Source of the DNA: Halobiforma nitratireducens JCM 10879
Lineage (GTDB): Archaea > Halobacteriota > Halobacteria > Halobacteriales > Natrialbaceae
Direction of reading: 5' to 3'
Assembly: GCF_000337895.1 (NCBI RefSeq)
Contig: NZ_AOMA01000049.1
Span: 1 to 64,000, forward strand
Length of the DNA stretch: 64,000 nucleotides
Below the pieces are notes generated by a model, which had not been told where the DNA came from, did not search any database, and worked only from the letters and a program-made list of their open reading frames with translations. Positions within the stretch are counted from its first letter, which is position 1. Each line of letters begins with the position of its first letter. Of the stretch, positions 1 through 64,000 are shown piece by piece. The position numbers were made by a program, and so were the translations under genes.

Positions 1-612
1 GGCATCGATCAGATCGCCGTACTCTTCGCGTTCGATCTCGGCTTGCGACGGATCGGTTCCGATCAGCTCGAACGCGTCGATCAGCGCTTTGACGACGAGC
101 ATTCCGTCGTTGACGCCCTCGCCAGTGTCGGCGATCGCGAGCCGTGCGAGGTAGGCGTCGTGGCCGTCGTTGGTCGGCGGCTCGAGGTCGCCGACGACTG
201 CATCGATCTCGGTTTCGGTCGGTGAACGGAGGCCGACCGGCTCGTCGAGGTGATCGCGGAGCGCTTCGATCCGGTCGGTCGGGTCCGTCTCGACCTCGCC
301 GTACCGGTCGACCTCCCGGACCATCGTCTCGAGTTCGTCGACGGCGTCGAAGATCGCGTCCATCAACTCCGCCGAGACCTCGAGATCGCCGCCACGGACG
401 GCGTCGAGCACGTCCTCGATCGCGTGGGCGAGGTCGCTTGCCGATTCGAGGCCGGCCGCGCCGCAGTTGCCCTTGAGCGTGTGGGCGATCCGGAAGATGT
501 TCTCCATGGCCTCTTCGTCGTCCGGGTGCCGCTCGAGCGTCAGCAACGCGTTGTTCAGTTCCGTGATTCGGTCCTGACTTTCCCGGACGAAGTCGGGCCA
601 GTACTCAGTCAT
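1..612 (-). CDS. cheA: Chemotaxis histidine kinase CheA, N-terminal part (runs off the left edge)
   Basis: Only the first 204 codons are present; the rest lies beyond position 1. The product begins MTEYWPDFVRE and carries the P1 histidine phosphotransfer domain, with the phospho-acceptor His in AHTLKGNCGAAG (about residue 43). An Asp/Glu-rich linker and the start of the P2 region follow. CheA autophosphorylates in response to chemoreceptor state and passes phosphate to CheY and CheB. The ATG at 612 overlaps the 3' end of cheB (stop at 605) by 8 nt, which indicates translational coupling in a cheY-cheB-cheA operon. The identification is firm, from the Hpt motif and the operon context. Confidence 0.93.
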   Translation of the reverse strand, partial: MTEYWPDFVRESQDRITELNNALLTLERHPDDEEAMENIFRIAHTLKGNCGAAGLESASDLAHAIEDVLDAVRGGDLEVSAELMDAIFDAVDELETMVREVDRYGEVETDPTDRIEALRDHLDEPVGLRSPTETEIDAVVGDLEPPTNDGHDAYLARLAIADTGEGVNDGMLVVKALIDAFELIGTDPSQAEIEREEYGDLIDA

Positions 613-1894
613 CGGTCTCACCTCTGGAATCGGAATCGGAATCGGAATCCGCCCGTTCCTGATCGTCGACCGTACAGGCCGCAACGATCCCATCGACGAT
701 CTCCGCGGGGGGAGCGATCTCCTCGACGCAACCCGTTTTTATCGCCTGACAGGGGATGCCAAAGACGGGACTCGTCGCCTCGTCCTGTGCGATCGTGTAC
801 CCGCCGGCCGCCTCGAGCGCTTCGACGCCGGCCGCGCCGTCACGGCCCATCCCGGAGAGGACGACGCCACAGAGCGGCTCCGAAACGCGGTTCGCGACGC
901 TTTCCATGGTCACGTCGATCGACGGCCGAGCACCGTGGACGCGCTCGCCGTTCTCGAGAGCGAGGCCGATCGATTGGCTCGTCTCTCCGGTCACCGTCAG
1001 GTGCGCGTCGCCAGGTGCGACGACGGCTTCGCCGGGTCCGATCCGTCCCCCATCGGCGGCTTCGGAGACCGTGTACTCCCCGACGGTGTCGAGTCGATCG
1101 GCAAAGCGGCTGGTAAACGCCGCGGGCATGTGTTGAACGACGAGGACTCGCGCCTCGAGGGCTGCCGGCAGACGCTCGAACAGCTGTTCGACGATGCGTG
1201 GCCCACCCGTGGAGGCACCGACGACGACGGTCGGCGTCCCCGCCAGCTGGCCGGTGACGTCCACCGGCCCGGACTCCGCGACACTCGAGTCGTCTGTGGG
1301 GCCGAGTGCCCAGCTTGGGGTCGAGACGTCGCCGTCACCGGACATCGATGCGGGGTCGGAAGCCTGTGTGGCGTCGCGATCGGCGGCGAGTGGGGCTCCG
1401 CCCGCACCTGCCGCTGCACGGTCGGCAGAGCTCGAACGGGACGCCGTCGCAGTGGCGGTCGCCCGCGCGGTCGCCGTCGTTTTGGCGACCGCAAGCGACG
1501 AGACGTCGGCGTTTGCGAGTTCGGTCACCTTCTCGACGACCTCGGTCGCGAGGTGGCCAACGTTTCGCGACCCCGATCCGTCGGGCTTCCGGAGGAAGTC
1601 GATGGCACCGCTGTCCAGCGCCTCGAAGGTCGCTCGGGCCCCCTCTTCCGTGTACGCACTCAGCATGAGAATGGGGACCGGGTCCGCCGCCATGATGCGT
1701 TCGACTGCCTCGATGCCGTCCATTTCGGGCATCTCGACGTCCATCGTGACGACGTCCGGTTCGAACGAATCGACCGCCTCGAGTGCGTCCCGTCCGTTCG
1801 TCGCGGTTTCGACTTCGTAGCCGGCGTCGGCGAGCGCGTTGCCGATGACTGTTCGCATGAACTGCGAGTCGTCGACAACGAGTGCACGCGTCAT
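605..1894 (-). CDS. cheB: Chemotaxis response regulator protein-glutamate methylesterase CheB
   Basis: The protein has 429 residues. It removes methyl groups from chemoreceptor glutamates during adaptation and is activated by phosphorylation from CheA. The N-terminal receiver domain (about 1-120) starts MTRALVVDDSQFMRTV, with the acceptor Asp in VVTMDVEMPEMDG. A long Ala/Ser/Asp linker (about 125-225) leads to the methylesterase domain, with the Ser motif GASTGGP, the His in VQHMPAAF and the Asp in GMGRDGAAG. The start at 1894 was chosen because its ATG overlaps the cheY stop (ATGA) and the receiver domain begins at once. An in-frame extension further upstream would add a basic, non-conserved leader that overlaps cheY. 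Confidence 0.95.
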   Translation of the reverse strand: MTRALVVDDSQFMRTVIGNALADAGYEVETATNGRDALEAVDSFEPDVVTMDVEMPEMDGIEAVERIMAADPVPILMLSAYTEEGARATFEALDSGAIDFLRKPDGSGSRNVGHLATEVVEKVTELANADVSSLAVAKTTATARATATATASRSSSADRAAAGAGGAPLAADRDATQASDPASMSGDGDVSTPSWALGPTDDSSVAESGPVDVTGQLAGTPTVVVGASTGGPRIVEQLFERLPAALEARVLVVQHMPAAFTSRFADRLDTVGEYTVSEAADGGRIGPGEAVVAPGDAHLTVTGETSQSIGLALENGERVHGARPSIDVTMESVANRVSEPLCGVVLSGMGRDGAAGVEALEAAGGYTIAQDEATSPVFGIPCQAIKTGCVEEIAPPAEIVDGIVAACTVDDQERADSDSDSDSRGETDD

Positions 1895-2253
1895 GCCGCG
1901 ACGACGTCCGTAAGCGCCTTTCTGACGCTCGGTTCTTCGAACGGCTTCGTCACGTAGCCGTCCGCGCCGGCCTTGACGGCCAGTTTCATTTTCTCTCGCT
2001 GTCCGACGCTCGTACACATGATGACTCGCGCGTCCGGATCGATCTTCTTGATCGCCGCCGTCGCCTTGATGCCGTTACACTTCGGCATCACGATGTCCAT
2101 CATGACGATATCGGGTTCGTGTTCCTTGTACAGTTTGACCGCTTCGGCACCGTTGGACGCCTCGCCGAGAATGCGGTAATCCTCTTCGAGTATCTGTCGC
2201 AGTAGATTCCGCATAAAATGTGAGTCGTCCACGATGAGCACCCCTGTCGACAT
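1891..2253 (-). CDS. cheY: Chemotaxis response regulator CheY
   Basis: This is a 120-residue single receiver domain of the usual CheY length. The Asp pair is in LIVDDSHFM, the phosphorylatable Asp is in IVMMDIVMPKC (about residue 53), the conserved Thr/Ser is in MCTSVGQ and the Lys is in VTKPFEEP. In haloarchaea, phosphorylated CheY acts on the archaellum motor through CheF adaptors; none is visible here. It is the first gene of the cheY-cheB-cheA group, with a 4-nt overlap into cheB. The 130-nt space upstream to cheW holds an AT-rich stretch near 2275-2300 that could carry its promoter. Confidence 0.96.
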   Translation of the reverse strand: MSTGVLIVDDSHFMRNLLRQILEEDYRILGEASNGAEAVKLYKEHEPDIVMMDIVMPKCNGIKATAAIKKIDPDARVIMCTSVGQREKMKLAVKAGADGYVTKPFEEPSVRKALTDVVAA

Positions 2254-2386
2254 TCAGTAGTACACCAAATTTCTGTAGATATACGATTACCATAAATGCT
2301 GTCTCTCCATTATCAGACGTGATAAGGTTCTTTACCGGGACCGTGGGTCGTACGGTTGACGGTACCACGAACGTCACCGAGCGGGC

Positions 2387-3226
2387 TTAGCTGTGCTCGG
2401 TGTCGAAACTGCGCTGGGCCTCGACTCGGTGGCCCGAGGCTGTCAAGAACTTCTCCACATCGATCAACGGAATTCCCTCGATGACGATCCGTTCGGTCGC
2501 CGCGTCGTTCGGCGAGAATCCCTGACTCGAGGTCGTGGAGTCGTCGTCGAAGTCGGTCGTCGCGGCGTCCGATTCGCCGTCGTCCTCGAGTTCGAACGAT
2601 TCGACGACGGGCTCGTCGTCGTCCGGGTCGCCCGTCGTGCCGTCCAGGAGGGAATCGGAACCGTCATCGCTCTCGTCGACCGGTTCTGGACTGACGACCT
2701 GCTCGTCCAGCCGCCGTCGTGGTCGTCGCTCCAGTTCCAGAAGCGTGTCGACCAACGGATGCTCGAGAACGTCGCCGGAGAGTTCGGAGTCGGCGACGCT
2801 GTCTTGGTCGTGGAGGTTCGACTCCGGGACGGGTTCGACACGGAGGACCTCGTCGACTCTGATCGCCGCCGCCTGCTGCTCCGCGGACCGTTCGAAGACG
2901 AGCAGCTTCTCGCCGTCGGGATCACACTCCGCCGGCGGGAAGTGGACCGACGGGTCGATTACTGCGGTGATCTCGCCACGGAGGTCGACGACGCCTTCGA
3001 TGGCGTCTGCGGCCCGCGGAACCGGCGTCACGTCCTCTTGCAGGTCGGTCGTCGTACGAACGTCGTCGACCGGGATACCGAACCGGTAGTCGCCGAGCCG
3101 GAACAGGACGGCTCGAATCTCCTCTTCGGAGTCGCGTTCGCCGTCCGAATCGGCCGTTCGGTTCCGCCCGGACCCGGGACCGTCGGCCCCGTCGATACCG
3201 AGAAGGTTGTCAGGTAGCTCCGCCAT
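2387..3226 (-). CDS. cheW: CheW-domain coupling protein with an acidic insertion
   Basis: At 279 aa it is well above the usual 150 or so for CheW. Residues 36-165 are a recognisable CheW SH3-like fold (AVLFRLGDYRFGIPVDDV, GVVDLRGEITAVIDPS, LLVFERS). The final CheW strand, IEGIPLIDVEKFL, appears only near residue 255. Between them lie about 85 residues rich in Asp, Glu, Ser and Thr. CheW links chemoreceptors to CheA at the membrane array. It is co-oriented with cheY-cheB-cheA, 133 nt away. The CheW call is firm. The insertion may be a flexible linker inside the domain. Confidence 0.9.
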   Translation of the reverse strand: MAELPDNLLGIDGADGPGSGRNRTADSDGERDSEEEIRAVLFRLGDYRFGIPVDDVRTTTDLQEDVTPVPRAADAIEGVVDLRGEITAVIDPSVHFPPAECDPDGEKLLVFERSAEQQAAAIRVDEVLRVEPVPESNLHDQDSVADSELSGDVLEHPLVDTLLELERRPRRRLDEQVVSPEPVDESDDGSDSLLDGTTGDPDDDEPVVESFELEDDGESDAATTDFDDDSTTSSQGFSPNDAATERIVIEGIPLIDVEKFLTASGHRVEAQRSFDTEHS

Positions 3227-3363
3227 TGCTTTCGTTGGAGTATCCGAGCCCAGCGATAAAAACGTTGACCGCCGATCGACGGTACTCGTTCCCGAAGCTC
3301 CTCACGGATCGCGCCCTCGAGAACGCCACGAGTGACCGCCCACGGAACCAGTACGGGAACCCA

Positions 3364-3380
3364 ACTCTTATCTTCGGAAT
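3364..3380 (+). promoter_or_regulatory. Putative TATA element of the divergent CheW gene
   Basis: The AT-rich box ACTCTTATCTTCGG lies about 25-30 nt upstream of the ATG at 3399. That spacing fits a near-leaderless haloarchaeal transcript. Confidence 0.4.
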
Positions 3381-3398
3381 TCGCTTACCCACGGCAGA

Positions 3399-3944
3399 AT
3401 GCCATCGCCCTCCGATGTCGACGACACCCCGTCCAGCTCCGGCCGGAAACCGCGGGCTGAACCGGAGTCGGAATCGTGCTCCGGCTCGGACTCGAGTGAC
3501 GGTTCGGACCCGAAATCCCTGCCCGAGCGGCTCCAGATTCTCACCTTCACTCTCGGCGACGAGCGATACTGCGTTCGAACCGACGCCGTCGCGACCGTCC
3601 TCGGCGTTTCCGACGCAGCGCCGATCGTCCGCGCCGACGACCCGTGGAACGCCGCCTCCATCTCCGTCGACGGGGAACGCGTCCGCGTCGTCCATCTTGC
3701 ACGGGTCTTTGCCACGTCGTCGGCGAGTGATACTCCGCCGACCGATCCGAAGTTGCTCGTCCTCGGCCACACCGACGGGGACGGCCGCTACTACGGCTGG
3801 CTCGTCGACCGCGTTGGCACTACCGAGACCGTCACACGTGATGCACTCGAGCCGACCCGAGTGACGACCAGCCACGTCGAAGGACGGTTCGTCTTCGAGG
3901 ACGGCGACGCGATTCTGGTCGACGAGCGGGTGATGCTGGGCTGA
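3399..3944 (+). CDS. Second CheW-like protein
   Basis: This 181-residue protein has an acidic, Ser-rich N-terminal tail (1-42) followed by a CheW-type domain: LQILTFTLGDERYCVRTDAV, then VRVVHLARVF, LLVLGHTDGDGRYYGWLVD and the closing strand AILVDERVML. It is transcribed away from the main che genes, with its own putative promoter. Its role is inferred to be an alternative CheA-receptor adaptor or a phosphate-independent scaffold. Sequence conservation is weaker than in the neighbouring cheW, so a divergent CheW-fold protein of other function is possible. Confidence 0.8.
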   Translation: MPSPSDVDDTPSSSGRKPRAEPESESCSGSDSSDGSDPKSLPERLQILTFTLGDERYCVRTDAVATVLGVSDAAPIVRADDPWNAASISVDGERVRVVHLARVFATSSASDTPPTDPKLLVLGHTDGDGRYYGWLVDRVGTTETVTRDALEPTRVTTSHVEGRFVFEDGDAILVDERVMLG

Positions 3945-4060
3945 ATGGGGTTGCGAGAGTGCCAGAGTACCAGACGTAGCGATCAATCGAAACCGACCCA
4001 ACCGCCCCGCCATCGATCGAAACCAACGAACCGAACGGCGCTTTCCCTACCGATCGTCGG

Positions 4061-4834
4061 CTATCTGAGCCCCGGCGGCGGCCCGTCGTCCGAATCGTCC
4101 TCGAGTTCGACATCGAGGCCCATCTCCTCGCGTTGTTCCCGGAGCCGCTTGACCTGGAGGTAGTAGTAGCCGATCCCGACGCCACCGAGCAACACGACTG
4201 CCCCGATCAGCCCGGTAAACAGCGTGATGTCCCGCGGCAGGAAGAACCGCAGTGCGACCGTGCTGTCGGCGTGTTCCCAGGTGAGATGCTCCCGGTCATC
4301 GACGATATCGCGCTCGTATCCGCTCGGATTGACATCGCCGAACAGGAAGTTCGACGTGCGGTATCCCTCGGGCAGGATCACCTCGTAGGACCCCTCCGTG
4401 AACGCGGGCAGACGGAAGGTCCGACTCCCGGACCCGCCCGAGAACGCGAGGGTTCCGTTTCCGTCCGGAACGGTGATTTCGGTACTCGAGCGGCCCTGGT
4501 CGACCTCGAGTTCAGAGCCGGTCAGTTCGGTGCCGTTTGGGTGCCAGTACCGGACGCCGTGGACATCGAGTGCCCGGTCGCGGTAGAACGACGACCGGTA
4601 GAGGGACAGTTCGTCGGTTTCGTTCAGATCGTAGACCGCGCGGAACTCGCCGCTCGTGATCAGTCCAGCGTCGTCGATCGACATCGCGACGTCGGCGTCG
4701 CTGTCCCGGAGGTCGTCGTACTCGGCCTCGCGATCGAGTTCTTCGTCCGATATCCCCCCGAAGATAGCCGTACAGCCGGCTAATCCAACGAGCAGCGCGA
4801 CCGCGATGGCGGCAAGGAGGAGGCGTCGGTTCAT
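4061..4834 (-). CDS. Predicted membrane-anchored lipoprotein (DUF5803-like)
   Basis: The product has 257 residues and begins MNRRLLLAAIAVALLVGLAG followed by Cys, a classic lipobox with the lipidated Cys near residue 21. The middle is an extracytoplasmic beta-rich region. A C-terminal transmembrane helix (about 205-228, LFTGLIGAVVLLGGVGIGYY) is followed by a charged cytoplasmic tail. The start at 4834 was preferred because it puts the signal peptide first; an upstream in-frame Met would bury it. The gene lies 94 nt downstream of the DUF2110 gene, so it may be the last member of a tfe operon. The function is unknown, and the family name is from memory. Confidence 0.75.
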   Translation of the reverse strand: MNRRLLLAAIAVALLVGLAGCTAIFGGISDEELDREAEYDDLRDSDADVAMSIDDAGLITSGEFRAVYDLNETDELSLYRSSFYRDRALDVHGVRYWHPNGTELTGSELEVDQGRSSTEITVPDGNGTLAFSGGSGSRTFRLPAFTEGSYEVILPEGYRTSNFLFGDVNPSGYERDIVDDREHLTWEHADSTVALRFFLPRDITLFTGLIGAVVLLGGVGIGYYYLQVKRLREQREEMGLDVELEDDSDDGPPPGLR

Positions 4835-4928
4835 GCGTGTGGAGACGAGATAGGCGTCTGCATCGGATTGAATGTCGGTTCGAAGGTCACGTCGTATCGG
4901 ATCGTATCGTATCGTGTCGAAGCTGCTT

Positions 4929-5600
4929 CTACGGCACCACACAGCGCAACTCCGCGGGAAGGTACTCCCCCACGCTCGCTAGCAGCCCCGGCGGGTCGGT
5001 ATCTTCGGTACAGATCACGCTCTGCTCGAGCAGTCCCAGTCGCTCGACGGTGACGTAGTCCTGGGCGTGGCCAGCACGGTTCAGCGTCGCCCGCACTTCG
5101 GCACGGGTGGCACTGTTGACGTTGAGCCGCCCCTCGCCGCGGGTCCACTCGTAGAGTCGGTCGCGCTCCTCGTCGGCCAGCCGGGACGGTCCGTCCTCCG
5201 CGTAGACGAACTGCAGTGGCATGTGCTGGACGAGCCCGTACCGCTCGCGGAGCTGGGTCGGGTCACCCGGCCCCAGACCGAGTTCGTCGGCGGGAATTCG
5301 GACTTCCTCGCCGGCATCGAGTACGACCCCCTCGTCGTCCCAGGACTCGAGGGTACCGATGGCGGTGTCGCCGTCCTCGAGGTCGGGGACGATCTCGCCG
5401 AACTCCTCGCGGAGGACGTTGCGAGCGACGGGCGCGTCCTCGCCCTCGATCGTCACGGAGGGAAAGTCGTCGTGGCGGACGCCGAGTTCGTACTCGACGG
5501 CTAACTCGCCGATCTCGTTGTCGACGAGCGAGCGCAGCGAATCCAGCGCTCGCTCGCGTGCATCGCCCTCGACGTAGAGTTTGGTTGCGAGTACGACCAT
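4929..5600 (-). CDS. DUF2110 family protein
   Basis: This is a 223-residue soluble protein beginning MVVLATKLYVEGDARERALD. It matches my recollection of the archaeal DUF2110 family, which often follows tfe. A helix-hairpin-like stretch, NVNSATRAEVRATLNRAGHA, occurs near residues 157-176 and suggests nucleic-acid contact. The ATG overlaps the tfe stop by one base (TGATG), so it is probably translationally coupled to TFE. No catalytic motif is seen. A link to transcription or RNA is inference from context. Confidence 0.8.
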   Translation of the reverse strand: MVVLATKLYVEGDARERALDSLRSLVDNEIGELAVEYELGVRHDDFPSVTIEGEDAPVARNVLREEFGEIVPDLEDGDTAIGTLESWDDEGVVLDAGEEVRIPADELGLGPGDPTQLRERYGLVQHMPLQFVYAEDGPSRLADEERDRLYEWTRGEGRLNVNSATRAEVRATLNRAGHAQDYVTVERLGLLEQSVICTEDTDPPGLLASVGEYLPAELRCVVP

Positions 5601-6139
5601 CAGGCTCCAGCGTCCGTGGGTTCGGTTTCGATGTTGAGTTCGTCCTCCAGCGTATCGAGGCGGTCGTCCATCGCGTCGATCAGCCGATCGTTGTCCATCG
5701 ATTCGACCGGCGATCCACATTCGGGACACTCGAAGCCGTAGTCCATAGCCTCGCCGAACTCGAAGCGGATCGAGCAGATCTCACAGAGGTAAAACTCGTG
5801 GTTGCGTTCGTACTCCCGGCGCTGTTCTAAAGCGTCGTGGAGTCGGTGCATCTCCGCTTCGAGGTTCTCCGGGATGTTGTCGTACTCGAACGTCCAGAGG
5901 TACGTCAGCCAACCGGAGTCCTCGTCGCGCAGCCGCCGGTAGCTGGCGAGGTCGTTCTCGTACAGGATAAACAGCGCCCGGCGAACGTCGTTCAACTCGA
6001 GATCCAGTTCCTCCGCGAGTTCCTCGTCGGTCACTTCCCCGTCCGGCGGCGCGGCCGCGACGGGCATCCCTTTGGGACCGACCAGCTCGTGTAGGTACTT
6101 TTGGACGACCGGGTCCTCGAGCAGGTCCTCAAAAGCCAT
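5600..6139 (-). CDS. tfe: Transcription initiation factor E, alpha subunit (TFE)
   Basis: This 179-residue protein is the archaeal homologue of TFIIE-alpha. It helps open promoters and stabilises the RNA polymerase clamp. The N-terminal winged helix (about 1-90) starts MAFEDLLEDPVVQKYLHELV. It is followed by a coiled segment (LEAEMHRLHDALEQRREYER) and a zinc ribbon with two CxxC pairs, CEIC and CPEC (about residues 121-144). The length is typical. It is first of the tfe-DUF2110-lipoprotein group, and the ATG is followed directly by the conserved domain. Confidence 0.97.
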   Translation of the reverse strand: MAFEDLLEDPVVQKYLHELVGPKGMPVAAAPPDGEVTDEELAEELDLELNDVRRALFILYENDLASYRRLRDEDSGWLTYLWTFEYDNIPENLEAEMHRLHDALEQRREYERNHEFYLCEICSIRFEFGEAMDYGFECPECGSPVESMDNDRLIDAMDDRLDTLEDELNIETEPTDAGA

Positions 6140-6282
6140 TACCTATGCGTAACGCCATGTCGCCATTAAGTCTTTTGAGGGACGATTCTCGGTTTTCGTC
6201 TCCCGTCGCCGGTCGCCGTCGGTCGGCGGTGCAGTGAGCGACATCGACGAGCCCGCCGAGTCGCCGTCGACCGTGTGCGCAG

Positions 6283-6540
6283 CTATTCGTCTCTCTCCGC
6301 GTTCTCGACTTCCCAGTTGACCGAAACCGTCAGCTCTTCTCGGTCTCCACCGAGCATGGGTGATCGCTCTTCGACCTCCACGGCGTACTCGAGTGCCGTG
6401 CTCGGCTGGAGTGTGAGGGTCTTATTTCCGATCCGTACGTCCGCGGGGCCGTTTCCACGGAGTTCGCGTGCGATCTCCTGTAACAGGTCGGCCGCTTCGT
6501 CGCGCGACAGTTCCTCCTCGTGAGTCGTCGTTTCGGCCAT
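6283..6540 (-). CDS. Amphi-Trp domain-containing small protein
   Basis: The protein has 85 residues. The pattern of an N-terminal helix (EEELSRDEAADLLQEIAREL), two short strands (DVRIGNKTLTLQPS, LEYAVEVEER) and a C-terminal VSVNWEVE matches the small amphi-Trp domain family common in haloarchaea. The function is unknown. The conserved Trp sits in the last strand. It lies 73 nt downstream of trm56 on the same strand and may share its transcript. Confidence 0.82.
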   Translation of the reverse strand: MAETTTHEEELSRDEAADLLQEIARELRGNGPADVRIGNKTLTLQPSTALEYAVEVEERSPMLGGDREELTVSVNWEVENAERDE

Positions 6541-6613
6541 ACCACACGGCCACCGGCCAGCCCCAAATAGGCTGCCCGGGAACTGTCAGGTCACCGTGGG
6601 TCCGGTCGTCGAC

Positions 6614-7351
6614 TCATTGATTACGTTCCTCGGTATCCGCATCCGTATCCATATCCGCATCCGTATCAGTCTCCTCCTCTTTACCCTCACCCGTCGGCTC
6701 GACACGCTTTCCCGTCTCCATCGGGATCACCCGTCGCTTTGCCTCCTCCCAGTCGGCCTCGAGTTCTCGTCCCTCGAACAGACGGTCGAGAAAGACCGCC
6801 AGGCCGGCCACCTCGGAGTGGGGCTGGTTCGTGACGCCGACGTTCCAGTCGGCCCGCTCGTAGACGTCGAACGAGACCTTTTCGGAGCCGACGACGAGCA
6901 ACAGCGGCTCGCCAGCCGTGTCGTAGGCATCTCGGATTTCGGATTCCACGTCCTGGACCCGCTCGCCGTACATCGTCAGGTGAACGACCCGGCCCTCCCA
7001 GTTTCGGATGACGGCCGTCGGCGAATCCGTAAGCTCGACCTCGAAGGGGCCGCCGAACCGATCCGTGATGTCCGTGACCGTCTCGAGCGACTGGCCGGCG
7101 TTGTCCGGGAAGAGCACGCGATCGGCACCCAGCGCCCGTGCGGTCAGGCCGACGTGCGTCGTCATCCGGTCGTCCCGGCCGGGACGGTGGCCGAGCCGGA
7201 GGACGGCGACTTCTGGGTCGGCGTCGGGGTGAGGACGTGACCCTGGACGGGAGCCGGAAGCGTGGCCGGCGGTTGCTTCGTTGCCGGTGTCGGCCGCGTC
7301 AGTCGCGTCAGTCCCGTCGGTCCCGTCGGTCCCGTCGGATTCGTCGTCCAT
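6614..7351 (-). CDS. trm56: tRNA (cytidine(56)-2'-O)-methyltransferase (aTrm56)
   Basis: This 245-residue SPOUT-class enzyme methylates the 2'-OH of C56 in the T-loop of archaeal tRNAs. The family core runs from about residue 46 to 210: EVAVLRLGHRPGRDDRMTTH, VGLTARALGADRVL, the SAM-knot segment LLLVVGSEKVSFDVYERADW and NVGVTNQPHSEVAGLAVFLD. The first 45 residues and the last 30 are Asp/Thr/Glu low-complexity tails. The N-terminal GTDGTDGTDATDAA tract comes from a 9-nt repeat near 7290-7330, so the true start could lie downstream of it. The protein is longer than typical members because of these tails. Confidence 0.93.
   Translation of the reverse strand: MDDESDGTDGTDGTDATDAADTGNEATAGHASGSRPGSRPHPDADPEVAVLRLGHRPGRDDRMTTHVGLTARALGADRVLFPDNAGQSLETVTDITDRFGGPFEVELTDSPTAVIRNWEGRVVHLTMYGERVQDVESEIRDAYDTAGEPLLLVVGSEKVSFDVYERADWNVGVTNQPHSEVAGLAVFLDRLFEGRELEADWEEAKRRVIPMETGKRVEPTGEGKEEETDTDADMDTDADTEERNQ
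7284..7341. repeat. 9-nt imperfect tandem repeat inside trm56
   Basis: Units close to gtcccgtcg/gtcagtcgc encode the Gly-Thr-Asp tract at the N-terminus of aTrm56. The copy number may vary by slippage. Confidence 0.6.
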
Positions 7352-7459
7352 ACCCCAACGCAGTCCCGGGACGCGTTAGGGGGTTTCGTTTCGCTCGATA
7401 CTGCCGCAGGCCCACGGGGGTCGACAGGCTTTTTTCACCTCCCTGTGGAACTACTTGCC

Positions 7460-7501
7460 ATGGTCGCGATAGCCGTCGGCGGAGGTGCGACACGGCGATG
7501 A
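7460..7501 (+). CDS. 13-codon upstream mini-ORF
   Basis: ATG at 7460 opens a 13-residue frame (MVAIAVGGGATRR). Its TGA (7499-7501) overlaps the ATG of the next gene (7498) as ATGA. A T-rich box, GGCTTTTTTCAC, at about 7428-7439 lies some 25 nt upstream. On a leaderless transcript this would be the first start codon. It could serve translational coupling rather than make a stable peptide. The evidence is sequence arrangement only. Confidence 0.3.
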   Translation: MVAIAVGGGATRR

Positions 7502-7716
7502 CCGGCGTCCGCGAGTGGATTCGAACGGCACGAGAGGAGCGGTGGGGCTTGCTCGTCGACCTCGTGTTCGCGGTCGTGTGGGTGACGATGGTCGACGTAC
7601 TCTTCCGAATTCTCGAGGGGCCAGACTTGGCGTACTACACGTTCATGCTCGCCGGAATCGTCGCTTACTTCGGGTTCTTTGCGAGCCTCGAGGCCGCACG
7701 ATCCGACCAGGAGTAG
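7498..7716 (+). CDS. Small two-helix membrane protein, function unknown
   Basis: The protein has 72 residues, beginning MTGVREWIRTAREERWGLLV. Two hydrophobic segments (LLVDLVFAVVWVTMVDVLF and YYTFMLAGIVAYFGFFASLE) form a helical hairpin with a short charged loop. It has no Cys and no recognised domain. The start was chosen at 7498 because the following codons form the amphipathic N-terminus; a mini-ORF overlaps the start. It is alone on the plus strand between trm56 and a usp gene. It looks like a conserved haloarchaeal protein, but I cannot name the family. Confidence 0.7.
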   Translation: MTGVREWIRTAREERWGLLVDLVFAVVWVTMVDVLFRILEGPDLAYYTFMLAGIVAYFGFFASLEAARSDQE

Positions 7717-7807
7717 CCACGCCTTCTCCGACCGGCCGTCTGCCGATCCGACTCGAGTTACACTGTGTGGGCGTCGTTCGTAACGACGGGAAAGAAACCG
7801 AGACGCG

Positions 7808-8266
7808 TTACTCCTCGTGAATGTCGACGACCAGCACCGGGACCCGCGTCGAGCGGAGGGTCCGTTCGGCGACGCTCCCCAGCAGTACTCGGCGGACGCC
7901 GCCGCGACCGGCCGACCCCATCACGATCATATCGATACCGTTCTCCTCCGCGTAGTCGGCGATCCGGTCGTGGGGGTTGCCGGCGACGATCGCTTCCGTG
8001 GCCTCGAGGCCGGCGTCGGCCGCCTGGTCGACGACGCTTCGGGTGGCGTTTTTAGCGCGTTGCTCGAGTTCCGGCAGGTCGCTCAGGTCGCCCTGTTTGA
8101 ACCGGTCGATCTGTTCGGTGCCGACGGCGACGTCCATCGCGTCGAGGTCGACGACGTACAGCGCGTGGATGTCGGCGTCGTATTTCGTCGCGAGGTCGAT
8201 CGCGTGGTCGATCGCGTTCTCGGCGACGTCGCTTCCGTCGGTCGGAACGAGGATGGTGTCGTACAT
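7808..8266 (-). CDS. Universal stress protein (UspA family)
   Basis: This 152-residue single Usp domain begins MYDTILVPTDGSDVAENAID. The ATP-binding signature is near the C-terminus (MGSAGRGGVRRVLLGSVAER), then PVLVVDIHEE. It lies 66 nt downstream of the SSS symporter gene on the same strand, the last gene of the acs-symporter group. Usp proteins beside haloarchaeal symporters are usually thought to tune transport or respond to energy state; that role here is inference. The 5' leader contains a 10-bp tandem repeat. Confidence 0.93.
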   Translation of the reverse strand: MYDTILVPTDGSDVAENAIDHAIDLATKYDADIHALYVVDLDAMDVAVGTEQIDRFKQGDLSDLPELEQRAKNATRSVVDQAADAGLEATEAIVAGNPHDRIADYAEENGIDMIVMGSAGRGGVRRVLLGSVAERTLRSTRVPVLVVDIHEE

Positions 8267-8270
8267 GAGT

Positions 8271-8320
8271 GGTGTGGTGTGCTGTGGTGTGCTGTGGTGT
8301 GCTGTGGTGTGCTGTGGCGT
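8271..8320. repeat. 10-bp tandem repeat between symporter and usp genes
   Basis: There are five units: ggtgtggtgt, three exact copies of gctgtggtgt, then gctgtggcgt. They fill nearly all of the spacer between the usp start (8266) and the symporter stop (8333), so they form the mRNA leader of usp. Copy-number change would alter the spacing. Confidence 0.9.
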
Positions 8321-8332
8321 GTGCCTGGATAG

Positions 8333-9997
8333 TCAGTCGTCCGCCGTCGTCCCACCGTCGGTGGCAACGTCTTCGGCGGTTTCCATCTGCTGCATCGGTT
8401 CGGGGCTGTGACACTGCCGGACGAGTCGTTTGACATCTTCGGGCGGTTCGTCGGTCACGATGGAGACGACGATGATCACGGCGAACACGACCGGGACGCC
8501 GACCAGCGCGGACGACGTGCCGGGAAGCCACGTCGCCAGCGCCGGGATAACGGCCTCTTCGAGGCCCGTGTACATCGGGATAGCGGTGTCGTTGAGGATC
8601 GCGCCGAACGAGATGACGATCCCGGAGACCATGCCGGCGAGTGCACCCTCCCTCGTCGTGTTCTCCCACCAGAGACCCAGGAAGAACACGGGGAAGAACA
8701 CGCAGCCGGCGATGGCGAACGACATCGCGACCAGTTCGCCGATCAGCGCGGGCGGATTGAGCCCGATCAGCGTCACCAGGACGCCGATGCCGAGGATCGT
8801 CGAGCGGCCGACGATCATCTGCTCGCGCTGGGTCGCGTTCTCCTTGTACAGGTTCGTGTAGATGTCGTGTGCCGCTGCGGAGGACGCAGTGATGAACAGG
8901 CCCGCAGTGGTCGCAAGTGCCGCCGCAACCGCACCCGCGGCGACGAAGCCGACGAGCCACTCGGGGAGTTCGGCCAACTGCGTCGTCAACACGACCAGCG
9001 CGTCGGCTTCCTGTCCGGCCATGCCGGTGAATCCGTCACCGCCGGAGACCTCGCGGTTGTACAGCAGGCCCCCGAAGACGGCGTAGGCCGCCGTCCCCCA
9101 GTACAGCAGACAGATGAAAAACAGACCCCAGACGGTCGACCAGCGGGCAGTCCGCTCGTTGTCGACGGTGTAGAACCGTACGAGGACGTGCGGGAGGCCA
9201 CAGGTACCCACGATCAGGCTAAACGCAAGCGCGATCCAGCCGTAGTAGCCGGCACTGGCGAACGGCTCGACGAACTGTGCCTCGAGGCTCGCCGCCTCGG
9301 CCATCTGGCTGCCGTACTCGAGGTACGGCAACGCGGTGGACCACCCTTCGGCCCAGCCGGTGGCGTAGAGCCCGAGCGTAAAGGCAATGATGAGGATGAC
9401 GTACTGGATTGCCATGTTCTTCGTCGTCCCCAACATGCCTGAGAGGGCGACGTAGCCGATCGTCACTGCCATCAGCAACACGACGCCGATCTCGTAGGAG
9501 ACGCCGAAGATGTACTGTGCCATCAGGCCCATCCCGCTTGCCTGGCCGATCGCGTAGACGAACGCGATCGCGAGCGTCGTGAACGCGGCGATACCGCGAG
9601 CCCAGTCGGAGTAGAACCGATCGCCGACAAAGTCAGGCGCAGTGTACTTCCCGAACCGGCGGAACTGCGCCGCCATGAAGATCAGGAGGATGAAGTACCC
9701 CGTCGTCCAGCCGACGACGTACGCGAGCCCGAAGTACCCGAGCGTCGCGATCAGCGCCGCCACACCGAGATACGACGCTGCACTCATCCAGTTGGCTCCG
9801 ATCGCCATCCCGTTCTCGATCGAGCCGATCGAGCGACCGGCGACCCACAGTTCGTCGACTGCAGCAACCCGGAAGAAGTACCCGACCCCGAGGAACAACA
9901 CGAGCATCGCGACGACCGTCAGCGCCGGCACGAGCTTGAAGTCCCCGACGTCGAGTGCCGTCTCCTGCAGGACGACCGGATCGATGGCTTCGATCAT
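8333..9997 (-). CDS. Sodium:solute symporter (SSS family), probably acetate/monocarboxylate
   Basis: This 554-residue integral membrane protein has about 13 hydrophobic helices. SSS signatures include WVAGRSIGSIENGMAIGANW near residue 51 and the central segment with VGTCGLPHVLVRFYTVDNER. It pairs with the upstream DUF4212 gene, which overlaps by one base (TGATG); this pairing is typical of the two-component SSS/DUF4212 transporters related to ActP. Acetate as substrate is inferred from acs directly upstream. Propionate, lactate or pyruvate are possible alternatives. Confidence 0.92.
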   Translation of the reverse strand: MIEAIDPVVLQETALDVGDFKLVPALTVVAMLVLFLGVGYFFRVAAVDELWVAGRSIGSIENGMAIGANWMSAASYLGVAALIATLGYFGLAYVVGWTTGYFILLIFMAAQFRRFGKYTAPDFVGDRFYSDWARGIAAFTTLAIAFVYAIGQASGMGLMAQYIFGVSYEIGVVLLMAVTIGYVALSGMLGTTKNMAIQYVILIIAFTLGLYATGWAEGWSTALPYLEYGSQMAEAASLEAQFVEPFASAGYYGWIALAFSLIVGTCGLPHVLVRFYTVDNERTARWSTVWGLFFICLLYWGTAAYAVFGGLLYNREVSGGDGFTGMAGQEADALVVLTTQLAELPEWLVGFVAAGAVAAALATTAGLFITASSAAAHDIYTNLYKENATQREQMIVGRSTILGIGVLVTLIGLNPPALIGELVAMSFAIAGCVFFPVFFLGLWWENTTREGALAGMVSGIVISFGAILNDTAIPMYTGLEEAVIPALATWLPGTSSALVGVPVVFAVIIVVSIVTDEPPEDVKRLVRQCHSPEPMQQMETAEDVATDGGTTADD

Positions 9998-10437
9998 CAG
10001 TCCTCACCCCCGGTGGCCGTCACGCCGCTTCCCGACTCCGCGTCGGTATCGGTCTCGGCTTCGGTCCCAGCGTCGTGTGAGATGCCGTACTTCGTGTCGA
10101 GGCGATCGCGCTGCATCGCGTACGCTACCGACAGCAACAGTGCCCCCAGCGGGGTGACGATCGCCGTCAGGAAGAAGTGCAGCGGGTACCCGCCCAGGAT
10201 CGTCGTCCCCGTCATAAACTCCGGTGCGAACAGCAGCGCCGTCGTCGGTCCGAAGACGACGATCGCCCAGGCGACGAACGACAGCCAGATCACCCGCAGG
10301 TGATCCCGCATGAACGGCGTCGCTGGCTTGAAAATGTTTATTTCCTCCTCGAGATACGCCTCCGTGGCTACGCCGCCATCGGTCCTGGCGGCATCGTCCG
10401 AATCACGGTCCGAATCGTGGCTGTTATTGTCTGCCAT
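9997..10437 (-). CDS. DUF4212 sodium/substrate symporter small subunit
   Basis: The protein has 146 residues. An acidic N-terminal tail is followed by two transmembrane helices (about 48-72, VIWLSFVAWAIVVFGPTTAL, and 84-107, YPLHFFLTAIVTPLGALLLS) and an acidic C-terminal tail. The YPLHFFLT motif and the arrangement before an SSS gene are those of DUF4212 small subunits. It likely forms the symporter complex with the next gene, to which it is translationally coupled. It lies 66 nt downstream of acs. Confidence 0.9.
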   Translation of the reverse strand: MADNNSHDSDRDSDDAARTDGGVATEAYLEEEINIFKPATPFMRDHLRVIWLSFVAWAIVVFGPTTALLFAPEFMTGTTILGGYPLHFFLTAIVTPLGALLLSVAYAMQRDRLDTKYGISHDAGTEAETDTDAESGSGVTATGGED

Positions 10438-10503
10438 ATGTGATGTCGTGTCGTGTTCTTCGTCGTTCGTGAGCGGTCGACGGAAAAGCGGACACCCGCC
10501 GAA

Positions 10504-12480
<1,977 letters not shown>

Positions 12481-12791
12481 GGTACACCCAACCAATATGC
12501 AACTACCGTAGTAAAGCCGGCCTCTAGCTGTACCAAATCCAGCCGTCGAAACACCCGTTACTGAGAATATTTCTCTTCGAGTAGGTCGAAACTATCCCGA
12601 TCGACGGCAAAAACCGAACCCGTTCGACCACGCGGCACAATTTCGAACGCCGCCTCGGAGCGACGACCGACGCGGACCTCGAGTCGACGGCCCCGCCCTC
12701 TAGAGGTTTAGGGGACCCGGCGCGACTCCGCTCGAGAATCGTCGGATCGGGTCACCAGCGTTACGGTCGGCGACGACTCCCGTGGCCATCG
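12481..12791 (-). promoter_or_regulatory. Promoter region of acs copy 1
   Basis: This gene-free spacer lies between the regulator's stop and acs. Read on the minus strand, GGCTTTACTACGG (12508-12520) is a TATA-like box. Further upstream lies GAGAATATTTCTC (12563-12575), with 5-nt inverted arms. GTCGAAAC occurs twice as a direct repeat (12545-12552 and 12585-12592). These are candidate activator sites. I see no gene or RNA in the remainder. Confidence 0.4.
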
Positions 12792-15125
12792 TCAACCGCT
12801 CTCGCCGGTCGGTTCGGTCCCGACGGGTTCGCTCCCCTCCGCCCCGGACGGATAGTCGAAGAAGGTCCGAAGCAGTTCGTGTTGGCCCTTGCGGAGGTGG
12901 TTGTGTAGCGTCGGCGAGGAGATTCCCATCGCGTCGGCGACTTCCTCGGCCGTACTCTCTCTGGGCCAGTCGTAGTAGCCGCCGAAGTACGCCGCACGCA
13001 GGGCCGCGATCTGTCGGTCAGTGAGCCGATCCTCGAGTCCCTCGCGGAACTCGCGGGCCGTCCGTACGGTCCGTTCGGCCTCTCGCTTCCCGACGAGTTC
13101 GGAGTCGGGGTAAGCAGCCCGAAACCCGTCGACGATCGTCCGCAGGTCCGCGTCGCCGGCACACTCGCCGGTGATCGTCGCCGTCCCGGACTCGATCGTC
13201 GCCCCGCGGACGGTAACGCCGTACTCCGAGAGCGTCAACAGGGGCAAGGACCCCTCGACGACGAACTCGACGCGCCAGCCGTCCTCGTAGGTCTCGATCA
13301 GCCGGAACTCCGTCACGCGTTCGCTCTCCCGGGCGAGATCGAAGACTGCAGCCGGCTCGGCACCCTCGAGTCGGAGGTAGTACAGCTGGGTCGACTCGGA
13401 GGTCGGGACCAGCGAGTCGAGTTCGAACCGACAGTCCAGCCGGTCGGACGCCGCGACGAGGAAGGACCCGTCGTCCCGACAGGTGAGGTCGAACTCGACG
13501 ACGCGATCCGACAACAGGAGGTTTCGCCGACGAACGGCCGTGATCGCGTACCCGACCTGTCGGCCGATGGTCTCGAGCCAGGCGCGCTCGTCCGCGTCGA
13601 ACGCCGGCTCCCGACCGGCCGCGACGGTCAGTGTTCCGTACGTCGTCTCGCCGTACGCGAGGGGGACCCGCGCGAGCACGAGACCCCCGTCGACTCCCTC
13701 GAGTGTCTCCGGAACGTCGGCGGTACCCTCGCCGTCGGTCGCGAGCTCGGCGACCCGAACCGCTATCTCGTCGTCACTGGCTCCGTCACCGCTTTCGGCC
13801 CCACCCCTGACGGCGTCCCCGCTCCCGTTTGCTCCTCCATCGGGCCGTTCCCACTCGTCCCCGTCGGGTTCGATTCGGTCGACGTCGTCGGGCCCGATCC
13901 CGCTCGCGACGCGCCAGTTTCGCCGCCGGTCGGCCATCGTCGTCCGATCGATCCAGGCGAACTCGTAGACGGCGTCCCGGACGAGCGTCTCGCAGGTTTC
14001 GGTCTCGACCGCCTCGTGATCGGCTGCTTCGAGCAGCGACTCGGTGAGTGCCCGTTGCTGCCAGGCGAGTGTGTATCGGCGCTCGAGTTCCGTCCGGCGC
14101 TGTCGGAGCGTCTCGAGTTCGTCGTAGTACGAGGAGACGTCCCGGACGAAGAGAGCAAACCCCGTGTGGCGGCCCCGGTCGTCCCGAAGCGGGGAGACGA
14201 CCTCGGTCGCGCGAAACGTCGACCCGTCCTTGCGGACGCGACAGCCGTCGACTTCGTAACCCGACTCCTCGAGGGCGGCCGAGAGGACCCGCTCGGGGAG
14301 TCCCTCCTCGACGGCGTCGTCGGGGTAGAACGCCGAGACGTGGGTCCCGACGATCTCGCTGGCCCGATAGTCGAACATCGCCGCCGCGCTGCGGTTCCAG
14401 CGCTCGACGTACCCTTCCTCGTCCAGGCGAACGAGGGCGTATCGGTCGCTCGCGGCGAGCAGCAGGCGGACGATGCTGTCGTCCGCGACGGCCGCCGCGT
14501 TTGCCCCCTCGCCCGCGCGCTGCCGGTCGCGGCCCCGCGGGTCGGACGGTCGCTCGACGGCCTCGAAGGCGTCGACGATCTCGGCCTCGGTCGGTTCCGG
14601 GAGATACGACTCGAGGGCCTCGAAGCTGCGCCAGCCGCCCGCGGCCTTGACGACACGGGGGTTGATCCCGCGTTCGACCAGCGACCGATGGGCGAAGTAG
14701 TGACGGAGATCGCCAGTCGAGATGTCGGCGAGCGACGGATCGTCGAACAGCTCGGCCGCACGATCCGTGACGCCGGAGACGAGCATCTGGAGCCGGCGTG
14801 GCGTCACCGAGAAGATCCGATCCTCGGGGGAGAGGTCGTTACTCCTGGCGTAGCGTCGTAGTTCACGCTCGACTCTCGTCGGGAGGTAGGCGGTCCGGCC
14901 GTCGCGGGTCTCTTCGGCGGGCGGAACCCGAACCAGATACCGCGGCGGATCGATCCGGGCCTGTTCGACGTCGTCGATGGTGAGTCGGGCGAGTTCGGCC
15001 GGCCGGAGCCCCACGTCGCCACACAGCCGAACCACGAGGGCCTCACGATACGTTTCGGCGGCGTCTAGCAGCGAGTCGTACTGCCGCCTCGAGAGGACGC
15101 CGTCACCCCCCGACTCGACATTCAT
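12792..15125 (-). CDS. Bat-type HTH-10 regulator with integrase-like N-terminus, PAS and GAF domains
   Basis: The protein has 777 residues. Residues 12-180 resemble a tyrosine-recombinase catalytic domain: GLRPAEL (Arg41), DLRHYFAHRS (Arg141, His142), AAGGWRS (Trp165) and ESYL (Tyr174). The box-II His is replaced by Gly138. A PAS domain (about 218-335, YVERWNRSAAAMFDYRASEI), a coiled link, a GAF domain (about 365-535), the bacterio-opsin-activator region and a C-terminal HTH-10 (LTDRQIAALRAAYFGGYYDW ... MGISSPTLHNHLRKG) follow. Lying between two acs genes, it probably senses a signal or redox state and controls acetate genes. The promoter is near GGTTATATTCG at 15150-15160. Confidence 0.88.
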   Translation of the reverse strand: MNVESGGDGVLSRRQYDSLLDAAETYREALVVRLCGDVGLRPAELARLTIDDVEQARIDPPRYLVRVPPAEETRDGRTAYLPTRVERELRRYARSNDLSPEDRIFSVTPRRLQMLVSGVTDRAAELFDDPSLADISTGDLRHYFAHRSLVERGINPRVVKAAGGWRSFEALESYLPEPTEAEIVDAFEAVERPSDPRGRDRQRAGEGANAAAVADDSIVRLLLAASDRYALVRLDEEGYVERWNRSAAAMFDYRASEIVGTHVSAFYPDDAVEEGLPERVLSAALEESGYEVDGCRVRKDGSTFRATEVVSPLRDDRGRHTGFALFVRDVSSYYDELETLRQRRTELERRYTLAWQQRALTESLLEAADHEAVETETCETLVRDAVYEFAWIDRTTMADRRRNWRVASGIGPDDVDRIEPDGDEWERPDGGANGSGDAVRGGAESGDGASDDEIAVRVAELATDGEGTADVPETLEGVDGGLVLARVPLAYGETTYGTLTVAAGREPAFDADERAWLETIGRQVGYAITAVRRRNLLLSDRVVEFDLTCRDDGSFLVAASDRLDCRFELDSLVPTSESTQLYYLRLEGAEPAAVFDLARESERVTEFRLIETYEDGWRVEFVVEGSLPLLTLSEYGVTVRGATIESGTATITGECAGDADLRTIVDGFRAAYPDSELVGKREAERTVRTAREFREGLEDRLTDRQIAALRAAYFGGYYDWPRESTAEEVADAMGISSPTLHNHLRKGQHELLRTFFDYPSGAEGSEPVGTEPTGESG

Positions 15126-15249
15126 GTTTCGCGCTATCTGGTGGCACGAATATAACCTTACCGACTAAGAACGGCACGCTCGGCCAGTCGGCGTAGAATA
15201 TCGAATCGAAACGATCTATTCGGTTTCGCGTTGTTTGAAAGTCCGAAAC
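15126..15249 (-). promoter_or_regulatory. Promoter region of the Bat-type regulator
   Basis: Read on the minus strand, GGTTATATTCG (about 15150-15160) sits about 25-35 nt before the ATG. The upstream part contains several CGAAAC-like words in both orientations (around 15205-15250) resembling those before acs copy 1. This is suggestive of shared control. Confidence 0.35.
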
Positions 15250-17223
<1,974 letters not shown>

Positions 17224-17310
17224 GTCGTTCGGACCGAGGTCGGTCAAGCGGATAAACGTTCCTCCGGAACGGCCCGCGGAGGGGGCCGCCGCACGTCGAT
17301 TTTCGGCCCG

Positions 17311-17802
17311 TCACTCGAGCGAGTCGACATCCGTCACGTCGTCGTCGGTGACCTCCTCGTCGGGGTGGCGCACGACGTACACGTCGTACCGGTGGTCGCT
17401 CGCGACCGGGCTGCCGACGCTCGACTGGGGCGAGATCACCGAGCCAGCGTTCTCCGAACCGATGAACACGACGCTCGCGTCGATCTCGGCGGCGACGCGC
17501 CGAATCTCACGGACGACGTTCGTCGTCGAGGTCGCCGTCGGCTCGTCCGAGCTCACGCGCTCGGTCCGGAACGTCGCCTCCGGAGCGATAGCCATCGCCC
17601 GCTTCTCTATCCCTGCCTCGATCGCGTCACGATCGAACGGTTCTCCACGGGTGATCCAGTTGCGCTCCCGAGCGTACTCCGGATCGTCGGGAATCACGGT
17701 CAGGACGACGACGTCCTGCTCGAGGTGAGCGCCGAGGGCTGCAGCCCGCTCGAGTGCTTTTTCCGCGAGCGACGACCCGTCGAACGGAACAAGTAGTGAC
17801 AT
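17311..17802 (-). CDS. Divergent universal stress-like protein
   Basis: The 163-residue Usp-fold protein begins MSLLVPFDGSSLAEKALERA. The C-terminal region (VVFIGSENAGSVISPQ ... YDVYVVRHP) lacks the usual glycine-rich ATP-binding GxxG-(9)-GS signature. It shares the motif ARERNWI and the overall pattern with the gene at 59998-60483 (AREKNWI, VVFLGSDNVGRVVTP), so the two form a subfamily distinct from classical UspA. The start at 17802 was preferred over an upstream Met because the conserved strand begins there. It is followed on the same strand by acs copy 2. Confidence 0.8.
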   Translation of the reverse strand: MSLLVPFDGSSLAEKALERAAALGAHLEQDVVVLTVIPDDPEYARERNWITRGEPFDRDAIEAGIEKRAMAIAPEATFRTERVSSDEPTATSTTNVVREIRRVAAEIDASVVFIGSENAGSVISPQSSVGSPVASDHRYDVYVVRHPDEEVTDDDVTDVDSLE

Positions 17803-17853
17803 ACCACGGTATGATACGACAGCCAAAGTAAACCTTCGCCCTTCCGCAATCGC

Positions 17854-18354
17854 TCATCGCGCTTCGGGACCGTCGTCGGTGTCGGTGCCAGTATCGTGAT
17901 CGGCAGCGACGTCGACATCTCCCGCTTCCGACCCGTCGACGACCACGACCGGCCTGTCGGCGAACCGGACCACGCCCTCGACCGTGCTACCCAACAGCGC
18001 ACGTTTGAACGACGAGCGGCCGCGCGAGCCGACGACGATCACGTCCGCGGCCCGCTCGGTCGCAGCCGCGACGATCTCCTCGTGTGGGACGCCCGACTCG
18101 ACGGTCGTCTCTACGGTAATCCCGGCGTCGGTCGCGGCCGCCTCGAGGTCGTCGACGATCTCGTCGGCCCGCTGCTCGCGACGACGGGCGACCTCTTCGG
18201 GATCGACGATCGCGTTGTCGTACTCGGTGCGACTCTCGAGGACGGTCATGCCGACGAGATCGGCGTCGAACCGCTCGGCGAGACCGATCGCGTGCTCGAC
18301 GGCGGCCGTTCCGGTGTCGCTCCCGTCGGTCGCGACGAGTATCGCGTCGTACAT
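17854..18354 (-). CDS. Universal stress protein (UspA family)
   Basis: This 166-residue single Usp domain begins MYDAILVATDGSDTGTAAVE, with the ATP-binding motif VGSRGRSSFKRALLGSTVEG and terminal strand PVVVVDG. A short Asp/Thr-rich tail ends the protein. The gene is on the minus strand, upstream of the divergent usp-like gene, and 59 nt downstream of the acidic-protein cluster, whose last stop is at 18414. It is expected to be a cytoplasmic nucleotide-binding stress protein. Confidence 0.93.
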   Translation of the reverse strand: MYDAILVATDGSDTGTAAVEHAIGLAERFDADLVGMTVLESRTEYDNAIVDPEEVARRREQRADEIVDDLEAAATDAGITVETTVESGVPHEEIVAAATERAADVIVVGSRGRSSFKRALLGSTVEGVVRFADRPVVVVDGSEAGDVDVAADHDTGTDTDDGPEAR

Positions 18355-18413
18355 ATCGAGGCCTCCGAGCGCGAACGTGAAAGCCCTGTTCCCACAGTGT
18401 CACGTCACCGTCC

Positions 18414-19406
18414 TCACTTCTCGTCGCCCGTGCCGTCGTTGCTGTCCGGCATCGTCGAGAACCGCCGCACGGCCGACATATCCGCTCGCTTCGAGGGTGA
18501 GGGCGCGACCGTGGAGTGACGAGCCGCGCCGTCCGGCGACTCTCGTCCGCTCGAGCCCAAGTCCGGGTCGAGGAGGTCGTCGTCTTCGCTCTCGGCCGTC
18601 GCGCCTTCACCACCGAGTCGACCCTCGTGGTCGAGTTCGTTTGCCTCTGGGTCGCTCTCGCTGGCGTCGTCCCTGTCGCCCTCTCCCTCCGTGTCAGCTT
18701 CTCCCCCGCCGATCGCCTCGAGTCCCTCCTGGAGGCGTTCGACCCCGTCACCGAAGTTAGCGATGTCCGACTCGAGTGCGTCGCGGAGTCGATCCTCGAC
18801 CTCCACCTCAGGGCCGGTCGTCGCTTCGTCTTCTGTGTCTTCGACTTCGGGGTCGATTCCGTCACCGTCGTCGCCAGCCGTCGGTTCGTCGTCCACCGAC
18901 TCCCCTCTCCGTTCGTCTTCCACCGATCGGTCGTGTTCTGCTTTCCCGGCCTCGTTGTCGCCGAACTCGTCGCCATCGTCGCCCTCGTCACCCTCGTCGT
19001 CCTCGGTAACCGCTCGCAGCCCCGACGTGGCCGCGCCGATCTCCGCTTCCTCCTCGTCGGACCGATCCGCGAGGCGCGCGAGACTGAGCAATCGCTCCAG
19101 GTCTTCGACCGCGTCCGGATCGCCCCTGGCGATCGCATCCGGCATCGACGCCGGCTCCGACCCGTCCGGGAGCGTGTCGAGTCCGACTGCCTCGAGCAAC
19201 GCCGACGGATCGGCAGTCGCCACGAGGGTGTCGGCACGCTCGGCCGCCTCGAGGAGGGGGTCCGCCGCTGGCTCGCCCCCGCTTTCCGCGTCGCGTTCGG
19301 TCGCACTATCGCGGTCGCTCGAAACGAGCCGCTCGCCGACTGCGTCGGCCGCCTCGAGAAGTTCCGCCACTCGCTCGTCCGTGGGTTCGGTCCGGGACTG
19401 GTTCAT
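18414..19406 (-). CDS. Acidic low-complexity protein, fourth gene of an unknown cluster
   Basis: This 330-residue protein of unknown function begins MNQSRTEPTDERVAELLEAA. Residues 62-115 form a compact, probably folded segment (ADPSALLEAVGLDTLPDGSE, then IARGDPDAVEDLERLLSLAR) that looks conserved rather than low-complexity. A long Asp/Glu/Gly-rich stretch (about 125-200) follows, then a second helical part (EVEDRLRDALESDIANFGDG) and an acidic tail with a Ser/Arg end. There is no signal peptide or transmembrane helix. It is last of four co-oriented acidic genes separated by 2-45 nt, so probably one operon. Confidence 0.75.
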   Translation of the reverse strand: MNQSRTEPTDERVAELLEAADAVGERLVSSDRDSATERDAESGGEPAADPLLEAAERADTLVATADPSALLEAVGLDTLPDGSEPASMPDAIARGDPDAVEDLERLLSLARLADRSDEEEAEIGAATSGLRAVTEDDEGDEGDDGDEFGDNEAGKAEHDRSVEDERRGESVDDEPTAGDDGDGIDPEVEDTEDEATTGPEVEVEDRLRDALESDIANFGDGVERLQEGLEAIGGGEADTEGEGDRDDASESDPEANELDHEGRLGGEGATAESEDDDLLDPDLGSSGRESPDGAARHSTVAPSPSKRADMSAVRRFSTMPDSNDGTGDEK

Positions 19407-19451
19407 ATCGGATACCGCGCTCGCCGCGCTTTGTCTCGTCTCGTCCGTGAG

Positions 19452-20414
19452 CTAGCCCGCGTTCGCGGCCGCATCTGCCTCTTCGTCCGTGTCCGTGTCT
19501 GCATCACTGTCGTTTTCGCCACCGCTTTCACCCTTGCCCTTACTCTCACTCTCACCGTCGTCTTCCGTCACCGTCTCGATGATCTCGTCGGTCATCTCCG
19601 CCCGGCTCAGGTTCGCTTTCACGTCGACGTCTTTCGCGACCGACTGCAGGTCCTCGTAGGCCATCACTCCGAGGAAGTCCGCGAGGGTCTCGCGTCTGAG
19701 GTCCTCGAGTTCGTCGGCGGACGGCCCTTCCTGTTTCTCCTCGGCTGGCGCTGCGTCGGCGTCGGCCGCCTCCGGTTCGTCAGCCTCGTCTGTCACTTCT
19801 GCTGTGTCCGCGGCGTCGGCCTCCTCGGCGGGTTCGGCGTCGCTGTCGCCGCTCTCGTCTTCGGGTTCTCCCTCGTCCATCTCTTCGTCCGTTTCTCTCT
19901 CGTCCATCTCTTCGTCCGTTTCTCTCTCGTCCACCTCTTCGTCCGTATCGACCAACGCCGTCTCACCGGCTGCATCTTCCGCCACCGACTCGAGTGACTC
20001 CCGAACGCGTGCCTCCTGAAACGCTTCGCGTACGCCGTCACGGATCGCCGACGTGAGTGCGGACCGAAGCGCCTGGCCTTCGCTGTCCTGGTGCGCTTCG
20101 TCCTCGTCTTCACCCTCGTCTGGAGTCGACTCCGAAGCTGTCTCGCCGTCGTCATCGGCGGTTTCTCCCAGCTCCCGGGACAACGTCTCGTGGACGTTCC
20201 GGCCGATCGAGGCCCCGAACTCGCGGCCGATCCGCTCGCCGAACCGCCGGCCGACAGCCGCGCCGATCTCGTCTGCGTCGATCTCGTCCTCGAGACTCCC
20301 GTCGCCGAGCAACTCCTCGACGCCGACCTGATTGCTCACCTCGTCGGCGACGACCCCTTTCAGGTCCGTCCCGTCGCTCACGGCGACCACCTCGGGGCCG
20401 CGTGGGCTCGACAT
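19452..20414 (-). CDS. Acidic glycine-zipper protein with a C-terminal SAP-like segment
   Basis: The protein has 320 residues. Residues 51-71 form a perfect GxxxG ladder (Gly 51, 55, 59, 63, 67, 71) within GAAVGRRFGERIGREFGASI. Before it, VEELLGDGSLEDEIDADEIG closely matches the segment before the zipper of the next gene, so the two share a domain. The middle is very acidic, with a 9-residue repeat (DERETDEEM). Residues about 235-285 (LADFLGVMAYEDLQSVAKDV, then LSRAEMTDEIIETV) resemble a SAP/Rho-N helix-extension-helix. The function is unknown. The zipper suggests oligomerisation or membrane contact; this is inference. Confidence 0.75.
   Translation of the reverse strand: MSSPRGPEVVAVSDGTDLKGVVADEVSNQVGVEELLGDGSLEDEIDADEIGAAVGRRFGERIGREFGASIGRNVHETLSRELGETADDDGETASESTPDEGEDEDEAHQDSEGQALRSALTSAIRDGVREAFQEARVRESLESVAEDAAGETALVDTDEEVDERETDEEMDERETDEEMDEGEPEDESGDSDAEPAEEADAADTAEVTDEADEPEAADADAAPAEEKQEGPSADELEDLRRETLADFLGVMAYEDLQSVAKDVDVKANLSRAEMTDEIIETVTEDDGESESKGKGESGGENDSDADTDTDEEADAAANAG
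19869..19950. repeat. 27-nt tandem repeat encoding an acidic nonapeptide
   Basis: About three copies of a 27-nt unit close to gtccatctcttcgtccgttt encode repeats of DERETDEEM in the acidic glycine-zipper protein. Confidence 0.8.
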
Positions 20415-20441
20415 CGACAGTGTCGTACGACGGCGATACCG

Positions 20442-21065
20442 CTACTCTGCATCGTTTTCGTCGGCGTTGTCTGTTTCCGCCTCCGATTCCGTCTCCGATT
20501 CCGATTCTTCCTCCGCCCCTTCTTCGGACTCCGAACTCGAGGGGTCGTCGCCTTCGCTTTCGGCCTCGGGTTCGCTCTCGTCGCTGCCGCCCTCGGCTGT
20601 CTCCTCTTTGTGTTCGTCTTCCTCGCTCTCTTCCGGTTTCTCCTCGGCTTCTTTTTTCTCGTCTTCGCTCTCTTCGCTCTCCTCGTTTTTCTCCTCTCCG
20701 CCGTCGGCGTCTTCCTCGTCGTCGGTTTCGTCCGCGTCTACCGAGTCCGGTTCCGGTTCCGGTTCCGGTTCCGGTTCCGGCTCCGGCTCCGCTTCGTCTT
20801 CTTCCGTCCCGAGCAACTCGTCGACGGTCAACTCGCCAACCGAGCGGCCGATACTCTCACCGACTTTTCTCCCGACGACCGAACCGATCAGCCCGCCGAG
20901 CGCCTCACCCAGCGGCTGGTCGTCGTCGATCTCGTCTTCCCACTGCGTTCCGTCGACGAGTTCGGCGATGTCGATGTTCTCGGCGACTTCCTCGTAGTCG
21001 ATTCGTCCGGCTAACGATTCCGTAGTCGAACCCGCCTCCGTCGTAGTGCTGGCTTCGTCACTCAT
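20442..21065 (-). CDS. Acidic glycine-zipper protein (paralogue of the neighbouring gene)
   Basis: The protein has 207 residues, beginning MSDEASTTTEAGSTTESLAG. Residues 53-77 form a perfect glycine zipper with Gly every fourth position (53, 57, 61, 65, 69, 73, 77; GEALGGLIGSVVGRKVGESI). The preceding IAELVDGTQWEDEIDDDQPL aligns with the neighbouring protein's VEELLGDGSLEDEIDADEIG. Residues from about 88 to the end are almost entirely Glu/Asp/Pro/Ser, including a Pro-Glu dipeptide run. The function is unknown. It begins 2 nt downstream of the 399-residue gene's stop. The folded N-terminus plus disordered acidic tail suggests a self-associating protein. Confidence 0.75.
   Translation of the reverse strand: MSDEASTTTEAGSTTESLAGRIDYEEVAENIDIAELVDGTQWEDEIDDDQPLGEALGGLIGSVVGRKVGESIGRSVGELTVDELLGTEEDEAEPEPEPEPEPEPEPDSVDADETDDEEDADGGEEKNEESEESEDEKKEAEEKPEESEEDEHKEETAEGGSDESEPEAESEGDDPSSSESEEGAEEESESETESEAETDNADENDAE
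20749..20790. repeat. 6-nt repeat encoding a Pro-Glu run
   Basis: At least six copies of ggttcc/ggctcc in a row encode alternating Pro-Glu in the 207-residue acidic protein. Confidence 0.75.
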
Positions 21066-21067
21066 AC

Positions 21068-22267
21068 TTATGCTTCGGCCTGTGATTCCGTGCCCGACGG
21101 CTCGTCCTGTTGGTCACGATCCTGTCTCTGTCCCTGTTGTTCTTCGACCTGCTCGAGTAGCGTCCTGACGACCTGACTGACTGCCGTCGCGATGAGTTCC
21201 TCGATCGGCAGCCCGGGCACGACGCCAGCAAGTTTCTCCTTTGCCCAGCCGGCAGCCCCGGAGAGACGCTGCCGTATCCTGCCGACCGCACGGGAGAGGG
21301 GGCCGGCCCTCTCCTCATCCTCACCTTCGCCCTCCGCGTCCGGCTCCGGCGACTCTTCGTCCGCTTCGGCTTCCTCCTCGGCCTCCGCTTCGCCGTCCCG
21401 ATCACCGGGCCACAGTTGGCCAAGCAGTTTCGCGGGCGTGCTCGTCAGTCGAGCGAGCAGGTCGCCCGGCTTGCTCGCCAGGGAGCGCAGCCGCTCGGTG
21501 ACGCCACCTGCCAGCGAACGAAGCCACTCCTTGGGCTTTCCGAGCAACGACTTGGCCTTGTTCAGCAGCGCTCTCGGCCCGTCGAGCAGTCCCGATACAG
21601 CCGAAAGCAGGTTTCCGAGCAGGTTGTTCTCGCCGGGACGAGCCGATACGTCGAGCGTCACCGGGTTCAGGTTGACCTCGAGGCCGAGCAGGTCCAGATA
21701 CAGCCCGTCGAGATCGAGGTGGAGCACGCCGGAAGCGTCCTCGCTCTCGTAGACGGTTTCGGCGTCGTCGGCGTGACCGTCCTCGCGGTCGTCTTCTGAG
21801 TCGTCGTCGCTCTCGGGGCTCTCTGGAGCCGTTTCTTCGCTGGTCTCGCCCTCTTCGGGAGCCGTCTCTTCGTCGGTCTCGTCTTCGTCGTCTCCCTTGC
21901 CTTCGTGCTCTGCCGTCTCCGCCGGTGTGTCGTCGTCTTCGTCTTCGTCTTCGTTTTCGTCTTCGTTTTCGTCAGGTTCCGACTCCGCGTGGCTGTCGTC
22001 CTCGGGTTCGACCTCGTCCTCGTGTCCGTTTTCGCCCTCGGGATCGTCCCTCTCGAGGCCCTCGCCTTCGTCGGTCTCTGCTGCCGACTCGGACTCGCCG
22101 TCGCTTCCGCTGGCCGCTTCTCGCTCCTGGATTTCCGCCTGCCCACCGTCGGTCAGTAATCTATCGCCCAGTTTCGCCTCCCGATCGCCGCGTAGGTGTC
22201 GGGGTCGTTGCGGATCGCCGATCGGCGCGGCATCCGAACGCTCCCCGGAGCCGTCTCCTGAGCCCAT
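21068..22267 (-). CDS. Acidic protein with a conserved LLGNLL-type core, first gene of the unknown cluster
   Basis: The protein has 399 residues. Residues 52-178 are an extreme Glu/Asp tract. Residues 181-230 form a distinct hydrophobic core (VLHLDLDGLYLDLLGLEVNL, then NPVTLDVSAR, NNLLGNLLSAVSGLLDG) that I remember as a recurring segment in uncharacterised haloarchaeal and bacterial proteins. Residues 231-290 are basic and amphipathic (KSLLGKPKEWLRSLAGGVTE). A second acidic tract and a helical end (GWAKEKLAGVVPGLPIEELI) follow. It has no signal peptide. It starts 82 nt downstream of the PQQ-propeller gene, so it could be on the cobalamin transcript or have its own promoter. Confidence 0.75.
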   Translation of the reverse strand: MGSGDGSGERSDAAPIGDPQRPRHLRGDREAKLGDRLLTDGGQAEIQEREAASGSDGESESAAETDEGEGLERDDPEGENGHEDEVEPEDDSHAESEPDENEDENEDEDEDDDTPAETAEHEGKGDDEDETDEETAPEEGETSEETAPESPESDDDSEDDREDGHADDAETVYESEDASGVLHLDLDGLYLDLLGLEVNLNPVTLDVSARPGENNLLGNLLSAVSGLLDGPRALLNKAKSLLGKPKEWLRSLAGGVTERLRSLASKPGDLLARLTSTPAKLLGQLWPGDRDGEAEAEEEAEADEESPEPDAEGEGEDEERAGPLSRAVGRIRQRLSGAAGWAKEKLAGVVPGLPIEELIATAVSQVVRTLLEQVEEQQGQRQDRDQQDEPSGTESQAEA

Positions 22268-22349
22268 CGTTGGTATAGTGGGGACAGGAGACAGCGTTGT
22301 CGTGGTTTCGCTTGCGTGTGCGCCGGCTCCCTCGCGATCGGACCACCCC

Positions 22350-23642
22350 TCAGCCGATCGATCCTACCAAGACGGCGTACTCGCCCTCTAGTTCGTCGGC
22401 GTCGTGGTACGTGATCGGCTCCTCGATCACGGCGATCGTTCCGTCGTCGACGGCTGCCGCGGTCGCGATCCCCTCGAGGGACGTGTGGCCCCCGTCGCCG
22501 GACTCACGGTCGAACCACCGGACGGCGTGTGTCCCCGTATCGCGATCACGGAAGTGCTGGGCACACGGTACGCCGATCGTCCCGGTGTCGGCGTCGACCG
22601 CGAGTTCGCGGGCGAACCCGCCGAGGTCGGCACCCCAGCGGGCCTCACCCGTCTCGGCGTCCACGGCGACGAGACGGTGTTCGTTCGGGTGTCGCCCCGC
22701 CGTTTCGCGGCGGTCGACCGCGTACGTGTTCCCGGTCGCGAAGGCGACGATCCCGCCCGAGAGGGACGCGTGATTCGGGTACGCGTACAGCGTTTCCTCG
22801 CCGACGTCGGTCTCGACGCCGAGGTCGATGCGCCACCGTTCAGCGCCGCCGGGGCCGAGGAGGTATCCCCGCCGGTCGCCGTGGCTCGCAACCGCGGCGG
22901 TCTCGCCATCGACGGAAACGTCGCCGACCCGCCTCTCGCCGTCGGTCCCTGGGTCCCACGTCCAGACCGGGTCGCCCGTCTCGGCCTCGAGGACGACCAG
23001 GCCGTTGTCGTGGCGGCCGGGACAGCGGTTGTACGCGACCGCGACCCGATCCGCGCCGGTCGCTCCGGCATCCGTATCGAGGTCGATCGCGATCGGCGAC
23101 GCGTCGGTCTCGTACCGCCACCGGACGGTTCCGTCCGGAGCGAACGCGTAGACGGCACTCTCCCAGCGCCGCGTCTCGCCGTCGCGTTCGTAGCGCCGCG
23201 CCACAGCGTACAGCCGACCGTCACGGTCGGCCTCGAGTGCGACCACGTGTGGGAGGACGAAGACGCCGGTTCCCACAGGGTCGCCGACCTCGTCGGCAGC
23301 GTCGTATCGCCAGCGTTCCGTTCCTGAGTCGGCGTCGTACGCAGCGACCCGTCCCCGTTGCCCGCGGCCGCCGACGATAACGCTCGTCCCGTTCGGCCGC
23401 TGGAGCGTCTCGATCCGCGCCGGATGGTCGGGTCTGCTCGTCGTCCAGCGGACCTCGAGCGAGCGGCGATCGTAAGCAGTCACCGTCCCGTCCCACGTTC
23501 CCGTCACGACCAGCGAGCCGTCGACGTGGACGGCGGAGCGGGCCCACATGTGCCGGCTCCCTGCCGACTCGATCTCGCCGAGAGACCGACTGCGAAACCG
23601 TTCGTTGGTCCCCCGCTTCGTCTCGTGGCCGTTCGCGCTCAT
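22350..23642 (-). CDS. Cytoplasmic PQQ-like beta-propeller repeat protein in the cobalamin operon
   Basis: The protein has 430 residues. Repeats of the type GTVTAYDRRSLEVRWTT, RVAAYDADSGTERWRYDA, GLVVLEAETGDPVWTW and RLVAVDAETGEARWGAD are blades of a PQQ/WD-like propeller, probably 7-8 blades. There is no signal peptide or lipobox, so it should be cytoplasmic, unlike secreted quinoprotein dehydrogenases. The ATG overlaps the DUF3209 stop by 4 nt (ATGA), which ties it to the cobalamin operon. A scaffold or binding role for corrin enzymes is possible but unproven. Confidence 0.85.
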   Translation of the reverse strand: MSANGHETKRGTNERFRSRSLGEIESAGSRHMWARSAVHVDGSLVVTGTWDGTVTAYDRRSLEVRWTTSRPDHPARIETLQRPNGTSVIVGGRGQRGRVAAYDADSGTERWRYDAADEVGDPVGTGVFVLPHVVALEADRDGRLYAVARRYERDGETRRWESAVYAFAPDGTVRWRYETDASPIAIDLDTDAGATGADRVAVAYNRCPGRHDNGLVVLEAETGDPVWTWDPGTDGERRVGDVSVDGETAAVASHGDRRGYLLGPGGAERWRIDLGVETDVGEETLYAYPNHASLSGGIVAFATGNTYAVDRRETAGRHPNEHRLVAVDAETGEARWGADLGGFARELAVDADTGTIGVPCAQHFRDRDTGTHAVRWFDRESGDGGHTSLEGIATAAAVDDGTIAVIEEPITYHDADELEGEYAVLVGSIG

Positions 23643-24016
23643 TCGTCGTCTTCGATCGGGAACGTCTCGTGGAGCAGGTCGTGGGCCTCGCCGAGTCCAT
23701 CGACGACGCCCTCACCCTGCTTGCGCAGTCGTTTCACCGCCCGTTCGCCGTTTCGGACCTCGAGCAATCGACCGCGTGTGTAGTCGTATTCGGGATCGTC
23801 GCTGTCCATCCGCGCGACTTCCTCCTCGAGGTCGACGAGCGCCGCGTCGAGATGACGCTCGATCTCGGTGAGGCTCTTGGCCTCGACGAGTCCCTCGATC
23901 GGTCCCTCGAGGTGACCCTCGAGTTCCGTTTTCGCGTGTTCGCGGTCGCTGTCGTCTCCAACGCCGAAGACGTTCATCAGTCCGAGTCGAAGTGCTTCGA
24001 TTTCGTGGCAGCTCAT
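23639..24016 (-). CDS. DUF3209 family protein
   Basis: This 125-residue helical protein begins MSCHEIEALRLGLMNVFGVG. It matches my recollection of DUF3209, a small family found beside cbiX in haloarchaea and some bacteria. The N-terminal CHE and the charged helices (LTEIERHLDAALVDLEEEVA) are its visible marks. The function is unknown; Cys3/His4 could bind metal. It overlaps the PQQ-propeller gene by 4 nt and follows cbiX by 76 nt. Confidence 0.82.
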   Translation of the reverse strand: MSCHEIEALRLGLMNVFGVGDDSDREHAKTELEGHLEGPIEGLVEAKSLTEIERHLDAALVDLEEEVARMDSDDPEYDYTRGRLLEVRNGERAVKRLRKQGEGVVDGLGEAHDLLHETFPIEDDE

Positions 24017-24092
24017 GTGATCTTAGTTGTGTCGTCGGTTTCGTTTGCGTTTCGAGTCGTTGAGTGTCTGTACGTGTGATCGATACATCTCG

Positions 24093-25313
24093 CTACAAGG
24101 TCTCCTGGACCAACTCACTCACGAGCCGTCCGTCGACGAGGTGGTCCCCGACGATCCGATCGGCGTCGCTCTCGTCGACATCGCCGTACCAGACGCTGTC
24201 GGGATAGACGGCGACCGTCGGCCCGTCCCCGCACTGTCCCAGACAGGACGACCGGGTGATCCGGGCGTCACAGTCGTCGGCGTCCCGGGCCGCCTGTCGA
24301 AGTCGCTCGAGAACGGCCGGTGCGCCCATCTCCGCACACGTCCGGTTGGTACAGACTGCGACGTGATTCGCCGGCGCGTCGTGGCTGTGGGGTTCGTCGT
24401 CGATGTCCTCGCGATCCGCGTGACTCTCCCGGTGGGTGAGTGCCCGGAGCATCGCCCGCGCACCGCCGACGTCTTCCTCGTATCCCTCGAGACCGACTTT
24501 GTACTTGCAGGTGTCACAGGACATCTCGACGCTGTCGGTGCGGGCCTCCTGCCAGCGGTCCGCGAACACGTCGAGGAGCCGCGAGTCGGTGCCGAGCGGA
24601 TCACCGGCGAGGGCCTCGACGTAGGGGTAGTCGTCGTCGAACTCGGCCGTCCACTCCCGAACGCGGCCAGTGAGTACACCGTCGCCGAGCATGTACGGGA
24701 TCACGGCGACGGCGTCGGGACGGTGCTTCGAGAGGTCGTGTAGCGTCTCTTCCAGGGTCGGCTCCGTGACGCCGATGAACGTCGGCTCGACGCGGGAAAA
24801 CGGTCGCCCTTCGTGGAGCAGCCGCGCGAGTTTGTGGACGTCGGCGTTCGAGTCCGGGTCGCTCGAGCCTCGGCCACAGAGGACGACGGCGAGGTCGTCG
24901 GTCTCCCGGTCGACGCCGAGTTCCGTTTCGACGGCCGCGACGCGGTCGTCGAGCACCTCGAGGATCGCCGGGTGAATCCCCAGGTGTCTGCCGTTGTGTA
25001 TCTCGAGGTCGTCGTGGCTCGCACGGGCCCGTTCGATCGCCAGTGGCACGTCGTTTTTGACGTGACCCGCGGCGAACAGCGAGCAGTGGACGACCGTCAC
25101 AGCCGAGACGACCGACGCGAGATCGGCGATCGCGTCCTCGATCGACGGCTTCGCGAGTTCGAGAAACGCGGCGTCGACCGGGACGCCGAGCCGTGACTCG
25201 AGGCCGGCGGCAAGCTCCCGGACCTGTTCGTTCGACTTCTCGCGTCGGGACCCGTGCCCGACCAGCAACACGGCTTCGTCGTCGACGCTGGACGGGGTCG
25301 ACGCTTCCGTCAC
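24093..25313 (-). CDS. cbiX: Sirohydrochlorin cobaltochelatase CbiX fused to a 2Fe-2S thioredoxin-like ferredoxin domain
   Basis: The protein has 406 residues. CbiX inserts cobalt into sirohydrochlorin at the start of the anaerobic corrin route. Two chelatase half-domains are visible: residues 14-130 (LLVGHGSRREKSNEQVRELA, with HCSLFAAGHVKNDVPLAIER) and 140-270 (VVLCGRGSSDPDSN, then VIPYMLGDGVLTGRVREW). A Cys pair follows (SCDTCKYKVGLEGYE). The C-terminal 95 residues (VCTNRTCAEMGAPAVL, ITRSSCLGQCGDGPTVAVYP) have the CxxxxC...CxxxC pattern of 2Fe-2S thioredoxin-like ferredoxins. The start is GTG at 25313, overlapping the previous stop (GTGA). Confidence 0.93.
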   Translation of the reverse strand: MTEASTPSSVDDEAVLLVGHGSRREKSNEQVRELAAGLESRLGVPVDAAFLELAKPSIEDAIADLASVVSAVTVVHCSLFAAGHVKNDVPLAIERARASHDDLEIHNGRHLGIHPAILEVLDDRVAAVETELGVDRETDDLAVVLCGRGSSDPDSNADVHKLARLLHEGRPFSRVEPTFIGVTEPTLEETLHDLSKHRPDAVAVIPYMLGDGVLTGRVREWTAEFDDDYPYVEALAGDPLGTDSRLLDVFADRWQEARTDSVEMSCDTCKYKVGLEGYEEDVGGARAMLRALTHRESHADREDIDDEPHSHDAPANHVAVCTNRTCAEMGAPAVLERLRQAARDADDCDARITRSSCLGQCGDGPTVAVYPDSVWYGDVDESDADRIVGDHLVDGRLVSELVQETL

Positions 25314-26155
25314 GGCTGCTCACCTCTGCCGGTCGGCTCGTCCCGGTTTCCGGTCTCGTCGCCGTCGGTGAGGCCGACCTGTTCGAGACTGCGCTCAAGC
25401 TTTCGACGGCGACTGCGCGCGTAGAGGCCGGTTTCCGCACAGCCCTCGTAGACCCAGGTTCCGAACGCCGGAGCCGCCTGGTCGGCGACGCCGAACCAGT
25501 AGCCGCCCGAACTCGTCTCCGAGAGCTCCTCGACCGGCACGTCGACGGGACAGTCCGCGATCAGGTCCCGGATACGCTCGAGAAGCGCCGGGTCCTCGTG
25601 GACGAACGACACCCCGACGGTGCCACTCGAGGACTTGAAACAGACCGTGCCACAGCTCTCGAGCAGGCCCCGAAGGAGCGTACGCCGATGGTCGGCGAAC
25701 GCGCCGAACCGGTAGTTCCCGCGACCGTCGACGGGGAACCCGAGCGTAGACTGGCGACCGAGGAGTGTTCCAGTGTCGTCCCCGTCACCGTCTGGATCGG
25801 TCGGGGCCGGGGTCGGAGTCGAGGTCGAGGTCGAGGTCGAGGTCGGGGACGGAGTCGAGACCGACAGCGACAGCGTATACTCCGTCTCGGTCCGCGTGAT
25901 CGACGCGTCGTGGGCATACTCGCGGCGCGTCGTCTCTCGCTCGAGGTCGCCCCCTCCAGCGATCGCCGCGAGCACGCGAACGGCACGCTCGTCGCCAGTG
26001 ACGATCTCGAGTTGTCCCTCAGAGACGCGACCCCCGCCAGCGACGTGTCCCCAGAAGTACGCCGAAGCCGGGTGGCCGGCCAGGGGATCGATGGGAACCT
26101 CGATTTCGACTGGCTCCTCTATGAGGTCGCCTTCCGGGTCGGCGGCGTCGCTCAT
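25310..26155 (-). CDS. Unknown protein with two LAGLIDADG-like halves, inside the cobalamin operon
   Basis: The protein has 281 residues. Residues 20-60 (GHPASAYFWGHVAGGGRVSE, then QLEIVTGDERAVRVLAAIAG) and about 170-215 (HRRTLLRGLLESCGTVCFKS, then VGVSFVHEDPALLERIRDL) have the spacing of the two repeats of a LAGLIDADG endonuclease fold. The catalytic acidic positions are Gly and Cys, so cleavage is unlikely. A Ser/Thr/Pro repeat linker lies between (about 95-135). The ATG at 26155 overlaps the ferredoxin stop (ATGA), and the stop overlaps cbiX. A domesticated nucleic-acid-binding protein, as WhiA is, would fit; the fold is my inference. Confidence 0.7.
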   Translation of the reverse strand: MSDAADPEGDLIEEPVEIEVPIDPLAGHPASAYFWGHVAGGGRVSEGQLEIVTGDERAVRVLAAIAGGGDLERETTRREYAHDASITRTETEYTLSLSVSTPSPTSTSTSTSTPTPAPTDPDGDGDDTGTLLGRQSTLGFPVDGRGNYRFGAFADHRRTLLRGLLESCGTVCFKSSSGTVGVSFVHEDPALLERIRDLIADCPVDVPVEELSETSSGGYWFGVADQAAPAFGTWVYEGCAETGLYARSRRRKLERSLEQVGLTDGDETGNRDEPTGRGEQP

Positions 26156-26418
26156 CCATCTACCTCCTCGACGACGATCGCGTCCGTCGGACACGCCGTC
26201 GCGGCCTGTCTCGCCTCCTCGAGGCGGTCGTCGTCGAACGTGGCGACGACGCGTTCGGCGTCGTCGTCGACCGATCCCTCGCAGTCGTAGACCGGGTCCG
26301 CGCCGGGGTCGATCTTCGCCAGCCCGTCGGCACCCTCGACGAAGCGAGGATCGCGGGTCAGACAGGCGAATATCCCGTCGCAGGCGTCTTTCTCGATCGT
26401 GACTTCGTATCGTGGCAT
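26152..26418 (-). CDS. Ferredoxin (single Fe-S cluster type)
   Basis: This 88-residue protein begins MPRYEVTIEKDACDGIFACL. Cysteines lie in ACDGIFAC near the N-terminus, in VYDCEGS and in ATACPTDAIVVEE at the C-terminus, which is the layout of small 3Fe-4S/4Fe-4S ferredoxins. It sits between cbiH1 (1-nt gap) and the LAGLIDADG-like gene. It probably supplies electrons for a redox step of corrin synthesis, such as ring contraction or cobalt reduction. That role is inferred from position. Confidence 0.88.
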   Translation of the reverse strand: MPRYEVTIEKDACDGIFACLTRDPRFVEGADGLAKIDPGADPVYDCEGSVDDDAERVVATFDDDRLEEARQAATACPTDAIVVEEVDG

Positions 26419-26419
26419 C

Positions 26420-27463
26420 TCAGTAGTCGTACTTGGTCTCGTATCCGCGCGGTCGCACCATCCGATCGTCCCAGACGTAGGTGTCCTCGGTGCCGACGAC
26501 GATCGTTGTCGTCATGTCGATCACGTCGCGTTCGCCGAACGATTCGAGTTCGCCCAGTTCCGTGATCACTACCTCCTCGTCGTCCCGGCCTGCGCCGTGG
26601 ACGATCCCGACCGGCGTCTCCTCGTCGCGGTGAGCGAGCAGGATTTCACAGGCTTTCTCGAAGTTCTCGCGACGCTTGCGGCTCCAGGGGTTGTAGATCG
26701 TAATCGTAAACCCCTCCTTGGCCGCCGCGTGCAACCGCGACTCGATCTCGGGCATCGGGACCAGATGGTCCGACAGCGAGATCGAGACGGTGTCGTTGAC
26801 CAGTGGTGCACCGAGGCGGGCACCACAGGACTGGGCGGCCGGCACGCCCGGCACCACCTCGAAGTTGACCATCGAGGCCGTCGCACCCTTCGATTCGAGA
26901 ATCTCGAGTGCCAGTCCCGCCAGCGCGTAGACGTTGGGGTCACCGCTGCCGACGATCGCCACGTCGTTGCCAGCGAGCGTGCGGTCGATCGCCTCTTCGG
27001 TCCGCGAGACTTCGCCACACATCGGCGTGTCGTAGATCTCGTCGGCACCCTCGGTGATCGCGTCGGGCAGCAGTTCGATGTAGGTCGTATAGCCGACGAT
27101 GTGTTCGGCCTCGTGCAGTGCCGTCTTCGCGCGCTCGGTCATCCCTTCCGGCTGACCGGGGCCGAGCCCGACAGCCGTGAGTTGGCCGGGGTCGGCGTCG
27201 AAGTCGGCGACGGTTGCGCCGACCTCCTGTTCGTTCGAGTCGCTCGAGTCGTCGGAACTCGAGGCACCACACGCCGACCCGCTCGAGTCGTCAGTTCCGT
27301 CCGAGCCGCCACACGCCGACTCGCTCGAGTCGTCGGAACTCGAGGCACCACACCTCGAGCTCGAACTGTCCGGGTCGGATTCGGCGCTCGTCGCGCCGCA
27401 ACTCGCTGTCGATTCGTCCGTGTCTGCGTCCGCGTCCGTCTCCGTATCTGTCTCCGTGCTCAT
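26420..27463 (-). CDS. cbiH1: Cobalt-factor III C17-methyltransferase CbiH, copy 1, with a Cys/Ser repeat tail
   Basis: This 347-residue SAM-dependent methyltransferase acts in ring contraction at C17. The tetrapyrrole methylase core starts at about residue 92 (LTAVGLGPGQPEGMTERAKT). It contains IVGSGDPNVYALAGLALEIL, the VVPGVPAAQSCGARLGAPLV loop and GIVHGAGRDDEEVVITELGE. The first 80 residues are Ser/Asp/Thr-rich with Cys-Gly at positions 22, 38, 51 and 65, evenly spaced. No such tail occurs in copy 2. It is co-transcribed between cbiH2 (6-nt gap) and the ferredoxin. Confidence 0.93.
   Translation of the reverse strand: MSTETDTETDADADTDESTASCGATSAESDPDSSSSRCGASSSDDSSESACGGSDGTDDSSGSACGASSSDDSSDSNEQEVGATVADFDADPGQLTAVGLGPGQPEGMTERAKTALHEAEHIVGYTTYIELLPDAITEGADEIYDTPMCGEVSRTEEAIDRTLAGNDVAIVGSGDPNVYALAGLALEILESKGATASMVNFEVVPGVPAAQSCGARLGAPLVNDTVSISLSDHLVPMPEIESRLHAAAKEGFTITIYNPWSRKRRENFEKACEILLAHRDEETPVGIVHGAGRDDEEVVITELGELESFGERDVIDMTTTIVVGTEDTYVWDDRMVRPRGYETKYDY
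27235..27360. repeat. Imperfect tandem repeat encoding the Cys/Ser tail of CbiH1
   Basis: Units of roughly 40 nt containing gagtcgtcggaactcgaggc recur and encode repeats of the type CGASSSDDSSES. Confidence 0.75.
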
Positions 27464-27469
27464 GTCTGG

Positions 27470-28345
27470 TCAGAAGTCGTCGACGTCACGCCCGCCACGC
27501 GGGGTGACGAGGTACGTTCGATCGGCGTTGCTCCAGGTTTCGGTCTCGTGGGTCCCGATGATCAGCGAGGTGCCCATCCCCGACACTTTGTCGTCGTGGT
27601 CGGCGGCGTCGCCCAGCGTCGTGACGTGGTGGCTCTCGCCGTTACGGCCCGCGTCGGCGCGGCCCGCGTCGTTGACGATCGCGACGAGGGCGTCGTCAGT
27701 GCGTTCCTCGCGGACGATCTCGACCGCGCGCTCGTAGTTGCGCCAGCAGTTGTAGAGGACGATGACGAACTCCGAAACTGCGGCCGCCCGCAGTTTCTCC
27801 TCGATTTCGTCCCAGCCGCGCCACTTGTCCGACAACGAGATCGTACAGAAGTCGTTACACAGCGGCGCGCCGACGTTGGCAGCGCCACCGAGCGCGGCGG
27901 TCATACCGGGCACGACCTCGATGGGAACGTCCGTCGCGTCGTCCTCGTCGGCCATCTTGAAGATGAGGTCGGATTTGCCGTAGACCGACGGATCGCCGCC
28001 CGAGACGTGAGCGACGTCCCGTCCCTCGCGGACGTAATCGAACGCCGCGCGGGCGAGTTCGATCTGGCGTCCCATCGTGGAACGGACGATCTCCTGGCGA
28101 GCGCCGTCCTCGCGGGTCGCGACGCCGTCGTCGTCGACGGCCGACTCCGGCGGGAGCGTCCCGTCGGCCCGCAGGAACTCCTGGTAGAGACTCGAGGCGA
28201 TGACCACGTCGGCGGACTCGATGACCTGCTTTGCTCGCGCAGTCATGTGGGCCGGCAGTCCCGGCCCGATCCCGACGACATAGAGGGTGCCGTGGTCGTC
28301 CGGCGTCCCGTTGCCGGCGGAACCGGCGGCGTCGTCTGCGCTCAT
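27470..28345 (-). CDS. cbiH2: Cobalt-factor III C17-methyltransferase CbiH, copy 2
   Basis: This 291-residue tetrapyrrole methylase begins MSADDAAGSAG. The core opens with LYVVGIGPGLPAHMTARAKQ. It has the GDPSVYG motif (SGGDPSVYGKSDLIFKM) and the VVPGMTAALGGAANVGAPLC loop of CbiH/CobJ. The start at 28345 was selected because its ATG overlaps the cbiG stop (ATGA); an upstream extension would be antisense-like and basic. It probably acts in the same step as copy 1 or as a partner subunit. Confidence 0.92.
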   Translation of the reverse strand: MSADDAAGSAGNGTPDDHGTLYVVGIGPGLPAHMTARAKQVIESADVVIASSLYQEFLRADGTLPPESAVDDDGVATREDGARQEIVRSTMGRQIELARAAFDYVREGRDVAHVSGGDPSVYGKSDLIFKMADEDDATDVPIEVVPGMTAALGGAANVGAPLCNDFCTISLSDKWRGWDEIEEKLRAAAVSEFVIVLYNCWRNYERAVEIVREERTDDALVAIVNDAGRADAGRNGESHHVTTLGDAADHDDKVSGMGTSLIIGTHETETWSNADRTYLVTPRGGRDVDDF

Positions 28346-29337
28346 CGGCCGATCGCCACCGTTACCTCGTCCTCGTAACTGCACTTCTCGAGGACGAGTT
28401 CCTGTTCGCGTCCGCCGGCGATCGCACTCGCCTCGCAAACGCCGGGCCAGCCGATCAGCTCCTTCGATTTCGAGGGGGTCGGCCCCTCGTGTTCGAAGAG
28501 GGTTTCCTTGTCGAAGGTGACGACGCCCAGGTCGAGTTCCTGTGCGGCCTCGAGAAGGCCTTCCTCGTCGGCTTTTCGGGTTGCGGTCCCGACGAACTCG
28601 ACGTCGTCGAGGCCGTACTCGGTTCGCTCGAGTGTGTCTTCCCAGGCGGCGACGAACGTCTCCGCGTCTGCGCCGGAGACGCTTCCCGTCCCGAGAACGA
28701 TCCCGTCGTCGGCGTTTCGCTTGAGCACCGTCACGTCGTCGCCGACGAGTACGGCACGGGGACCGTCGAGCCGCGCGACTGGACCCAGATCGTCGTCGAG
28801 GACGGCGAGGTTAGTCTGGACGGTCGAGTCGCCGTTGACGACGTGGGTATCCATCGCCTTCGCCCGGGACTCGACGCCCTGTTTCCCCGCCGCTTCCGAG
28901 GCGGTCGTCATCGCCGGTACGGCACCCATCGTCGCGAGGTCCTGAGCGACCTGATTCGCACCGTGGTGACCGCCCGTGATCGGGATCGCCCACGTCAGCT
29001 CCTCGTCGACGACACAGATCGCGGGGTCGTCCCACTTGTCCTCGAGCAGGCCCGCTGTCTTGCGCATCGCGATGCCGGAGGCCATCAGCCCGACGAAACA
29101 GTCGTACTCGCCCCAGTGTTCTTCGAAGACATCGCCGTGGTACTCGAGGATATCGATCAGATCGTAGCGGTCCGCGAGTTCGTTCCGGATGTCCTCGGCG
29201 GTCTCGAGCTTCCGCTCGAAGGCGACGATCGCGATCTCCTCGGCGACTTCGCCGTCGGAGTCTGGCGTCGAACAGTGACCGCCGTCGTTCGTACTCGAGT
29301 CGTCCGTGCCGTCCGTCGTCTCTGTTTCCGAGCTCAT
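28342..29337 (-). CDS. cbiG: Cobalt-precorrin-5A hydrolase CbiG
   Basis: This 331-residue protein opens the delta-lactone of cobalt-precorrin-5A and releases acetaldehyde in the anaerobic pathway. After an acidic tail (1-30) comes the N-terminal domain (IAIVAFERKLETAEDIRNEL, with DCFVGLMASGIAMRKTAGLL and PITGGHHGANQVAQDLATMG). The C-terminal domain follows (VLGTGSVSGADAETFVAAWE, EFVGTATRKADEEGLLEAAQ, CEASAIAGGREQELVLEKCS). Full-length CbiG architecture is present. It is co-transcribed downstream of cbiF, 30 nt away. Confidence 0.94.
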   Translation of the reverse strand: MSSETETTDGTDDSSTNDGGHCSTPDSDGEVAEEIAIVAFERKLETAEDIRNELADRYDLIDILEYHGDVFEEHWGEYDCFVGLMASGIAMRKTAGLLEDKWDDPAICVVDEELTWAIPITGGHHGANQVAQDLATMGAVPAMTTASEAAGKQGVESRAKAMDTHVVNGDSTVQTNLAVLDDDLGPVARLDGPRAVLVGDDVTVLKRNADDGIVLGTGSVSGADAETFVAAWEDTLERTEYGLDDVEFVGTATRKADEEGLLEAAQELDLGVVTFDKETLFEHEGPTPSKSKELIGWPGVCEASAIAGGREQELVLEKCSYEDEVTVAIGR

Positions 29338-29367
29338 TATCGCATCTCGATCGTCGTGGATTCGGTT

Positions 29368-30267
29368 TCAGTCATCGGTCGACTCCGCTTCGTCGGTGGT
29401 GTCGGCGGCTCCGCTGTTGGCCCAGTCGCCGTAGAGGTACGAGCGCTCGTAGCCCGCCCCCGTCACGGCGTCGCCGACGACAACCAGCGCGGAGGCGCGG
29501 TACCCCGCCGTCTCGACTTTCTCCGCGATGTCGTCGATCGTTCCGAGGAGCACGTCCTCGTCGGGCCAGGAAGCGTGGTAGATCACTGCGACCGGCGTCT
29601 CGGGGTCGTGGCCGTCCTCGAGCAGTCGGTCCATCGTCTCCCGGACGGCGTGGGTCCCGAGGTAGATGCAGGTCGTCACGTCCCCCATACCGACGAACTC
29701 GGAGACGTGATCTTGCTCCTCGCTGAGGGTCTTCCCCTGGGGTCGGGTGAACGCGACGTGATTCGAGACCTCGTTGAGGGTGAGCTGAGTCCGAAGTGTC
29801 GCGCTCGCGGCGAACGCCGACGTCACGCCCGGGACGAAGTACGTCGGGACGCCCTCGCTCTCGAGGGCGTCCATCTGCTCGAGGGCTGCCCCGTAGATCG
29901 CGGGATCGCCGCTGTGGAGCCGAACGACGGTCCGGCCGTCCTCGTAGGCGTCTCTCATCAGTGGCACGAGCTCCTCGAGGTCCTTGCCGACGGAGTTTAC
30001 GAGGTCGGCCCCGTCGCAGTAGGCCTCGAGCAGTTCGCTGTTGACCAGCGATCCCGCGTGAACGACGAGATCGGCGTCCTCGAGCAGTTCCTTCCCCGCG
30101 ACGGTCAGCAGCCGCGGGTCGCCGGGTCCAGCGCCGACGAACGGCACTCCCTCGCCTCGGTCGCCGGCGTTGCGTTCGAATACCCTGTCGTCGACACCGT
30201 CGATACTGTCGGGGTCGGCGCTATCGTTGCTGTCGTTGCCGTCGTCGCTATCGTTCGATCCCATCAT
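29368..30267 (-). CDS. cbiF: Cobalt-precorrin-4 C11-methyltransferase CbiF
   Basis: This 299-residue tetrapyrrole methylase has an acidic leader (1-38), then VPFVGAGPGDPRLLTVAGKE, VVRLHSGDPAIYGAALEQMD, TYFVPGVTSAFAASATLRTQ and AFTRPQGKTLSEEQDH, all typical of CbiF/CobM. It methylates C11 before ring opening by CbiG. The ATG overlaps the cbiL stop by one base (TGATG). The tail is acidic. Confidence 0.94.
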   Translation of the reverse strand: MMGSNDSDDGNDSNDSADPDSIDGVDDRVFERNAGDRGEGVPFVGAGPGDPRLLTVAGKELLEDADLVVHAGSLVNSELLEAYCDGADLVNSVGKDLEELVPLMRDAYEDGRTVVRLHSGDPAIYGAALEQMDALESEGVPTYFVPGVTSAFAASATLRTQLTLNEVSNHVAFTRPQGKTLSEEQDHVSEFVGMGDVTTCIYLGTHAVRETMDRLLEDGHDPETPVAVIYHASWPDEDVLLGTIDDIAEKVETAGYRASALVVVGDAVTGAGYERSYLYGDWANSGAADTTDEAESTDD

Positions 30268-31181
30268 CAGTACCAGTCCCGGTCACGGTCACAGTCGCCG
30301 CTCTCGAGGCCTTCGGCCCGCTCGAGGGACACGTCCGCCGGCGATTCCGATCGTCTCTCGTCGGGCTTTGAGTCCGTGCTCACGTCGGCTTCGGGAGCCG
30401 CCCGGTCGTCGGTCGAGGCCGCCGGGGAGTCGGGACCGGTCGCTGCCGGCCCCGCCTCTCGTTCCGACTCGGCCCGGGTACCTGAGCCGTCGTCGTCGAC
30501 TTCGAACGCCGCCGTCGCCGGCTCGACCTCGAGATCGGCCCGTTCGGCGTACGCGAGGGTGTAGTAGTCCCGTTCGGCGATCTCGTCGGGATCGTGTGTG
30601 ACGACGGTTTCGCCCTGTTCCATGAACAACCGACGGCCGTAGGTCACCTCGTAGCCGGCGTCGACGAGTCCCTCGTGAGTCGCGGGTGCGTCGGTGACCT
30701 TGAACAGGATCAGACGGTCCGGGCCGGTCGGGCTCGCACCGCCGTCGGCCTCCCGCAGCGCCAACCCAGCGCCGGCTTCGACTTCGACGCCCAGCGCCGT
30801 CGCGAACGCGGTGACCGCGCTGACCCCGGGGACGACCTCGAGGTCTACGTCTGGATGGAACGTCGCGAGCGTTCGCCGGAGGTGCCCGAACGTCGAGTAG
30901 ACGTTCGGATCGCCGAGCGTGACGAACGCGACGTCGTCCTCGGCGGCCGCCGTGGCGACCTCCGCCGCGGCCTCTTTCCAGGCGTTTCGGAGCTTCTGCT
31001 CGTCTCGAGTCATCGGGAACTCGAGGTCGCCGATCGCCGACTCGTCGACGTGCTCGAGCGCGACGGATCGGGAGAGCCGTCCCGGGGAGTAGACGACGCT
31101 CGCGTTCTCGAGGACCGCCTTCCCGCGAACGGTCACGAGGTCGGCGTCGCCGGGTCCGAGGCCGACGCCGTACACGGTCAC
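30267..31181 (-). CDS. cbiL: Cobalt-factor II C20-methyltransferase CbiL
   Basis: This 304-residue methylase begins MTVYGVGLGPGDADLVTVRG. It contains VAFVTLGDPNVYSTFGHLRR and EVVPGVSAVTAFATALGVEV, the CbiL/CobI pattern, and LILFKVTDAPATHEGLVDAG. The enzymatic core ends near residue 225 and is followed by about 80 residues of acidic Ser/Pro-rich tail. It acts early, after cobalt insertion by CbiX. The ATG overlaps the cbiT stop by 4 nt. Confidence 0.94.
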   Translation of the reverse strand: MTVYGVGLGPGDADLVTVRGKAVLENASVVYSPGRLSRSVALEHVDESAIGDLEFPMTRDEQKLRNAWKEAAAEVATAAAEDDVAFVTLGDPNVYSTFGHLRRTLATFHPDVDLEVVPGVSAVTAFATALGVEVEAGAGLALREADGGASPTGPDRLILFKVTDAPATHEGLVDAGYEVTYGRRLFMEQGETVVTHDPDEIAERDYYTLAYAERADLEVEPATAAFEVDDDGSGTRAESEREAGPAATGPDSPAASTDDRAAPEADVSTDSKPDERRSESPADVSLERAEGLESGDCDRDRDWY

Positions 31182-31774
31182 TGCGGGTCACCTCCGGCCG
31201 CGGCGTCGGCCGGCGTCGACCCGTCGTCGGTCGCGCTCCCGACGAGTACGTACACCGGATTGTTCGCGTCGAAACTCGTCGCACCGGCGAGCTCGTACCC
31301 CTGGCTCACCTGTACCTGCAGTACCTCCTCGAGCACCCCGCGCTCGCGGAAGGCCGTGACCGCTTTCCCGGCGACCTCGAGCCGGGAGACGTTCATCACG
31401 ATCCGATCGACGCCCGTCTCGACGGCGTGATCGAGCACGGCCTCGAAGTTGCGACTCCCACCGAGGAAGACGGCGTCGGCGTCGGCGGGCAACCCTTCGG
31501 GCGCTTCCGCGTTCCGAAGCTCGACCGTGGCCTCGACGATGTCGTCGTTGGCCGCGAGGTTTCGTTCGGTCGTCTCGAGCCGGTCGGGCTTGCGCTCGAT
31601 CGCGGTCACGTGACCGGCCTCCCGCGCGGCCTCGACGGTCACGGCACCCGTACAGGAACCGACGTCGACGACGTGGTCGTCCGGCTCGAGCGCGAGCTTC
31701 GAGCGGACGACGGCCCGTATCTCGGGTTTCGTCGGGCCGGCCTTCGCATCGTGTGGTAACGCGATGGGTGGCAT
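31178..31774 (-). CDS. cbiT: Cobalt-precorrin-6B C15-methyltransferase (decarboxylating) CbiT
   Basis: This 198-residue Rossmann-fold methyltransferase has the SAM motif HVVDVGSCTGAVTVEAAREA (about 36-55), an acidic residue in VTAIERKPDRLETTE, then DAVFLGGSRNFEAVLDHAVE. It methylates C15 and decarboxylates the C12 acetate. The ATG at 31774 was chosen; a GTG directly before it would add one residue. It is the first gene of the long cobalamin operon, so the upstream region should carry its promoter. Confidence 0.93.
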   Translation of the reverse strand: MPPIALPHDAKAGPTKPEIRAVVRSKLALEPDDHVVDVGSCTGAVTVEAAREAGHVTAIERKPDRLETTERNLAANDDIVEATVELRNAEAPEGLPADADAVFLGGSRNFEAVLDHAVETGVDRIVMNVSRLEVAGKAVTAFRERGVLEEVLQVQVSQGYELAGATSFDANNPVYVLVGSATDDGSTPADAAAGGDPQ

Positions 31775-32084
31775 CACCTGTGGAAACAGAGTCCTGCCCT
31801 AAAACAATTTTGTTTGTTGTAGGACAATCTGGATTGCCCAGATGGAGTTGGAGTAGAGAAAGTTTCGTTGTGAGGCGGCTCGATAACCGGAATCTCTCTC
31901 GAGCGAACCGGACTGACGGCCGGCGTTGCCGCCGGTGTTGTGACGGCACTGTCGGAGAGACTAGGCTCGAAGCCACCGACGAGGACGCAGCATCGTGATC
32001 GGTCCGTCGGGCAGCGGTTCGGCGTCGATGGCCGACCGGACCAGGCAGCGATCCGTCACTCGATGGCCGATCGGACAACGACAG
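31775..32084 (-). promoter_or_regulatory. Promoter/operator region of the cbiT operon
   Basis: This spacer contains two adjacent inverted repeats: AAACAA-TT-TTGTTT (31802-31815) and TTGT-AGG-ACAA (31817-31827). They lie about 30-55 nt upstream of the cbiT start, overlapping the expected TATA/BRE zone. The word TGTTGTA (31815-31821) recurs in the cobN/chlID promoter. The remainder up to the cbiA stop at 32085 shows no gene I can support. Confidence 0.5.
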
Positions 32085-33434
32085 TCAGTCGGTGAGGCCT
32101 TCGAGGAATCGATCGAACGCGCCGCTTTCTGGATGAACGTGGGCGTACGTTCCCAGCGAGGCGTACTCCGTCAGTCCGTCGTGTTCGCCGTCGATCCCGT
32201 CACCACGGACCGTCTCGAAGGCAAAGCGTGCGTCGTCGTCGACCGACGCCCTCGAGTAGTGAAACTCGTGGCCACGAAGCCGCCCCCCATCGTTCGCGGT
32301 CAGCGTGCCGTCGACCGCCTCGAGTTCGACGTGGTCGAGTGCCTGGTACCGGTCGTGCATAGTTACGTCGGCCGGGAGGATACCCGCCATCTCGTAGCGG
32401 TCGCCGTCCGCGGTCGTCAGCGACCGGCTCATTGCCATGAGGCCGCCACACTCCCCGAAGACGGGGAGGCCGTCGCTCGCCAGCCGACCGAGTTCCGCGA
32501 GCGTATCTGTCGACTCGAGCGCCGACGCGTGAAGTTCGGGGTATCCGCCGGGGAGATAGACGGCATCGCAGTCGGGGACGGGGTCGCCGGCGACCGGCGA
32601 GAACGTCACGAGGTCGGCCCGTTCGCGAAGCCGCTCGATCGTCGCCGGGTAGCGAAAACAGAACGCGGCGTCGTCCGCGACGGCGACGGTGGCGTCGACG
32701 GCTTCGGTATCCCTCTCACCTGTGGGTTCCGGCGGCACAGCCGCGGCGTCGACCAGCCGTTCGGTCTCGAGAGTGTCTGCTGCTTCCCGGAGCGCGTCCC
32801 GCGGGAGCGACGCCTCCGCGCCCATCTCGAGGCCGAGGTGCCGGTCGGGAATCTCGAGGTCGTCGTTCGGCGGAATCCGGCCGAAGTACTCGAGTTCCGA
32901 CGGAAGCGCGTCCCTGATTCCGCTCTCGTGGCGGCCGCCGTGGGCGCGCTGGGCGACGATCCCCGCGACCTCGATATCGCGACCGACCCGATCGGCGTAC
33001 TCCTGAAACCCCAGCGCGGTCGCCGCGACGCTTTCCATCCCCGCACTGGCGTCGACGACCAGTATTACCGGGAGATCGAGCGTCTCGGCGACCATAGCGG
33101 TGCTCGATCCGTCGCCGTCGTACAGTCCCATGACGCCCTCGACGACGCAGATAGCGGGGGACGATCTCCCCCGGGCGGATGGGTGTGACCCGTCGGCGTC
33201 GCCTCCACCGCGGGCGTAGTTGCGCCGGAGACCGTCCTCGCCCTCGAGCCACGGGTCGAGGGTCCGCGACGGCCGGCCCGCGACCGCCTCGTGGTGGCTC
33301 GGATCGATGAAGTCTGGACCAGCCTTCGCCGGCTGGACGTCGTAGCCGGCGTCCTGGAGCGCCTGGAGGACCGCAAGCGTCGCGACGGTCTTGCCGACGC
33401 CGGAGCTGACGCCCCCGAGGACGAACCCCTTCAT
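32085..33434 (-). CDS. cbiA: Cobyrinic acid a,c-diamide synthase CbiA
   Basis: This 449-residue enzyme amidates the a and c side chains of cobyrinate with glutamine and ATP. The N-terminal ATPase domain begins MKGFVLGGVSSGVGKTVATL (P-loop variant), with VQPAKAGPDFIDPSHHEAVA and CVVEGVMGLYDGDGSSTAMV. The C-terminal glutamine amidotransferase domain has the catalytic Cys in GLPVFGECGGLMAMSR and the His in RGHEFHYSR. The start at 33434 coincides with the conserved strand; the upstream in-frame extension is Arg/Ser-rich and non-conserved. It is separate from the cbiT operon. Confidence 0.95.
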   Translation of the reverse strand: MKGFVLGGVSSGVGKTVATLAVLQALQDAGYDVQPAKAGPDFIDPSHHEAVAGRPSRTLDPWLEGEDGLRRNYARGGGDADGSHPSARGRSSPAICVVEGVMGLYDGDGSSTAMVAETLDLPVILVVDASAGMESVAATALGFQEYADRVGRDIEVAGIVAQRAHGGRHESGIRDALPSELEYFGRIPPNDDLEIPDRHLGLEMGAEASLPRDALREAADTLETERLVDAAAVPPEPTGERDTEAVDATVAVADDAAFCFRYPATIERLRERADLVTFSPVAGDPVPDCDAVYLPGGYPELHASALESTDTLAELGRLASDGLPVFGECGGLMAMSRSLTTADGDRYEMAGILPADVTMHDRYQALDHVELEAVDGTLTANDGGRLRGHEFHYSRASVDDDARFAFETVRGDGIDGEHDGLTEYASLGTYAHVHPESGAFDRFLEGLTD

Positions 33435-33644
33435 CGGTCTTTCCTCCGGGTTCGACTGTCCGCTCGCGCTTGGCCTCTCGCTCGTGTTCGCCGCCGGACT
33501 CGAGCCCAGCCGCCGTCCGCGTTCGTCTCTCCCATTGTCGTTTCGTTCGTACAATCGTACTTGAACTCGTTGGTGGCCCCGGCTCGAGTCGAGGCTCGGC
33601 GCACCGACGAACTTAACCGGCCGAATCCACTATTGCGCTTCCCG

Positions 33645-33800
33645 ATGACCGACGACACCGAACACCACCTCCGAGAGGCGCTTCGACACCTCGAAGCCGC
33701 TCGAGACGGCGACCTGCGCAAGACCAACGCCGTCGCGGTCGAGGAGGTGTCGGATACCATCACCGCAGTTCTCCAGGAGTACGAGGAAGACGGGCAGTAG
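33645..33800 (+). CDS. Small acidic helical protein, function unknown
   Basis: This 51-residue protein, MTDDTEHHLREALRHLEAAR and onward, ends VLQEYEEDGQ. It is predicted to be almost all helix, soluble and acidic, and has no Cys. It is the only plus-strand gene in this part of the cobalamin locus, and its stop lies 4 nt from the cbiE stop on the other strand. Codon usage looks like that of the neighbours. I do not recognise a family; a conserved haloarchaeal small protein is likely. Confidence 0.65.
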   Translation: MTDDTEHHLREALRHLEAARDGDLRKTNAVAVEEVSDTITAVLQEYEEDGQ

Positions 33801-33804
33801 CGTT

Positions 33805-34626
33805 TTACGACGGCGTCTCGCCGTCGGTCGGCTGTCGAACGGCGAACACGATCAAGTCCGAGAACGGCGTCTCGTCCTGGCCGTCGCCGCCGGCGTACCG
33901 CGAGAGTTCCGCGAGCGTGAATCGGTGGATCGTCTCCGCGTCGTGGGTCAACCGCTCGAGGACGAGCGCCTCGAGGTCCCCACTGGCTCCGCGGTCGAGC
34001 AAGAACTCGGCGAGGTCGCCGGGCATCCGATCGAACGGCCGTGGCAGGGCAAGCAGGTGTCGGCCGTCGTCGACGACGGCCCGAGCGAGACGCTCCATCT
34101 CGGCCTCGAGGTCGCCGCTTTTGTGCAGCGTGACGAACTCGGTGCTCTCCATCGGCGTCCGGGCGCGGCTGGCGGCCACCTGGAGCGAGGAGATACCGGG
34201 GACGACCCGGACCGGCGTCCCGGGTGCGGCGCTCGCGACGGCGTCCTGAACTTTTCCGACGAACTGGTACCCCGAATGGTTCGGATCGCCCATCGCGACG
34301 GCGACTCCCGTCTCGCCGGCAGCGACCCGGCGACCGAACGTCTCGAGGGCGTCGGCCTCGTCGCGGTACCCACACGACAGGTGCTCGCAGTCGGCAGTCG
34401 TCACGTCCGCGACGTAGTCGACGACCGTCTCGAACCCGACGAGCACGTCGGCCTCTCGGATCGCTCGCTCCCCGCGAGGTGTGAGATACTCGCGGTTCCC
34501 GGGGCCAATGCCGACGACGTGGACGGGGTCCCGTTCCTCCGCCCTGGTGGACTCGAGAGCCGCTTCCGGCTTGGCAGCCGCGAACGTCGCCGGATCGGGC
34601 CCGGCGTCGAGGTCGTAGTCGCTCAT
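33805..34626 (-). CDS. cbiE: Cobalt-precorrin-7 C5-methyltransferase CbiE
   Basis: The protein has 273 residues. After a 35-residue leader the tetrapyrrole methylase core starts VHVVGIGPGNREYLTPRGER, followed by VAVAMGDPNHSGYQFVGKVQ, VRVVPGISSLQVAASRARTP and LLALPRPFDRMPGDLAEFLL, the CbiE pattern. It works with CbiT on the C5/C15 methylations but is encoded separately here. The ATG overlaps the cbiC stop by 4 nt. Confidence 0.92.
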   Translation of the reverse strand: MSDYDLDAGPDPATFAAAKPEAALESTRAEERDPVHVVGIGPGNREYLTPRGERAIREADVLVGFETVVDYVADVTTADCEHLSCGYRDEADALETFGRRVAAGETGVAVAMGDPNHSGYQFVGKVQDAVASAAPGTPVRVVPGISSLQVAASRARTPMESTEFVTLHKSGDLEAEMERLARAVVDDGRHLLALPRPFDRMPGDLAEFLLDRGASGDLEALVLERLTHDAETIHRFTLAELSRYAGGDGQDETPFSDLIVFAVRQPTDGETPS

Positions 34627-35366
34627 CGGTCTGGAGTCGTCGTGGCCTCGAGGTCGAGATCCAACTCGAACTCGAGGTCGCCAGCTCGCACGTCCGTGGC
34701 GACGTGGACGAGCTCGTTCGTTAGCGCGGCCGCGAGGCCACTCCCGCCGCGGCGACCGACGTGCGTGATCGCCGGGACGCCGTACTCTCGGCTGACCTCG
34801 CGGATTCGCTCGCGGCTCTGTTCGGCCTTGACGAATCCGACCGGGGTCGCGACGACGACGGCGGGTCGGGTCCCCTGCTCGATGCAGTCCGCGAGCGCCA
34901 GCGCGGCCGTCGGGGCGTTCCCGATCGTCACGATCGCGTCCTCGAAAGCTCCCTCGTTGTCGAGTTCGAGCATCGCCGCCGCGGTGCGGGTCATCCCCGT
35001 CCGCTCGGCGAGTTCCTTACCATGTCCGATCGCTTTGCGGACATCGCAGTCGTGACCCCGACCCGTCACGCCGGCTTTCACCATCGTGATGTCAGTGATG
35101 ATCTCGCGTTCCTCGAGGACGGCCCTGGCCCCGGCCCGTGCTGGTTCGTCTTCGCCGGCCTCGCGTTCGTCTCCGCCGGTAAACCGGAGGAGGTGCTGGA
35201 ACTCGATGTCTCCCATCGAGTGGACCGATTTCTGCCGGAACCGATCGGCCAACGTCTCGTCGGGGACGAACTGGCGTACGATGTCCATGCTCGTCTCCGC
35301 GATGTCCATCGCGTTTTGCGTCGTTGCTCCCAGATCGGCGTACTCCGTGGGTTCGTTGTCCGTCAT
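34623..35366 (-). CDS. cbiC: Cobalt-precorrin-8 methylmutase CbiC
   Basis: This 247-residue enzyme moves the C11 methyl to C12 and yields cobyrinic acid. Marks include EYADLGATTQNAMDIAETSM, VHSMGDIEFQHLLRF, VKAGVTGRGHDCDVRKAIG, IVTIGNAPTAALALADCIEQ and TPVGFVKAEQSRERIREV, with the catalytic His in the VHSMGD region. It is located directly downstream of cobN (11-nt gap) and coupled to cbiE. Confidence 0.95.
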   Translation of the reverse strand: MTDNEPTEYADLGATTQNAMDIAETSMDIVRQFVPDETLADRFRQKSVHSMGDIEFQHLLRFTGGDEREAGEDEPARAGARAVLEEREIITDITMVKAGVTGRGHDCDVRKAIGHGKELAERTGMTRTAAAMLELDNEGAFEDAIVTIGNAPTAALALADCIEQGTRPAVVVATPVGFVKAEQSRERIREVSREYGVPAITHVGRRGGSGLAAALTNELVHVATDVRAGDLEFELDLDLEATTTPDR

Positions 35367-35377
35367 CGTAGAGATAC

Positions 35378-38300
35378 TCAGTCGTCGGTCGGTGTTCCCA
35401 CCGTTTCGTTGGTCGTTCGTGCTTCCAGGTCGCCCTCGACCTCGAGGTTCAGGTCACGCAGTCGGTCGGCCGTCTCCTCGTCGGCGTCCCAGAGGTCCCG
35501 TTCGATCGCCTCGAGCAGGGTGTCCGTGATGGACTCGAGCGCCCACGGGTTCACGTCACGCAGCCAGTCTTGGCGGTCCTCGTCGAAGGCGTACTTTGCA
35601 GCGACCTCCTCCCAGAGGGTATCGCTCACGACCCCGGTCGTCGCGTCCCACCCAAGCGTCACGTCGACGGTCGTCGAGAGGTCACCAGCACCCTTGTAGC
35701 CGTGTTCCTCCATGGACTCGAGCCAGTCCGGGTTGAGCACGCGCGAGCGCATCGCTTTGCGAATCTTCTCCTCGTTGGTGTAGACGTCGACGTTGTCGGG
35801 GTCAGAGGAGTCGCCGACGTAGGAGGCCGGCTCCTCGCCCGCGATTTCCGAGACGGCGGAGATGAAGCCGCCGTGGAACGCGTACCAGTCCGAGGAGTCG
35901 AACTCGTCCTGTTCCATCGTGTCCTCGATCTTCACGGTGGCGTCGACGCTCGAGAGCCGCCGTTCGAACGCGTCGTGGGCGTCAGAGACACGCCCTCTCG
36001 AGCCCATGGCGTAGCCACCCCACTGGACGTAGACGGAAGCGAGGTCGCCGCGGTCGTCCCAGTTCCCTTCGTCGACGGCCTTGTTCGTCCCAGCGCCGTA
36101 GCCCCCGGGTCTGGTCGTGAACACGCGGTGTTTCGCCGCTTTGCGGGCGTCGGACTCCTCGAGTCCCTCCCTCTCCCGTAGTTCTTCGGCTTCTTCCTCG
36201 ACGTGTTTCTTCACGTAGTTCATCTCGTGTGGCTCGTCGAGGTCGACGACCGCGTCGACCGCGTCGTGGATGACTCCCGCAGCGGCCGGGAAGGCGTCCC
36301 GGAACAGGCCCGAGACCCGCGTCGTCACGTCGATACGCGGACGGTCGAGTTCCTCGAGCGGAATTGGCTCCACGTCGTCGATCCGCCCTGCGTCGGTCCA
36401 CTGGGGTTCGACGCCCATCATCGCGAGCACCTGGGCGATCGTCTCGCCGCGCGTGCGTACGGTCGGCGTTCCCCAGGCGACGACACCGATCTCCTCGGGA
36501 TAGCCGTCGTTTTCGGAGTGGTGACGCTCGAGGACGCCGTCGGCGACCTCCCGACCGACTTGCCAGGCGGGCTTGGCCGGAACCTTCCGTGGATCGAGCG
36601 TGTAGAAGTTCCGTGCTGTCGGGAGCAAGTCGACGCCACCGCGGGTCGGTGCGCCCGATCCTCCCGGGGGCACGTACTCGCCCGAGAGTGCGTCAGCGGT
36701 GCGTGGAACCTCGTCTTCGGCACCCTGGACGCGTGGCTTTGCCTCGTCGCAGATGTAGGCGAGTGCCTTCCGGAGGTCGTCGTGGGCTCCCGACGTCGCC
36801 CGTGCGTCGCCGATCGTCTCGAGGTCGACGACGAGCAGGTTCATGTTCACCTCGTCTTCGGGGCCAGCCTCGCGCTCGGACTCGGGCACGTCGAAGTCGT
36901 ACGCCGCGAGCGTCTCGACCAGTTCGAGGCTGGTTTCGTGGACCACGTCGGCGGCCTCGGCGTAGGTCATCCCGAGGTCATCGTCGTACTCACCGGGCGC
37001 GTTCAGCATCTTCTCGTAGTCGACGCCGAGCGCGCCGGCGACGCTCTCGCGCAGGCTCGGCGCACCGGGGTTCTCGAGCCGGGTCAGCGCGACGAGGTAC
37101 TCGACGAGGCGCTCGTCTTCGGGCGGCTCGGACATGGTGTGCAGCCCCAGCCGGATTTGGGTCGTCTTGACGTCGGTGAGGTACTCGTGGACTCGTTCGA
37201 CGAGGTCGTCGACGCCGACCTCGTCGCCTTCCACGTCACCCTCGGCGAGGGTCGAACCGGCCTCGTCGGGGCCGCGGACGGCCGCTTTTTCGTCGACCGT
37301 CCCTTCGATACCCAACTCGACCGCGAGGTCCAGTTCCTCGACTTTCTCCCGGATGAGGTCCTCGAGATGCTCCCCGTCGTCCGCCCGAGCGTCTTCCATG
37401 CCCGCTTCGCGGTACTGGTTGGCGAGTTCCTCGAGTTCCGAGAGTTCGTCGTAGGTCCCCGCCGACCGCATGACGGGCGTGAGGTAGTCGACGATGGCGG
37501 CGTAGGAGCGGCGCTTGGCCTGCGTTCCCTCGCCGGGGTTGTTCACGATGTAGGGGTAGACGTTCGGGATATCGTCGACCAACTGGTCGGGCGCGCTCTC
37601 GCCGTTCAGGCCGACCGTCTTGCCGGGGAGCCACTCGAGGCTGCCGTGGGTTCCCAGATGCACGACGGCGTCGGCCTCGAACTGGTTCCGGAGCCACCCG
37701 TAGAAGGCGAAGTAGTCGTGGGGCGGCTGGAGGTCGGAGTCGTGATAGACTTTCGAGGGGTCCATCCCGAACCCACGCGGGGGCTGGACGGTGACGAGGA
37801 CGTTGCCGAACTCGACGCCGGGGATGGCGAAGGGCCGGTCGGGCACCTCGCCCCACTCCTCGATGACGTTCTCCTGGAACCGTTCGTCGGCGTCCGCGAA
37901 CCACTCCTCGTAGGTATCCGGCGAGACCACGTCGACCGACAGCTCACGGACGTCTTCGGGCGCGACCCAGCGGTCCTCGAGCGTCAACTGCGATGTGAGT
38001 CTCTCGACGAGGGTCTGTCCGTCGTCGGGCATTTCACCGGCAAGGTCGTAGCCGCGAGACTCGAGTTCTTCCAGCAGATTCACCGTCGAATCGGGGCTGT
38101 CGAGGCCGAAGGCGGTGCCGATGCCGTCGTCGCTGGGCGGGTAGTTGTGCAGGACGACGGCGATCCGTTTCTCCTCGTTGGACGTGTGTCGCAGTTGTGC
38201 CCAGTTGACCGCCAGCCGCGTGACGTGGTCGATTCGCTCTTCGATGGGGAAGTGGTGTTTCGGCGCGGAGCCGATGCCGGCCTCGTCGTCGGTCCGCTCT

Positions 38301-39337
38301 TTGCCCGAAATCGGGTGGGTGATCACGTTGCCGTCGAACTCCGGTAGGGCGACCGAGAGGGCCAGTTCGAAGCCCATCACGCCGGTGTCGCTCGACTGGT
38401 AGCGGGATCGCGAGCGCATCGTCGTGACCGTCTGCAACACCGGCACGCCCAGCCGGTCGAGGAAGACGTCCTCCGCCGACTGTCCCTCGTCGCTGGCCGA
38501 ACGGCCCCGCTCGTCCATCGACAGCGAGAACATGAACGACGACAGGACGGCGTCGACGACGGGTTCACCGGTGGCGGTTTCATCGCCGTCTCGAGGCGTC
38601 CCCGACGCCTCGCCGTCGTCCAGCAACCAGTTTTCGGTGACCCACTCGGCGTCTTCCTGTTTTTCGCTGTCGGTGGCAGGGTTACAGAAGATCGGCAAGG
38701 CATTCACACCCTGCTCCTCGAGTGCGCGGACCTGCCGATCGACGTACCGGGTGTTCTCGTGGGTCCAATGGGACTCGTAGAACCAGATCGCCACGGTCGG
38801 CCGTTCGGGATCGTGGGTCGCGAGCAGTTCTTCGTACTCGATCCCGGGATAGTCGGGGTGATAGACCCCCTCGGTCGGCAGTGCAGTCGGCTCGTCGTAC
38901 TCGAGTTCCCGGTCCGTGTACTCCGCGGCGAGGAACCGACACAGGTTCTCGACGTTGACCGTCCCGCCCTTTTCGAGGTAGTCGTACGCGAGCTCCCGGT
39001 GGTCCTCGGCTACCGTCGTATCCTCGAAGGCGAAGGCGTCGCCGGTGGCCTTGACGATCAGGGGAACCCCGGCCTCCGCGAGCGCGCTCGTGGCGTAGTC
39101 GTAGCCGGGCATGCTGTCTTCGGCCCCGTGGAGCCAGAAGACCGCCGCCGCGGCGTCGCGTAACGTGTCTACGAACGCCTCGACGTCGCTTTCCGCTTCG
39201 AGATCGCTCTCCGAGCGGACGACCAACTCGAGGTCGGAAGCGTTCTCACCTCCGATCCCCTCGGCGAGCCGTTCGGCCGCACGACCGATCGATCCGAGTT
39301 CGTTCTCCGTCGCGGTGTATATCCCGATCCGTGTCAT
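35378..39337 (-). CDS. cobN: Cobaltochelatase large subunit CobN
   Basis: This 1319-residue protein is typical of CobN/BchH. The start at 39337 (MTRIGIYTATENELGS) puts the family N-terminus first. Visible family stretches include FWLHGAEDSMPGYDYA, VAIWFYESHWTHENTRYVDR, HTSNEEKRIAVVLHNYPPSD, VVHLGTHGSLEWLPGKTVGL and WYAFHGGFISAVSEIAG. It inserts cobalt into a corrin or hydrogenobyrinate with ATP, together with ChlI/ChlD-type subunits; here a fused ChlID is divergently encoded. With CbiX also present, its exact substrate in haloarchaea is uncertain. Confidence 0.95.
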   Translation of the reverse strand: MTRIGIYTATENELGSIGRAAERLAEGIGGENASDLELVVRSESDLEAESDVEAFVDTLRDAAAAVFWLHGAEDSMPGYDYATSALAEAGVPLIVKATGDAFAFEDTTVAEDHRELAYDYLEKGGTVNVENLCRFLAAEYTDRELEYDEPTALPTEGVYHPDYPGIEYEELLATHDPERPTVAIWFYESHWTHENTRYVDRQVRALEEQGVNALPIFCNPATDSEKQEDAEWVTENWLLDDGEASGTPRDGDETATGEPVVDAVLSSFMFSLSMDERGRSASDEGQSAEDVFLDRLGVPVLQTVTTMRSRSRYQSSDTGVMGFELALSVALPEFDGNVITHPISGKERTDDEAGIGSAPKHHFPIEERIDHVTRLAVNWAQLRHTSNEEKRIAVVLHNYPPSDDGIGTAFGLDSPDSTVNLLEELESRGYDLAGEMPDDGQTLVERLTSQLTLEDRWVAPEDVRELSVDVVSPDTYEEWFADADERFQENVIEEWGEVPDRPFAIPGVEFGNVLVTVQPPRGFGMDPSKVYHDSDLQPPHDYFAFYGWLRNQFEADAVVHLGTHGSLEWLPGKTVGLNGESAPDQLVDDIPNVYPYIVNNPGEGTQAKRRSYAAIVDYLTPVMRSAGTYDELSELEELANQYREAGMEDARADDGEHLEDLIREKVEELDLAVELGIEGTVDEKAAVRGPDEAGSTLAEGDVEGDEVGVDDLVERVHEYLTDVKTTQIRLGLHTMSEPPEDERLVEYLVALTRLENPGAPSLRESVAGALGVDYEKMLNAPGEYDDDLGMTYAEAADVVHETSLELVETLAAYDFDVPESEREAGPEDEVNMNLLVVDLETIGDARATSGAHDDLRKALAYICDEAKPRVQGAEDEVPRTADALSGEYVPPGGSGAPTRGGVDLLPTARNFYTLDPRKVPAKPAWQVGREVADGVLERHHSENDGYPEEIGVVAWGTPTVRTRGETIAQVLAMMGVEPQWTDAGRIDDVEPIPLEELDRPRIDVTTRVSGLFRDAFPAAAGVIHDAVDAVVDLDEPHEMNYVKKHVEEEAEELREREGLEESDARKAAKHRVFTTRPGGYGAGTNKAVDEGNWDDRGDLASVYVQWGGYAMGSRGRVSDAHDAFERRLSSVDATVKIEDTMEQDEFDSSDWYAFHGGFISAVSEIAGEEPASYVGDSSDPDNVDVYTNEEKIRKAMRSRVLNPDWLESMEEHGYKGAGDLSTTVDVTLGWDATTGVVSDTLWEEVAAKYAFDEDRQDWLRDVNPWALESITDTLLEAIERDLWDADEETADRLRDLNLEVEGDLEARTTNETVGTPTDD

Positions 39338-39379
39338 CGCGTTTTTAAACCTCTGTTGTATTAGCGCAACCATGGTTGC
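39338..39379. promoter_or_regulatory. Divergent cobN/chlID promoter with a 14-bp palindrome on the chlID start codon
   Basis: Only 34 bp separate the two start codons. The box GTTTTTAAAC (39341-39350) suits a TATA for leaderless chlID (ATG at 39372). GCAACCATGGTTGC (39366-39379) is a perfect palindrome containing the chlID ATG. GTTG (39355-39358) with CAAC (39367-39370) adds another inverted pair. TGTTGTA (39354-39360) is shared with the cbiT upstream region. Confidence 0.55.
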
Positions 39380-41582
39380 AAACGCCGGAGATAAAAAGCT
39401 ATCGTCGCTCCCCTTTCCGGCGATCGTCGGCCAGCGGGAGCTCAAGCGCGTGCTGCTCGCGGTTGCGGCGAACGACGACCTCGATGGGGCCCTGATCGCC
39501 GGCGAGAAGGGGACCGCGAAGTCGACGGCCGTCCGCGGGCTCGTCGACCTGCTCCCGGAGCAACGGGCGGTCGCGGACTGTCCGTACGGCTGTGCGCCCG
39601 ACGAGCCGTCCCTGCAGTGTGAGTCGTGTCGCGACCGGGATCGCGAGGATGTCCCCGTCGAAACGCGGCCCGTCCCGCTCGTGACGCTCCCGCTCGGCGC
39701 GACCCGCGATCGCGTCGTCGGTACGCTCTCCGTCGAGGACGCGCTGGCCGGAGAGGCCGACTTCGATCCGGGCTTGCTGGCTCGCGCCCACCGCGGGCTC
39801 CTCTACGTCGACGAGGTGAATTTGCTCGACGACCACCTCGTGGACGTGCTCCTCGACGCGGCAGCAAGCGGTGTCAACCGCGTCGAGCGAGACGGCGTCA
39901 GCGTCTCACACCCCGCCGAGTTCACGCTGATCGGAACGATGAACCCCGAGGAGGGAGAGCTCCGCCCACAGTTGCGTGACCGGTTCGCGCTGCGGGCGAC
40001 CGTAGCCGGCTGTCGCGACGTCGAAGACCGCGTCACGGTGGTCGACCGCGTGCTCGAGCGCTCGAGCGACGACAGTTCGCCGGACTCCTACCGCGACGAG
40101 GTCGATTCACTTCGGGCCGACCTCCGGGCCGCTCGCGAGCGCCTTCCAGGGGTTACCCTTCCGGACGAGTTCAAGACGGAGATTGCCGAACTCTGTCTCG
40201 AGGCCGGCGTCGACGGTCACCGTGGTGACGTGGCGATCGCCCGGACGGCGATGACGCTGGCCGCACTCGAGGGTCGAACGACGGTCATCGAGGGAGACGT
40301 TCGCGAGGCAGCGGGCTACGCGTTGCCCCACCGACTCCGGTCGACGCCGTTCGAGGAGACGCCGGCTCTCGAGGACCTGCTCGAGGAGCGGTTCGACGAG
40401 GACGGAGGTGACGACGGAGAACGTGAGAACGACGGCGAAGCCGACGAGGGCGCGGACGGCGACGGTGACGGGGACGGAGCCGACGGGAGCGCGAACGACG
40501 ACGAGACGCCCACGGAACGCGAAGCGCCCGAACCGGGCGACGACGCGGGGGCCGAAAGCGACGGTGACGGCCCGGTGGACGACGGCGACGCTTCCGACAC
40601 CGACGACGGGCAAAACGAACGCGACGGGGCCCCCTCTCCATCTCCCTCTCCCTCTTCGAGTGGGGAACTCGAGCCGACGGACGACGACGCTGTGGACCCC
40701 CCCTCGAGCCCCTCGGACGGAAACACGGACGACGGAAACGAATCCGACGGCGACCCCGAAACGGCCGCACCGATCGTCCCCGGCCAGCGACGCCCCGAGA
40801 TCGGCCAGGCGACCGCACCGAATCTCGACACCCCCGAAGTCGACGATGGGTCCGGCGACGCCGGCGGAAGTCGACGATCTTCGGCGACCTCCGACAGCGA
40901 CGCACGCGGGCCCCGCGTTCGAACGGAGCGGGCGTCGCCCGACGACCGGATCGACGCGGCCGCATCGGTTCGGGCGGCGGCCACACGGGGCGACTCGAGC
41001 GTCGAGGAACAGGACCTCCGCCGGTCGATCAGGACCGACGAAACGGCGGCGACGATCGTCTTCGCCGTCGACGCGAGCGCATCTATGCGGCCCGCGATGC
41101 GAACCGCGAAAGGTGTCGTCCTCGAGTTGCTCCGGGACAGCTACCAGCAGCGAGATCGGGTCGCCTTCGTCGCGTTCGCGGGCGACGACGCCGAGGTACT
41201 GCTGCCGCCGACCGACAGCGTCTCGCTCGCCGCCAGACACCTCAAGGACCTCCCGACGGGCGATCGGACGCCGCTGCCGGCCGGCCTCGAGACCACGGCG
41301 CGACTCCTCCGTGGGGCGACGACGGACGCGGCGGTGGTCGTGCTCGTGACGGACGGCCGAGCGAACGTCGCCGACGGGAGTCCGACGAAGGCGACGCGGC
41401 GAGCCGCTCGCGAACTCGCAGCCACCGGCACTCGCGTGCTCGTCGTCGACGCGGGCGAGGACGCCCGAGGGGGCGTCACGGGGATCGTCGCCGAGGAAAC
41501 GGATGGGCGAACCGTTCCCCTGTCGGGGCTGTCGAGAGAGGCGGTTCGAACGGCGGTCGAACGGGCCGGGGACGACGGGTAG
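39372..41582 (+). CDS. chlID: Fused ChlI-ChlD type chelatase subunit (AAA+ and von Willebrand A domains)
   Basis: The protein has 736 residues. The AAA+ domain (about 1-330) starts FPAIVGQRELKRVLLAVAAN, with Walker A IAGEKGTAKST, Walker B GLLYVDEVNLLDDHLVDVLL and IGTMNPEEGELRPQLRDRF. Four Cys in DCPYGCAPDE and CESCRD suggest a zinc knuckle insert. An acidic Pro/Asp linker (about 345-520) leads to the vWA domain with the MIDAS VFAVDASASMRPAM. It is the ATPase motor for CobN. The start at 39372 was chosen because the upstream in-frame stretch overlaps cobN. Confidence 0.93.
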   Translation: MVANAGDKKLSSLPFPAIVGQRELKRVLLAVAANDDLDGALIAGEKGTAKSTAVRGLVDLLPEQRAVADCPYGCAPDEPSLQCESCRDRDREDVPVETRPVPLVTLPLGATRDRVVGTLSVEDALAGEADFDPGLLARAHRGLLYVDEVNLLDDHLVDVLLDAAASGVNRVERDGVSVSHPAEFTLIGTMNPEEGELRPQLRDRFALRATVAGCRDVEDRVTVVDRVLERSSDDSSPDSYRDEVDSLRADLRAARERLPGVTLPDEFKTEIAELCLEAGVDGHRGDVAIARTAMTLAALEGRTTVIEGDVREAAGYALPHRLRSTPFEETPALEDLLEERFDEDGGDDGERENDGEADEGADGDGDGDGADGSANDDETPTEREAPEPGDDAGAESDGDGPVDDGDASDTDDGQNERDGAPSPSPSPSSSGELEPTDDDAVDPPSSPSDGNTDDGNESDGDPETAAPIVPGQRRPEIGQATAPNLDTPEVDDGSGDAGGSRRSSATSDSDARGPRVRTERASPDDRIDAAASVRAAATRGDSSVEEQDLRRSIRTDETAATIVFAVDASASMRPAMRTAKGVVLELLRDSYQQRDRVAFVAFAGDDAEVLLPPTDSVSLAARHLKDLPTGDRTPLPAGLETTARLLRGATTDAAVVVLVTDGRANVADGSPTKATRRAARELAATGTRVLVVDAGEDARGGVTGIVAEETDGRTVPLSGLSREAVRTAVERAGDDG

Positions 41583-41674
41583 CCCGACAGTCGTCACCGT
41601 CCCGGCTCGATCACGGATCAATACGCCTTTGAGTCGCCTGGGCCGTTCTCCGACGGGAGAACGATGACTCGACC

Positions 41675-43294
41675 ATGAGCGGGGATGGGACGACTTCCGG
41701 CGAGGGGAGCGAGAGGGACAGTGCAGACAACATCGAGTACGGCATCGACGACAAACCGCCGCTGGGCGAATCCGCCGTCCTGGGCGTCCAGCACTACCTG
41801 ACGATGGTCGGTGCGAACATCGCGGTCCCGCTGATCTTGGCGGACGCGATGGGGATGATCGAGAACCCCGAGGTGACCGCACAGTTCATCGGGACGTTCT
41901 TCGTCGTCTCGGGGATCGCGACGCTGGCACAGACGACCTTCGGGAACCGCTATCCGATCGTACAGGGGGCTCCGTTCTCGATGCTCGCCCCGGCGATCGC
42001 TATCGTCACGGTCGTGACCACGGGTGGCATCGCGGGCCAACCGGACTGGCAAGCCGCACTGGTACAGCTACAGGGCGCGATCATCGTCGCTGCGGCCGTC
42101 CAGGTGTTGCTGGGCTATCTCGGCCTGGTTGGCAAACTCCGTCGGTTCCTTTCGCCGGTCGTGATCGCACCGACGATCGCACTCATCGGGCTGTCGCTGT
42201 TCGACGCGCCCCAGATTACGGGGACTGACCAGAGCTGGTGGCTGCTTGGGCTGACGGTCGTGCTCATCGTCCTGTTCTCGCAGTATCTCGAGCTCAAGCA
42301 CAGGGCGTTCCGGCTGTATCCAGTCATCCTGGCGATCGCGATCGCCTGGGTCGCTGCGGCGGGCCTTTCGGTCGCCGACGTTCTCGGCACTGACCACCCG
42401 GGCCACGTCCCGCTCGGAGAAGTCGCCGACGCGTCGCTACTCATGCCGATCTACCCCTTCCAGTGGGGGGTACCCGAGTTCACGACCGCGTTCGCCATCG
42501 GGATGTTCGCCGGCGTTCTCGCCTCGATCGTCGAGAGCATCGGCGACTACTACGCGGTCGCGAACCTGACCGGCTCCGCAGCGCCAAGCGAGAAGCGAAT
42601 CAACCACGGCATCGGCATGGAGGGCCTGATGAACGTCTTCTCCGGGATCATGGGAACCGGCGGCTCGACGTCCTACTCCGAGAACGTCGGCGCGATCGGC
42701 CTGACCGGCGTCGCCTCCCGATACGTCGTCCAGATCGGTGCCCTCGTCATGCTCGTCGTCGGCTTCGTCGGCTACTTCGGACAGCTGATCGCGACGATCC
42801 CCGATCCGATCGTCGGCGGGCTCTTCATCGCCATGTTCGCCCAGATCGTCGCCGTCGGCGTGGGCAACCTCAGACACGTCGACCTCGACTCCTCGAGGAA
42901 CGTGTTCGTCATCGGCTTCGCGCTGTTCGTCGGGCTGGCAATCCCGGCGTATATGGGCAACTTCGAGACCACCCTCGAGTTCCGCACCGCCGTCGGCATC
43001 GAGGCGGCTATCGCGCCGCTTCTCGAGTTCGACCTCGTCGCCAACACGGTCCTGGCGAGCAGCCTCGAGGCCGCGGCGATCGCCGCCGTCGACACCGTGT
43101 TCATCATCGGCTCGACGGGGATGGCCGTCGGTGGACTCGCGGCGCTGTTTCTGGACAACACGATCCCGGGCACTCGAGAGGAACGTGGACTCGCCGAGTG
43201 GAGCCGGCTGACGGAGGACGAAGCCGACTTCGAGACCTTCTGGGACCGGTGGGTCGACGCCGACGAGGAACCTGGCACTGACCGTTCGCGGTAA
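41675..43294 (+). CDS. NCS2 uracil-xanthine permease family transporter
   Basis: This 539-residue protein has about 14 membrane helices. Family marks are VLGVQHYLTMVGANIAVPLI at the N-terminus, TTFGNRYPIVQGAPFSMLAP, ESIGDYYAVANLTG and the conserved GTGGSTSYSENVGAIGLTGV. It imports nucleobases (uracil, xanthine or urate) by cation symport. The substrate cannot be assigned from sequence alone. It is on the plus strand after chlID with a 92-nt gap, so it is probably independent of cobalamin. Confidence 0.93.
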   Translation: MSGDGTTSGEGSERDSADNIEYGIDDKPPLGESAVLGVQHYLTMVGANIAVPLILADAMGMIENPEVTAQFIGTFFVVSGIATLAQTTFGNRYPIVQGAPFSMLAPAIAIVTVVTTGGIAGQPDWQAALVQLQGAIIVAAAVQVLLGYLGLVGKLRRFLSPVVIAPTIALIGLSLFDAPQITGTDQSWWLLGLTVVLIVLFSQYLELKHRAFRLYPVILAIAIAWVAAAGLSVADVLGTDHPGHVPLGEVADASLLMPIYPFQWGVPEFTTAFAIGMFAGVLASIVESIGDYYAVANLTGSAAPSEKRINHGIGMEGLMNVFSGIMGTGGSTSYSENVGAIGLTGVASRYVVQIGALVMLVVGFVGYFGQLIATIPDPIVGGLFIAMFAQIVAVGVGNLRHVDLDSSRNVFVIGFALFVGLAIPAYMGNFETTLEFRTAVGIEAAIAPLLEFDLVANTVLASSLEAAAIAAVDTVFIIGSTGMAVGGLAALFLDNTIPGTREERGLAEWSRLTEDEADFETFWDRWVDADEEPGTDRSR

Positions 43295-43553
43295 CGTCGG
43301 CGTCTGTCACCGCGTGTGGTTTCCATCGCTTGCTTTTCCGTCGTCGACTCGTCGGGGGAATCCGTGAGGGGAGCGGCGGGCGACGACGGGTGACGACGGG
43401 CGACGACGGGCGAGTTCGAGGTCGAGCCCATCCGATCCGATCCGATACGACCGCCCTGCCCCGATCCGCTCCGATCCGAGTCGATCCGACCCGACTCTCG
43501 AGTCCGGCCAGCCGACCGATAGTATTTGGTTCTCGGGCCCACAGAGAGTGGTG
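43295..43553. other. Intergenic region with short direct repeats
   Basis: No gene is supported. It holds repeats of gacgacggg/gacgacgggc near 43381-43410 and many gatccgat words near 43432-43490. An A/T box, AGTATTTGGTTC (43531-43542), precedes the hydrolase start and may be its TATA element. Confidence 0.5.
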
Positions 43554-44420
43554 ATGGCAACCCTCCCGCTCGCGGACGACTCCGGCTCCCTCTGGTACGA
43601 CGAGTACGGCGACGGCAGACCGCTCGTGTTCGTCCACGGCGGCTGGATGAACGGCCGCTCCTGGCGGCCCCAGATCGACCACTTCGCCGACGAGTTCCGC
43701 GTCGTCACGATCGACGTCCGGGGTCACGGCAACACGGGCGCGACGGACCGGACCCGGTACTCGATCGAGTTGTTCGCCGACGACCTCGAGCGGTTGCTCG
43801 CCCGACTCGAGGCCGACGGGACCCGTCGTGATGGAGCCCGGGACGATGGCGCGCCGATCCTCTGTGGCCTCTCGCTTGGGTCGATGGTCGTCCAGGAGTT
43901 CCTGTCCCGTCACCCGGATCGTGCCGCCGGCGCGATCCTCGCGGGTGCCGTCCGGTCGATGCCGCCGGTGGGTCTTCCAGCCGGCATGAAACCGCTCGTG
44001 TCCCCGACGCCTGCGGTGTCGACGAGCCTCTCGATGGCGGGGCCACGGACCACCTTTCGGTCGCTACTGTACTCGATTCGGGCGACGACCGGCGGGCCGT
44101 GGCTATCGGTCGACCCTGCGGTTCGCTCGACGGCGATGGACGCCGTCGGCGAAATCTCGAGTGCGGAGTTCCGGAAGGTGTTCGACGCGCTGTTCCGGTA
44201 CGAGCCGCCGTCGCTGACCGGCGTCTCGACGCCGACGCTGGTCGTTCACGGCGAGCAGGAGGCCCAACCCGTCGTTCGGCAGGGCGAGCGGATCGCGGCG
44301 GCAGTCGACGACGGCCGTCACCTCACGCTCGGCGACGCGGGTCATCTCGTCAACCAGGACCGGCCACGGGCGTTCAACGACATCGGGGAAAAGTTCCTCG
44401 GCGGACTGGCCGCAGTCTGA
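43554..44420 (+). CDS. Alpha/beta-fold hydrolase
   Basis: This 288-residue protein has the oxyanion strand LVFVHGGWMNGRSWRPQI, VVTIDVRGHGNTG, the nucleophile elbow CGLSLGSM (Ser about residue 105), an acid in LVVHGEQEAQPV and the catalytic His in GDAGHLVNQDRP. It resembles small esterases/lactonases; the substrate is unknown. Two GTG codons directly precede the ATG, and the ATG at 43554 was chosen. Confidence 0.88.
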   Translation: MATLPLADDSGSLWYDEYGDGRPLVFVHGGWMNGRSWRPQIDHFADEFRVVTIDVRGHGNTGATDRTRYSIELFADDLERLLARLEADGTRRDGARDDGAPILCGLSLGSMVVQEFLSRHPDRAAGAILAGAVRSMPPVGLPAGMKPLVSPTPAVSTSLSMAGPRTTFRSLLYSIRATTGGPWLSVDPAVRSTAMDAVGEISSAEFRKVFDALFRYEPPSLTGVSTPTLVVHGEQEAQPVVRQGERIAAAVDDGRHLTLGDAGHLVNQDRPRAFNDIGEKFLGGLAAV

Positions 44421-44571
44421 CGGCTTCTTTCGTGCTGATCGGGGTCGAAACCCGTCTCCTGCCCTGACAGTCACGACGACGCTGGCAACAGAATTTGGCG
44501 ACGACCCCAAGGAGAACAGCCACGAATACACGACATCGGTTCGGTCGGCGACCGATCGACCACCACACACC

Positions 44572-45381
44572 ATGAGCAGCCACAGTCCGGAGTCCGAACC
44601 CGAACCCGAATCCGAATCCCAGTCCCAGACCCAGACCCAGTCTCAGTCTCACTCTCAGTCTCAGTCTCAGTCGGCGGTCGTTCCGCCGGGCCGAGAGCAG
44701 TGGTCCAGCATCTCGAAACACGTGTTCAACAGCTACCTCGAAGCGAACAACGCCCTTCTCGCGACGATGGGCATCTCGCCGTCTCCGGCCGATCGGAGCG
44801 ACGCAGCGACCGACCGACGAGTCCCCCTCGAGCCGGGGGCCGAGGACTCCCCTCTCCCCGAACTCGCGTTCGGCGAGCAGGCGTGGGTGACGGAACGCTC
44901 CGTCGGCGACCACAGCGACCTCGGCGTCGGCGAGTACGTTCGGTTCACGAAACGGATCGCGGAGGCCGACGTCTCCGCGTTCGCGACCGTCTCCGGGGAC
45001 ACCAACCGACTCCACCTCGAGAATGGGTTCGCGACCGAGACCCAGTTCGGCGGGCGAATCGTTCACGGCACACTCGTCGCCGGCACGATCAGCGCCGCGC
45101 TGGCCCGACTGCCGGGGACGACGATCTACCTCTCCCAGGACCTGGAGTTCCTCGCACCCGTCGAGATCGGCGACCGAGTCACGGCGGAGTGTGAAATCCT
45201 CGAGGAACTTGGTGAAGACCGCTATCGGGTACGAACGACGGTTCGTTCAGCACCGGAGTCGTCCTCGAGCGAACGGGAAGACGGAACAGCGGCCGACGAC
45301 GCGGACACAGACGACGACGGTGGGCGAACGGTCATCGACGGCGAGGCCGTCGTCGCGATCCGGCCGCTGCCATCCGAGTAG
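44572..45381 (+). CDS. MaoC family (R)-specific enoyl-CoA hydratase
   Basis: This 269-residue protein has a Ser/Gln/Glu repeat tail (1-35), then WSSISKHVFNSYLEANNALL, a segment I recall from haloarchaeal MaoC proteins near polyhydroxyalkanoate genes. The hot-dog domain (about 118-235) includes VRFTKRIAEADVSAFATVSG, with catalytic Asp and His in SGDTNRLH and GGRIVHGTLVAG. It hydrates enoyl-CoA, possibly for PHA synthesis; no pha genes are in the window. An acidic insertion lies before the last strand. Confidence 0.88.
   Translation: MSSHSPESEPEPESESQSQTQTQSQSHSQSQSQSAVVPPGREQWSSISKHVFNSYLEANNALLATMGISPSPADRSDAATDRRVPLEPGAEDSPLPELAFGEQAWVTERSVGDHSDLGVGEYVRFTKRIAEADVSAFATVSGDTNRLHLENGFATETQFGGRIVHGTLVAGTISAALARLPGTTIYLSQDLEFLAPVEIGDRVTAECEILEELGEDRYRVRTTVRSAPESSSSEREDGTAADDADTDDDGGRTVIDGEAVVAIRPLPSE
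44604..44675. repeat. Hexamer-like repeat encoding the Ser/Gln tail of the MaoC protein
   Basis: Repeats of cagtct/cagtcc/cagacc encode Ser-Gln/Thr-Gln dipeptides. Slippage would change the tail length without shifting frame. Confidence 0.75.
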
Positions 45382-45564
45382 TGACCACTGACCAAAGTCG
45401 AGCAGGGACTGTTCGGGACGGCTCGTTTCTCGTTTTCGGACGACCGCACCAACCTGCAATCGCGACTGGATATCCAGTCGGTCCTCGTACTACCGGACAA
45501 CAGTCAGTACACACCCGCTCGCGTCTCGAGACGATCGGTGTGTGCAGTGTGTTGTCCGACAGTA

Positions 45565-46281
45565 TCACTCGTCCTCTGAATCCCGACCGACGAGATCGTC
45601 GACGGTCTCCAGAGTCACGTCGGTCCCCTCGCTTTCGCCCGGAAGGATGTCGCCGAGCGATGCGCCGATCGCGGCGGCGGCCCAGATGACCGTCACGCGG
45701 CCGAACGCCTCGAGTCGCGTCGGGTCTTCCTCCGCGTGGCGGCCCCACAGCACCAGCAGGAACACCGACGTGAGAAACGACACCGCCAGGACGCCGACGA
45801 GCCGTCGAGGGACGACCCCGAACAGGGGCTCCGAGACGCCGACGTCTCTGAAGTCGGTCCAGTAAAGCAGGCCAGTCGTCAGCAGGACGATGAAGGTGAC
45901 GTTCGCGACCAGCGCCACCGGTATCCCGGCGATCGTCGTTTCGAGGAACCACTCGGCGATCTCGAAGACCCCGTCCTCGACCAGCAGTGGCAGCGACAGG
46001 AGCACGGCCCCGACGAACCCCTCGGCTACGTCACGGGTCGTGTACTTCTGAATCCCGTTACTGACGGACCGGCGGCCGGGAACGTGCTCGAGCATTCGTC
46101 GGACGCTGCGGACGTCCGCCCGTTCCGACGGGCTCGAGACGGACTGTTCGAGTTCGTCCAGTCGCTCGAGAACGTCGTCGACGTCGATGTCGACATCGGC
46201 ATCGACCTCGCCCGACTGCCGATCCACGTGATCGCGGCGCGGGCCGTAGTCGTCGCCCGCGTCCGCTTCCGAATCGCTCAT
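45565..46281 (-). CDS. DUF2391 family integral membrane protein
   Basis: The 238-residue protein has an acidic cytosolic N-terminus with a coiled helix (DVLERLDELEQSVSSPSE). From about 88 it has four or five membrane helices (AEGFVGAVLLSLPLLVEDGV, VALVANVTFIVLLTTGLLYW, LVGVLAVSFLTSVFLLVLWG, VTVIWAAAAIGASLGDILPG). The pattern matches DUF2391 membrane proteins of unknown function. The start at 46281 (MSDSEADAG) was preferred over an Arg/Ser-rich upstream extension. A minus-strand TATA-like box lies around 46292-46310. Confidence 0.82.
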   Translation of the reverse strand: MSDSEADAGDDYGPRRDHVDRQSGEVDADVDIDVDDVLERLDELEQSVSSPSERADVRSVRRMLEHVPGRRSVSNGIQKYTTRDVAEGFVGAVLLSLPLLVEDGVFEIAEWFLETTIAGIPVALVANVTFIVLLTTGLLYWTDFRDVGVSEPLFGVVPRRLVGVLAVSFLTSVFLLVLWGRHAEEDPTRLEAFGRVTVIWAAAAIGASLGDILPGESEGTDVTLETVDDLVGRDSEDE

Positions 46282-46611
46282 ACCGGGACGAACCAGCGCC
46301 GATACAAAAACGTTCCTCGCAGCCGGACGGTCCTTCGAAGGCGACGACAGCGACCGCAGTACCCTCGTGGACCGGCTCGACCTTCCCACGTCGGTCCGGC
46401 CCGGGAAGCGAGGACGACGGAAACGAAGACCGACGCTCCGTGTTTGTCTTCTTTCCGCTCTATCCGATAGCGCGTCGAGTAGCCATCGACCACGATATCG
46501 CGAGTGTTACGTCTTCTTATCTGTTATCGGGTAGAACTGTTCTCCGGACTGGAAACTGTCTCGGCCCATAGTTTAAAGATTTCGTACTACTCCGTGTAAG
46601 TGATACGAGAT
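46282..46611. promoter_or_regulatory. Divergent intergenic region with the subtilase promoter
   Basis: There is no gene in 330 nt. GTTTAAAGAT at 46571-46580 is a good TATA-like box, about 32-40 nt before the ATG at 46612. CTTATCTGTTATCGGG (46515-46530) is a further AT-rich patch. Nothing else is recognised. Confidence 0.5.
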
Positions 46612-49600
46612 ATGCCTTCACGCCGGATTTGCCGTCACATCCTCGTCGTCGGCATTGCCCTCCTGGCGCTCGGCCTGACCGGAGTCGTGGTGGCTGACGC
46701 CGCTCCCGCCACGCTCGAGGACGATCGTGACGCTGACCCCGACGTCGAGATCGACGCTGAGCTCCAGACCACCGACGGCACGACGACCGTCGTCGTCAGG
46801 TTCGAGGAACGATCCGAGCACGCGCTCCAACCGCTCTCCGAGGAGCAGCGCGTCGAATCGCTACAGACACATGCGAGCGATACGCAGGCACCCTTGACGG
46901 AACTCGCCGCCGACATCCCCGGCCTCGAGATCGAACGCCAGTTCTGGCTCACCAACGCTGTCGCTGTGAACGTCGATACTGACCGCGTCGACCTCGAGCG
47001 ACTCGGGGCCGTCGACGGCGTGACGGCGATCCACGAGAACTACGAGATCGAACCCCACGGCGCGACGACCACGGGATCGTCGTCTACGGCCGGTCCGGCA
47101 CCGTCGGTTCCCGAGTCGACGACCGACCCGATGCCGAGGTCGGAATCCGGATACACCGACGGGCTCGAGGCGATCGACGCCCCGACCGCGTGGTCGGCGT
47201 TCGACACCCGCGGCGAGGGGGTTCGGATCGCGGTCCTCGACACCGGGATCGATCCCGACCACGACGACATCACGTTCGACGCGGACAACTGGGCGGAGTT
47301 CGACGCGGGCGGAACCCACGTCGACTCGGAGCCACACGATCACGACGGCCACGGGACACACGTCAGCGGCACCGTCGCCGGCGGGAACACGACTGGAACC
47401 GCGATCGGCGTCGCCCCCGAGGCGGAACTCATGCACGGTAAGGTGCTCGGCGAGGACAGCAGCACCTTCACCGCGGTCGCTGCCGGCATGGAGTGGGCCG
47501 TCGAGAACGACGCGGACGTTCTGTCGCTGAGCCTCGGCGGGGGAAGCAAAGTCGACGCCATCGCCGAATCCGTCCGAAACGCCAACCAGGCAGGAACGAC
47601 CGTCGTCACCTCGGTCGGGAACGAGGGAGCAGGAACCAGTACGTCACCCGGCGACGTCTACGACGCGTTCTCGATCGGCGCGAGCGACGACACCACCATC
47701 GCGGGCTTCTCGAGCAGCGAAACCGTCCACAAAGACGAGTGGTCCGACCCGCCCGAAGACTGGCCCGACGAGTACGACGTTCCCGACGTCGTCGCGCCGG
47801 GGGTCGACGTGGTCAGTGCCTCTCCCGGGAACGCCTACGCCGAGAAGGACGGCACCAGCATGGCTGCTCCCCACGTGTCTGGCGCGATTGCGCTCCTCTA
47901 CGCGAACGCGGACGAAGACCTCTCCCCGGCCGAAACCCGCGATCTCCTCGCGACGACCGCCGACGACCTCGGAGCGGACCCAACTAGACAGGGTGCAGGT
48001 CGGATCAACGTCACCGACGCGCTCCTCGAGCACTCCCGCGAGACCCTCGATCCGACGATCGGCCCGGAGACGGCCAACGTCTCGCAGTCGACGACGATCA
48101 CCGTCGAGACCGACCACCCGATCGAGCGCTACCACTGGGAGATCGACGGGACGACGGCAACGACGACCGAGCCGGAACGCGAGTACACCTTCGAGGAACT
48201 GGGTGCGAGTGAGGTGTCGGTCACGCTCGAGGACATCGGTGGCGAGAAGCTCCCCGTCTCGTCGACGATCGACGTCGTCGACGAGGTACCGCCGTCGGCC
48301 GCGCTCGCGGCGAACGCCACCGAGAGCGTCGAGGTCGGCCTCGAGACGGTCGCTCTCGACGCGAGCGAGTCGACGGATAACCACGAGATCGAACACTACG
48401 AGTGGGCGGTCGACGGCGAGCCGCTCGAGACGACGACCGGGCCCGAGATCGAGCACACGTTCGAAGACACCGGAACGAGGACCGTCACGGTGACGGTCGT
48501 CGACGAATCGGGCAACGCAGACACGGCGACGATCGCGGTCGAGGTCGTCGATACGACGCCGCCGACGGCCGTACTCGAGGCACCCCCGGAGGCCGTCGCG
48601 TTCACGGAGACGACGTTCGATGCGAGCGATTCGACGGACAACCACGAGATCGACCGCTACGAGTGGGCTCTCGGCGACGGAACGGAGACGACGACCGACG
48701 AGCCGGTCGTCACCCACGAGTACGAGGAGACGGGCAACCGGACCGTGACGCTGACCGTTTTCGACGAGGCTGGACACAGCCACGAGGTGACGGAATCCGT
48801 TACGGTCGTCGCTCCGCCGACCATTACCGTCGACTCACCCGACGACGGCGCGGCGTTCGCCGACGGATCGGTCAGCGTCGACTATACCCTCGAGCACACG
48901 GACCTCGAGGGGGCGGCCGGGCTCGAGTATCGGATTCTCGACGCGGCCGACGAACCGGTCGGGAACTGGACGAGCGCCGACTTCGAGGCGACTCGAGAGT
49001 CGATGTCGTTCGACCTGACGACGCCGGAACTCGCGGACGGTACCTACACGATCGAACTCCGGCTCGTCGACGACGAGGGTGACGACCTGTCTCTCCCGTC
49101 GGCGACCGACGACGTAACTGTCACCGTCAAGACGAGCCCCCCCACCATCGACGCCGATGTCGGCCCCGCGAGCGACGAGTTCGACTCGATCGGGGCACAC
49201 AACCCGGCGGTGGTCGACGTCAGTGTGACCGATCCGCGCCACGCGTCGACGACCGTCGTAGTGGTCGGGCCGGACGAACAACAGGTCCGCGAGTGGGACC
49301 GGTCGGCCGAGACCGGCGACGGCGAGTTGACGACCCTCGAGTGGAACGCCACCGACGTGGACGGTGAACCGGTCGAGAGCGGCGAGTACGAGATCGTCGT
49401 GACTGCGGCAGACGACCTCGGCAACGAGGCCCAGGTCGACGAGACGGCCACCGTCGACACGACGCCACCGACGCTCGCCATCGAGTCGATCGATGGCGGC
49501 CACCTCGACGAGGATAGCCGCTATGGGAACGAGACGGACGACATCTCCGTGACGATCACGGCCGACGACGGACTCGGCGATCCGGACGGCCTCGAGTCGG

Positions 49601-51249
49601 TCGCCGTCGATCTCCGGGCAACCGAGACGAACTACCGGCACGCGTCCACCGTCGAGCACGAGGCAGACGGTACCTGGGTCGGTACCGTCGACCTCGAGGC
49701 CGTCCCCGACGAAGGGACCTACGACATTGCGGTCTCCGTCACGGACACAGCGAACAATACGGCCGCGACGACGGCCACCGAGCAGGTCCGGTACGATCGG
49801 ACCGCACCGCGACTCGCCGCGACCATCCGAAATCACGATCCAGGGGAAGAGACCGCCGACGTTCGCGTGCGCTCGAGCGAGCCGCTCCGCGAGGCACCGA
49901 CCGTCACGGTCACGCCTCCGTCCGGCGAGGAGCGGACCCTGACAGGGCTCACCGGAACGGACGACGCCACCTGGGCAGGCACGTTCGACGCGTCCGAGCA
50001 AGGGCAGTACGAGGTGACGGCGACCGGCGAGGACCGTGCGGGCAACCCCGGTAGCGACGACGCCCAGGTGACGATCGACGCGGTGAGCACGACGAACCGG
50101 ACCGTGACGGTGTACAACGAGCGGACGGGCACGTTCGTCGCGTTCAACACGACCGCGGACGTCGAGGAGACGTTCGTGACGATCTCGGAAACGCGATCGG
50201 CACCGCACCCGCTCGATCGCGGCACCAGTGGCGTCGACTTCCTGACGGCCGAACTGGCCGAGAACCTCGATGCGTCGCTCTCGAACGCGACGATCGGCAT
50301 GCCGGTCGACGAGGGACGGTTGCCCGACGGCGTCGCCCCCGACGCCGACGCGGTCGGTCTCCAGTGGTACAACGAATCGGCGGAGCAATGGGAGGATCGT
50401 GACCTCGAGACGAGAGAAATCGACATGGAGCAGGACGGTGAGACGATCGAGGGCACCTACTGGACCGCGACCGTCGATCACTTCTCGACGTACGGGGTGG
50501 TAGCCGAAGACGGGACGCCGCCGGAACTCGTCAGCGTCGACCCCGCGGACGGCGAGACGCTCGCGTCCGAGACGGAGACCCGGACGATCGAACTCGAGTA
50601 TGCGGACGATCACTCCGGCGTCGATACGTCGTCGATCGCGCTCTCGATCGACGGCGAGGACGTTACCGATAGCGAACGGACACAGATCACGTCGACGCAC
50701 ACGACTCACGAGGATTTCGCCGTCACTCCGGACGAGACGTACGAGATCGTCCTCGAGATCGCCGACGAGGCCGGCAACGAGGCAACCTACGAAACCATGT
50801 TCGATGTCGCTGCGGACGACGACAACGACGAAGACGGGGACGGGGACGGGGACGGGAGTGGCGACGATGGTGATAGTGGTGACAGCGGTGACAACGACGG
50901 CGGCAGTGGTGGTAGTATCGGCGGCGGCGGGAGTCTCGGTGGTGGGGGCGACGAGACCGACGAAGCGAACGAGACCGACGAAACGACCGATGCAGGCGAA
51001 GCTGACGACCAAGCGACGGACGATCCGTCGGAAACTGATACCGGTACCGATGCCATTGACGACTCCACGACCGGCGAATCCGAATCCGAAGCCGAGGCCG
51101 AAGATATCGCTTCCGATGAGAGAGACGAACCATCGTCCGACGTAGATGGTGGTTCCGACGACTCGGATGGAATTCCGGGCTTCGGTGTCGCGGGGACAAT
51201 CGTTGCGATGGTCGTGACTCTCGCACTCCACAAGGTCCGCCGGAAGTAG
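46612..51249 (+). CDS. Giant secreted subtilisin-like serine protease with Ig/PKD-like domains and PGF-CTERM-type tail
   Basis: The protein has 1545 residues. A signal-like N-terminus (HILVVGIALLALGLTGVVVA) is followed by an I9-like propeptide (about 45-145). The S8 domain has Asp210 (LDTGID), His247 (DGHGTHVSG) and Ser416 (GTSMAAPHVSG). Repeated Ig/PKD-like modules follow (about 475-1165; e.g. TVTVVDESGNADTATIAVEV). A PGF-pre-PGF-like region (about 1160-1300, ending DHFSTYGVV), a Gly/Asp/Ser-rich linker and a C-terminal GIPGFGVAGTIVAMVV helix with RRK fit the archaeosortase PGF-CTERM signal. It is probably cell-surface anchored. A GTG 12 nt upstream is an alternative start. Confidence 0.92.
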   Translation: MPSRRICRHILVVGIALLALGLTGVVVADAAPATLEDDRDADPDVEIDAELQTTDGTTTVVVRFEERSEHALQPLSEEQRVESLQTHASDTQAPLTELAADIPGLEIERQFWLTNAVAVNVDTDRVDLERLGAVDGVTAIHENYEIEPHGATTTGSSSTAGPAPSVPESTTDPMPRSESGYTDGLEAIDAPTAWSAFDTRGEGVRIAVLDTGIDPDHDDITFDADNWAEFDAGGTHVDSEPHDHDGHGTHVSGTVAGGNTTGTAIGVAPEAELMHGKVLGEDSSTFTAVAAGMEWAVENDADVLSLSLGGGSKVDAIAESVRNANQAGTTVVTSVGNEGAGTSTSPGDVYDAFSIGASDDTTIAGFSSSETVHKDEWSDPPEDWPDEYDVPDVVAPGVDVVSASPGNAYAEKDGTSMAAPHVSGAIALLYANADEDLSPAETRDLLATTADDLGADPTRQGAGRINVTDALLEHSRETLDPTIGPETANVSQSTTITVETDHPIERYHWEIDGTTATTTEPEREYTFEELGASEVSVTLEDIGGEKLPVSSTIDVVDEVPPSAALAANATESVEVGLETVALDASESTDNHEIEHYEWAVDGEPLETTTGPEIEHTFEDTGTRTVTVTVVDESGNADTATIAVEVVDTTPPTAVLEAPPEAVAFTETTFDASDSTDNHEIDRYEWALGDGTETTTDEPVVTHEYEETGNRTVTLTVFDEAGHSHEVTESVTVVAPPTITVDSPDDGAAFADGSVSVDYTLEHTDLEGAAGLEYRILDAADEPVGNWTSADFEATRESMSFDLTTPELADGTYTIELRLVDDEGDDLSLPSATDDVTVTVKTSPPTIDADVGPASDEFDSIGAHNPAVVDVSVTDPRHASTTVVVVGPDEQQVREWDRSAETGDGELTTLEWNATDVDGEPVESGEYEIVVTAADDLGNEAQVDETATVDTTPPTLAIESIDGGHLDEDSRYGNETDDISVTITADDGLGDPDGLESVAVDLRATETNYRHASTVEHEADGTWVGTVDLEAVPDEGTYDIAVSVTDTANNTAATTATEQVRYDRTAPRLAATIRNHDPGEETADVRVRSSEPLREAPTVTVTPPSGEERTLTGLTGTDDATWAGTFDASEQGQYEVTATGEDRAGNPGSDDAQVTIDAVSTTNRTVTVYNERTGTFVAFNTTADVEETFVTISETRSAPHPLDRGTSGVDFLTAELAENLDASLSNATIGMPVDEGRLPDGVAPDADAVGLQWYNESAEQWEDRDLETREIDMEQDGETIEGTYWTATVDHFSTYGVVAEDGTPPELVSVDPADGETLASETETRTIELEYADDHSGVDTSSIALSIDGEDVTDSERTQITSTHTTHEDFAVTPDETYEIVLEIADEAGNEATYETMFDVAADDDNDEDGDGDGDGSGDDGDSGDSGDNDGGSGGSIGGGGSLGGGGDETDEANETDETTDAGEADDQATDDPSETDTGTDAIDDSTTGESESEAEAEDIASDERDEPSSDVDGGSDDSDGIPGFGVAGTIVAMVVTLALHKVRRK

Positions 51250-51584
51250 GCGGGCCTGCACGACCGTCGTGGTTCCGTGCCCCTTCGAGAGGAGGGGCAG
51301 TCTGGAGTCTTCAGCCGCCGATCGGAGCCACTTCGGGCTCGGTCGCACTGGCCACAGATGTCGATAGCACCCCGAACTGGCGCTGCTCGGGTCACTGTTG
51401 TGTCCGACCCAATCGAAGCCACGTCGAAGCGTTGGTTGTCTTTCGAGGGTACAGGAGTACACGTCGGCTCGTTCCGGTCGGCAGCGAAAGTAGACCGGAC
51501 GGAGCGAGGGGAGACGAGAGCCCCAGTCTCGCGAGACGGCCGACGACGGAAACGGGGCGAAAACGGGAGTCCTCCGGCGGGCCC
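51250..51584. other. Intergenic region downstream of the protease
   Basis: No gene is supported in this 335-nt stretch. TGCCCC-(10 nt)-GGGGCA (51278-51299) could form a hairpin at the protease mRNA end. It lacks a clear T-run, so I do not call it a proven terminator. Confidence 0.35.
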
Positions 51585-51722
51585 TTACTCGTCGTCCGGA
51601 TCGCTACTCTCGAGTTCCGCGATCGCGTTCGCGACGTCCGAATCGGTCGCTTCCTCGAGCCGGTCGTTCCGATCACAAGCGCGGGGGGACTGTCTCGTTT
51701 CGGTGGGTTCCTGTTCGCTCAT
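51585..51722 (-). CDS. Possible small acidic protein (45 aa)
   Basis: The frame reads MSEQEPTETRQSPRACDRND to ELESSDPDDE. The acidic, helix-prone composition (DSDVANAIAELESS) fits haloarchaeal small proteins. No family is recognised and there is no strong promoter. It could be a chance frame; an in-frame Met 45 nt upstream would give a basic leader and seems less likely. Confidence 0.35.
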   Translation of the reverse strand: MSEQEPTETRQSPRACDRNDRLEEATDSDVANAIAELESSDPDDE

Positions 51723-51871
51723 CGTCGGGACTCGGGTTGGTCTTCTCTTTGCGTTCGAGTCCATCATAGGTTCCGACGATTCTCAGGCCCTGAAGTCACC
51801 CACGAGGGCCAAACGGGAGTGAGGGAGAGACCGACACCGAGTAACAACTGCAACGATTTGCACACTGATCG

Positions 51872-51911
51872 CCGATCCGTCTGGCGATCGGGTGCACACT
51901 GACTTGCAGTG
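51872..51911 (-). repeat. 40-nt inverted repeat, left copy
   Basis: Read on the minus strand it starts CACTGCAAGTCAGTG (5-bp stem hairpin) and ends CGCCAGACGGATCGG. It matches 55957-55996 in opposite orientation at 37 of 40 positions. It lies downstream of a usp gene, as the right copy does. Here GATCGCC...GGCGATC adds a second 7-bp stem. Confidence 0.85.
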
Positions 51912-51973
51912 GCTAGTATAAGTGTCGATCACCCGCCGTCTGTTGTTCTCCTCGTGGCAGTGTGGACTGGCAG

Positions 51974-52816
51974 TTACGCCGTCCGCGTCGGCGGGACGAG
52001 CATCACGTTCCCGTCCGCTCGAGCGACGACCTCCTCGGAGACGCTTCCGAGCAGGAGACGCCGAAGCCGGCTGTGTCCACGCGAGCCGACGAGGATCGTC
52101 GTCGGCTCGAACTCGCTTTCGGCAGCGAGGATCTCGCCGGATGGATCTCCCCGTCGCACGTCGACCCGCGTCTCGATTCCCCACTCCTCGAGTCGCTCGG
52201 CCAGCTCGGCCAGCCGCCTTTCGGGATCGTCTTCGGTCGGGTCCGGGTCTTTCGGCGTCTCGACGTGGACCAGCGTCGCCTCCTGTGTCGCGTGACGAAG
52301 ATACGAGAACGATTCGAACGCGCGGTCGGCGTTCTCGGAGAAATCGGTCGCGTACAGCAGCCGTCGAAAGAGGTGTTGTCTGAGCACGTCCGGTTCCTCG
52401 GACCCGCGTTCGATTCGATTGACGAGCAGCGGCGTCTCGGTCGTCCGTGCCAGGTTGCGTGCCGTCGATCCGATCACGCGGTTCTCGAGAGGGCTCTTTC
52501 CGCGGGAGCCGACGACCGTGAGACTCGCCCCGATCGTCTCGGCAATCCCCCTGATCCGTCGGTGGGGGGTCCCGCGAACGACGTGTACCTCGACGTCGAA
52601 CTCCGCACGCTCGATCACGCGTCGATACGTCTCGATCGCCTTCTTGCGTCGGTTCTCGAAGTCGATACCGGGCATCCCCGCGTGGACGTTAGACGGGATC
52701 ACCGTCACCAGATGCATCTCCTCGATACCGATCCGACCGAGACACGCGAGGCAGGTTTCGTTCTCGATGGTCGCCTCACTGGCGGCCGACAGGTCGGTTG
52801 CGAGTACCGCTCTCAT
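51974..52816 (-). CDS. Tandem universal stress protein (two Usp domains)
   Basis: The protein has 280 residues. The first Usp domain (1-140) starts MRAVLATDLSAASEATIENE, with VVGSRGKSPLENRVIGSTAR. The second (about 148-280) starts RRLLYATDFSENADRAFESF, with ILVGSRGHSRLRRLLLGSVS. Both carry the ATP-binding signature. Cys residues cluster in ETCLACLG (about 22-28). It was started at 52816, where the conserved strand begins. Upstream, ACAATA-A-TATTGT (52836-52848) may be the TATA or an operator. It lies inside the inverted-repeat-bounded segment. Confidence 0.92.
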   Translation of the reverse strand: MRAVLATDLSAASEATIENETCLACLGRIGIEEMHLVTVIPSNVHAGMPGIDFENRRKKAIETYRRVIERAEFDVEVHVVRGTPHRRIRGIAETIGASLTVVGSRGKSPLENRVIGSTARNLARTTETPLLVNRIERGSEEPDVLRQHLFRRLLYATDFSENADRAFESFSYLRHATQEATLVHVETPKDPDPTEDDPERRLAELAERLEEWGIETRVDVRRGDPSGEILAAESEFEPTTILVGSRGHSRLRRLLLGSVSEEVVARADGNVMLVPPTRTA

Positions 52817-53130
52817 ACTCGTCGTAGTCCCTGTTACAATAATATTGTTTTCATAGGCCAATACAAATACCACAGTGACTCCGGTCGGGCGGGATCGCTG
52901 TCGTGTCTCTCGCCACTCATTTTCCCGAACGGGCCGACCAGACCACGGCGGTAACTTCGCGCGCTGGCTGGTATCGAATCCGTTCTTCATCTCTTTCTCG
53001 GTCGCTATATTCGGAAAACGTATGGAGATATTCTCGTTGGATAGCCGTTACATACTCTGCAGTAATATTGTGTACCAATCCCAAAAGCATTATACGCACT
53101 CTTCGGGTAGGGAGAACTGAGTAGAAATCC
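52817..53130. promoter_or_regulatory. Divergent regulatory region between the tandem usp and the TauE module
   Basis: No gene is supported. It has the ACAATAATATTGT inverted repeat (52836-52848), TAATATTGTG (53063-53072) and a TATA-like CATTATACGC (53088-53097) serving the plus-strand module. CACAATATT, the reverse complement of the second site, recurs at 54606-54614 before the HTH gene. Confidence 0.5.
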
Positions 53131-53175
53131 ATGATCCGCACACGATCGGAGGCGACCCGGGTGATCGACACGTGA
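53131..53175 (+). CDS. 14-codon mini-ORF overlapping the next start codon
   Basis: ATG at 53131 opens MIRTRSEATRVIDT. Its TGA (53173-53175) overlaps the GTG start at 53172 (GTGA). It would be the first ATG after the TATA box near 53090. It may couple translation; nothing shows a functional peptide. Confidence 0.3.
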   Translation: MIRTRSEATRVIDT

Positions 53176-53321
53176 TCGAGTTCGCGTCGCTCTCGCCAGC
53201 GGTACAGGCAACGGTACTCCTCGTCGTGGTTCTCGTCGAGGCGGTCGCCCTGTATGCCGGCTACGGCGTCGTCGAACGGGCCGTCGCACCGCCGCTCATC
53301 GAGACGATCGAAAACGCATAG
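53172..53321 (+). CDS. Tiny single-helix membrane protein next to TauE (DUF7512-like)
   Basis: This 49-residue protein with a GTG start reads (M)IEFASLSPAVQATVLLVVVL and ends APPLIETIENA. One hydrophobic helix spans about 12-33. The stop (TAG at 53319) is 3 nt before the TauE ATG, so the two are surely cotranscribed. I remember a small haloarchaeal family of this shape beside sulfite exporters, but the name is uncertain. A small auxiliary subunit of the exporter is a plausible role. Confidence 0.7.
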   Translation: MIEFASLSPAVQATVLLVVVLVEAVALYAGYGVVERAVAPPLIETIENA

Positions 53322-53324
53322 TCA

Positions 53325-54356
53325 ATGGAGCCACTCGGACTGAGTCTTGGACTGTTGGCGCTGTTCGTCGCCTTCGGTTTCATGGTCGGAGTCTTCTTCG
53401 GGTTCTTCGGAATGGGAGGCTCGTTTCTCGTCACCCCTGCGCTGTTGATCCTCGGTTACCCCGCACCGGTGGCGATCGGGAGTTCGATGGCGTTCGTCTT
53501 CGGCACGGCCGTCATCGCGACGATGAAACACCACGATGTCGGAGAGGTCGATTACAAACTCGGCGCGTTGATGTTCGTCGGGATCGCCCTCGGGATCGAA
53601 GCCGGGAAAGTCCTCGTCTACGGTCTCGAGGCGATCGGTCGAGCCGAACTCGTCGTCGGGACGGCGTACGTGCTGTTGCTGGCGGCGATCGGTGGGCTGT
53701 TCGTTCGGAGCGCGCTCAGGACGGGAAGTGAGGTTACCGACGACAGCAGCGGTGACGGAAACGAAGAGGAAATCCCCGAGATCGCGACGAAAATCAAGTC
53801 GTACAACCTTCCGCCCATGGTCACACTGGCTGACGGGAGCAAGGCCTCCATGTGGACGATTTCGGGGGTCGGGGGCGGCGTCGGTGTCGTCTCCGGGTTC
53901 CTCGGAGTCGGCGGCGGCTTCATCCGTATGCCTGCGATCTACTATCTCGTCGGCGTCCCACTCGCTGCTGCCGTCGGCACGAGCCTCTTCGGCGCGCTCA
54001 TGTCCGGTGCAGTCGGCGCGTTCACCTACGGACTCGACGGTGTCGTCGACCTCGGAGTCGTGACGGGGCTGCTGGCCGGCAGCGCGCTCGGTGCCCGTAT
54101 CGGTTCGGCGGCGACGGCCTACGTCGACGAGGACGACGTAACCATCTACTTCGGCGTCATGCTGTTGCTGGCGAGTTTCGCCGTCGCGCTCGGCGAGTTT
54201 GCAACCTGGCTCGAGATGCCGATCCTCGATACGATGAGTTTCGTCCTGCTCGTCGGCTCGTCGGCGTTCGTCACGGTCGTCATCTTCTACTACGGTGCAC
54301 AAGCGGTTCGAACGAACGATATCGACCCGACTGCAACGGCGAGGGGGGACGATTAG
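53325..54356 (+). CDS. Sulfite exporter TauE/SafE family permease
   Basis: The protein has 343 residues and about 8-9 membrane helices in two homologous halves. Each half holds a glycine-rich signature: FFGFFGMGGSFLVTPALLIL near residue 25 and SGFLGVGGGFIRMPAIYYLV near 190. A charged loop (about 128-160, SEVTDDSSGDGNEEEIPEI) separates the halves. TauE/SafE proteins move sulfite, sulfonates or related anions; the substrate here is unknown. It is followed after 301 nt by a Cys-containing HTH gene that may regulate it. Confidence 0.93.
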   Translation: MEPLGLSLGLLALFVAFGFMVGVFFGFFGMGGSFLVTPALLILGYPAPVAIGSSMAFVFGTAVIATMKHHDVGEVDYKLGALMFVGIALGIEAGKVLVYGLEAIGRAELVVGTAYVLLLAAIGGLFVRSALRTGSEVTDDSSGDGNEEEIPEIATKIKSYNLPPMVTLADGSKASMWTISGVGGGVGVVSGFLGVGGGFIRMPAIYYLVGVPLAAAVGTSLFGALMSGAVGAFTYGLDGVVDLGVVTGLLAGSALGARIGSAATAYVDEDDVTIYFGVMLLLASFAVALGEFATWLEMPILDTMSFVLLVGSSAFVTVVIFYYGAQAVRTNDIDPTATARGDD

Positions 54357-54657
54357 CTGCTCGAGACGGCTGCCACGACCGTCGTGTTTCTCGAGGTCGT
54401 CTCGCGGTCGGCGAAGTCTCGAGCGCGACCGGGCCGACGGTAAGCGACTCTCTTTCAGGGAATCCGCGATCCGGATGGCTCACACGCGAGTGTCGCGACG
54501 GCACAGAGTCTTCGATCGTGCTCGCATACCGACCCAGACCTGGGTGGCAGAAGCGTCGTGTGATCCGCCCAGATCAGCCTTTCCGCGGCTGCTATTCGGG
54601 GTTGCACAATATTCACACAATCCTTTTATCGGCGCGTCTCCTATCTTCGGACAGATC
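54357..54657 (+). promoter_or_regulatory. Spacer with HTH gene promoter
   Basis: It is gene-free apart from the promoter. GCACAATATTCACACAATCC (54604-54623) directly precedes the TATA-like CCTTTTATCGG (54621-54631), 27-37 nt before the ATG. CACAATATT is shared (inverted) with the region before the TauE module. Confidence 0.5.
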
Positions 54658-55065
54658 ATGGCTAACTCGATGGCGGAGCAACTCCAGCAGGATATGGAAT
54701 GCGAGGGGCTGCTGGAGTGTATTCACGGTCTCAAGCAACTGGACAAGGAGTGCTTTCGGGTGATGGTCGAGAGCGACGAGCCACTGACCATCGACGAGGT
54801 CGCCGACCGGGTCGACCGCGAGCGTTCGACCGCCTACCGTTCGATCCAGCGGCTGCTCCAGGCGGGATTCATCCAGAAAGAACAGATCAACTACGACCAA
54901 GGCGGGTACTACCACGTCTACTACCCGTCGGACCCCTCCCAGATCGCCGACGACATGCAGCGTAAACTGAACGACTGGTACGCGAAGATGGGACAGCTCA
55001 TTCAGGAGTTCGAGGACAAGTACGAGCAAGTCGACGCCGACGACCCGACGCCTGTCGAAAGCTGA
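54658..55065 (+). CDS. TrmB-like helix-turn-helix regulator with conserved cysteines
   Basis: The protein has 135 residues. The winged-helix domain (about 30-95) includes PLTIDEVADRVDRERSTAYR and SIQRLLQAGFIQKEQINYDQ. A C-terminal coiled helix (DDMQRKLNDWYAKMGQLIQE) likely dimerises. Cys residues in MECEGLLECIHG and DKECFRVM lie N-terminal to the HTH, as I recall for thiol-stress regulators of the OxsR kind. It is expected to act as a redox- or sulfur-responsive repressor or activator of the adjacent transporter. That function is inferred. Confidence 0.82.
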   Translation: MANSMAEQLQQDMECEGLLECIHGLKQLDKECFRVMVESDEPLTIDEVADRVDRERSTAYRSIQRLLQAGFIQKEQINYDQGGYYHVYYPSDPSQIADDMQRKLNDWYAKMGQLIQEFEDKYEQVDADDPTPVES

Positions 55066-55438
55066 CCACAGTGTCCAGCTCCGCGAAGTTCACCCTCGAA
55101 GGGTCCGACTGTCTCTCCCTCCCTTTACCGTTCTCGGTCCGTCTGGCCTTCCCCGTCGACGCTTCGACGCGCGCTGATCGATACGTGAGCCACCCCTCGT
55201 CCGAACTGTCTTGTTCGGTAAGAGAAAGACCGAGACCGACGTTCGATCACAGTTGTGCGGATACCGGTCCGTCTCGAGCGTCGTCTCCGGGACGGTGGGC
55301 GACCGAGAGCAGAGCAGAGCAGAGCGGACGGCGGTCAGCGTTTCCCGTTGCTTTCAGCTACGATTGCCGTGATTTCGTCTTCCCACGGAATTAGAAGAGC
55401 GCGTTCGATTTATTTCGATCCGGAGCGACGATACGTGT
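55066..55438 (+). promoter_or_regulatory. Spacer upstream of a usp gene
   Basis: There is no supported gene. It has a short gagca repeat (about 55305-55326). The TATA-like TCGATTTATTTCGA (55402-55415) lies about 25-35 nt before the usp ATG at 55439. CGAAG-rich inverted words near 55085-55105 are weak. Confidence 0.4.
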
Positions 55439-55888
55439 ATGAACGTACTCGTCGCGGTCGACGGTTCCGATGCGTCAGAAAACGCGCTCGCTCACGCCAT
55501 CGACGTGGCGGAGGCGATGGACGGCACCGTCACTGCCGTCCATACCATCGATCCGTCCGTCTTCGACGTCGGTGGCAGCGATCCCATCGCGTCCGCGTCC
55601 GACGCCGACGAGCGGCTGATCCTCGAGAGCGTCGAGGACGCCGAACAGCGCGGGCTGGATGTTCTCGAGGAGGCGGTCGACCTCGCGTCAGAACACGGGA
55701 GCGATGTCGGAACGGAGCTGCTGTACGGGGACCCGGTCGAGGAAATCGCCGCCTTCGCCGACGACGAAGGGTTCGACGCCATCTTCGTCGGCCACCGGGG
55801 ACGATCCGGGCGAACCGAACTGCTGGTCGGCAGCGTCGCGAAGCAACTGGTCGAGCGGGCGACGGTTCCGGTGACGGTCGTCCGCTGA
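55439..55888 (+). CDS. Universal stress protein (UspA family)
   Basis: This 149-residue single Usp domain begins MNVLVAVDGSDASENALAHA, with GHRGRSGRTELLVGSVAKQL (ATP signature) and PVTVVR at the end. A Glu/Asp-rich middle is normal for the family here. It is the last gene of the segment bounded by the 40-nt inverted repeats; its stop is 69 nt before the right repeat. Confidence 0.94.
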   Translation: MNVLVAVDGSDASENALAHAIDVAEAMDGTVTAVHTIDPSVFDVGGSDPIASASDADERLILESVEDAEQRGLDVLEEAVDLASEHGSDVGTELLYGDPVEEIAAFADDEGFDAIFVGHRGRSGRTELLVGSVAKQLVERATVPVTVVR

Positions 55889-55956
55889 TGTCTCGTCTCG
55901 GTGGACTCTGATCGAAGCTCTCACTGACACACGAAGCGATGCAGACACTACAGTAA

Positions 55957-55996
55957 CACTGCAAGTCAGTGCGCACCTGCTCGCCAGACGGATCGG
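55957..55996 (+). repeat. 40-nt inverted repeat, right copy
   Basis: It starts CACTGCAAGTCAGTG and ends CGCCAGACGGATCGG. It is 37/40 identical to the minus strand of 51872-51911, with mismatches at repeat positions 16, 22 and 24. It sits in the convergent space between usp and tfb. A shared GACACT word also lies 5' of both copies. Confidence 0.85.
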
Positions 55997-56064
55997 TGCT
56001 CTCCGTTCGCCCGACACCCCGCTCACTCGACGTTGCCGTCGTGCGATCGGGGCTGTGCTGTCGC

Positions 56065-57072
56065 TCAGTCACTCTCACGGGCCGCGTTCGATTCGGTCTC
56101 GAGCAGTTCCTGGTAACGGTTTCGAATGGTTACTTTGCTAATCTCCGATACCTCGCTGACCGCCAACTGCGTTACCGTCTCCTCGGCGTCGACTGTCGCC
56201 GCGTAAACGGCGGCCGCGGCGAGGCCGACCGGGTTTTTGCCGACGTGGACCTCCTCTTCTTTCGCCGCCCGAAGGAGCGCTCGAGCGCGTCGCTCGATCT
56301 CCCCGGAGAGGTCGAGTTCCGAGACGAACCGCGGCACGTACCGTTCGGGATCGGCCGGCTGAACCTCGAGACCGAGTTCACGGACGATATAGCGGTACGT
56401 GCGTTTGAACTCCATCCTGTCGACACGACTGGCCGCGACGACGTCGTCGATACTTCGCGGAGTCTTCGCCTGGCGTGCCGCCGCGTAGGTCGCCGCCGAT
56501 GCGACGCCTTCGATCGAGCGGCCCGGCAGGAGGTCTTCCTCGAGGGCGCGCCGGTAGATGACGCTGGCGGTCTCACGGACCGACTCGCTCAGTCCGAGTG
56601 CACTCCCCATCCGCTCGATCTCGCCGAGCGCCTGCTTGAGGTTGCGCTCTTTCGAGTCGCGGGTACGGAACCGCTCGTTCCAGGTTCGTAGCCGCTGCAT
56701 CTTCCGGCGCTGGCGGCCCGACAGCGCTTTCCCGTAGGCGTCTTCGTCCTGCCAGCCGATGTTCGTCGAGAGCCCGTCGTCGTGCATCAGCTTCGTCGCT
56801 GGCGCGCCCACGCGGCTCTTCTCGTCTCTCTCACCGGCGTCGAACGCGCGCCACTCGGGGCCACGGTCGATCTCGTTTTCTTCGACGACGAGACCGCAGC
56901 CGTCACAGACGGTCTCGCCGCGTTCGTCGTCGGTGACGAGGGGGCCGCGACACTCGGGGCAGCGTCGCTCGTCGTCCTGGCTCTCGCGTTCGCGGTCGGT
57001 CGTCGTTCGCGTCGATTCGGGACGCGATTCGTGCGTCTGCTCGTCGTCGGTTCGGAGACGTGCTTCTGTCAT
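56065..57072 (-). CDS. tfb: Transcription initiation factor IIB (TFB)
   Basis: The protein has 335 residues. A charged N-terminus precedes the zinc ribbon (RRCPECRGPLVTDDERGETV, with CDGCGLVVEE; about 38-62), the B-reader (GPEWRAFDAGERDEKSRVGA) and two cyclin folds (about 140-235 and 240-330, including RSIEGVASAATYAAARQAKT and KNPVGLAAAAVYAATVDAEE). It recruits RNA polymerase to TBP/BRE promoters. Haloarchaea have several TFBs and this is one paralogue. The start at 57072 gives the usual length. It converges with the usp gene. Confidence 0.96.
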   Translation of the reverse strand: MTEARLRTDDEQTHESRPESTRTTTDRERESQDDERRCPECRGPLVTDDERGETVCDGCGLVVEENEIDRGPEWRAFDAGERDEKSRVGAPATKLMHDDGLSTNIGWQDEDAYGKALSGRQRRKMQRLRTWNERFRTRDSKERNLKQALGEIERMGSALGLSESVRETASVIYRRALEEDLLPGRSIEGVASAATYAAARQAKTPRSIDDVVAASRVDRMEFKRTYRYIVRELGLEVQPADPERYVPRFVSELDLSGEIERRARALLRAAKEEEVHVGKNPVGLAAAAVYAATVDAEETVTQLAVSEVSEISKVTIRNRYQELLETESNAARESD

Positions 57073-57808
57073 GGGACTCACCTGCGGGTGGAGGGCAGGT
57101 CGGCGAGGACTACCGGACGGCAAAGCCCGAAGAAACCCGGAAGTCGCTCTTACTAACCACAAGTAATGGCGAAAAGTGTTTAAATCTTTTGTCACATAGG
57201 GGAAATATATCGACGGATACCGATCGAAGCGTTCAGGACCCGAAACTTCGGTCCGAAAGCGTCCCTGACGGCTCGAGTGCCAGGGGATCGATGGCCGGGA
57301 CCAAGGGAGGAATATACTTTCCTCGTGGTCCGTCTCACGTCGGGGACGTCTCCCGACATGCCGTATTCGCGGTCCGACTCGTCTAATGGACTACTCCGAC
57401 GACTGACAGGCGATCACCCCGGCGGGACCGACAGATGGTGGTCCTCGAGTGGTCCACGCCGCCGTAACCGGGAGATTCAGACGGTGAGGGCCGCGCTGTC
57501 GGCCGATCGGGGATCGGCAGTCGGTTACTGGCGGCTATGTGCCGTCTCCCGCAGATCGGTTTTTCACACCAAACCAATACTCCAACCGAGTTTCGGCTCG
57601 AGGCTAATCGTACCTGGCAGCCGTTGCACACGGTCAGTATCGCCAGCCGATACGCGTCCGGAGAGCCCGTCTCGAGCCAGTGGGTCAGCTCGTACCGATG
57701 TCGTCTCCGCGTTCGGTCCGTGGGAACGAACGGCGCTGTTGGTCTTGTTGTATGGTTTTGGACCTTATGCACAATACTTTAGTAACTGAGCCTCGTAGCA
57801 TTTCGTGT
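57073..57808. promoter_or_regulatory. Long divergent intergenic region between tfb and VKOR
   Basis: This 736-nt stretch has no gene I can support. Minus-strand candidates for tfb are GATTTAAACAC (57176-57186) and TTAGTAAGAG (57145-57154). A plus-strand TATA-like CTTTAGTAAC (57777-57786) precedes the VKOR ATG by about 25 nt. Low-support reading frames occur on both strands and show atypical Cys/Arg-rich composition. Confidence 0.45.
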
Positions 57809-58444
57809 ATGGCAACGAGCACCCGATCCGTTCGAGCGTTCGACTACGACTGGGAGTACTCCTCGCGAGTATCGCTGCTGTTTGGCGTCTTCGCGACGGT
57901 AGCGGTCGTCGGCTGGCTGGTTAGCTCACTGCTGACGGCGATCCACATCTTCGCACTCCCTGCAATACCGGCCGATGCCCCCGTGCAGGGGAGCATCGAA
58001 GTAATCACGAGCCCGTGGGCGTACGTCTTCGGCGTCCCGCTTGCGACCCTCGGTGCGTTCTACTATCTGACCACCATCGGCCTCTCGTTGTGGTGGTTCG
58101 ACACGCGCCACCCGCTGATTATCAAGATACTGACGCCGATCACGGCGACTGGCGTCGTCGCCTCGGCGTACTTCGTCTATCTGCAACTGGGCGTAATCGG
58201 CGAAATCTGTCCGTTCTGTATGATGTCCGCAGCGGCGAGCGTAACCCTGTTCGGTCTCGAGTTGGGCATCCTGCGACAGTCTAACGCGCCGTCCCTGTCG
58301 GAGATGCTGTCGGACGTCGGCTCGGTGTTCACACGGACGAACCTCGCGGTCGTCGTCTTTCCGCTGCTGGTCGGACTCGCGAGCGTCGGTGGACTGTTCC
58401 TCGTTCCGCTGTTGCCGCTACCGGACGTCGTTCCGTTCGTCTGA
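57809..58444 (+). CDS. Vitamin K epoxide reductase (VKOR) family membrane protein
   Basis: This 211-residue protein has about five membrane helices: LLFGVFATVAVVGWLVSSLL, AYVFGVPLATLGAFYYLTTI, KILTPITATGVVASAYFVYL and NLAVVVFPLLVGLASVGGLF. The active-site pair is in EICPFCMMSAAASV (about residues 130-133). The loop-cysteine pair of classical VKORs is not evident, so it may be a variant passing electrons through CPFC only. VKOR homologues reoxidise disulfide-forming proteins with quinone. No DsbA-like partner is next to it. Confidence 0.85.
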   Translation: MATSTRSVRAFDYDWEYSSRVSLLFGVFATVAVVGWLVSSLLTAIHIFALPAIPADAPVQGSIEVITSPWAYVFGVPLATLGAFYYLTTIGLSLWWFDTRHPLIIKILTPITATGVVASAYFVYLQLGVIGEICPFCMMSAAASVTLFGLELGILRQSNAPSLSEMLSDVGSVFTRTNLAVVVFPLLVGLASVGGLFLVPLLPLPDVVPFV

Positions 58445-58478
58445 TCGACCGCCACTGTGGCGTCGATCACGCTTCCGG

Positions 58479-58919
58479 TCACTCCGGGACGCTCTTTCGT
58501 CCCGTAATCGAGTCGGGTGCGAGTCGAAAATCGTCGAACTCGATCTCGTCCCGTGGACGGTCGAACACGTCGACCGTCGGAATTCGAACCGCCCACATAC
58601 CCTGTACCGCCGTCGATTCGTGAGGGAGAGCGGCTAGCTCCTCGAGGGTCCCCGTCGCGACGACGCTTCGCCAGTCGTCGTTTTCGCTGTAGGTGACGAA
58701 CGAGACGGGGTTGTCGATGACGGCTTCTTTTCGCGTTCCTGGTGGAAACGAGAGTCTGAAGTAGAAGCTCTCTTCCGCCGCGTAGTACCCGTACGATACC
58801 GGAAGTGAGGCTGGCGGTTCGTTCGGTCCGCTGACGAACGAAAGGACGCCGGTGCCGCCACGTTCCAGAAACTCGTCCCGTTCCTCTTTGGGAAGGGTGA
58901 CCCAGCGTAGGCTGGCCAT
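58479..58919 (-). CDS. Pyridoxamine 5'-phosphate oxidase family flavin-binding protein
   Basis: This 146-residue protein begins MASLRWVTLPKEERDEFLER. The split-barrel signs are GGTGVLSFVSGPNEPPASLP, VSYGYYAAEESFYFRLSF, NPVSFVTYSENDDWRSVVAT and GTLEELAALP. It is likely an FMN or F420-binding reductase/oxidase of unknown substrate. The start at 58919 was selected since the in-frame upstream part encodes a hydrophobic stretch not seen in the family. It is convergent with VKOR, and its promoter lies toward 58930-59000. Confidence 0.87.
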   Translation of the reverse strand: MASLRWVTLPKEERDEFLERGGTGVLSFVSGPNEPPASLPVSYGYYAAEESFYFRLSFPPGTRKEAVIDNPVSFVTYSENDDWRSVVATGTLEELAALPHESTAVQGMWAVRIPTVDVFDRPRDEIEFDDFRLAPDSITGRKSVPE

Positions 58920-59078
58920 GCCCCTCGCTACGACGAGGACGGGGAAAAGCCATCGACCAACGATCACGATGGCTGTCAAAACGCCGGCGGAGATCGGCAA
59001 CTCGACGAGAGCGAACGGGCGTTCGAGAACAGTCACCCACAGCTATGGCACTTCCGGACCGTGTATGCGTACGGACAT

Positions 59079-59831
59079 ATGACCACGGACGTCGGACTCA
59101 CCGTCGGTGACTCACTCGAGCGAATGGAACGGACGATTCCGGGCTTCGACCTCGCCGAGTTGTCGATCGGCGAAGGGACCAACCCGGATACGATCGACGA
59201 GACTCGCCTCGAGGAGGGGCTCTCCGAGGAGGACGCGGACCTCTGTGTCCATCTCCCGTTCAAACAAGACGTCGCAACCCCCGTCCCGGAGATCAACGAC
59301 GCGATCGTCGACTACCTGACCCGACTGCTCTCCTGGGCCGGAACGGTCGACGCCCGAAAAGCAGTGCTTCACGGAACCGCCCGTAATCCCCACGACACGG
59401 CTCTGCGCCCCGTCTTCGCCGACCAGCTCGAGGCGATCGGGACGGCAGCCGACGAGGCAGGCGTCGAACTCGTCGTCGAGAACGTCGGCCACCAGAAACG
59501 GGGCCTGCCGCTGTCGGTACTCGGCGATCTGGCCCGCGAGACCGATACTGCGGTCTGTTTCGACGTCGGCCACGCATACATGGAGGACGGTGAGGACGGA
59601 ATCGACCGGTTCCTCTCGGGCTACGGCGACCTGGTGTCACACCTGCACGTCCACGACGCCCGCAGTCGCGGCGACACCCACCTCCCGATCGGTGCCGGCG
59701 AGATCGAGTACGGCGTCGTCGCCGACCACCTCGAGGGGTTCGACGGAACCGTCGCGGTCGAGGTCTTTACCGACGATCGAACGTTGCTGCGTGACACCGC
59801 CGATCGCGCGATCGACGCGCTCGAGGTGTAA
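59079..59831 (+). CDS. Sugar phosphate isomerase/epimerase-like TIM-barrel protein
   Basis: This 250-residue xylose-isomerase-like TIM barrel has metal-ligand motifs VELVVENVGHQ (Glu), AVCFDVGHAYMEDG (Asp/His), SHLHVHDARSRGDTHLPIGA (His and Asp) and VAVEVFTDDR (Glu). The LCVHLPFKQDVA strand carries an early His. It likely binds two divalent metals. It could be a sugar epimerase or an AP-endonuclease-2-like enzyme, and the substrate cannot be assigned. ATG at 59079 chosen; an in-frame Met 18 nt upstream is less likely. Confidence 0.85.
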   Translation: MTTDVGLTVGDSLERMERTIPGFDLAELSIGEGTNPDTIDETRLEEGLSEEDADLCVHLPFKQDVATPVPEINDAIVDYLTRLLSWAGTVDARKAVLHGTARNPHDTALRPVFADQLEAIGTAADEAGVELVVENVGHQKRGLPLSVLGDLARETDTAVCFDVGHAYMEDGEDGIDRFLSGYGDLVSHLHVHDARSRGDTHLPIGAGEIEYGVVADHLEGFDGTVAVEVFTDDRTLLRDTADRAIDALEV

Positions 59832-59997
59832 GAGAGCCGAGGAAGCTGTGTTCCGAACCCGGAGTCGGAATCGGAATCAGAATCGGAATCAGAACCGGAC
59901 GCCGACTCGAGACCACGAGGCAGGTGATACCCCGTATCTGCCCGGATACCGGGAATCGCCCTCCGGTGTTAATGGGAATGCGGACGTAGCTCCGCGC

Positions 59998-60483
59998 ATG
60001 ACGTTCGTGGTTCCCTTCGACGGGACGAAGCTGGCGGAGGCCGCCCTCGTCAGGGCAGGGGAGTACGCTGTGGCTCTCGATCAGGACGTGACGGTCGTGA
60101 CCGTCGTCCCGGAGCGAAAGCGTTACGCCCGCGAGAAAAACTGGATCGGGGAAGACGAGTCGTACGATGTCGAGACAGTCGTGGACCGACTCCGGGAGAG
60201 AGTCCACACGCTGGTGCCCGACGCGACCTTCGAGTACGAACGCATTCGGGAGTTTCCGCCCGAAGACCGGATCGCGAACCACGTCGAACGCCTGATGCAC
60301 GAGCACGATCCGAGCGTCGTTTTCCTCGGAAGCGACAACGTCGGCCGCGTCGTCACCCCGCTGACCAGCGTCGGCGTCCACGTCGCCGACGAGGAGTCCT
60401 ACGACGTCTTCATCGTCCGCCGACCACACCCGCCGAAACTGGATTCGGTCGAAGCCCACGAGGAGTTTTACGAGAGGGAGTGA
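59998..60483 (+). CDS. Divergent universal stress-like protein
   Basis: This 161-residue protein begins MTFVVPFDGTKLAEAALVRA. It shares AREKNWIGE, VVFLGSDNVGRVVTP and the YDVFIVRRP end with the gene at 17311-17802, and it too lacks the classical glycine-rich ATP signature. The C-terminus is acidic. Upstream is a repeated gaatcggaatcag stretch (59870-59895). It is probably a non-ATP-binding Usp subfamily; the role is unknown. Confidence 0.8.
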   Translation: MTFVVPFDGTKLAEAALVRAGEYAVALDQDVTVVTVVPERKRYAREKNWIGEDESYDVETVVDRLRERVHTLVPDATFEYERIREFPPEDRIANHVERLMHEHDPSVVFLGSDNVGRVVTPLTSVGVHVADEESYDVFIVRRPHPPKLDSVEAHEEFYERE

Positions 60484-60617
60484 GAACGGACAGCCCTGAC
60501 CGTTCCGACGGCTAAGAGCACTCGAGTGGGAACCGACTCGCGGGTGACCGGCCACTTGCGGGCCGACCGACGGGTCGAAAGCGCACACTCTTGTGCCTGA
60601 CACACAAATACGTCTCC

Positions 60618-61172
60618 ATGGGATTTCACACGTACCCCACCGAGCGAGCCGACGACCTCGAGGACCCGTCGCGGTACCGGTTCTGTTCTCGCGAGGAGTT
60701 GCTCGAGTTGCTCGCCCCGACCGGTGACGACACCGTCGCTGACCTGGGGTCGGGGACGGGCTTCTATTCGCGGGACGTGGCCCCGTTCGTCGACGCGTTG
60801 TACGCGGTCGACGTACAGGCGGAGATGCACGAGTATCACCGCGAGGAAGGCGTCCCGGAGAACGTCGACCTGCTGACGAGTGAGGTCTCCTCGCTACCGT
60901 TCGACGACGGCGAACTCGACGCCGCGTTCTCGACGATGACTCACCACGAGTACGCCGACGACGAGACGATGGCGGAACTCGCTCGGGTGATTCGTCCGGA
61001 CGGCCGACTCGTCACCGTCGACTGGTCGGCGACCGGAAGCGGCGAAGACGGGCCGCCAGTCGACGAACGATTCGGTCCCACCGAGGTCGAAACGCAACTC
61101 GAGAGTGCCGGATTTACCGTCGAACGACGCCACGATCGGCCGGAGACGCTGGCAGTCGTCGGCGTTCGGTAG
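60618..61172 (+). CDS. Class I SAM-dependent methyltransferase
   Basis: This 184-residue protein begins MGFHTYPTERADDLEDPSRY. Motif I is VADLGSGTGFYSRDVAPFVD. The acid after strand 2 is in LYAVDVQAEM. Motif post-II is LPFDDGELDAAFSTMTHHEY, and RVIRPDGRLVTVDWSATGSG follows. The methyl acceptor is unknown. The start at 60618 was preferred to an upstream in-frame Met, because the MGFHTYP N-terminus looks family-like. No partner gene is evident. Confidence 0.88.
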   Translation: MGFHTYPTERADDLEDPSRYRFCSREELLELLAPTGDDTVADLGSGTGFYSRDVAPFVDALYAVDVQAEMHEYHREEGVPENVDLLTSEVSSLPFDDGELDAAFSTMTHHEYADDETMAELARVIRPDGRLVTVDWSATGSGEDGPPVDERFGPTEVETQLESAGFTVERRHDRPETLAVVGVR

Positions 61173-61302
61173 CGGACGCGTTGCCGTCGTGTCGGTGACG
61201 CGGAAGTTCGGGGCGTCGACGCCCTCGAGTCGGGCGTGCTCGCTCTGACGGAGATCACAGCCACTCGGCGGTGACGGGCCGGCAAACGTCGTTACGGACC
61301 GA

Positions 61303-62211
61303 TCACTCCGGGTTCCGCCCGCGGACGAGCGTGACTGTTCGCGACGACCGCCGAACGACCTGTTCAGCTACCGACCCCGTTATCAGGCGGGCCGCAAGCG
61401 ATCGACCGTGGCTTCCCATGACGATCTGATCGTAGTCGTTCGCTTCGGCGTACGCCACGATCGCCGCCGCCGGCTTCGCCTCGTCGGTCGCCGTCTCGAG
61501 CGTCGTCCCGTGGTCGTCGGCGATCGCGGTCGCCGACTCGAGGACCTCCTCGGCGCGGTGTTCGTGGGCGGCGAGTACCCTCTCGAGATAGGTTCCCTCG
61601 ACGTCCGTCCGGGGCCGGTCGAACGGGAGCGACAGCGCGTGAAACCCCGTGTGGGTCGCCTCCGGGAACTCGATGAGCGCGTACTCGAGCGCCGCTTCGG
61701 CCTGTTCGGAGCCGTCGAGTGGGACGAGCACGTCACCCGGAAGCTCTCGATCGCGGATCGCGTCGGTCGTCTCCGGAACGACCGTCGTCGTGACCGGCGA
61801 TCGGCGGACGACTGCCTCGCTGACCCGACCGAGAAACGGCCGCGTGATGGGCGATTCGCCGTGGCTCCCGAGGACGACGTGGTCGACATCGGCGATCGGG
61901 TCGTCCTCGTCGCCGGCAGCGACCGCGAGAATTTCCGTGTGCGGCGTCCCCTTCCGAAGGGCGGTCCGGAACTCACCGTGGTGGCCGCGTTCGTCGGCGC
62001 GGTCGGCCGCTCGCTCGAGGAGTCGCTCGCCGTGCTTTTCGGCGCGTTCCGACAGCGACTCCGGGCCGCCGGCGACCCCCTCGTGATCGTGACGAGGATC
62101 GACGACGTGGAGCGCGGTGATCGACGCGTCTGGAACGGACGCGAAACTGTACTCGAGGCCGGCGAAACCGTGATCCGAGCCATCGACCGGAACGAGAACG
62201 TGACGTGACAT
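61303..62211 (-). CDS. Tandem universal stress protein (two Usp domains)
   Basis: The protein has 302 residues. Domain 1 (1-150) starts MSRHVLVPVDGSDHGFAGLE, with VLGSHGESPITRPFLGRVSE. Domain 2 (about 155-300) starts GDVLVPLDGSEQAEAALEYA, with IVMGSHGRSLAARLITGSVA. His-rich patches (HHGEFRTALRKGTPHTE) lie between strands. It is alone on the minus strand. Both domains keep nucleotide-binding signatures. Confidence 0.93.
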   Translation of the reverse strand: MSRHVLVPVDGSDHGFAGLEYSFASVPDASITALHVVDPRHDHEGVAGGPESLSERAEKHGERLLERAADRADERGHHGEFRTALRKGTPHTEILAVAAGDEDDPIADVDHVVLGSHGESPITRPFLGRVSEAVVRRSPVTTTVVPETTDAIRDRELPGDVLVPLDGSEQAEAALEYALIEFPEATHTGFHALSLPFDRPRTDVEGTYLERVLAAHEHRAEEVLESATAIADDHGTTLETATDEAKPAAAIVAYAEANDYDQIVMGSHGRSLAARLITGSVAEQVVRRSSRTVTLVRGRNPE

Positions 62212-62292
62212 GGGTCTGTTCGGGGGGCGTTGGGCCGCCGATCCGTCGTTCCACGTCGACGCGAATAAACCATGATCCCGACGGAGTCCCGG

Positions 62293-62880
62293 CTACCGCT
62301 TCGACAGGGCCACACGGTAGTAGTAGGCGTCGTGTGGCCGTCGGACCGCCGCGACGCGCCACCCAGTTCCGACCGCCGCTTCCCGGAGCCGATCGGGTCT
62401 GAACAGCCGGAAAGCAGGGTGTACCCGACGATACCGTCGTACTCGTAGTGGAGCACGCGGGAGGCGAGCCCGGGCGTCGGATCGTCGCGGTACCCGAGCA
62501 TCTCGTCGGCCCCCCTCGAAGGTGGGATCGTAGCAGTCGACGACCGCTGTCGCGTCGTCGGTCGTGACGGCCGCCAGATCGCCGAGTAACTCCCGGAGTC
62601 CCTGCATCGATCCCGACAGTCCCAGCTGCGTGCCGGCGACCGTCATCCCGCACTGGTCGCAGACGTACAACCCGCGTTCAATACGGTTCGCGTCACGCTT
62701 GCGACCACAACACGAACACGACTTCGAGGTATCCTGCTCGGATACCTCCTCAATCGAGGTTCCCTCCATCTCGGCTTTGTATTCGAGGAGATCGGTGAAG
62801 CGGTCGAACGCCCACGAGACATCGACAGCCGGTCTGACCCGTACGGTTCACTGTACGTCGTTTCCAGTGTCACCACGACT
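62293..62880 (-). pseudogene. TnpB C-terminal remnant joined to a frameshifted methyltransferase remnant
   Basis: Reading the minus strand, DVSWAFDRFTDLLEYKAEME then GTSIEEVSEQDTSKSCSCCG and RGLYVCDQCGMTV are the end of an IS200/IS605-type TnpB with its CxxC zinc ribbon. A stop lies a few codons upstream, so the rest of TnpB is gone. Directly after MTV the frame continues AGTQLGLSGSMQGLRELLGD, a SAM-methyltransferase segment. A G-run shift near 62512-62520 and a second shift near 62430-62445 move the frame (MLGYRDDPTPGLASRVLHYE lies in another frame) before it returns as RLFRPDRLREAAVGTGWRVA. Both halves are non-functional. Confidence 0.75.
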
Positions 62881-63175
62881 CGAAGCGGGACACCGGTAAA
62901 TCGGGATAGTGATCCCCAGCACTGGGACATTGTCGCACCCGACCGACCACACTCTATCGGCTTCGACGACCTCCGAACGAAGCACAACGATAAACTGAGA
63001 AAACGTTCTCCCCGAAAACGTCTCCGGGTCTCTCTGGATATCGTTTCCTACCGGAAAATCGCTGCAGAGCGAGAATATTTATTATGAAGAATTACCGGTG
63101 GACGACAGTGTGTGCCCGGCGAGAATTGTAAACTCCACCAGGGATTTTTTACACTCGGGTGGCTAGTAGCGTGAT
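62881..63175 (+). promoter_or_regulatory. Spacer with the ppc promoter
   Basis: No gene is supported; this may include more decayed insertion-sequence DNA at the left. GGATTTTTTACAC (63141-63153) lies about 25-35 nt before the ppc ATG and is the best TATA candidate. GAGAATATTTATTATG (63071-63086) is another AT-rich box. Confidence 0.45.
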
Positions 63176-64000
63176 ATGCAACTGCACAACAGGGACGTTC
63201 GGCAGGACGTCCGCGAACTCGGGGCATTGCTCGGGGACGTCCTCGAGGAACAGACGTCACGGAGCGCGTTCGAAACCGTCGAGTCGTGCCGGCGCGACGC
63301 GATTGCGTACCGGTCGGGCGACCTCGAGTCCAGGGAGCCACTGGTCAGCGACCTCCGGGGGCTTTCACCCCACCAGCAGCGGATCGTTTCCCGGGCGTTC
63401 ACGACCTACTTCGAGTTGATCAACCTCGCGGAGGAACGCGAGCGGGTCCGGTCGATCCGGGTCGGCTCCCAGGAGGGGTCCCTCGAGGACAGCCTCGAGA
63501 CCGCGGCCGAGGAGATCGGCGAGACCGACCTCGAGACCGCCCAGCAGGTGCTCGACGACGTACTCATCGAGCCGACGTTTACGGCCCACCCGACGGAAGC
63601 CCGGCGCAAGACCGTCAAGTCGAAGCTGCGGGCCATCTCGACGCACCTCGAGACGATCGACGAGCGGCTGTTGACCGACAAGGAGCAACGTCAGGTCTGG
63701 CGCGACATCGACGCCGAGGTGACGAGCCTTTGGCAGACCCCGCAGGTACGAAACCGCCAGCCCGAACCCGAAGACGAGGCCCGCAACGTGCAGTGGTACC
63801 TCGAGAACACGCTGTTCGACGTCGTGGGCGAAGTCTACGACGAACTCGACGAGGCCATCGACGAGGAGGCCGCCCTCGACGGCGACCTCGAGATTCCGAA
63901 ACTCTTCGAGTTCCGCTCGTGGGCCGGCAGCGACCGCGACGGCAACCCCTACGTAACCCCCGACGTCACCGCGAACACGCTCGAGCGACAGCGCGAGGTC
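63176..64000 (+). CDS. ppc: Phosphoenolpyruvate carboxylase, N-terminal part (runs off the right edge)
   Basis: The first 275 codons are present. The product begins MQLHNRDVRQDVRELGALLG. It contains the conserved catalytic motifs FTAHPTEARRKTVKSKLRAI (about 136-156) and SWAGSDRDGNPYVTPDVTAN (about 248-267) of bacterial-type PEP carboxylase. The enzyme makes oxaloacetate from PEP and bicarbonate. An acidic acetate-grower would need such anaplerosis only with other carbon sources. The remaining two-thirds, including the C-terminal active-site loop, lie outside. Confidence 0.95.
   Translation, partial: MQLHNRDVRQDVRELGALLGDVLEEQTSRSAFETVESCRRDAIAYRSGDLESREPLVSDLRGLSPHQQRIVSRAFTTYFELINLAEERERVRSIRVGSQEGSLEDSLETAAEEIGETDLETAQQVLDDVLIEPTFTAHPTEARRKTVKSKLRAISTHLETIDERLLTDKEQRQVWRDIDAEVTSLWQTPQVRNRQPEPEDEARNVQWYLENTLFDVVGEVYDELDEAIDEEAALDGDLEIPKLFEFRSWAGSDRDGNPYVTPDVTANTLERQREV

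Follow-up and report, generated by a model that had tools for sequence, protein, structure and literature searches.

Four adjacent genes of Halobiforma nitratireducens JCM 10879 encode strongly acidic proteins, here called P1 to P4, and raise the question of which cellular system, if any, they serve. The window analyzed is a stretch of 64,000 nucleotides from this genome (contig NZ_AOMA01000049.1). Gene order, domain conservation and distribution among haloarchaea together suggest that the four proteins are probably an unrecognised accessory module of the haloarchaeal gas-vesicle (gvp) system of the type that lacks GvpC.

Four acidic proteins without a curated family

A first-pass annotation of this DNA had described four co-oriented genes with gaps of 2, 27 and 45 nt and hyperacidic products. 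The co-directional reading frames and their spacing were confirmed exactly (Table 1), and the composition bears out the description: Asp plus Glu account for 29.6% of P1, 42.5% of P2, 34.4% of P3 and 31.5% of P4, with net charges of -84, -79, -87 and -77, respectively. Profile searches, which the annotation had proposed, found no family above cut-off for the whole proteins in Pfam, NCBIfam or PADLOC. Matches to BUD22, ClfB and SspH were discarded as artefacts of the acidic tracts, and a defence system was rejected.

Table 1. Genes and conserved segments of the cassette in the window.
Feature	Positions	Strand	Description
P1	21068..22267	-	399 aa; acidic in the N-terminal half, followed by a conserved core of 55 residues, the 11-residue amphipathic repeats, an acidic linker and a conserved helix at the C-terminus
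P1 core domain (VLHLDLDGLYLDLLGLEVNLNPVTLDVSARPGENNLLGNLLSAVSGLLDG)	21578..21742	-	Alignment A1: columns 81% identical on average, 16 of them invariant
P1 basic amphipathic repeats	21410..21580	-	Five 11-residue repeats, net charge +8; 16 identities at lag 11
P1 C-terminal conserved helix region (GPLSRAVG...LPIEELIATAVSQVVRTLLEQV)	21146..21304	-	Profile matches 35/36 P1 loci
P2	20442..21065	-	207 aa; N-terminal glycine-zipper domain, then Asp/Glu tail
P2 glycine ladder (GEALGGLIGSVVGRKVGESIGRSVGE)	20832..20909	-	Alignment A2: Gly columns invariant
P3	19452..20414	-	320 aa; glycine-zipper domain that is a paralogue of the one in P2, an acidic middle part and a SAP-like end
P3 glycine ladder (GAAVGRRFGERIGREFGASIGRNVH)	20190..20264	-	Gly at each fourth position
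P3 C-terminal three-helix domain, SAP/LEM/Rho-N-like	19563..19724	-	AlphaFold2 pLDDT 92
P4	18414..19406	-	330 aa; divergent relative of the extended GvpI found in GvpC-less clusters
P4 N-terminal conserved domain (EAAERADTLVATADPSALLEAVGLDTLPDG...RLAD)	19065..19250	-	Alignment A3; common to gvpI-position proteins
P4 C-terminal double ST[VM] motif (HSTVAPSPSKRADMSAVRRFSTMP)	18417..18524	-	Resembles STMP/STVP end of GvpI

Conserved domains of P1, P2 and P3

The core of P1 was present in 138 of 392 haloarchaea, and P1 orthologues were found in 36 of the 61 genomes searched. Secreted proteins with a TAT signal also contain a core resembling that of P1; by sequence, the P1 core itself has no relative in the PDB. 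A tblastn search of plasmids and phages with the core returned no match, a result that is uninformative since P1-bearing Halocatena and Haladaptatus plasmids in the same collection also went undetected; a low-complexity filter probably hides the core from this program. Bacterial homologues were not found in a contig scan with one narrow peptide pattern, so that bacterial relatives may exist.

The basic amphipathic helix noted in the first pass corresponds to a real region, but its nature as a run of 11-residue repeats had been missed. Hydrophobicity in the repeats has a period of 11/3, stronger than in 2000 shuffles, and AlphaFold2 predicts them to be helical with low-to-moderate confidence; its model of the whole protein is poor (mean pLDDT 66). 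Significant 11-mer repeats were detected in 38/65 P1 proteins of the Natrialbaceae versus 2/27 outside the family.

Glycine recurs at every fourth residue seven times in P2 and six times in P3, as originally described together with a preceding EDEID stretch. Shuffled proteins equalled the ladder length in 0 of 20000 trials for P2 and 1 of 20000 for P3. P2 is conserved in 35 of the 61 genomes searched and P3 is likewise conserved in relatives; the P2 profile and the P3 profile each match both ORFs of a locus. The zippers of PF13488 (Gly-zipper_Omp) share the GxxxG ladder in a helix, but the score of 12.5 bits fell below the gathering cut-off of 25, and no signal peptide or lipobox was seen.

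The C-terminus of P3, absent from the first-pass annotation, is predicted to adopt a three-helix fold like that of SAP/LEM/Rho-N helix-extension-helix domains, although it matches none of these families by sequence and has no PDB relative by that measure. Foldseek placed SAP domains as the best matches to the model, with TM-scores up to 0.76 (DEK SAP) and weak E-values (best, 0.57). The same type of domain is also carried by ribosomal protein S3 and an Hsp20-like protein.

P4 resembles the extended GvpI

The N-terminal domain of P4 aligned with the protein at the gvpI position with an hhalign probability of 97.4% (E 1.2e-11), and at least two ST[VM]-type motifs were present in 66 of 77 P4-type ORFs. 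The C-terminus of classical and extended GvpI reads NPTAxSTMP...STVP...YGxRF; P4 has the N-terminal domain in common with the extended haloarchaeal form, and its double ST[MV]P-type motifs resemble part of this end. It differs in lacking the terminal YGxRF, in being acidic rather than basic, and in being an extra gene beside the gvpI of the gvp cluster: the slot between gvpH and gvpJ is occupied by that separate gvpI, and P4 comes after P3. Sequence comparison gives good support for P4 and the extended GvpI from GvpC-less clusters being related, if divergent, proteins.

P4 is conserved in relatives, including the block (ADPSALLEAVGLDTLPDG) that had looked conserved from the single sequence. 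The persistence of this block, of the LLGNLL core of P1, and of the zippers with their EDEID stretch in related genomes indicates that none of these is a local oddity.

Gene order and genomic context

The proposal that the four genes form one system was borne out. Nearly all Natrialbaceae examined have the cassette, in the invariable order P1-P2-P3-P4, and an independent scan recovered P1, P2 and P3-type domains at 52/52 loci; neither scattered homologues nor unconserved zippers, which the annotation had named as grounds for refutation, were encountered. In this family the cassette is mostly detached from gvp genes and lies near BamB-like, cobalamin or Usp genes. Membership in any of these neighbouring systems was rejected, because the four genes remain linked to one another next to differing flanking genes.

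The window holds such a detached copy, and the same genome carries an intact gvpO-N-A / F-G-H-I-J-K-L-M cluster on contig 63 (L058). In other haloarchaea of several families, and in two Natrialbaceae, homologues lie within or directly beside the gvp cluster, either after gvpO or between gvpH and gvpI. Two genomes of the same family have the order gvpA-gvpO-P1-P2-P3-P4 (L120, L121), and at L123 the cassette adjoins gvpO. P1, accompanied by a single zipper gene or by two, is found beside or within the gvp cluster at L108, L109, L110, L115, L116, L117, L122, L124, L126 and L141, with the same linkage at L035, L038 and L039; L196 and L197 are likewise linked to gvp. Halocatena salina has gvpH-P1-P2-extended GvpI-gvpJ, in which the genes for P1, P2 and the extended GvpI have 4-bp overlaps and all bear the annotation 'hypothetical'. 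In Haladaptatus halobius, the gvp cluster and P1-P4 are ~12 kb apart on one plasmid.

P1 accompanies GvpA in genomes that lack GvpC

The GvpA family was scored as PF00741 matches and GvpC as Halo_GVPC repeats (PF05465). By Fisher tests that treat genomes as independent and ignore relatedness, P1 was strongly associated with GvpA among the 392 haloarchaea (both in 135, P1 only in 3, GvpA only in 28, neither in 226; p 4e-72) and within the Natrialbaceae (83, 0, 3 and 10, respectively; p 2.5e-11), and among GvpA-positive genomes it was present in 0/11 with GvpC versus 135/152 without (p 6e-10). The three exceptions to the presence of PF00741 in P1-positive genomes (135/138) are one incomplete genome and two weak P1 matches. 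Genomes without gvp also lacked the cassette, even in genera whose other members have both. In Natribaculum breve (G019), which has kept the cassette, PF00741 matches only the gvpJ/gvpM remnants of a gvp cluster.

All 11 genomes with a multi-repeat GvpC lack P1; one P1-positive genome (G102) has a single, marginal Halo_GVPC match. PF05465 had no match in the genome of the window or in cassette-bearing Natrialbaceae. Seventeen GvpA-positive genomes had neither P1 nor a Pfam-detectable GvpC, which implies that the module is dispensable for some GvpC-less clusters; one of these (G010) has a GvpC gene overlooked by the Pfam model.

Taken together, inheritance of P1-P4 as one cassette that is genetically part of the gvp system is well supported. 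Since the cassette travels with the gvp genes of haloarchaea lacking GvpC, it is probably a missing part of that system, which is widespread yet apparently silent. The first-pass annotation had guessed well in proposing a vesicle-type assembly; its statement that no known system matched does not hold, given the linkage to gvp clusters and the co-occurrence with GvpA.

Proposed role and alternative explanations

The biochemical role of the module is probably an action on the assembly or reinforcement of the GvpA shell, where P1-P4 would partly replace GvpC. The 33-residue repeats of GvpC contact the outer GvpA helix alpha2 via Glu52/Glu59 (PMC9994262), and the basic 11-residue repeats of Natrialbaceae P1 could lie along this acidic helix in the same manner. 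Because these repeats are rare outside the Natrialbaceae, P1 cannot originally have served to bind the shell by means of them. The zipper helices of P2 and P3 may multimerise the module by pairing between themselves or by packing against P1 or shell proteins. GvpI partners GvpH, and gas vesicles are longer when GvpI is lost (PMC9501494); the GvpI-like P4 may join such an accessory-protein complex. Solubility of the coat at high salt would come from the long Asp/Glu tails. Several observations weigh against the gas-vesicle reading: no gas vesicles are reported for the Natrialbaceae named in PMC4390858, Natribaculum breve keeps the cassette beside mere gvpJ/gvpM remnants, 17 GvpA-positive genomes have neither P1 nor a Pfam-detectable GvpC, and secreted TAT-signal proteins also contain a P1-like core.

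It is possible, though we think it unlikely, that P1-P4 instead divert the GvpA/J/M shell machinery into a GvpA-based structure other than the flotation gas vesicle. Five species with gvp genes and no gas vesicles, Halopiger xanaduensis, Haladaptatus paucihalophilus, Natrinema pellirubrum, Natrialba magadii and Natronobacterium gregoryi (PMC4390858), are all GvpC-less, and the module was found at loci of Halopiger, Natrinema, Natrialba and another Haladaptatus species. The well-studied gas-vesicle producers have GvpC, and the gvp cluster on a Haloplanus plasmid is of the classical GvpC type, without P1-P4. Clusters bearing P1-P4 are intact across many genera and must therefore be selected for some function. 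Against diversion, the absence of gas vesicles may reflect only how these species are grown in the laboratory, the core gvp genes are unremarkable, and 11 genes are enough for gas-vesicle formation according to PMC4390858. In its full form, in which P1-P4 and the GvpC-less machinery build a second GvpA-based haloarchaeal organelle, a protein nanostructure unrelated to buoyancy that would explain the gas-vesicle-negative look of dozens of gvp-positive genera, the idea is a slightly longer shot still.

We regard it as improbable that the cassette is a regulatory or quality-control module replacing GvpD/GvpE, with P3 binding nucleic acid and P1-P4 governing Gvp expression or turnover. Natrialbaceae-type clusters do lack gvpD, gvpE and gvpC (PMC4390858, PMC3403918), and the fold predicted for the end of P3 would suit such a role. 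However, its resemblance to SAP domains is weak (E > 0.5), and the domain is also present on S3 and an Hsp20-like protein, so that this end may be a protein-interaction tail; P1, P2 and P4 have no DNA-binding family in Pfam or NCBIfam, and P4 resembles GvpI, not GvpE. An unrelated envelope or stress function merely carried along with gvp clusters would suit the detached Natrialbaceae loci and the persistence of the cassette beside a decayed gvp cluster in Natribaculum breve, but is very improbable given that the association holds across separate arrangements (after gvpAO, between gvpH/gvpI, detached, on the same plasmid), that gvp-less genomes lack the cassette even within genera otherwise having both, and that P4 is kin to GvpI.

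A gas-vesicle accessory module of this kind would have been overlooked because its genes are annotated 'hypothetical', encode mostly acidic linker, and in Natrialbaceae usually lie away from gvp. To our knowledge, the inventory of gas-vesicle parts was regarded as complete, with about 8 to 14 Gvp proteins. Three families unannotated in the libraries searched, and a second GvpI-like protein, accompany the GvpC-less gvp type, the commonest among the haloarchaea sampled. Gas vesicles serve as ultrasound reporters. Reviews note that, for an unexplained reason, some species form no gas vesicles although their 11 gvp genes seem to suffice; as the five species named above are all GvpC-less, the module makes that puzzle genetically testable.

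Comparison with known gas-vesicle systems

The GvpC-less haloarchaeal type has been described as 11 gvp genes without gvpC/D/E, in which gvpI is extended and one additional gene is present (PMC4390858, PMC3403918). Homologues of P1-P4 lie inside or beside this vac/gvp region, known from Natrialba magadii, Natrinema, Halopiger and Haladaptatus, and co-occur with it; the region as given in those two papers does not include a description of P1-P4, and in Natrialbaceae the four genes are usually at another locus. P1-P4 were rejected as being GvpC itself, as they have no PF05465 repeats and their genes are not directly after gvpA and before gvpN/gvpO. No sequence similarity to GvpC was found, and the two are found in different genomes (0/11 in common). 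The likeness lies elsewhere. Both are acidic and tied to GvpA systems, Natrialbaceae P1 also has a repeated amphipathic helix, and its repeat length of 11 is one third of the 33-residue repeat of cyanobacterial GvpC.

Conservation of the four-gene cassette

The four cassette ORFs are transcribed in the order P1, P2, P3, P4 with intergenic gaps of 2, 27 and 45 nt; they lie on the minus strand, and their position and spacing are exactly those of the first-pass annotation. Its description of hyperacidic products, two with glycine zippers, was also borne out: net charges range from -77 to -87 across P1-P4, and the glycine ladders (7 in P2, 6 in P3) were reached by at most 1 in 20000 shuffles. Because either zipper profile recognises both genes, each matching both at every full cassette locus, P2 and P3 are paralogues. 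Searches of Pfam, NCBIfam and PADLOC returned no curated family for any of the four, and no mention of P1-P4 was found in open-access papers.

Upstream of the cassette lies a cobalamin-biosynthesis-like gene run (window about 24093-39445) with a CbiX/ferredoxin fusion and precorrin-methyltransferase-like genes; a DUF3209 gene and a BamB-like beta-propeller gene lie between. An ARAGORN tRNA call within the run (36556-36634, + strand; undetermined two-base anticodon) is probably a false positive.

That the four genes might form one system was checked in other haloarchaea; named loci place the window's family as the Natrialbaceae. Among 61 genomes searched, homologues were found for P1 in 36, P2 in 35, P3 in 37 and P4 in 31, and the matches nearly always stood in P1-P2-P3-P4 order at a single locus while the neighbours changed, some genomes having BamB-like, DUF3209 and cobalamin genes there and others permeases or CobB-like proteins. 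A further, independent scan, run over 84,980 species with one narrow peptide pattern, found 52 loci, all haloarchaeal; all 52 carried P1, P2 and P3-type zipper domains, and almost all of them P4 and the P3 C-terminal region as well. P1-P4 is a real unit.

Loci and coordinates of cassette genes, arrangements relative to gas-vesicle (gvp) genes, and P1-related proteins (L numbers, fetched loci)
Feature	Location	Strand	Comment
P1	21068-22267	-	ORF
P2	20442-21065	-	ORF
P3	19452-20414	-	ORF
P4	18414-19406	-	ORF
(i) full: gvpA-gvpO-P1-P2-P3-P4	L120, L121	same as gvpAO	3' of gvpAO; both Natrialbaceae
(i) partial: P1 + one or two zipper genes	L108, L110, L117, L122, L124		downstream of gvpAO
(ii) P1-P2 between gvpH and gvpI	L109, L115, L116, L126, L141		within gvpF-M operon
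(iii) cassette adjoins gvpO	L123	opposite orientation
(iv) detached cassette	most Natrialbaceae, L111, L112, L114
TAT-signal protein, P1-like C-terminal domain	L118:10050-10700
TAT-signal protein, P1-like C-terminal domain	L119:9447-10163
TAT-signal protein, P1-like C-terminal domain	L133:9471-10133
TAT-signal protein, P1-like C-terminal domain	L134:9435-10160

Association with gas-vesicle genes

Cassette homologues occur inside gas-vesicle clusters at three outgroup loci (L035, L038, L039), and four arrangements were distinguished (table). The Halocatena salina order is gvpF-gvpG-gvpH-P1-P2-extended gvpI-gvpJ-gvpK-gvpL, in which the P1, P2 and extended GvpI products (WP_247995710, WP_247995711, WP_247995712), with 4-bp overlaps, are annotated 'hypothetical protein'. 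In Haladaptatus halobius a single plasmid bears both a gvp cluster and the cassette (WP_227380731 to WP_227380728), separated by about 12 kb. An intact gvpO-N-A / F-G-H-I-J-K-L-M cluster is also present on contig 63 of the genome that the window comes from, with A, H, K, M and O confirmed by Pfam. H. halobius (L197:14700-15317) and two other Haladaptataceae (L206:12565-13323, L207:10021-10668) also encode an unannotated, weakly P2-like zipper protein, its gene flanked by a gvpO paralogue and gvpF.

Co-occurrence was assessed across an even sampling of the order, 392 genomes in all, of which 138 matched the P1 core profile, 163 GvpA-type PF00741, and 14 GvpC PF05465 (several repeats in 11). Both P1 and PF00741 were present in 135, P1 only in 3, PF00741 only in 28 and neither in 226 (p 4e-72, a test that ignores phylogeny), with Natribaculum breve (G019) scored PF00741-positive despite having only a gvpJ/M remnant. 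The three P1-only genomes comprise two weak matches and one 70%-complete genome. Within Natrialbaceae the corresponding counts were 83, 0, 3 and 10 (p 2.5e-11, likewise ignoring phylogeny). Among GvpA-positive genomes, P1 occurred in 0/11 with GvpC versus 135/152 without (p 6e-10, again ignoring phylogeny), and a Natrialbaceae genome without the cassette (G010) has a GvpC-type cluster.

Joint losses occur within single genera: in genus g9, three genomes (G089, G182, G349) lack both P1 and PF00741, and a fourth (G265) has lost P1, kept P2/P3 and carries a truncated gvpN. Exceptions are N. breve, which keeps the cassette although its gvp cluster is reduced to degenerate gvpJ/gvpM (L064; G019:C1, about 3035100-3035900), and 17 GvpA-positive genomes with neither P1 nor Pfam-detectable GvpC. 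The cassette very probably belongs to the gas-vesicle system.

Domains of the cassette proteins

The P1 core spans 55 residues with 16 invariant alignment columns, and a conserved C-terminal helix is also present. In Natrialbaceae, P1 also contains a basic amphipathic segment that repeats every 11 residues (16 identities at lag 11), a repeat significant in 38/65 Natrialbaceae sequences versus 2/27 others. A P1-like core (...LDLLGLQ...TAVAGPGNLLGNLLCAVAGLLD) ends some secreted haloarchaeal proteins of ~220-240 aa with TAT signals (RRTLLK / RRTVLK), the two tested giving no Pfam family; these domains and the P1 core probably form a wider uncharacterised superfamily.

Structure prediction gives the P3 C-terminus three helices with high confidence (pLDDT 92); among solved structures it comes closest to the SAP domains of DEK, FAN1 and 3'hExo, but at E >0.5. 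The same domain with an acidic linker occurs on haloarchaeal ribosomal protein S3 (L037:9222-10169) and an Hsp20-like protein (L036:9454-10050), so it need not imply DNA binding.

The P4 N-terminal domain resembles that of the gvpI-position protein (hhalign probability 97.4%, E 1.2e-11), and its C-terminus has a double ST[MV]P-type motif common to classical and extended GvpI. Natrialba magadii GvpI has an N-terminal extension of >200 residues (PMC3403918); GvpI pairs with GvpH and influences vesicle length (PMC9501494).

Comparison with GvpC

A later review table gives gvpACNO for GvpC-less-type species, which conflicts with PMC3403918 and with our PF05465 search. By cryo-EM, cyanobacterial GvpC consists of helical repeats, each of 33 residues, that run as a chain along GvpA helix alpha2, using alpha2 glutamates (PMC9994262). 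In Natrialbaceae, apparently without GvpC, P1 would supply a basic helix whose 11-residue period is one third of 33; the GxxxG ladders of P2/P3 would suit tight helix packing, and P4 is a second GvpI-like protein. Since few P1 proteins outside Natrialbaceae carry the 11-mers, the ancestral role has to depend on the P1 core, zippers and P4. The GvpC analogy, taken with the zippers and a GvpI-like P4, therefore leads us to favour a shell-assembly or reinforcement module as the best candidate mechanism for P1-P4.

Follow-up and report, generated by a model that had tools for sequence, protein, structure and literature searches.

Two copies of a dispersed Natrialbaceae MITE form the inverted repeat around usp and TauE genes in Halobiforma nitratireducens: a candidate partner of IS630-type transposases

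RESULTS

An inverted repeat surrounds usp and TauE genes

We have analyzed a 64-kb stretch of the H. nitratireducens genome (the window), in which the following features concern us. The protein domains were assigned with Pfam.

51837..51920, minus strand: element A copy 1, a nearly whole 84-bp palindromic MITE (profile match E 3.7e-22)
51867..51911, minus strand: left arm of the inverted repeat, inside copy 1
51974-52816, minus strand: Usp (usp1)
53172-53321: DUF7512 49-aa protein
53325-54356: TauE
54658-55065: TrmB-like HTH protein
55439-55888: Usp (usp2)
55949..56000, plus strand: element A copy 2, left part only, profile positions 1-53 (E 2.8e-8)
55957..56001, plus strand: right arm of the inverted repeat, inside copy 2

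A preliminary description had reported that 51872-51911 (minus strand) and 55957-55996 (plus strand) match in opposite orientation at 37 of 40 positions. This was confirmed in the 64-kb window, and the pair could be extended to 45 nt (51867-51911 and 55957-56001, 89% complementary), being the longest inverted pair within 50-58 kb. The 21-nt core of the repeat occurs exactly twice in the window, which was seen in 0 of 100 shuffles. The 40-nt inverted repeat is real and beyond chance. The gene content given in the same description (two usp genes, a 49-aa protein, TauE/SafE and a TrmB-like regulator) was right according to Pfam. The second usp gene is followed by a convergent TFIIB-like gene, and both window copies of element A lie 54-61 nt past a usp stop codon.

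The repeat had been taken to bracket a module. We found that it defines none: each arm lies within a copy of an element of 84-86 bp, palindromic from end to end, that is dispersed in the genome and is described below.

The repeat arms belong to a dispersed palindromic element

The preliminary description had proposed counting the 40-mer in the genome and looking whether its copies follow usp genes. In the genome of the strain (a draft of 3,688,747 bp in 205 contigs, 85% complete), the 40-mer pattern gave 46 matches at up to three mismatches, 23 per strand, and the reversed-pattern control gave 0. Around the first 20 copies, about 86 bp were conserved, running from CTATAGTAGCCACTG to GGTACTATAG, and the element A consensus was derived from genome-wide copies. 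Profile searches on fetched stretches placed element A at 80 distinct sites, 39 of them on the plus strand. This number is a lower bound, with 40 of 101 candidates scored in this genome and about 22 per genome in the family survey. Among the options put forward at the outset, that of a dispersed MITE-like element was the right one. The preliminary description had stated that many dispersed copies unrelated to the module would favor a MITE, and by this test the module reading fails.

Profile positions 1-81 of copy 1 align at 51840-51920, the last three positions (51837-51839) being extrapolated and mutated. Copy 2 is truncated or decayed, having lost its right end, with a right half that cannot be aligned. 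With its 84-86 bp, element A is short and has no transposase or other coding capacity. Its copies fall outside predicted open reading frames in 76 of 80 cases, the coding density of the window being 85% with the same gene caller. Where both neighboring genes were predicted (n = 53), the gaps holding a copy were tandem in 24 cases, divergent in 15 and convergent in 14. These gene calls rely on a home-made codon score by which some genes are missed (such as the TrmB-like gene of the window), and 23 of the 80 copies lie at the edge of a fetched stretch, without full gene context.

The CACTG...CAGTG hairpin of the preliminary description does exist, but it is only a fragment of a hairpin that spans the whole element. 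The left and right ends of the consensus agree at 21 of 30 positions as terminal inverted repeats and pairing is full-length. Folded as RNA, the consensus derived from 152 distinct near-full copies pairs along its whole length (-46.4 kcal/mol). Standard pairs made up 91.7% of the paired cells in these copies, versus 22-46% when the partners were slid by 1-3 positions. A structure derived from the consensus should beat its own slid versions, and hence this comparison demonstrates the palindrome and not an RNA function. Double changes occur mostly at three pairs that separate subfamilies, so that the independent events are few. Around 3208-3248 of another locus (L204), we have also observed a miniature version of about 41 bp, which has A-like ends and from which the center is deleted.

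Such a hairpin, together with the position of both window copies shortly past a usp stop codon, would be expected of a structured RNA or 3'-end element (a terminator or an mRNA stabilizer) selected downstream of usp and other genes. We consider this very unlikely. The gaps described above reveal no 3'-end preference, and a Usp-like reading frame was present in only 5 of 72 loci fetched from the genome, two of which are those of the window, which speaks against a link with usp genes. In addition, element A is absent beside usp1 in the relatives (see below), and the double changes reflect subfamily differences. An element tied to the 3' end of usp genes was rejected on the mixed use of gaps and the missing usp link. 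An Rfam family was likewise rejected, with no covariance-model match at gathering score in the window and none over the element in five loci at E up to 1.

The pair of copies in the window is ordinary

When region 51000-57500 was searched in relatives, usp1 and the TauE region were found side by side in 9 of 9. A profile search of ten fetched loci found no element A beside usp1-TauE in the relatives. Within the genome itself, 12 neighboring pairs of element A copies are less than 4.2 kb apart, versus about 7 expected by chance; six of the 12 are inverted, and the window pair is one of the 12. Because usp1-TauE is kept without element A in 9 of 9 relatives, and considering the number of close pairs, the window pair is ordinary. 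It flanks the usp and TauE genes by accident, and no function for the pair is needed.

The inverted orientation and the outward-facing usp genes had also raised the idea that functional inverted repeats bracket a 4.1-kb segment able to invert or to move. The truncation of copy 2, the conservation of usp1-TauE without the element and the ordinary spacing of the pair make this highly improbable, and a bracketed or invertible module was rejected. Homologous inversion between element A copies may occur. Taken together, the three options of the preliminary description (an invertible or mobile segment, a MITE-like element, and a structured RNA or 3'-end element) were partly supported.

In all nine relatives searched, usp1 adjoins the DUF7512-TauE/SafE region (51974-54356 in the window), which suggests that this Usp is functionally linked to TauE-type transport. 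As a separate observation, a copy of element A on a Natrialba magadii plasmid (NC_013924.1, 194494-194580) overlaps an annotated universal stress protein.

Element A is distributed across Natrialbaceae

Element A was detected in 19 of 25 Natrialbaceae genomes searched and in one of 16 other genomes of the order, there at E 8.6e-4. An exact 30-nt pattern, a kind of contig scan that favors close copies, matched 59 stretches of the GTDB collection, all titled Natrialbaceae or belonging to genera that we take to be members. The element is carried by 37 plasmid records; the 30 listed are all haloarchaeal, and the listed matches include Haloarcula and Halomicrobium at 79-83%. Viral carriage was rejected, with no phage record containing element A and no viral contig containing the exact pattern.

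Insertions fit the duplication of a TA target

Two close species (G001 and G002) have three element A copies in common, flanks included, and others are species-specific. Two of three sites could be read as filled and empty. For the G001 copy at C1:35322-35407, the empty site in G002 reads GGGAGCTAGAGTAGC and the filled one GGGAGC-TA-element-TA-GAGTAG; the continuation of the empty site resembles the start of element A, which blurs the left boundary. For the G002 copy at C10:15683-15767, the empty site of G001 has the length expected for one TA, but this TA is mutated. At the third site, the G001 sequence differs over about 1.2 kb.

Additional evidence came from a second dispersed palindromic repeat (repeat B), of about 86 bp, with ends TACGGTTTACTGT and ACAGCAATCCGTA flanked by TCA or TGA. 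It gave 52 matches on both strands of the genome, some being the same place found on both strands. Examples are as follows.

H. nitratireducens genome, C63:157066-157152: repeat B
H. nitratireducens genome, C24:22377-22462: repeat B
L151:908-995: repeat B
L168:5636-5722: repeat B

Some copies of repeat B are interrupted by element A at a single position and there have a TA on either side of the insert, versus one TA in uninterrupted B, which reads for example GGTAAATAGTTACAG or GGTAACTAGTTACAG at that position. This arrangement of A between two TAs was seen in L007, L013, L019 and L195, and also in L008, where the B match is weaker. The evidence for TA duplication thus comprises the nested copies and one clean empty site, the second empty site having a mutated TA.

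Among the flanks of 154 copies, C precedes TA in 114 and G follows it in 103, with both in 76. Since most copies have C before or G after TA, CTAG is the preferred target. A comparison of flank k-mers (60 near-full copies among 69 distinct ones) revealed no clear excess of matches at any offset that would indicate a longer target duplication. Element A is mobile, and its insertions fit TA, preferentially CTAG, with TA duplication.

These features bear on whether element A could be REP/RAYT-like or PATE/IS200-IS605-like and be mobilized by a Y1 tyrosine transposase that duplicates no target. One end has GTAG 5' of the hairpin, like the GTAG REPs treated in the accessible part of PMC3733652, and IS605-type elements and PATEs abound in haloarchaea, according to the available text of PMC3119063. 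However, both ends of element A carry terminal inverted repeats, and its insertions are consistent with a duplicated TA, whereas PATEs are described, in that same portion of PMC3119063, without inverted terminal repeats or target duplications. We regard movement by a Y1 enzyme as very unlikely.

IS630-type transposons of relatives share the termini of element A

A possible involvement of IS630 (TA, CTAG) had been noted before any transposon was looked at. As far as its text could be consulted, PMC2170065 states that TA is almost the only target of ISY100, a bacterial element of the IS630 family, and that this TA is duplicated upon insertion; a reference cited there has the CTAG preference of IS630 in its title. 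We have then examined the ends of the IS in 30 DDE_3 (IS630) loci of relatives, the best of more than 100 matches. In eight of these 30, the transposase is flanked on either side by [C/T]TATAGTA[G/A] termini, with 1061 bp from one to the other. IS630 transposons (about 1061 bp) of Natrialbaceae relatives share the element A termini, TA-TAGTA[G/A], and the first 8 bases of element A are identical to the eight IS630 copies with both ends. Past these bases, A and IS ends agreed at 12 of 22 positions in the best of four comparisons (p 0.0013 by shuffling); p values of 0.008, 0.013 and 0.10 were obtained for the other three. In one of the copies (L100), winged-helix (HTH) domains are encoded in one frame and DDE_3 in a second frame that overlaps it.

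We propose that element A is a MITE and that an IS630-type transposase mobilizes it in trans, a reading to which we assign a probability of roughly 80%; the link is drawn from end sequence and target only. An IS630/Tc1-mariner transposase would recognize the TATAGTA[G/A] termini and move element A in trans by cut and paste. Copy 1 would have inserted downstream of usp1. Copy 2 would have entered the gap between usp2 and the TFIIB-like gene and lost its right part later.

The IS630 type with these ends (one or both) was present in eight genomes of the family (G001, G005, G006, G013, G017, G021, G022 and G024). Element A occurs in six of these eight and in 13 of the 17 others, and there is no association between the two. 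Six genomes with element A (G004, G008, G009, G011, G012 and G023) gave no DDE_3 match at E 1e-5. The H. nitratireducens genome has four DDE_3 matches, and the two that were fetched (L089 and L104) show no such ends, an absence that weighs little in a draft. A transposon with the full ACTGCAA-type ends of element A was found neither in this genome (157 ends counted, the first 100 of them listed and 20 stretches fetched) nor in two complete genomes, where unpaired ends led to another 20 stretches; all stretches fetched at A ends in the three genomes contained 84-bp-type or truncated elements. The cognate transposases may have been lost or be absent from draft assemblies; alternatively, the true partner may belong to a different family.

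Elements A and B share subterminal boxes

Boxes common to element A and some B copies are ACTGCAAGTCAGT in A and ACTGTAAGTCATT in B, as well as AAATCGTTGCAG in A and AAATCGTTACAG in B. The central stems of B vary between copies and are self-complementary by eye. RNAalifold on 16 B copies recovered 10 terminal pairs only, of which two showed double changes; the central stems, being of variable length, were missed. Element A and repeat B could be two branches of one haloarchaeal hairpin-element superfamily, with common subterminal boxes, in which termini, targets and the central stem were exchanged as units while the hairpin was kept. We put this forward as a tentative idea that is more probably wrong than right.

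We have made two further observations on these repeats. One locus (L198:4111-4192) holds a chimera, the left half of B being fused to A from about position 20. Another (L092 of G026, around 970-2079) is an IS630-type locus whose ends may be TA-CAGTCGTGCG and TA-CGGTCGTGCG in a TGA/TCA context; its ends and target are possibly related to those of B, judging from a weak match of 10 of 14 positions.

DISCUSSION

The present analysis disposes of a false lead, that of a usp/TauE module that would be regulated or invertible. What takes its place is a family-wide Natrialbaceae MITE, for which we have a consensus, a preferred target and a candidate IS630 partner. Copies of element A that differ between close species are ready insertion markers. 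If the superfamily of A and B were true, several groups of IS630 transposases would be parasitized by one adaptable scaffold, the CTAG-like site inside B serving A as a landing place.

Element A resembles the MITEs of IS630/Tc1-mariner elements in being short and non-coding, with inverted ends and a duplicated TA target, and in having termini common to IS630 transposons of the same archaeal family. Unlike them, it shares almost nothing with the IS outside the ends, and the whole element is one hairpin. Both TA duplication and common ends were found, and no cognate IS630 was seen among the two of four DDE_3 matches fetched from the draft H. nitratireducens genome.

ERIC sequences of enterobacteria are 127 bp long. 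Like element A, ERIC is an intergenic MITE present across a whole family in very different copy numbers, according to the part of PMC10969869 available to us; it differs in being bacterial and longer, and the likeness is one of description. PATEs are, like element A, haloarchaeal, palindromic, transposase-free and dispersed, but they are presented in the sections of PMC3119063 at hand as derived from IS605-type elements and as having no terminal inverted repeats.

The nearest described haloarchaeal elements are SMR-A and SMR-B of Haloquadratum walsbyi. The available text of PMC3119063 gives them 80-110 bp, inverted terminal repeats and tens of copies, and reports that they tend to insert in other palindromic repeats, their mobilization being called enigmatic. 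Size, inverted ends, copy number and nesting in palindromes are thus common to SMRs and element A. The same text describes SMRs without target duplication and with ends unrelated to known transposons, whereas element A fits TA duplication and has IS630-like ends. Because of these descriptions, we have not filed element A with the SMRs. The nesting of A in B resembles that of SMRs in PATEs, as far as the latter is documented in that text, and offers a transposase class to test.

No description of element A was found in the literature searched, a search with subscription papers mostly outside its scope. The portion of the Natrialba magadii genome paper that could be consulted (PMC3403918) mentions transposase genes and no such repeat. 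With terminal inverted repeats, dispersed copies and an insertion polymorphism with empty sites, element A is a MITE by the usual criteria: the family is new, and the kind is known.
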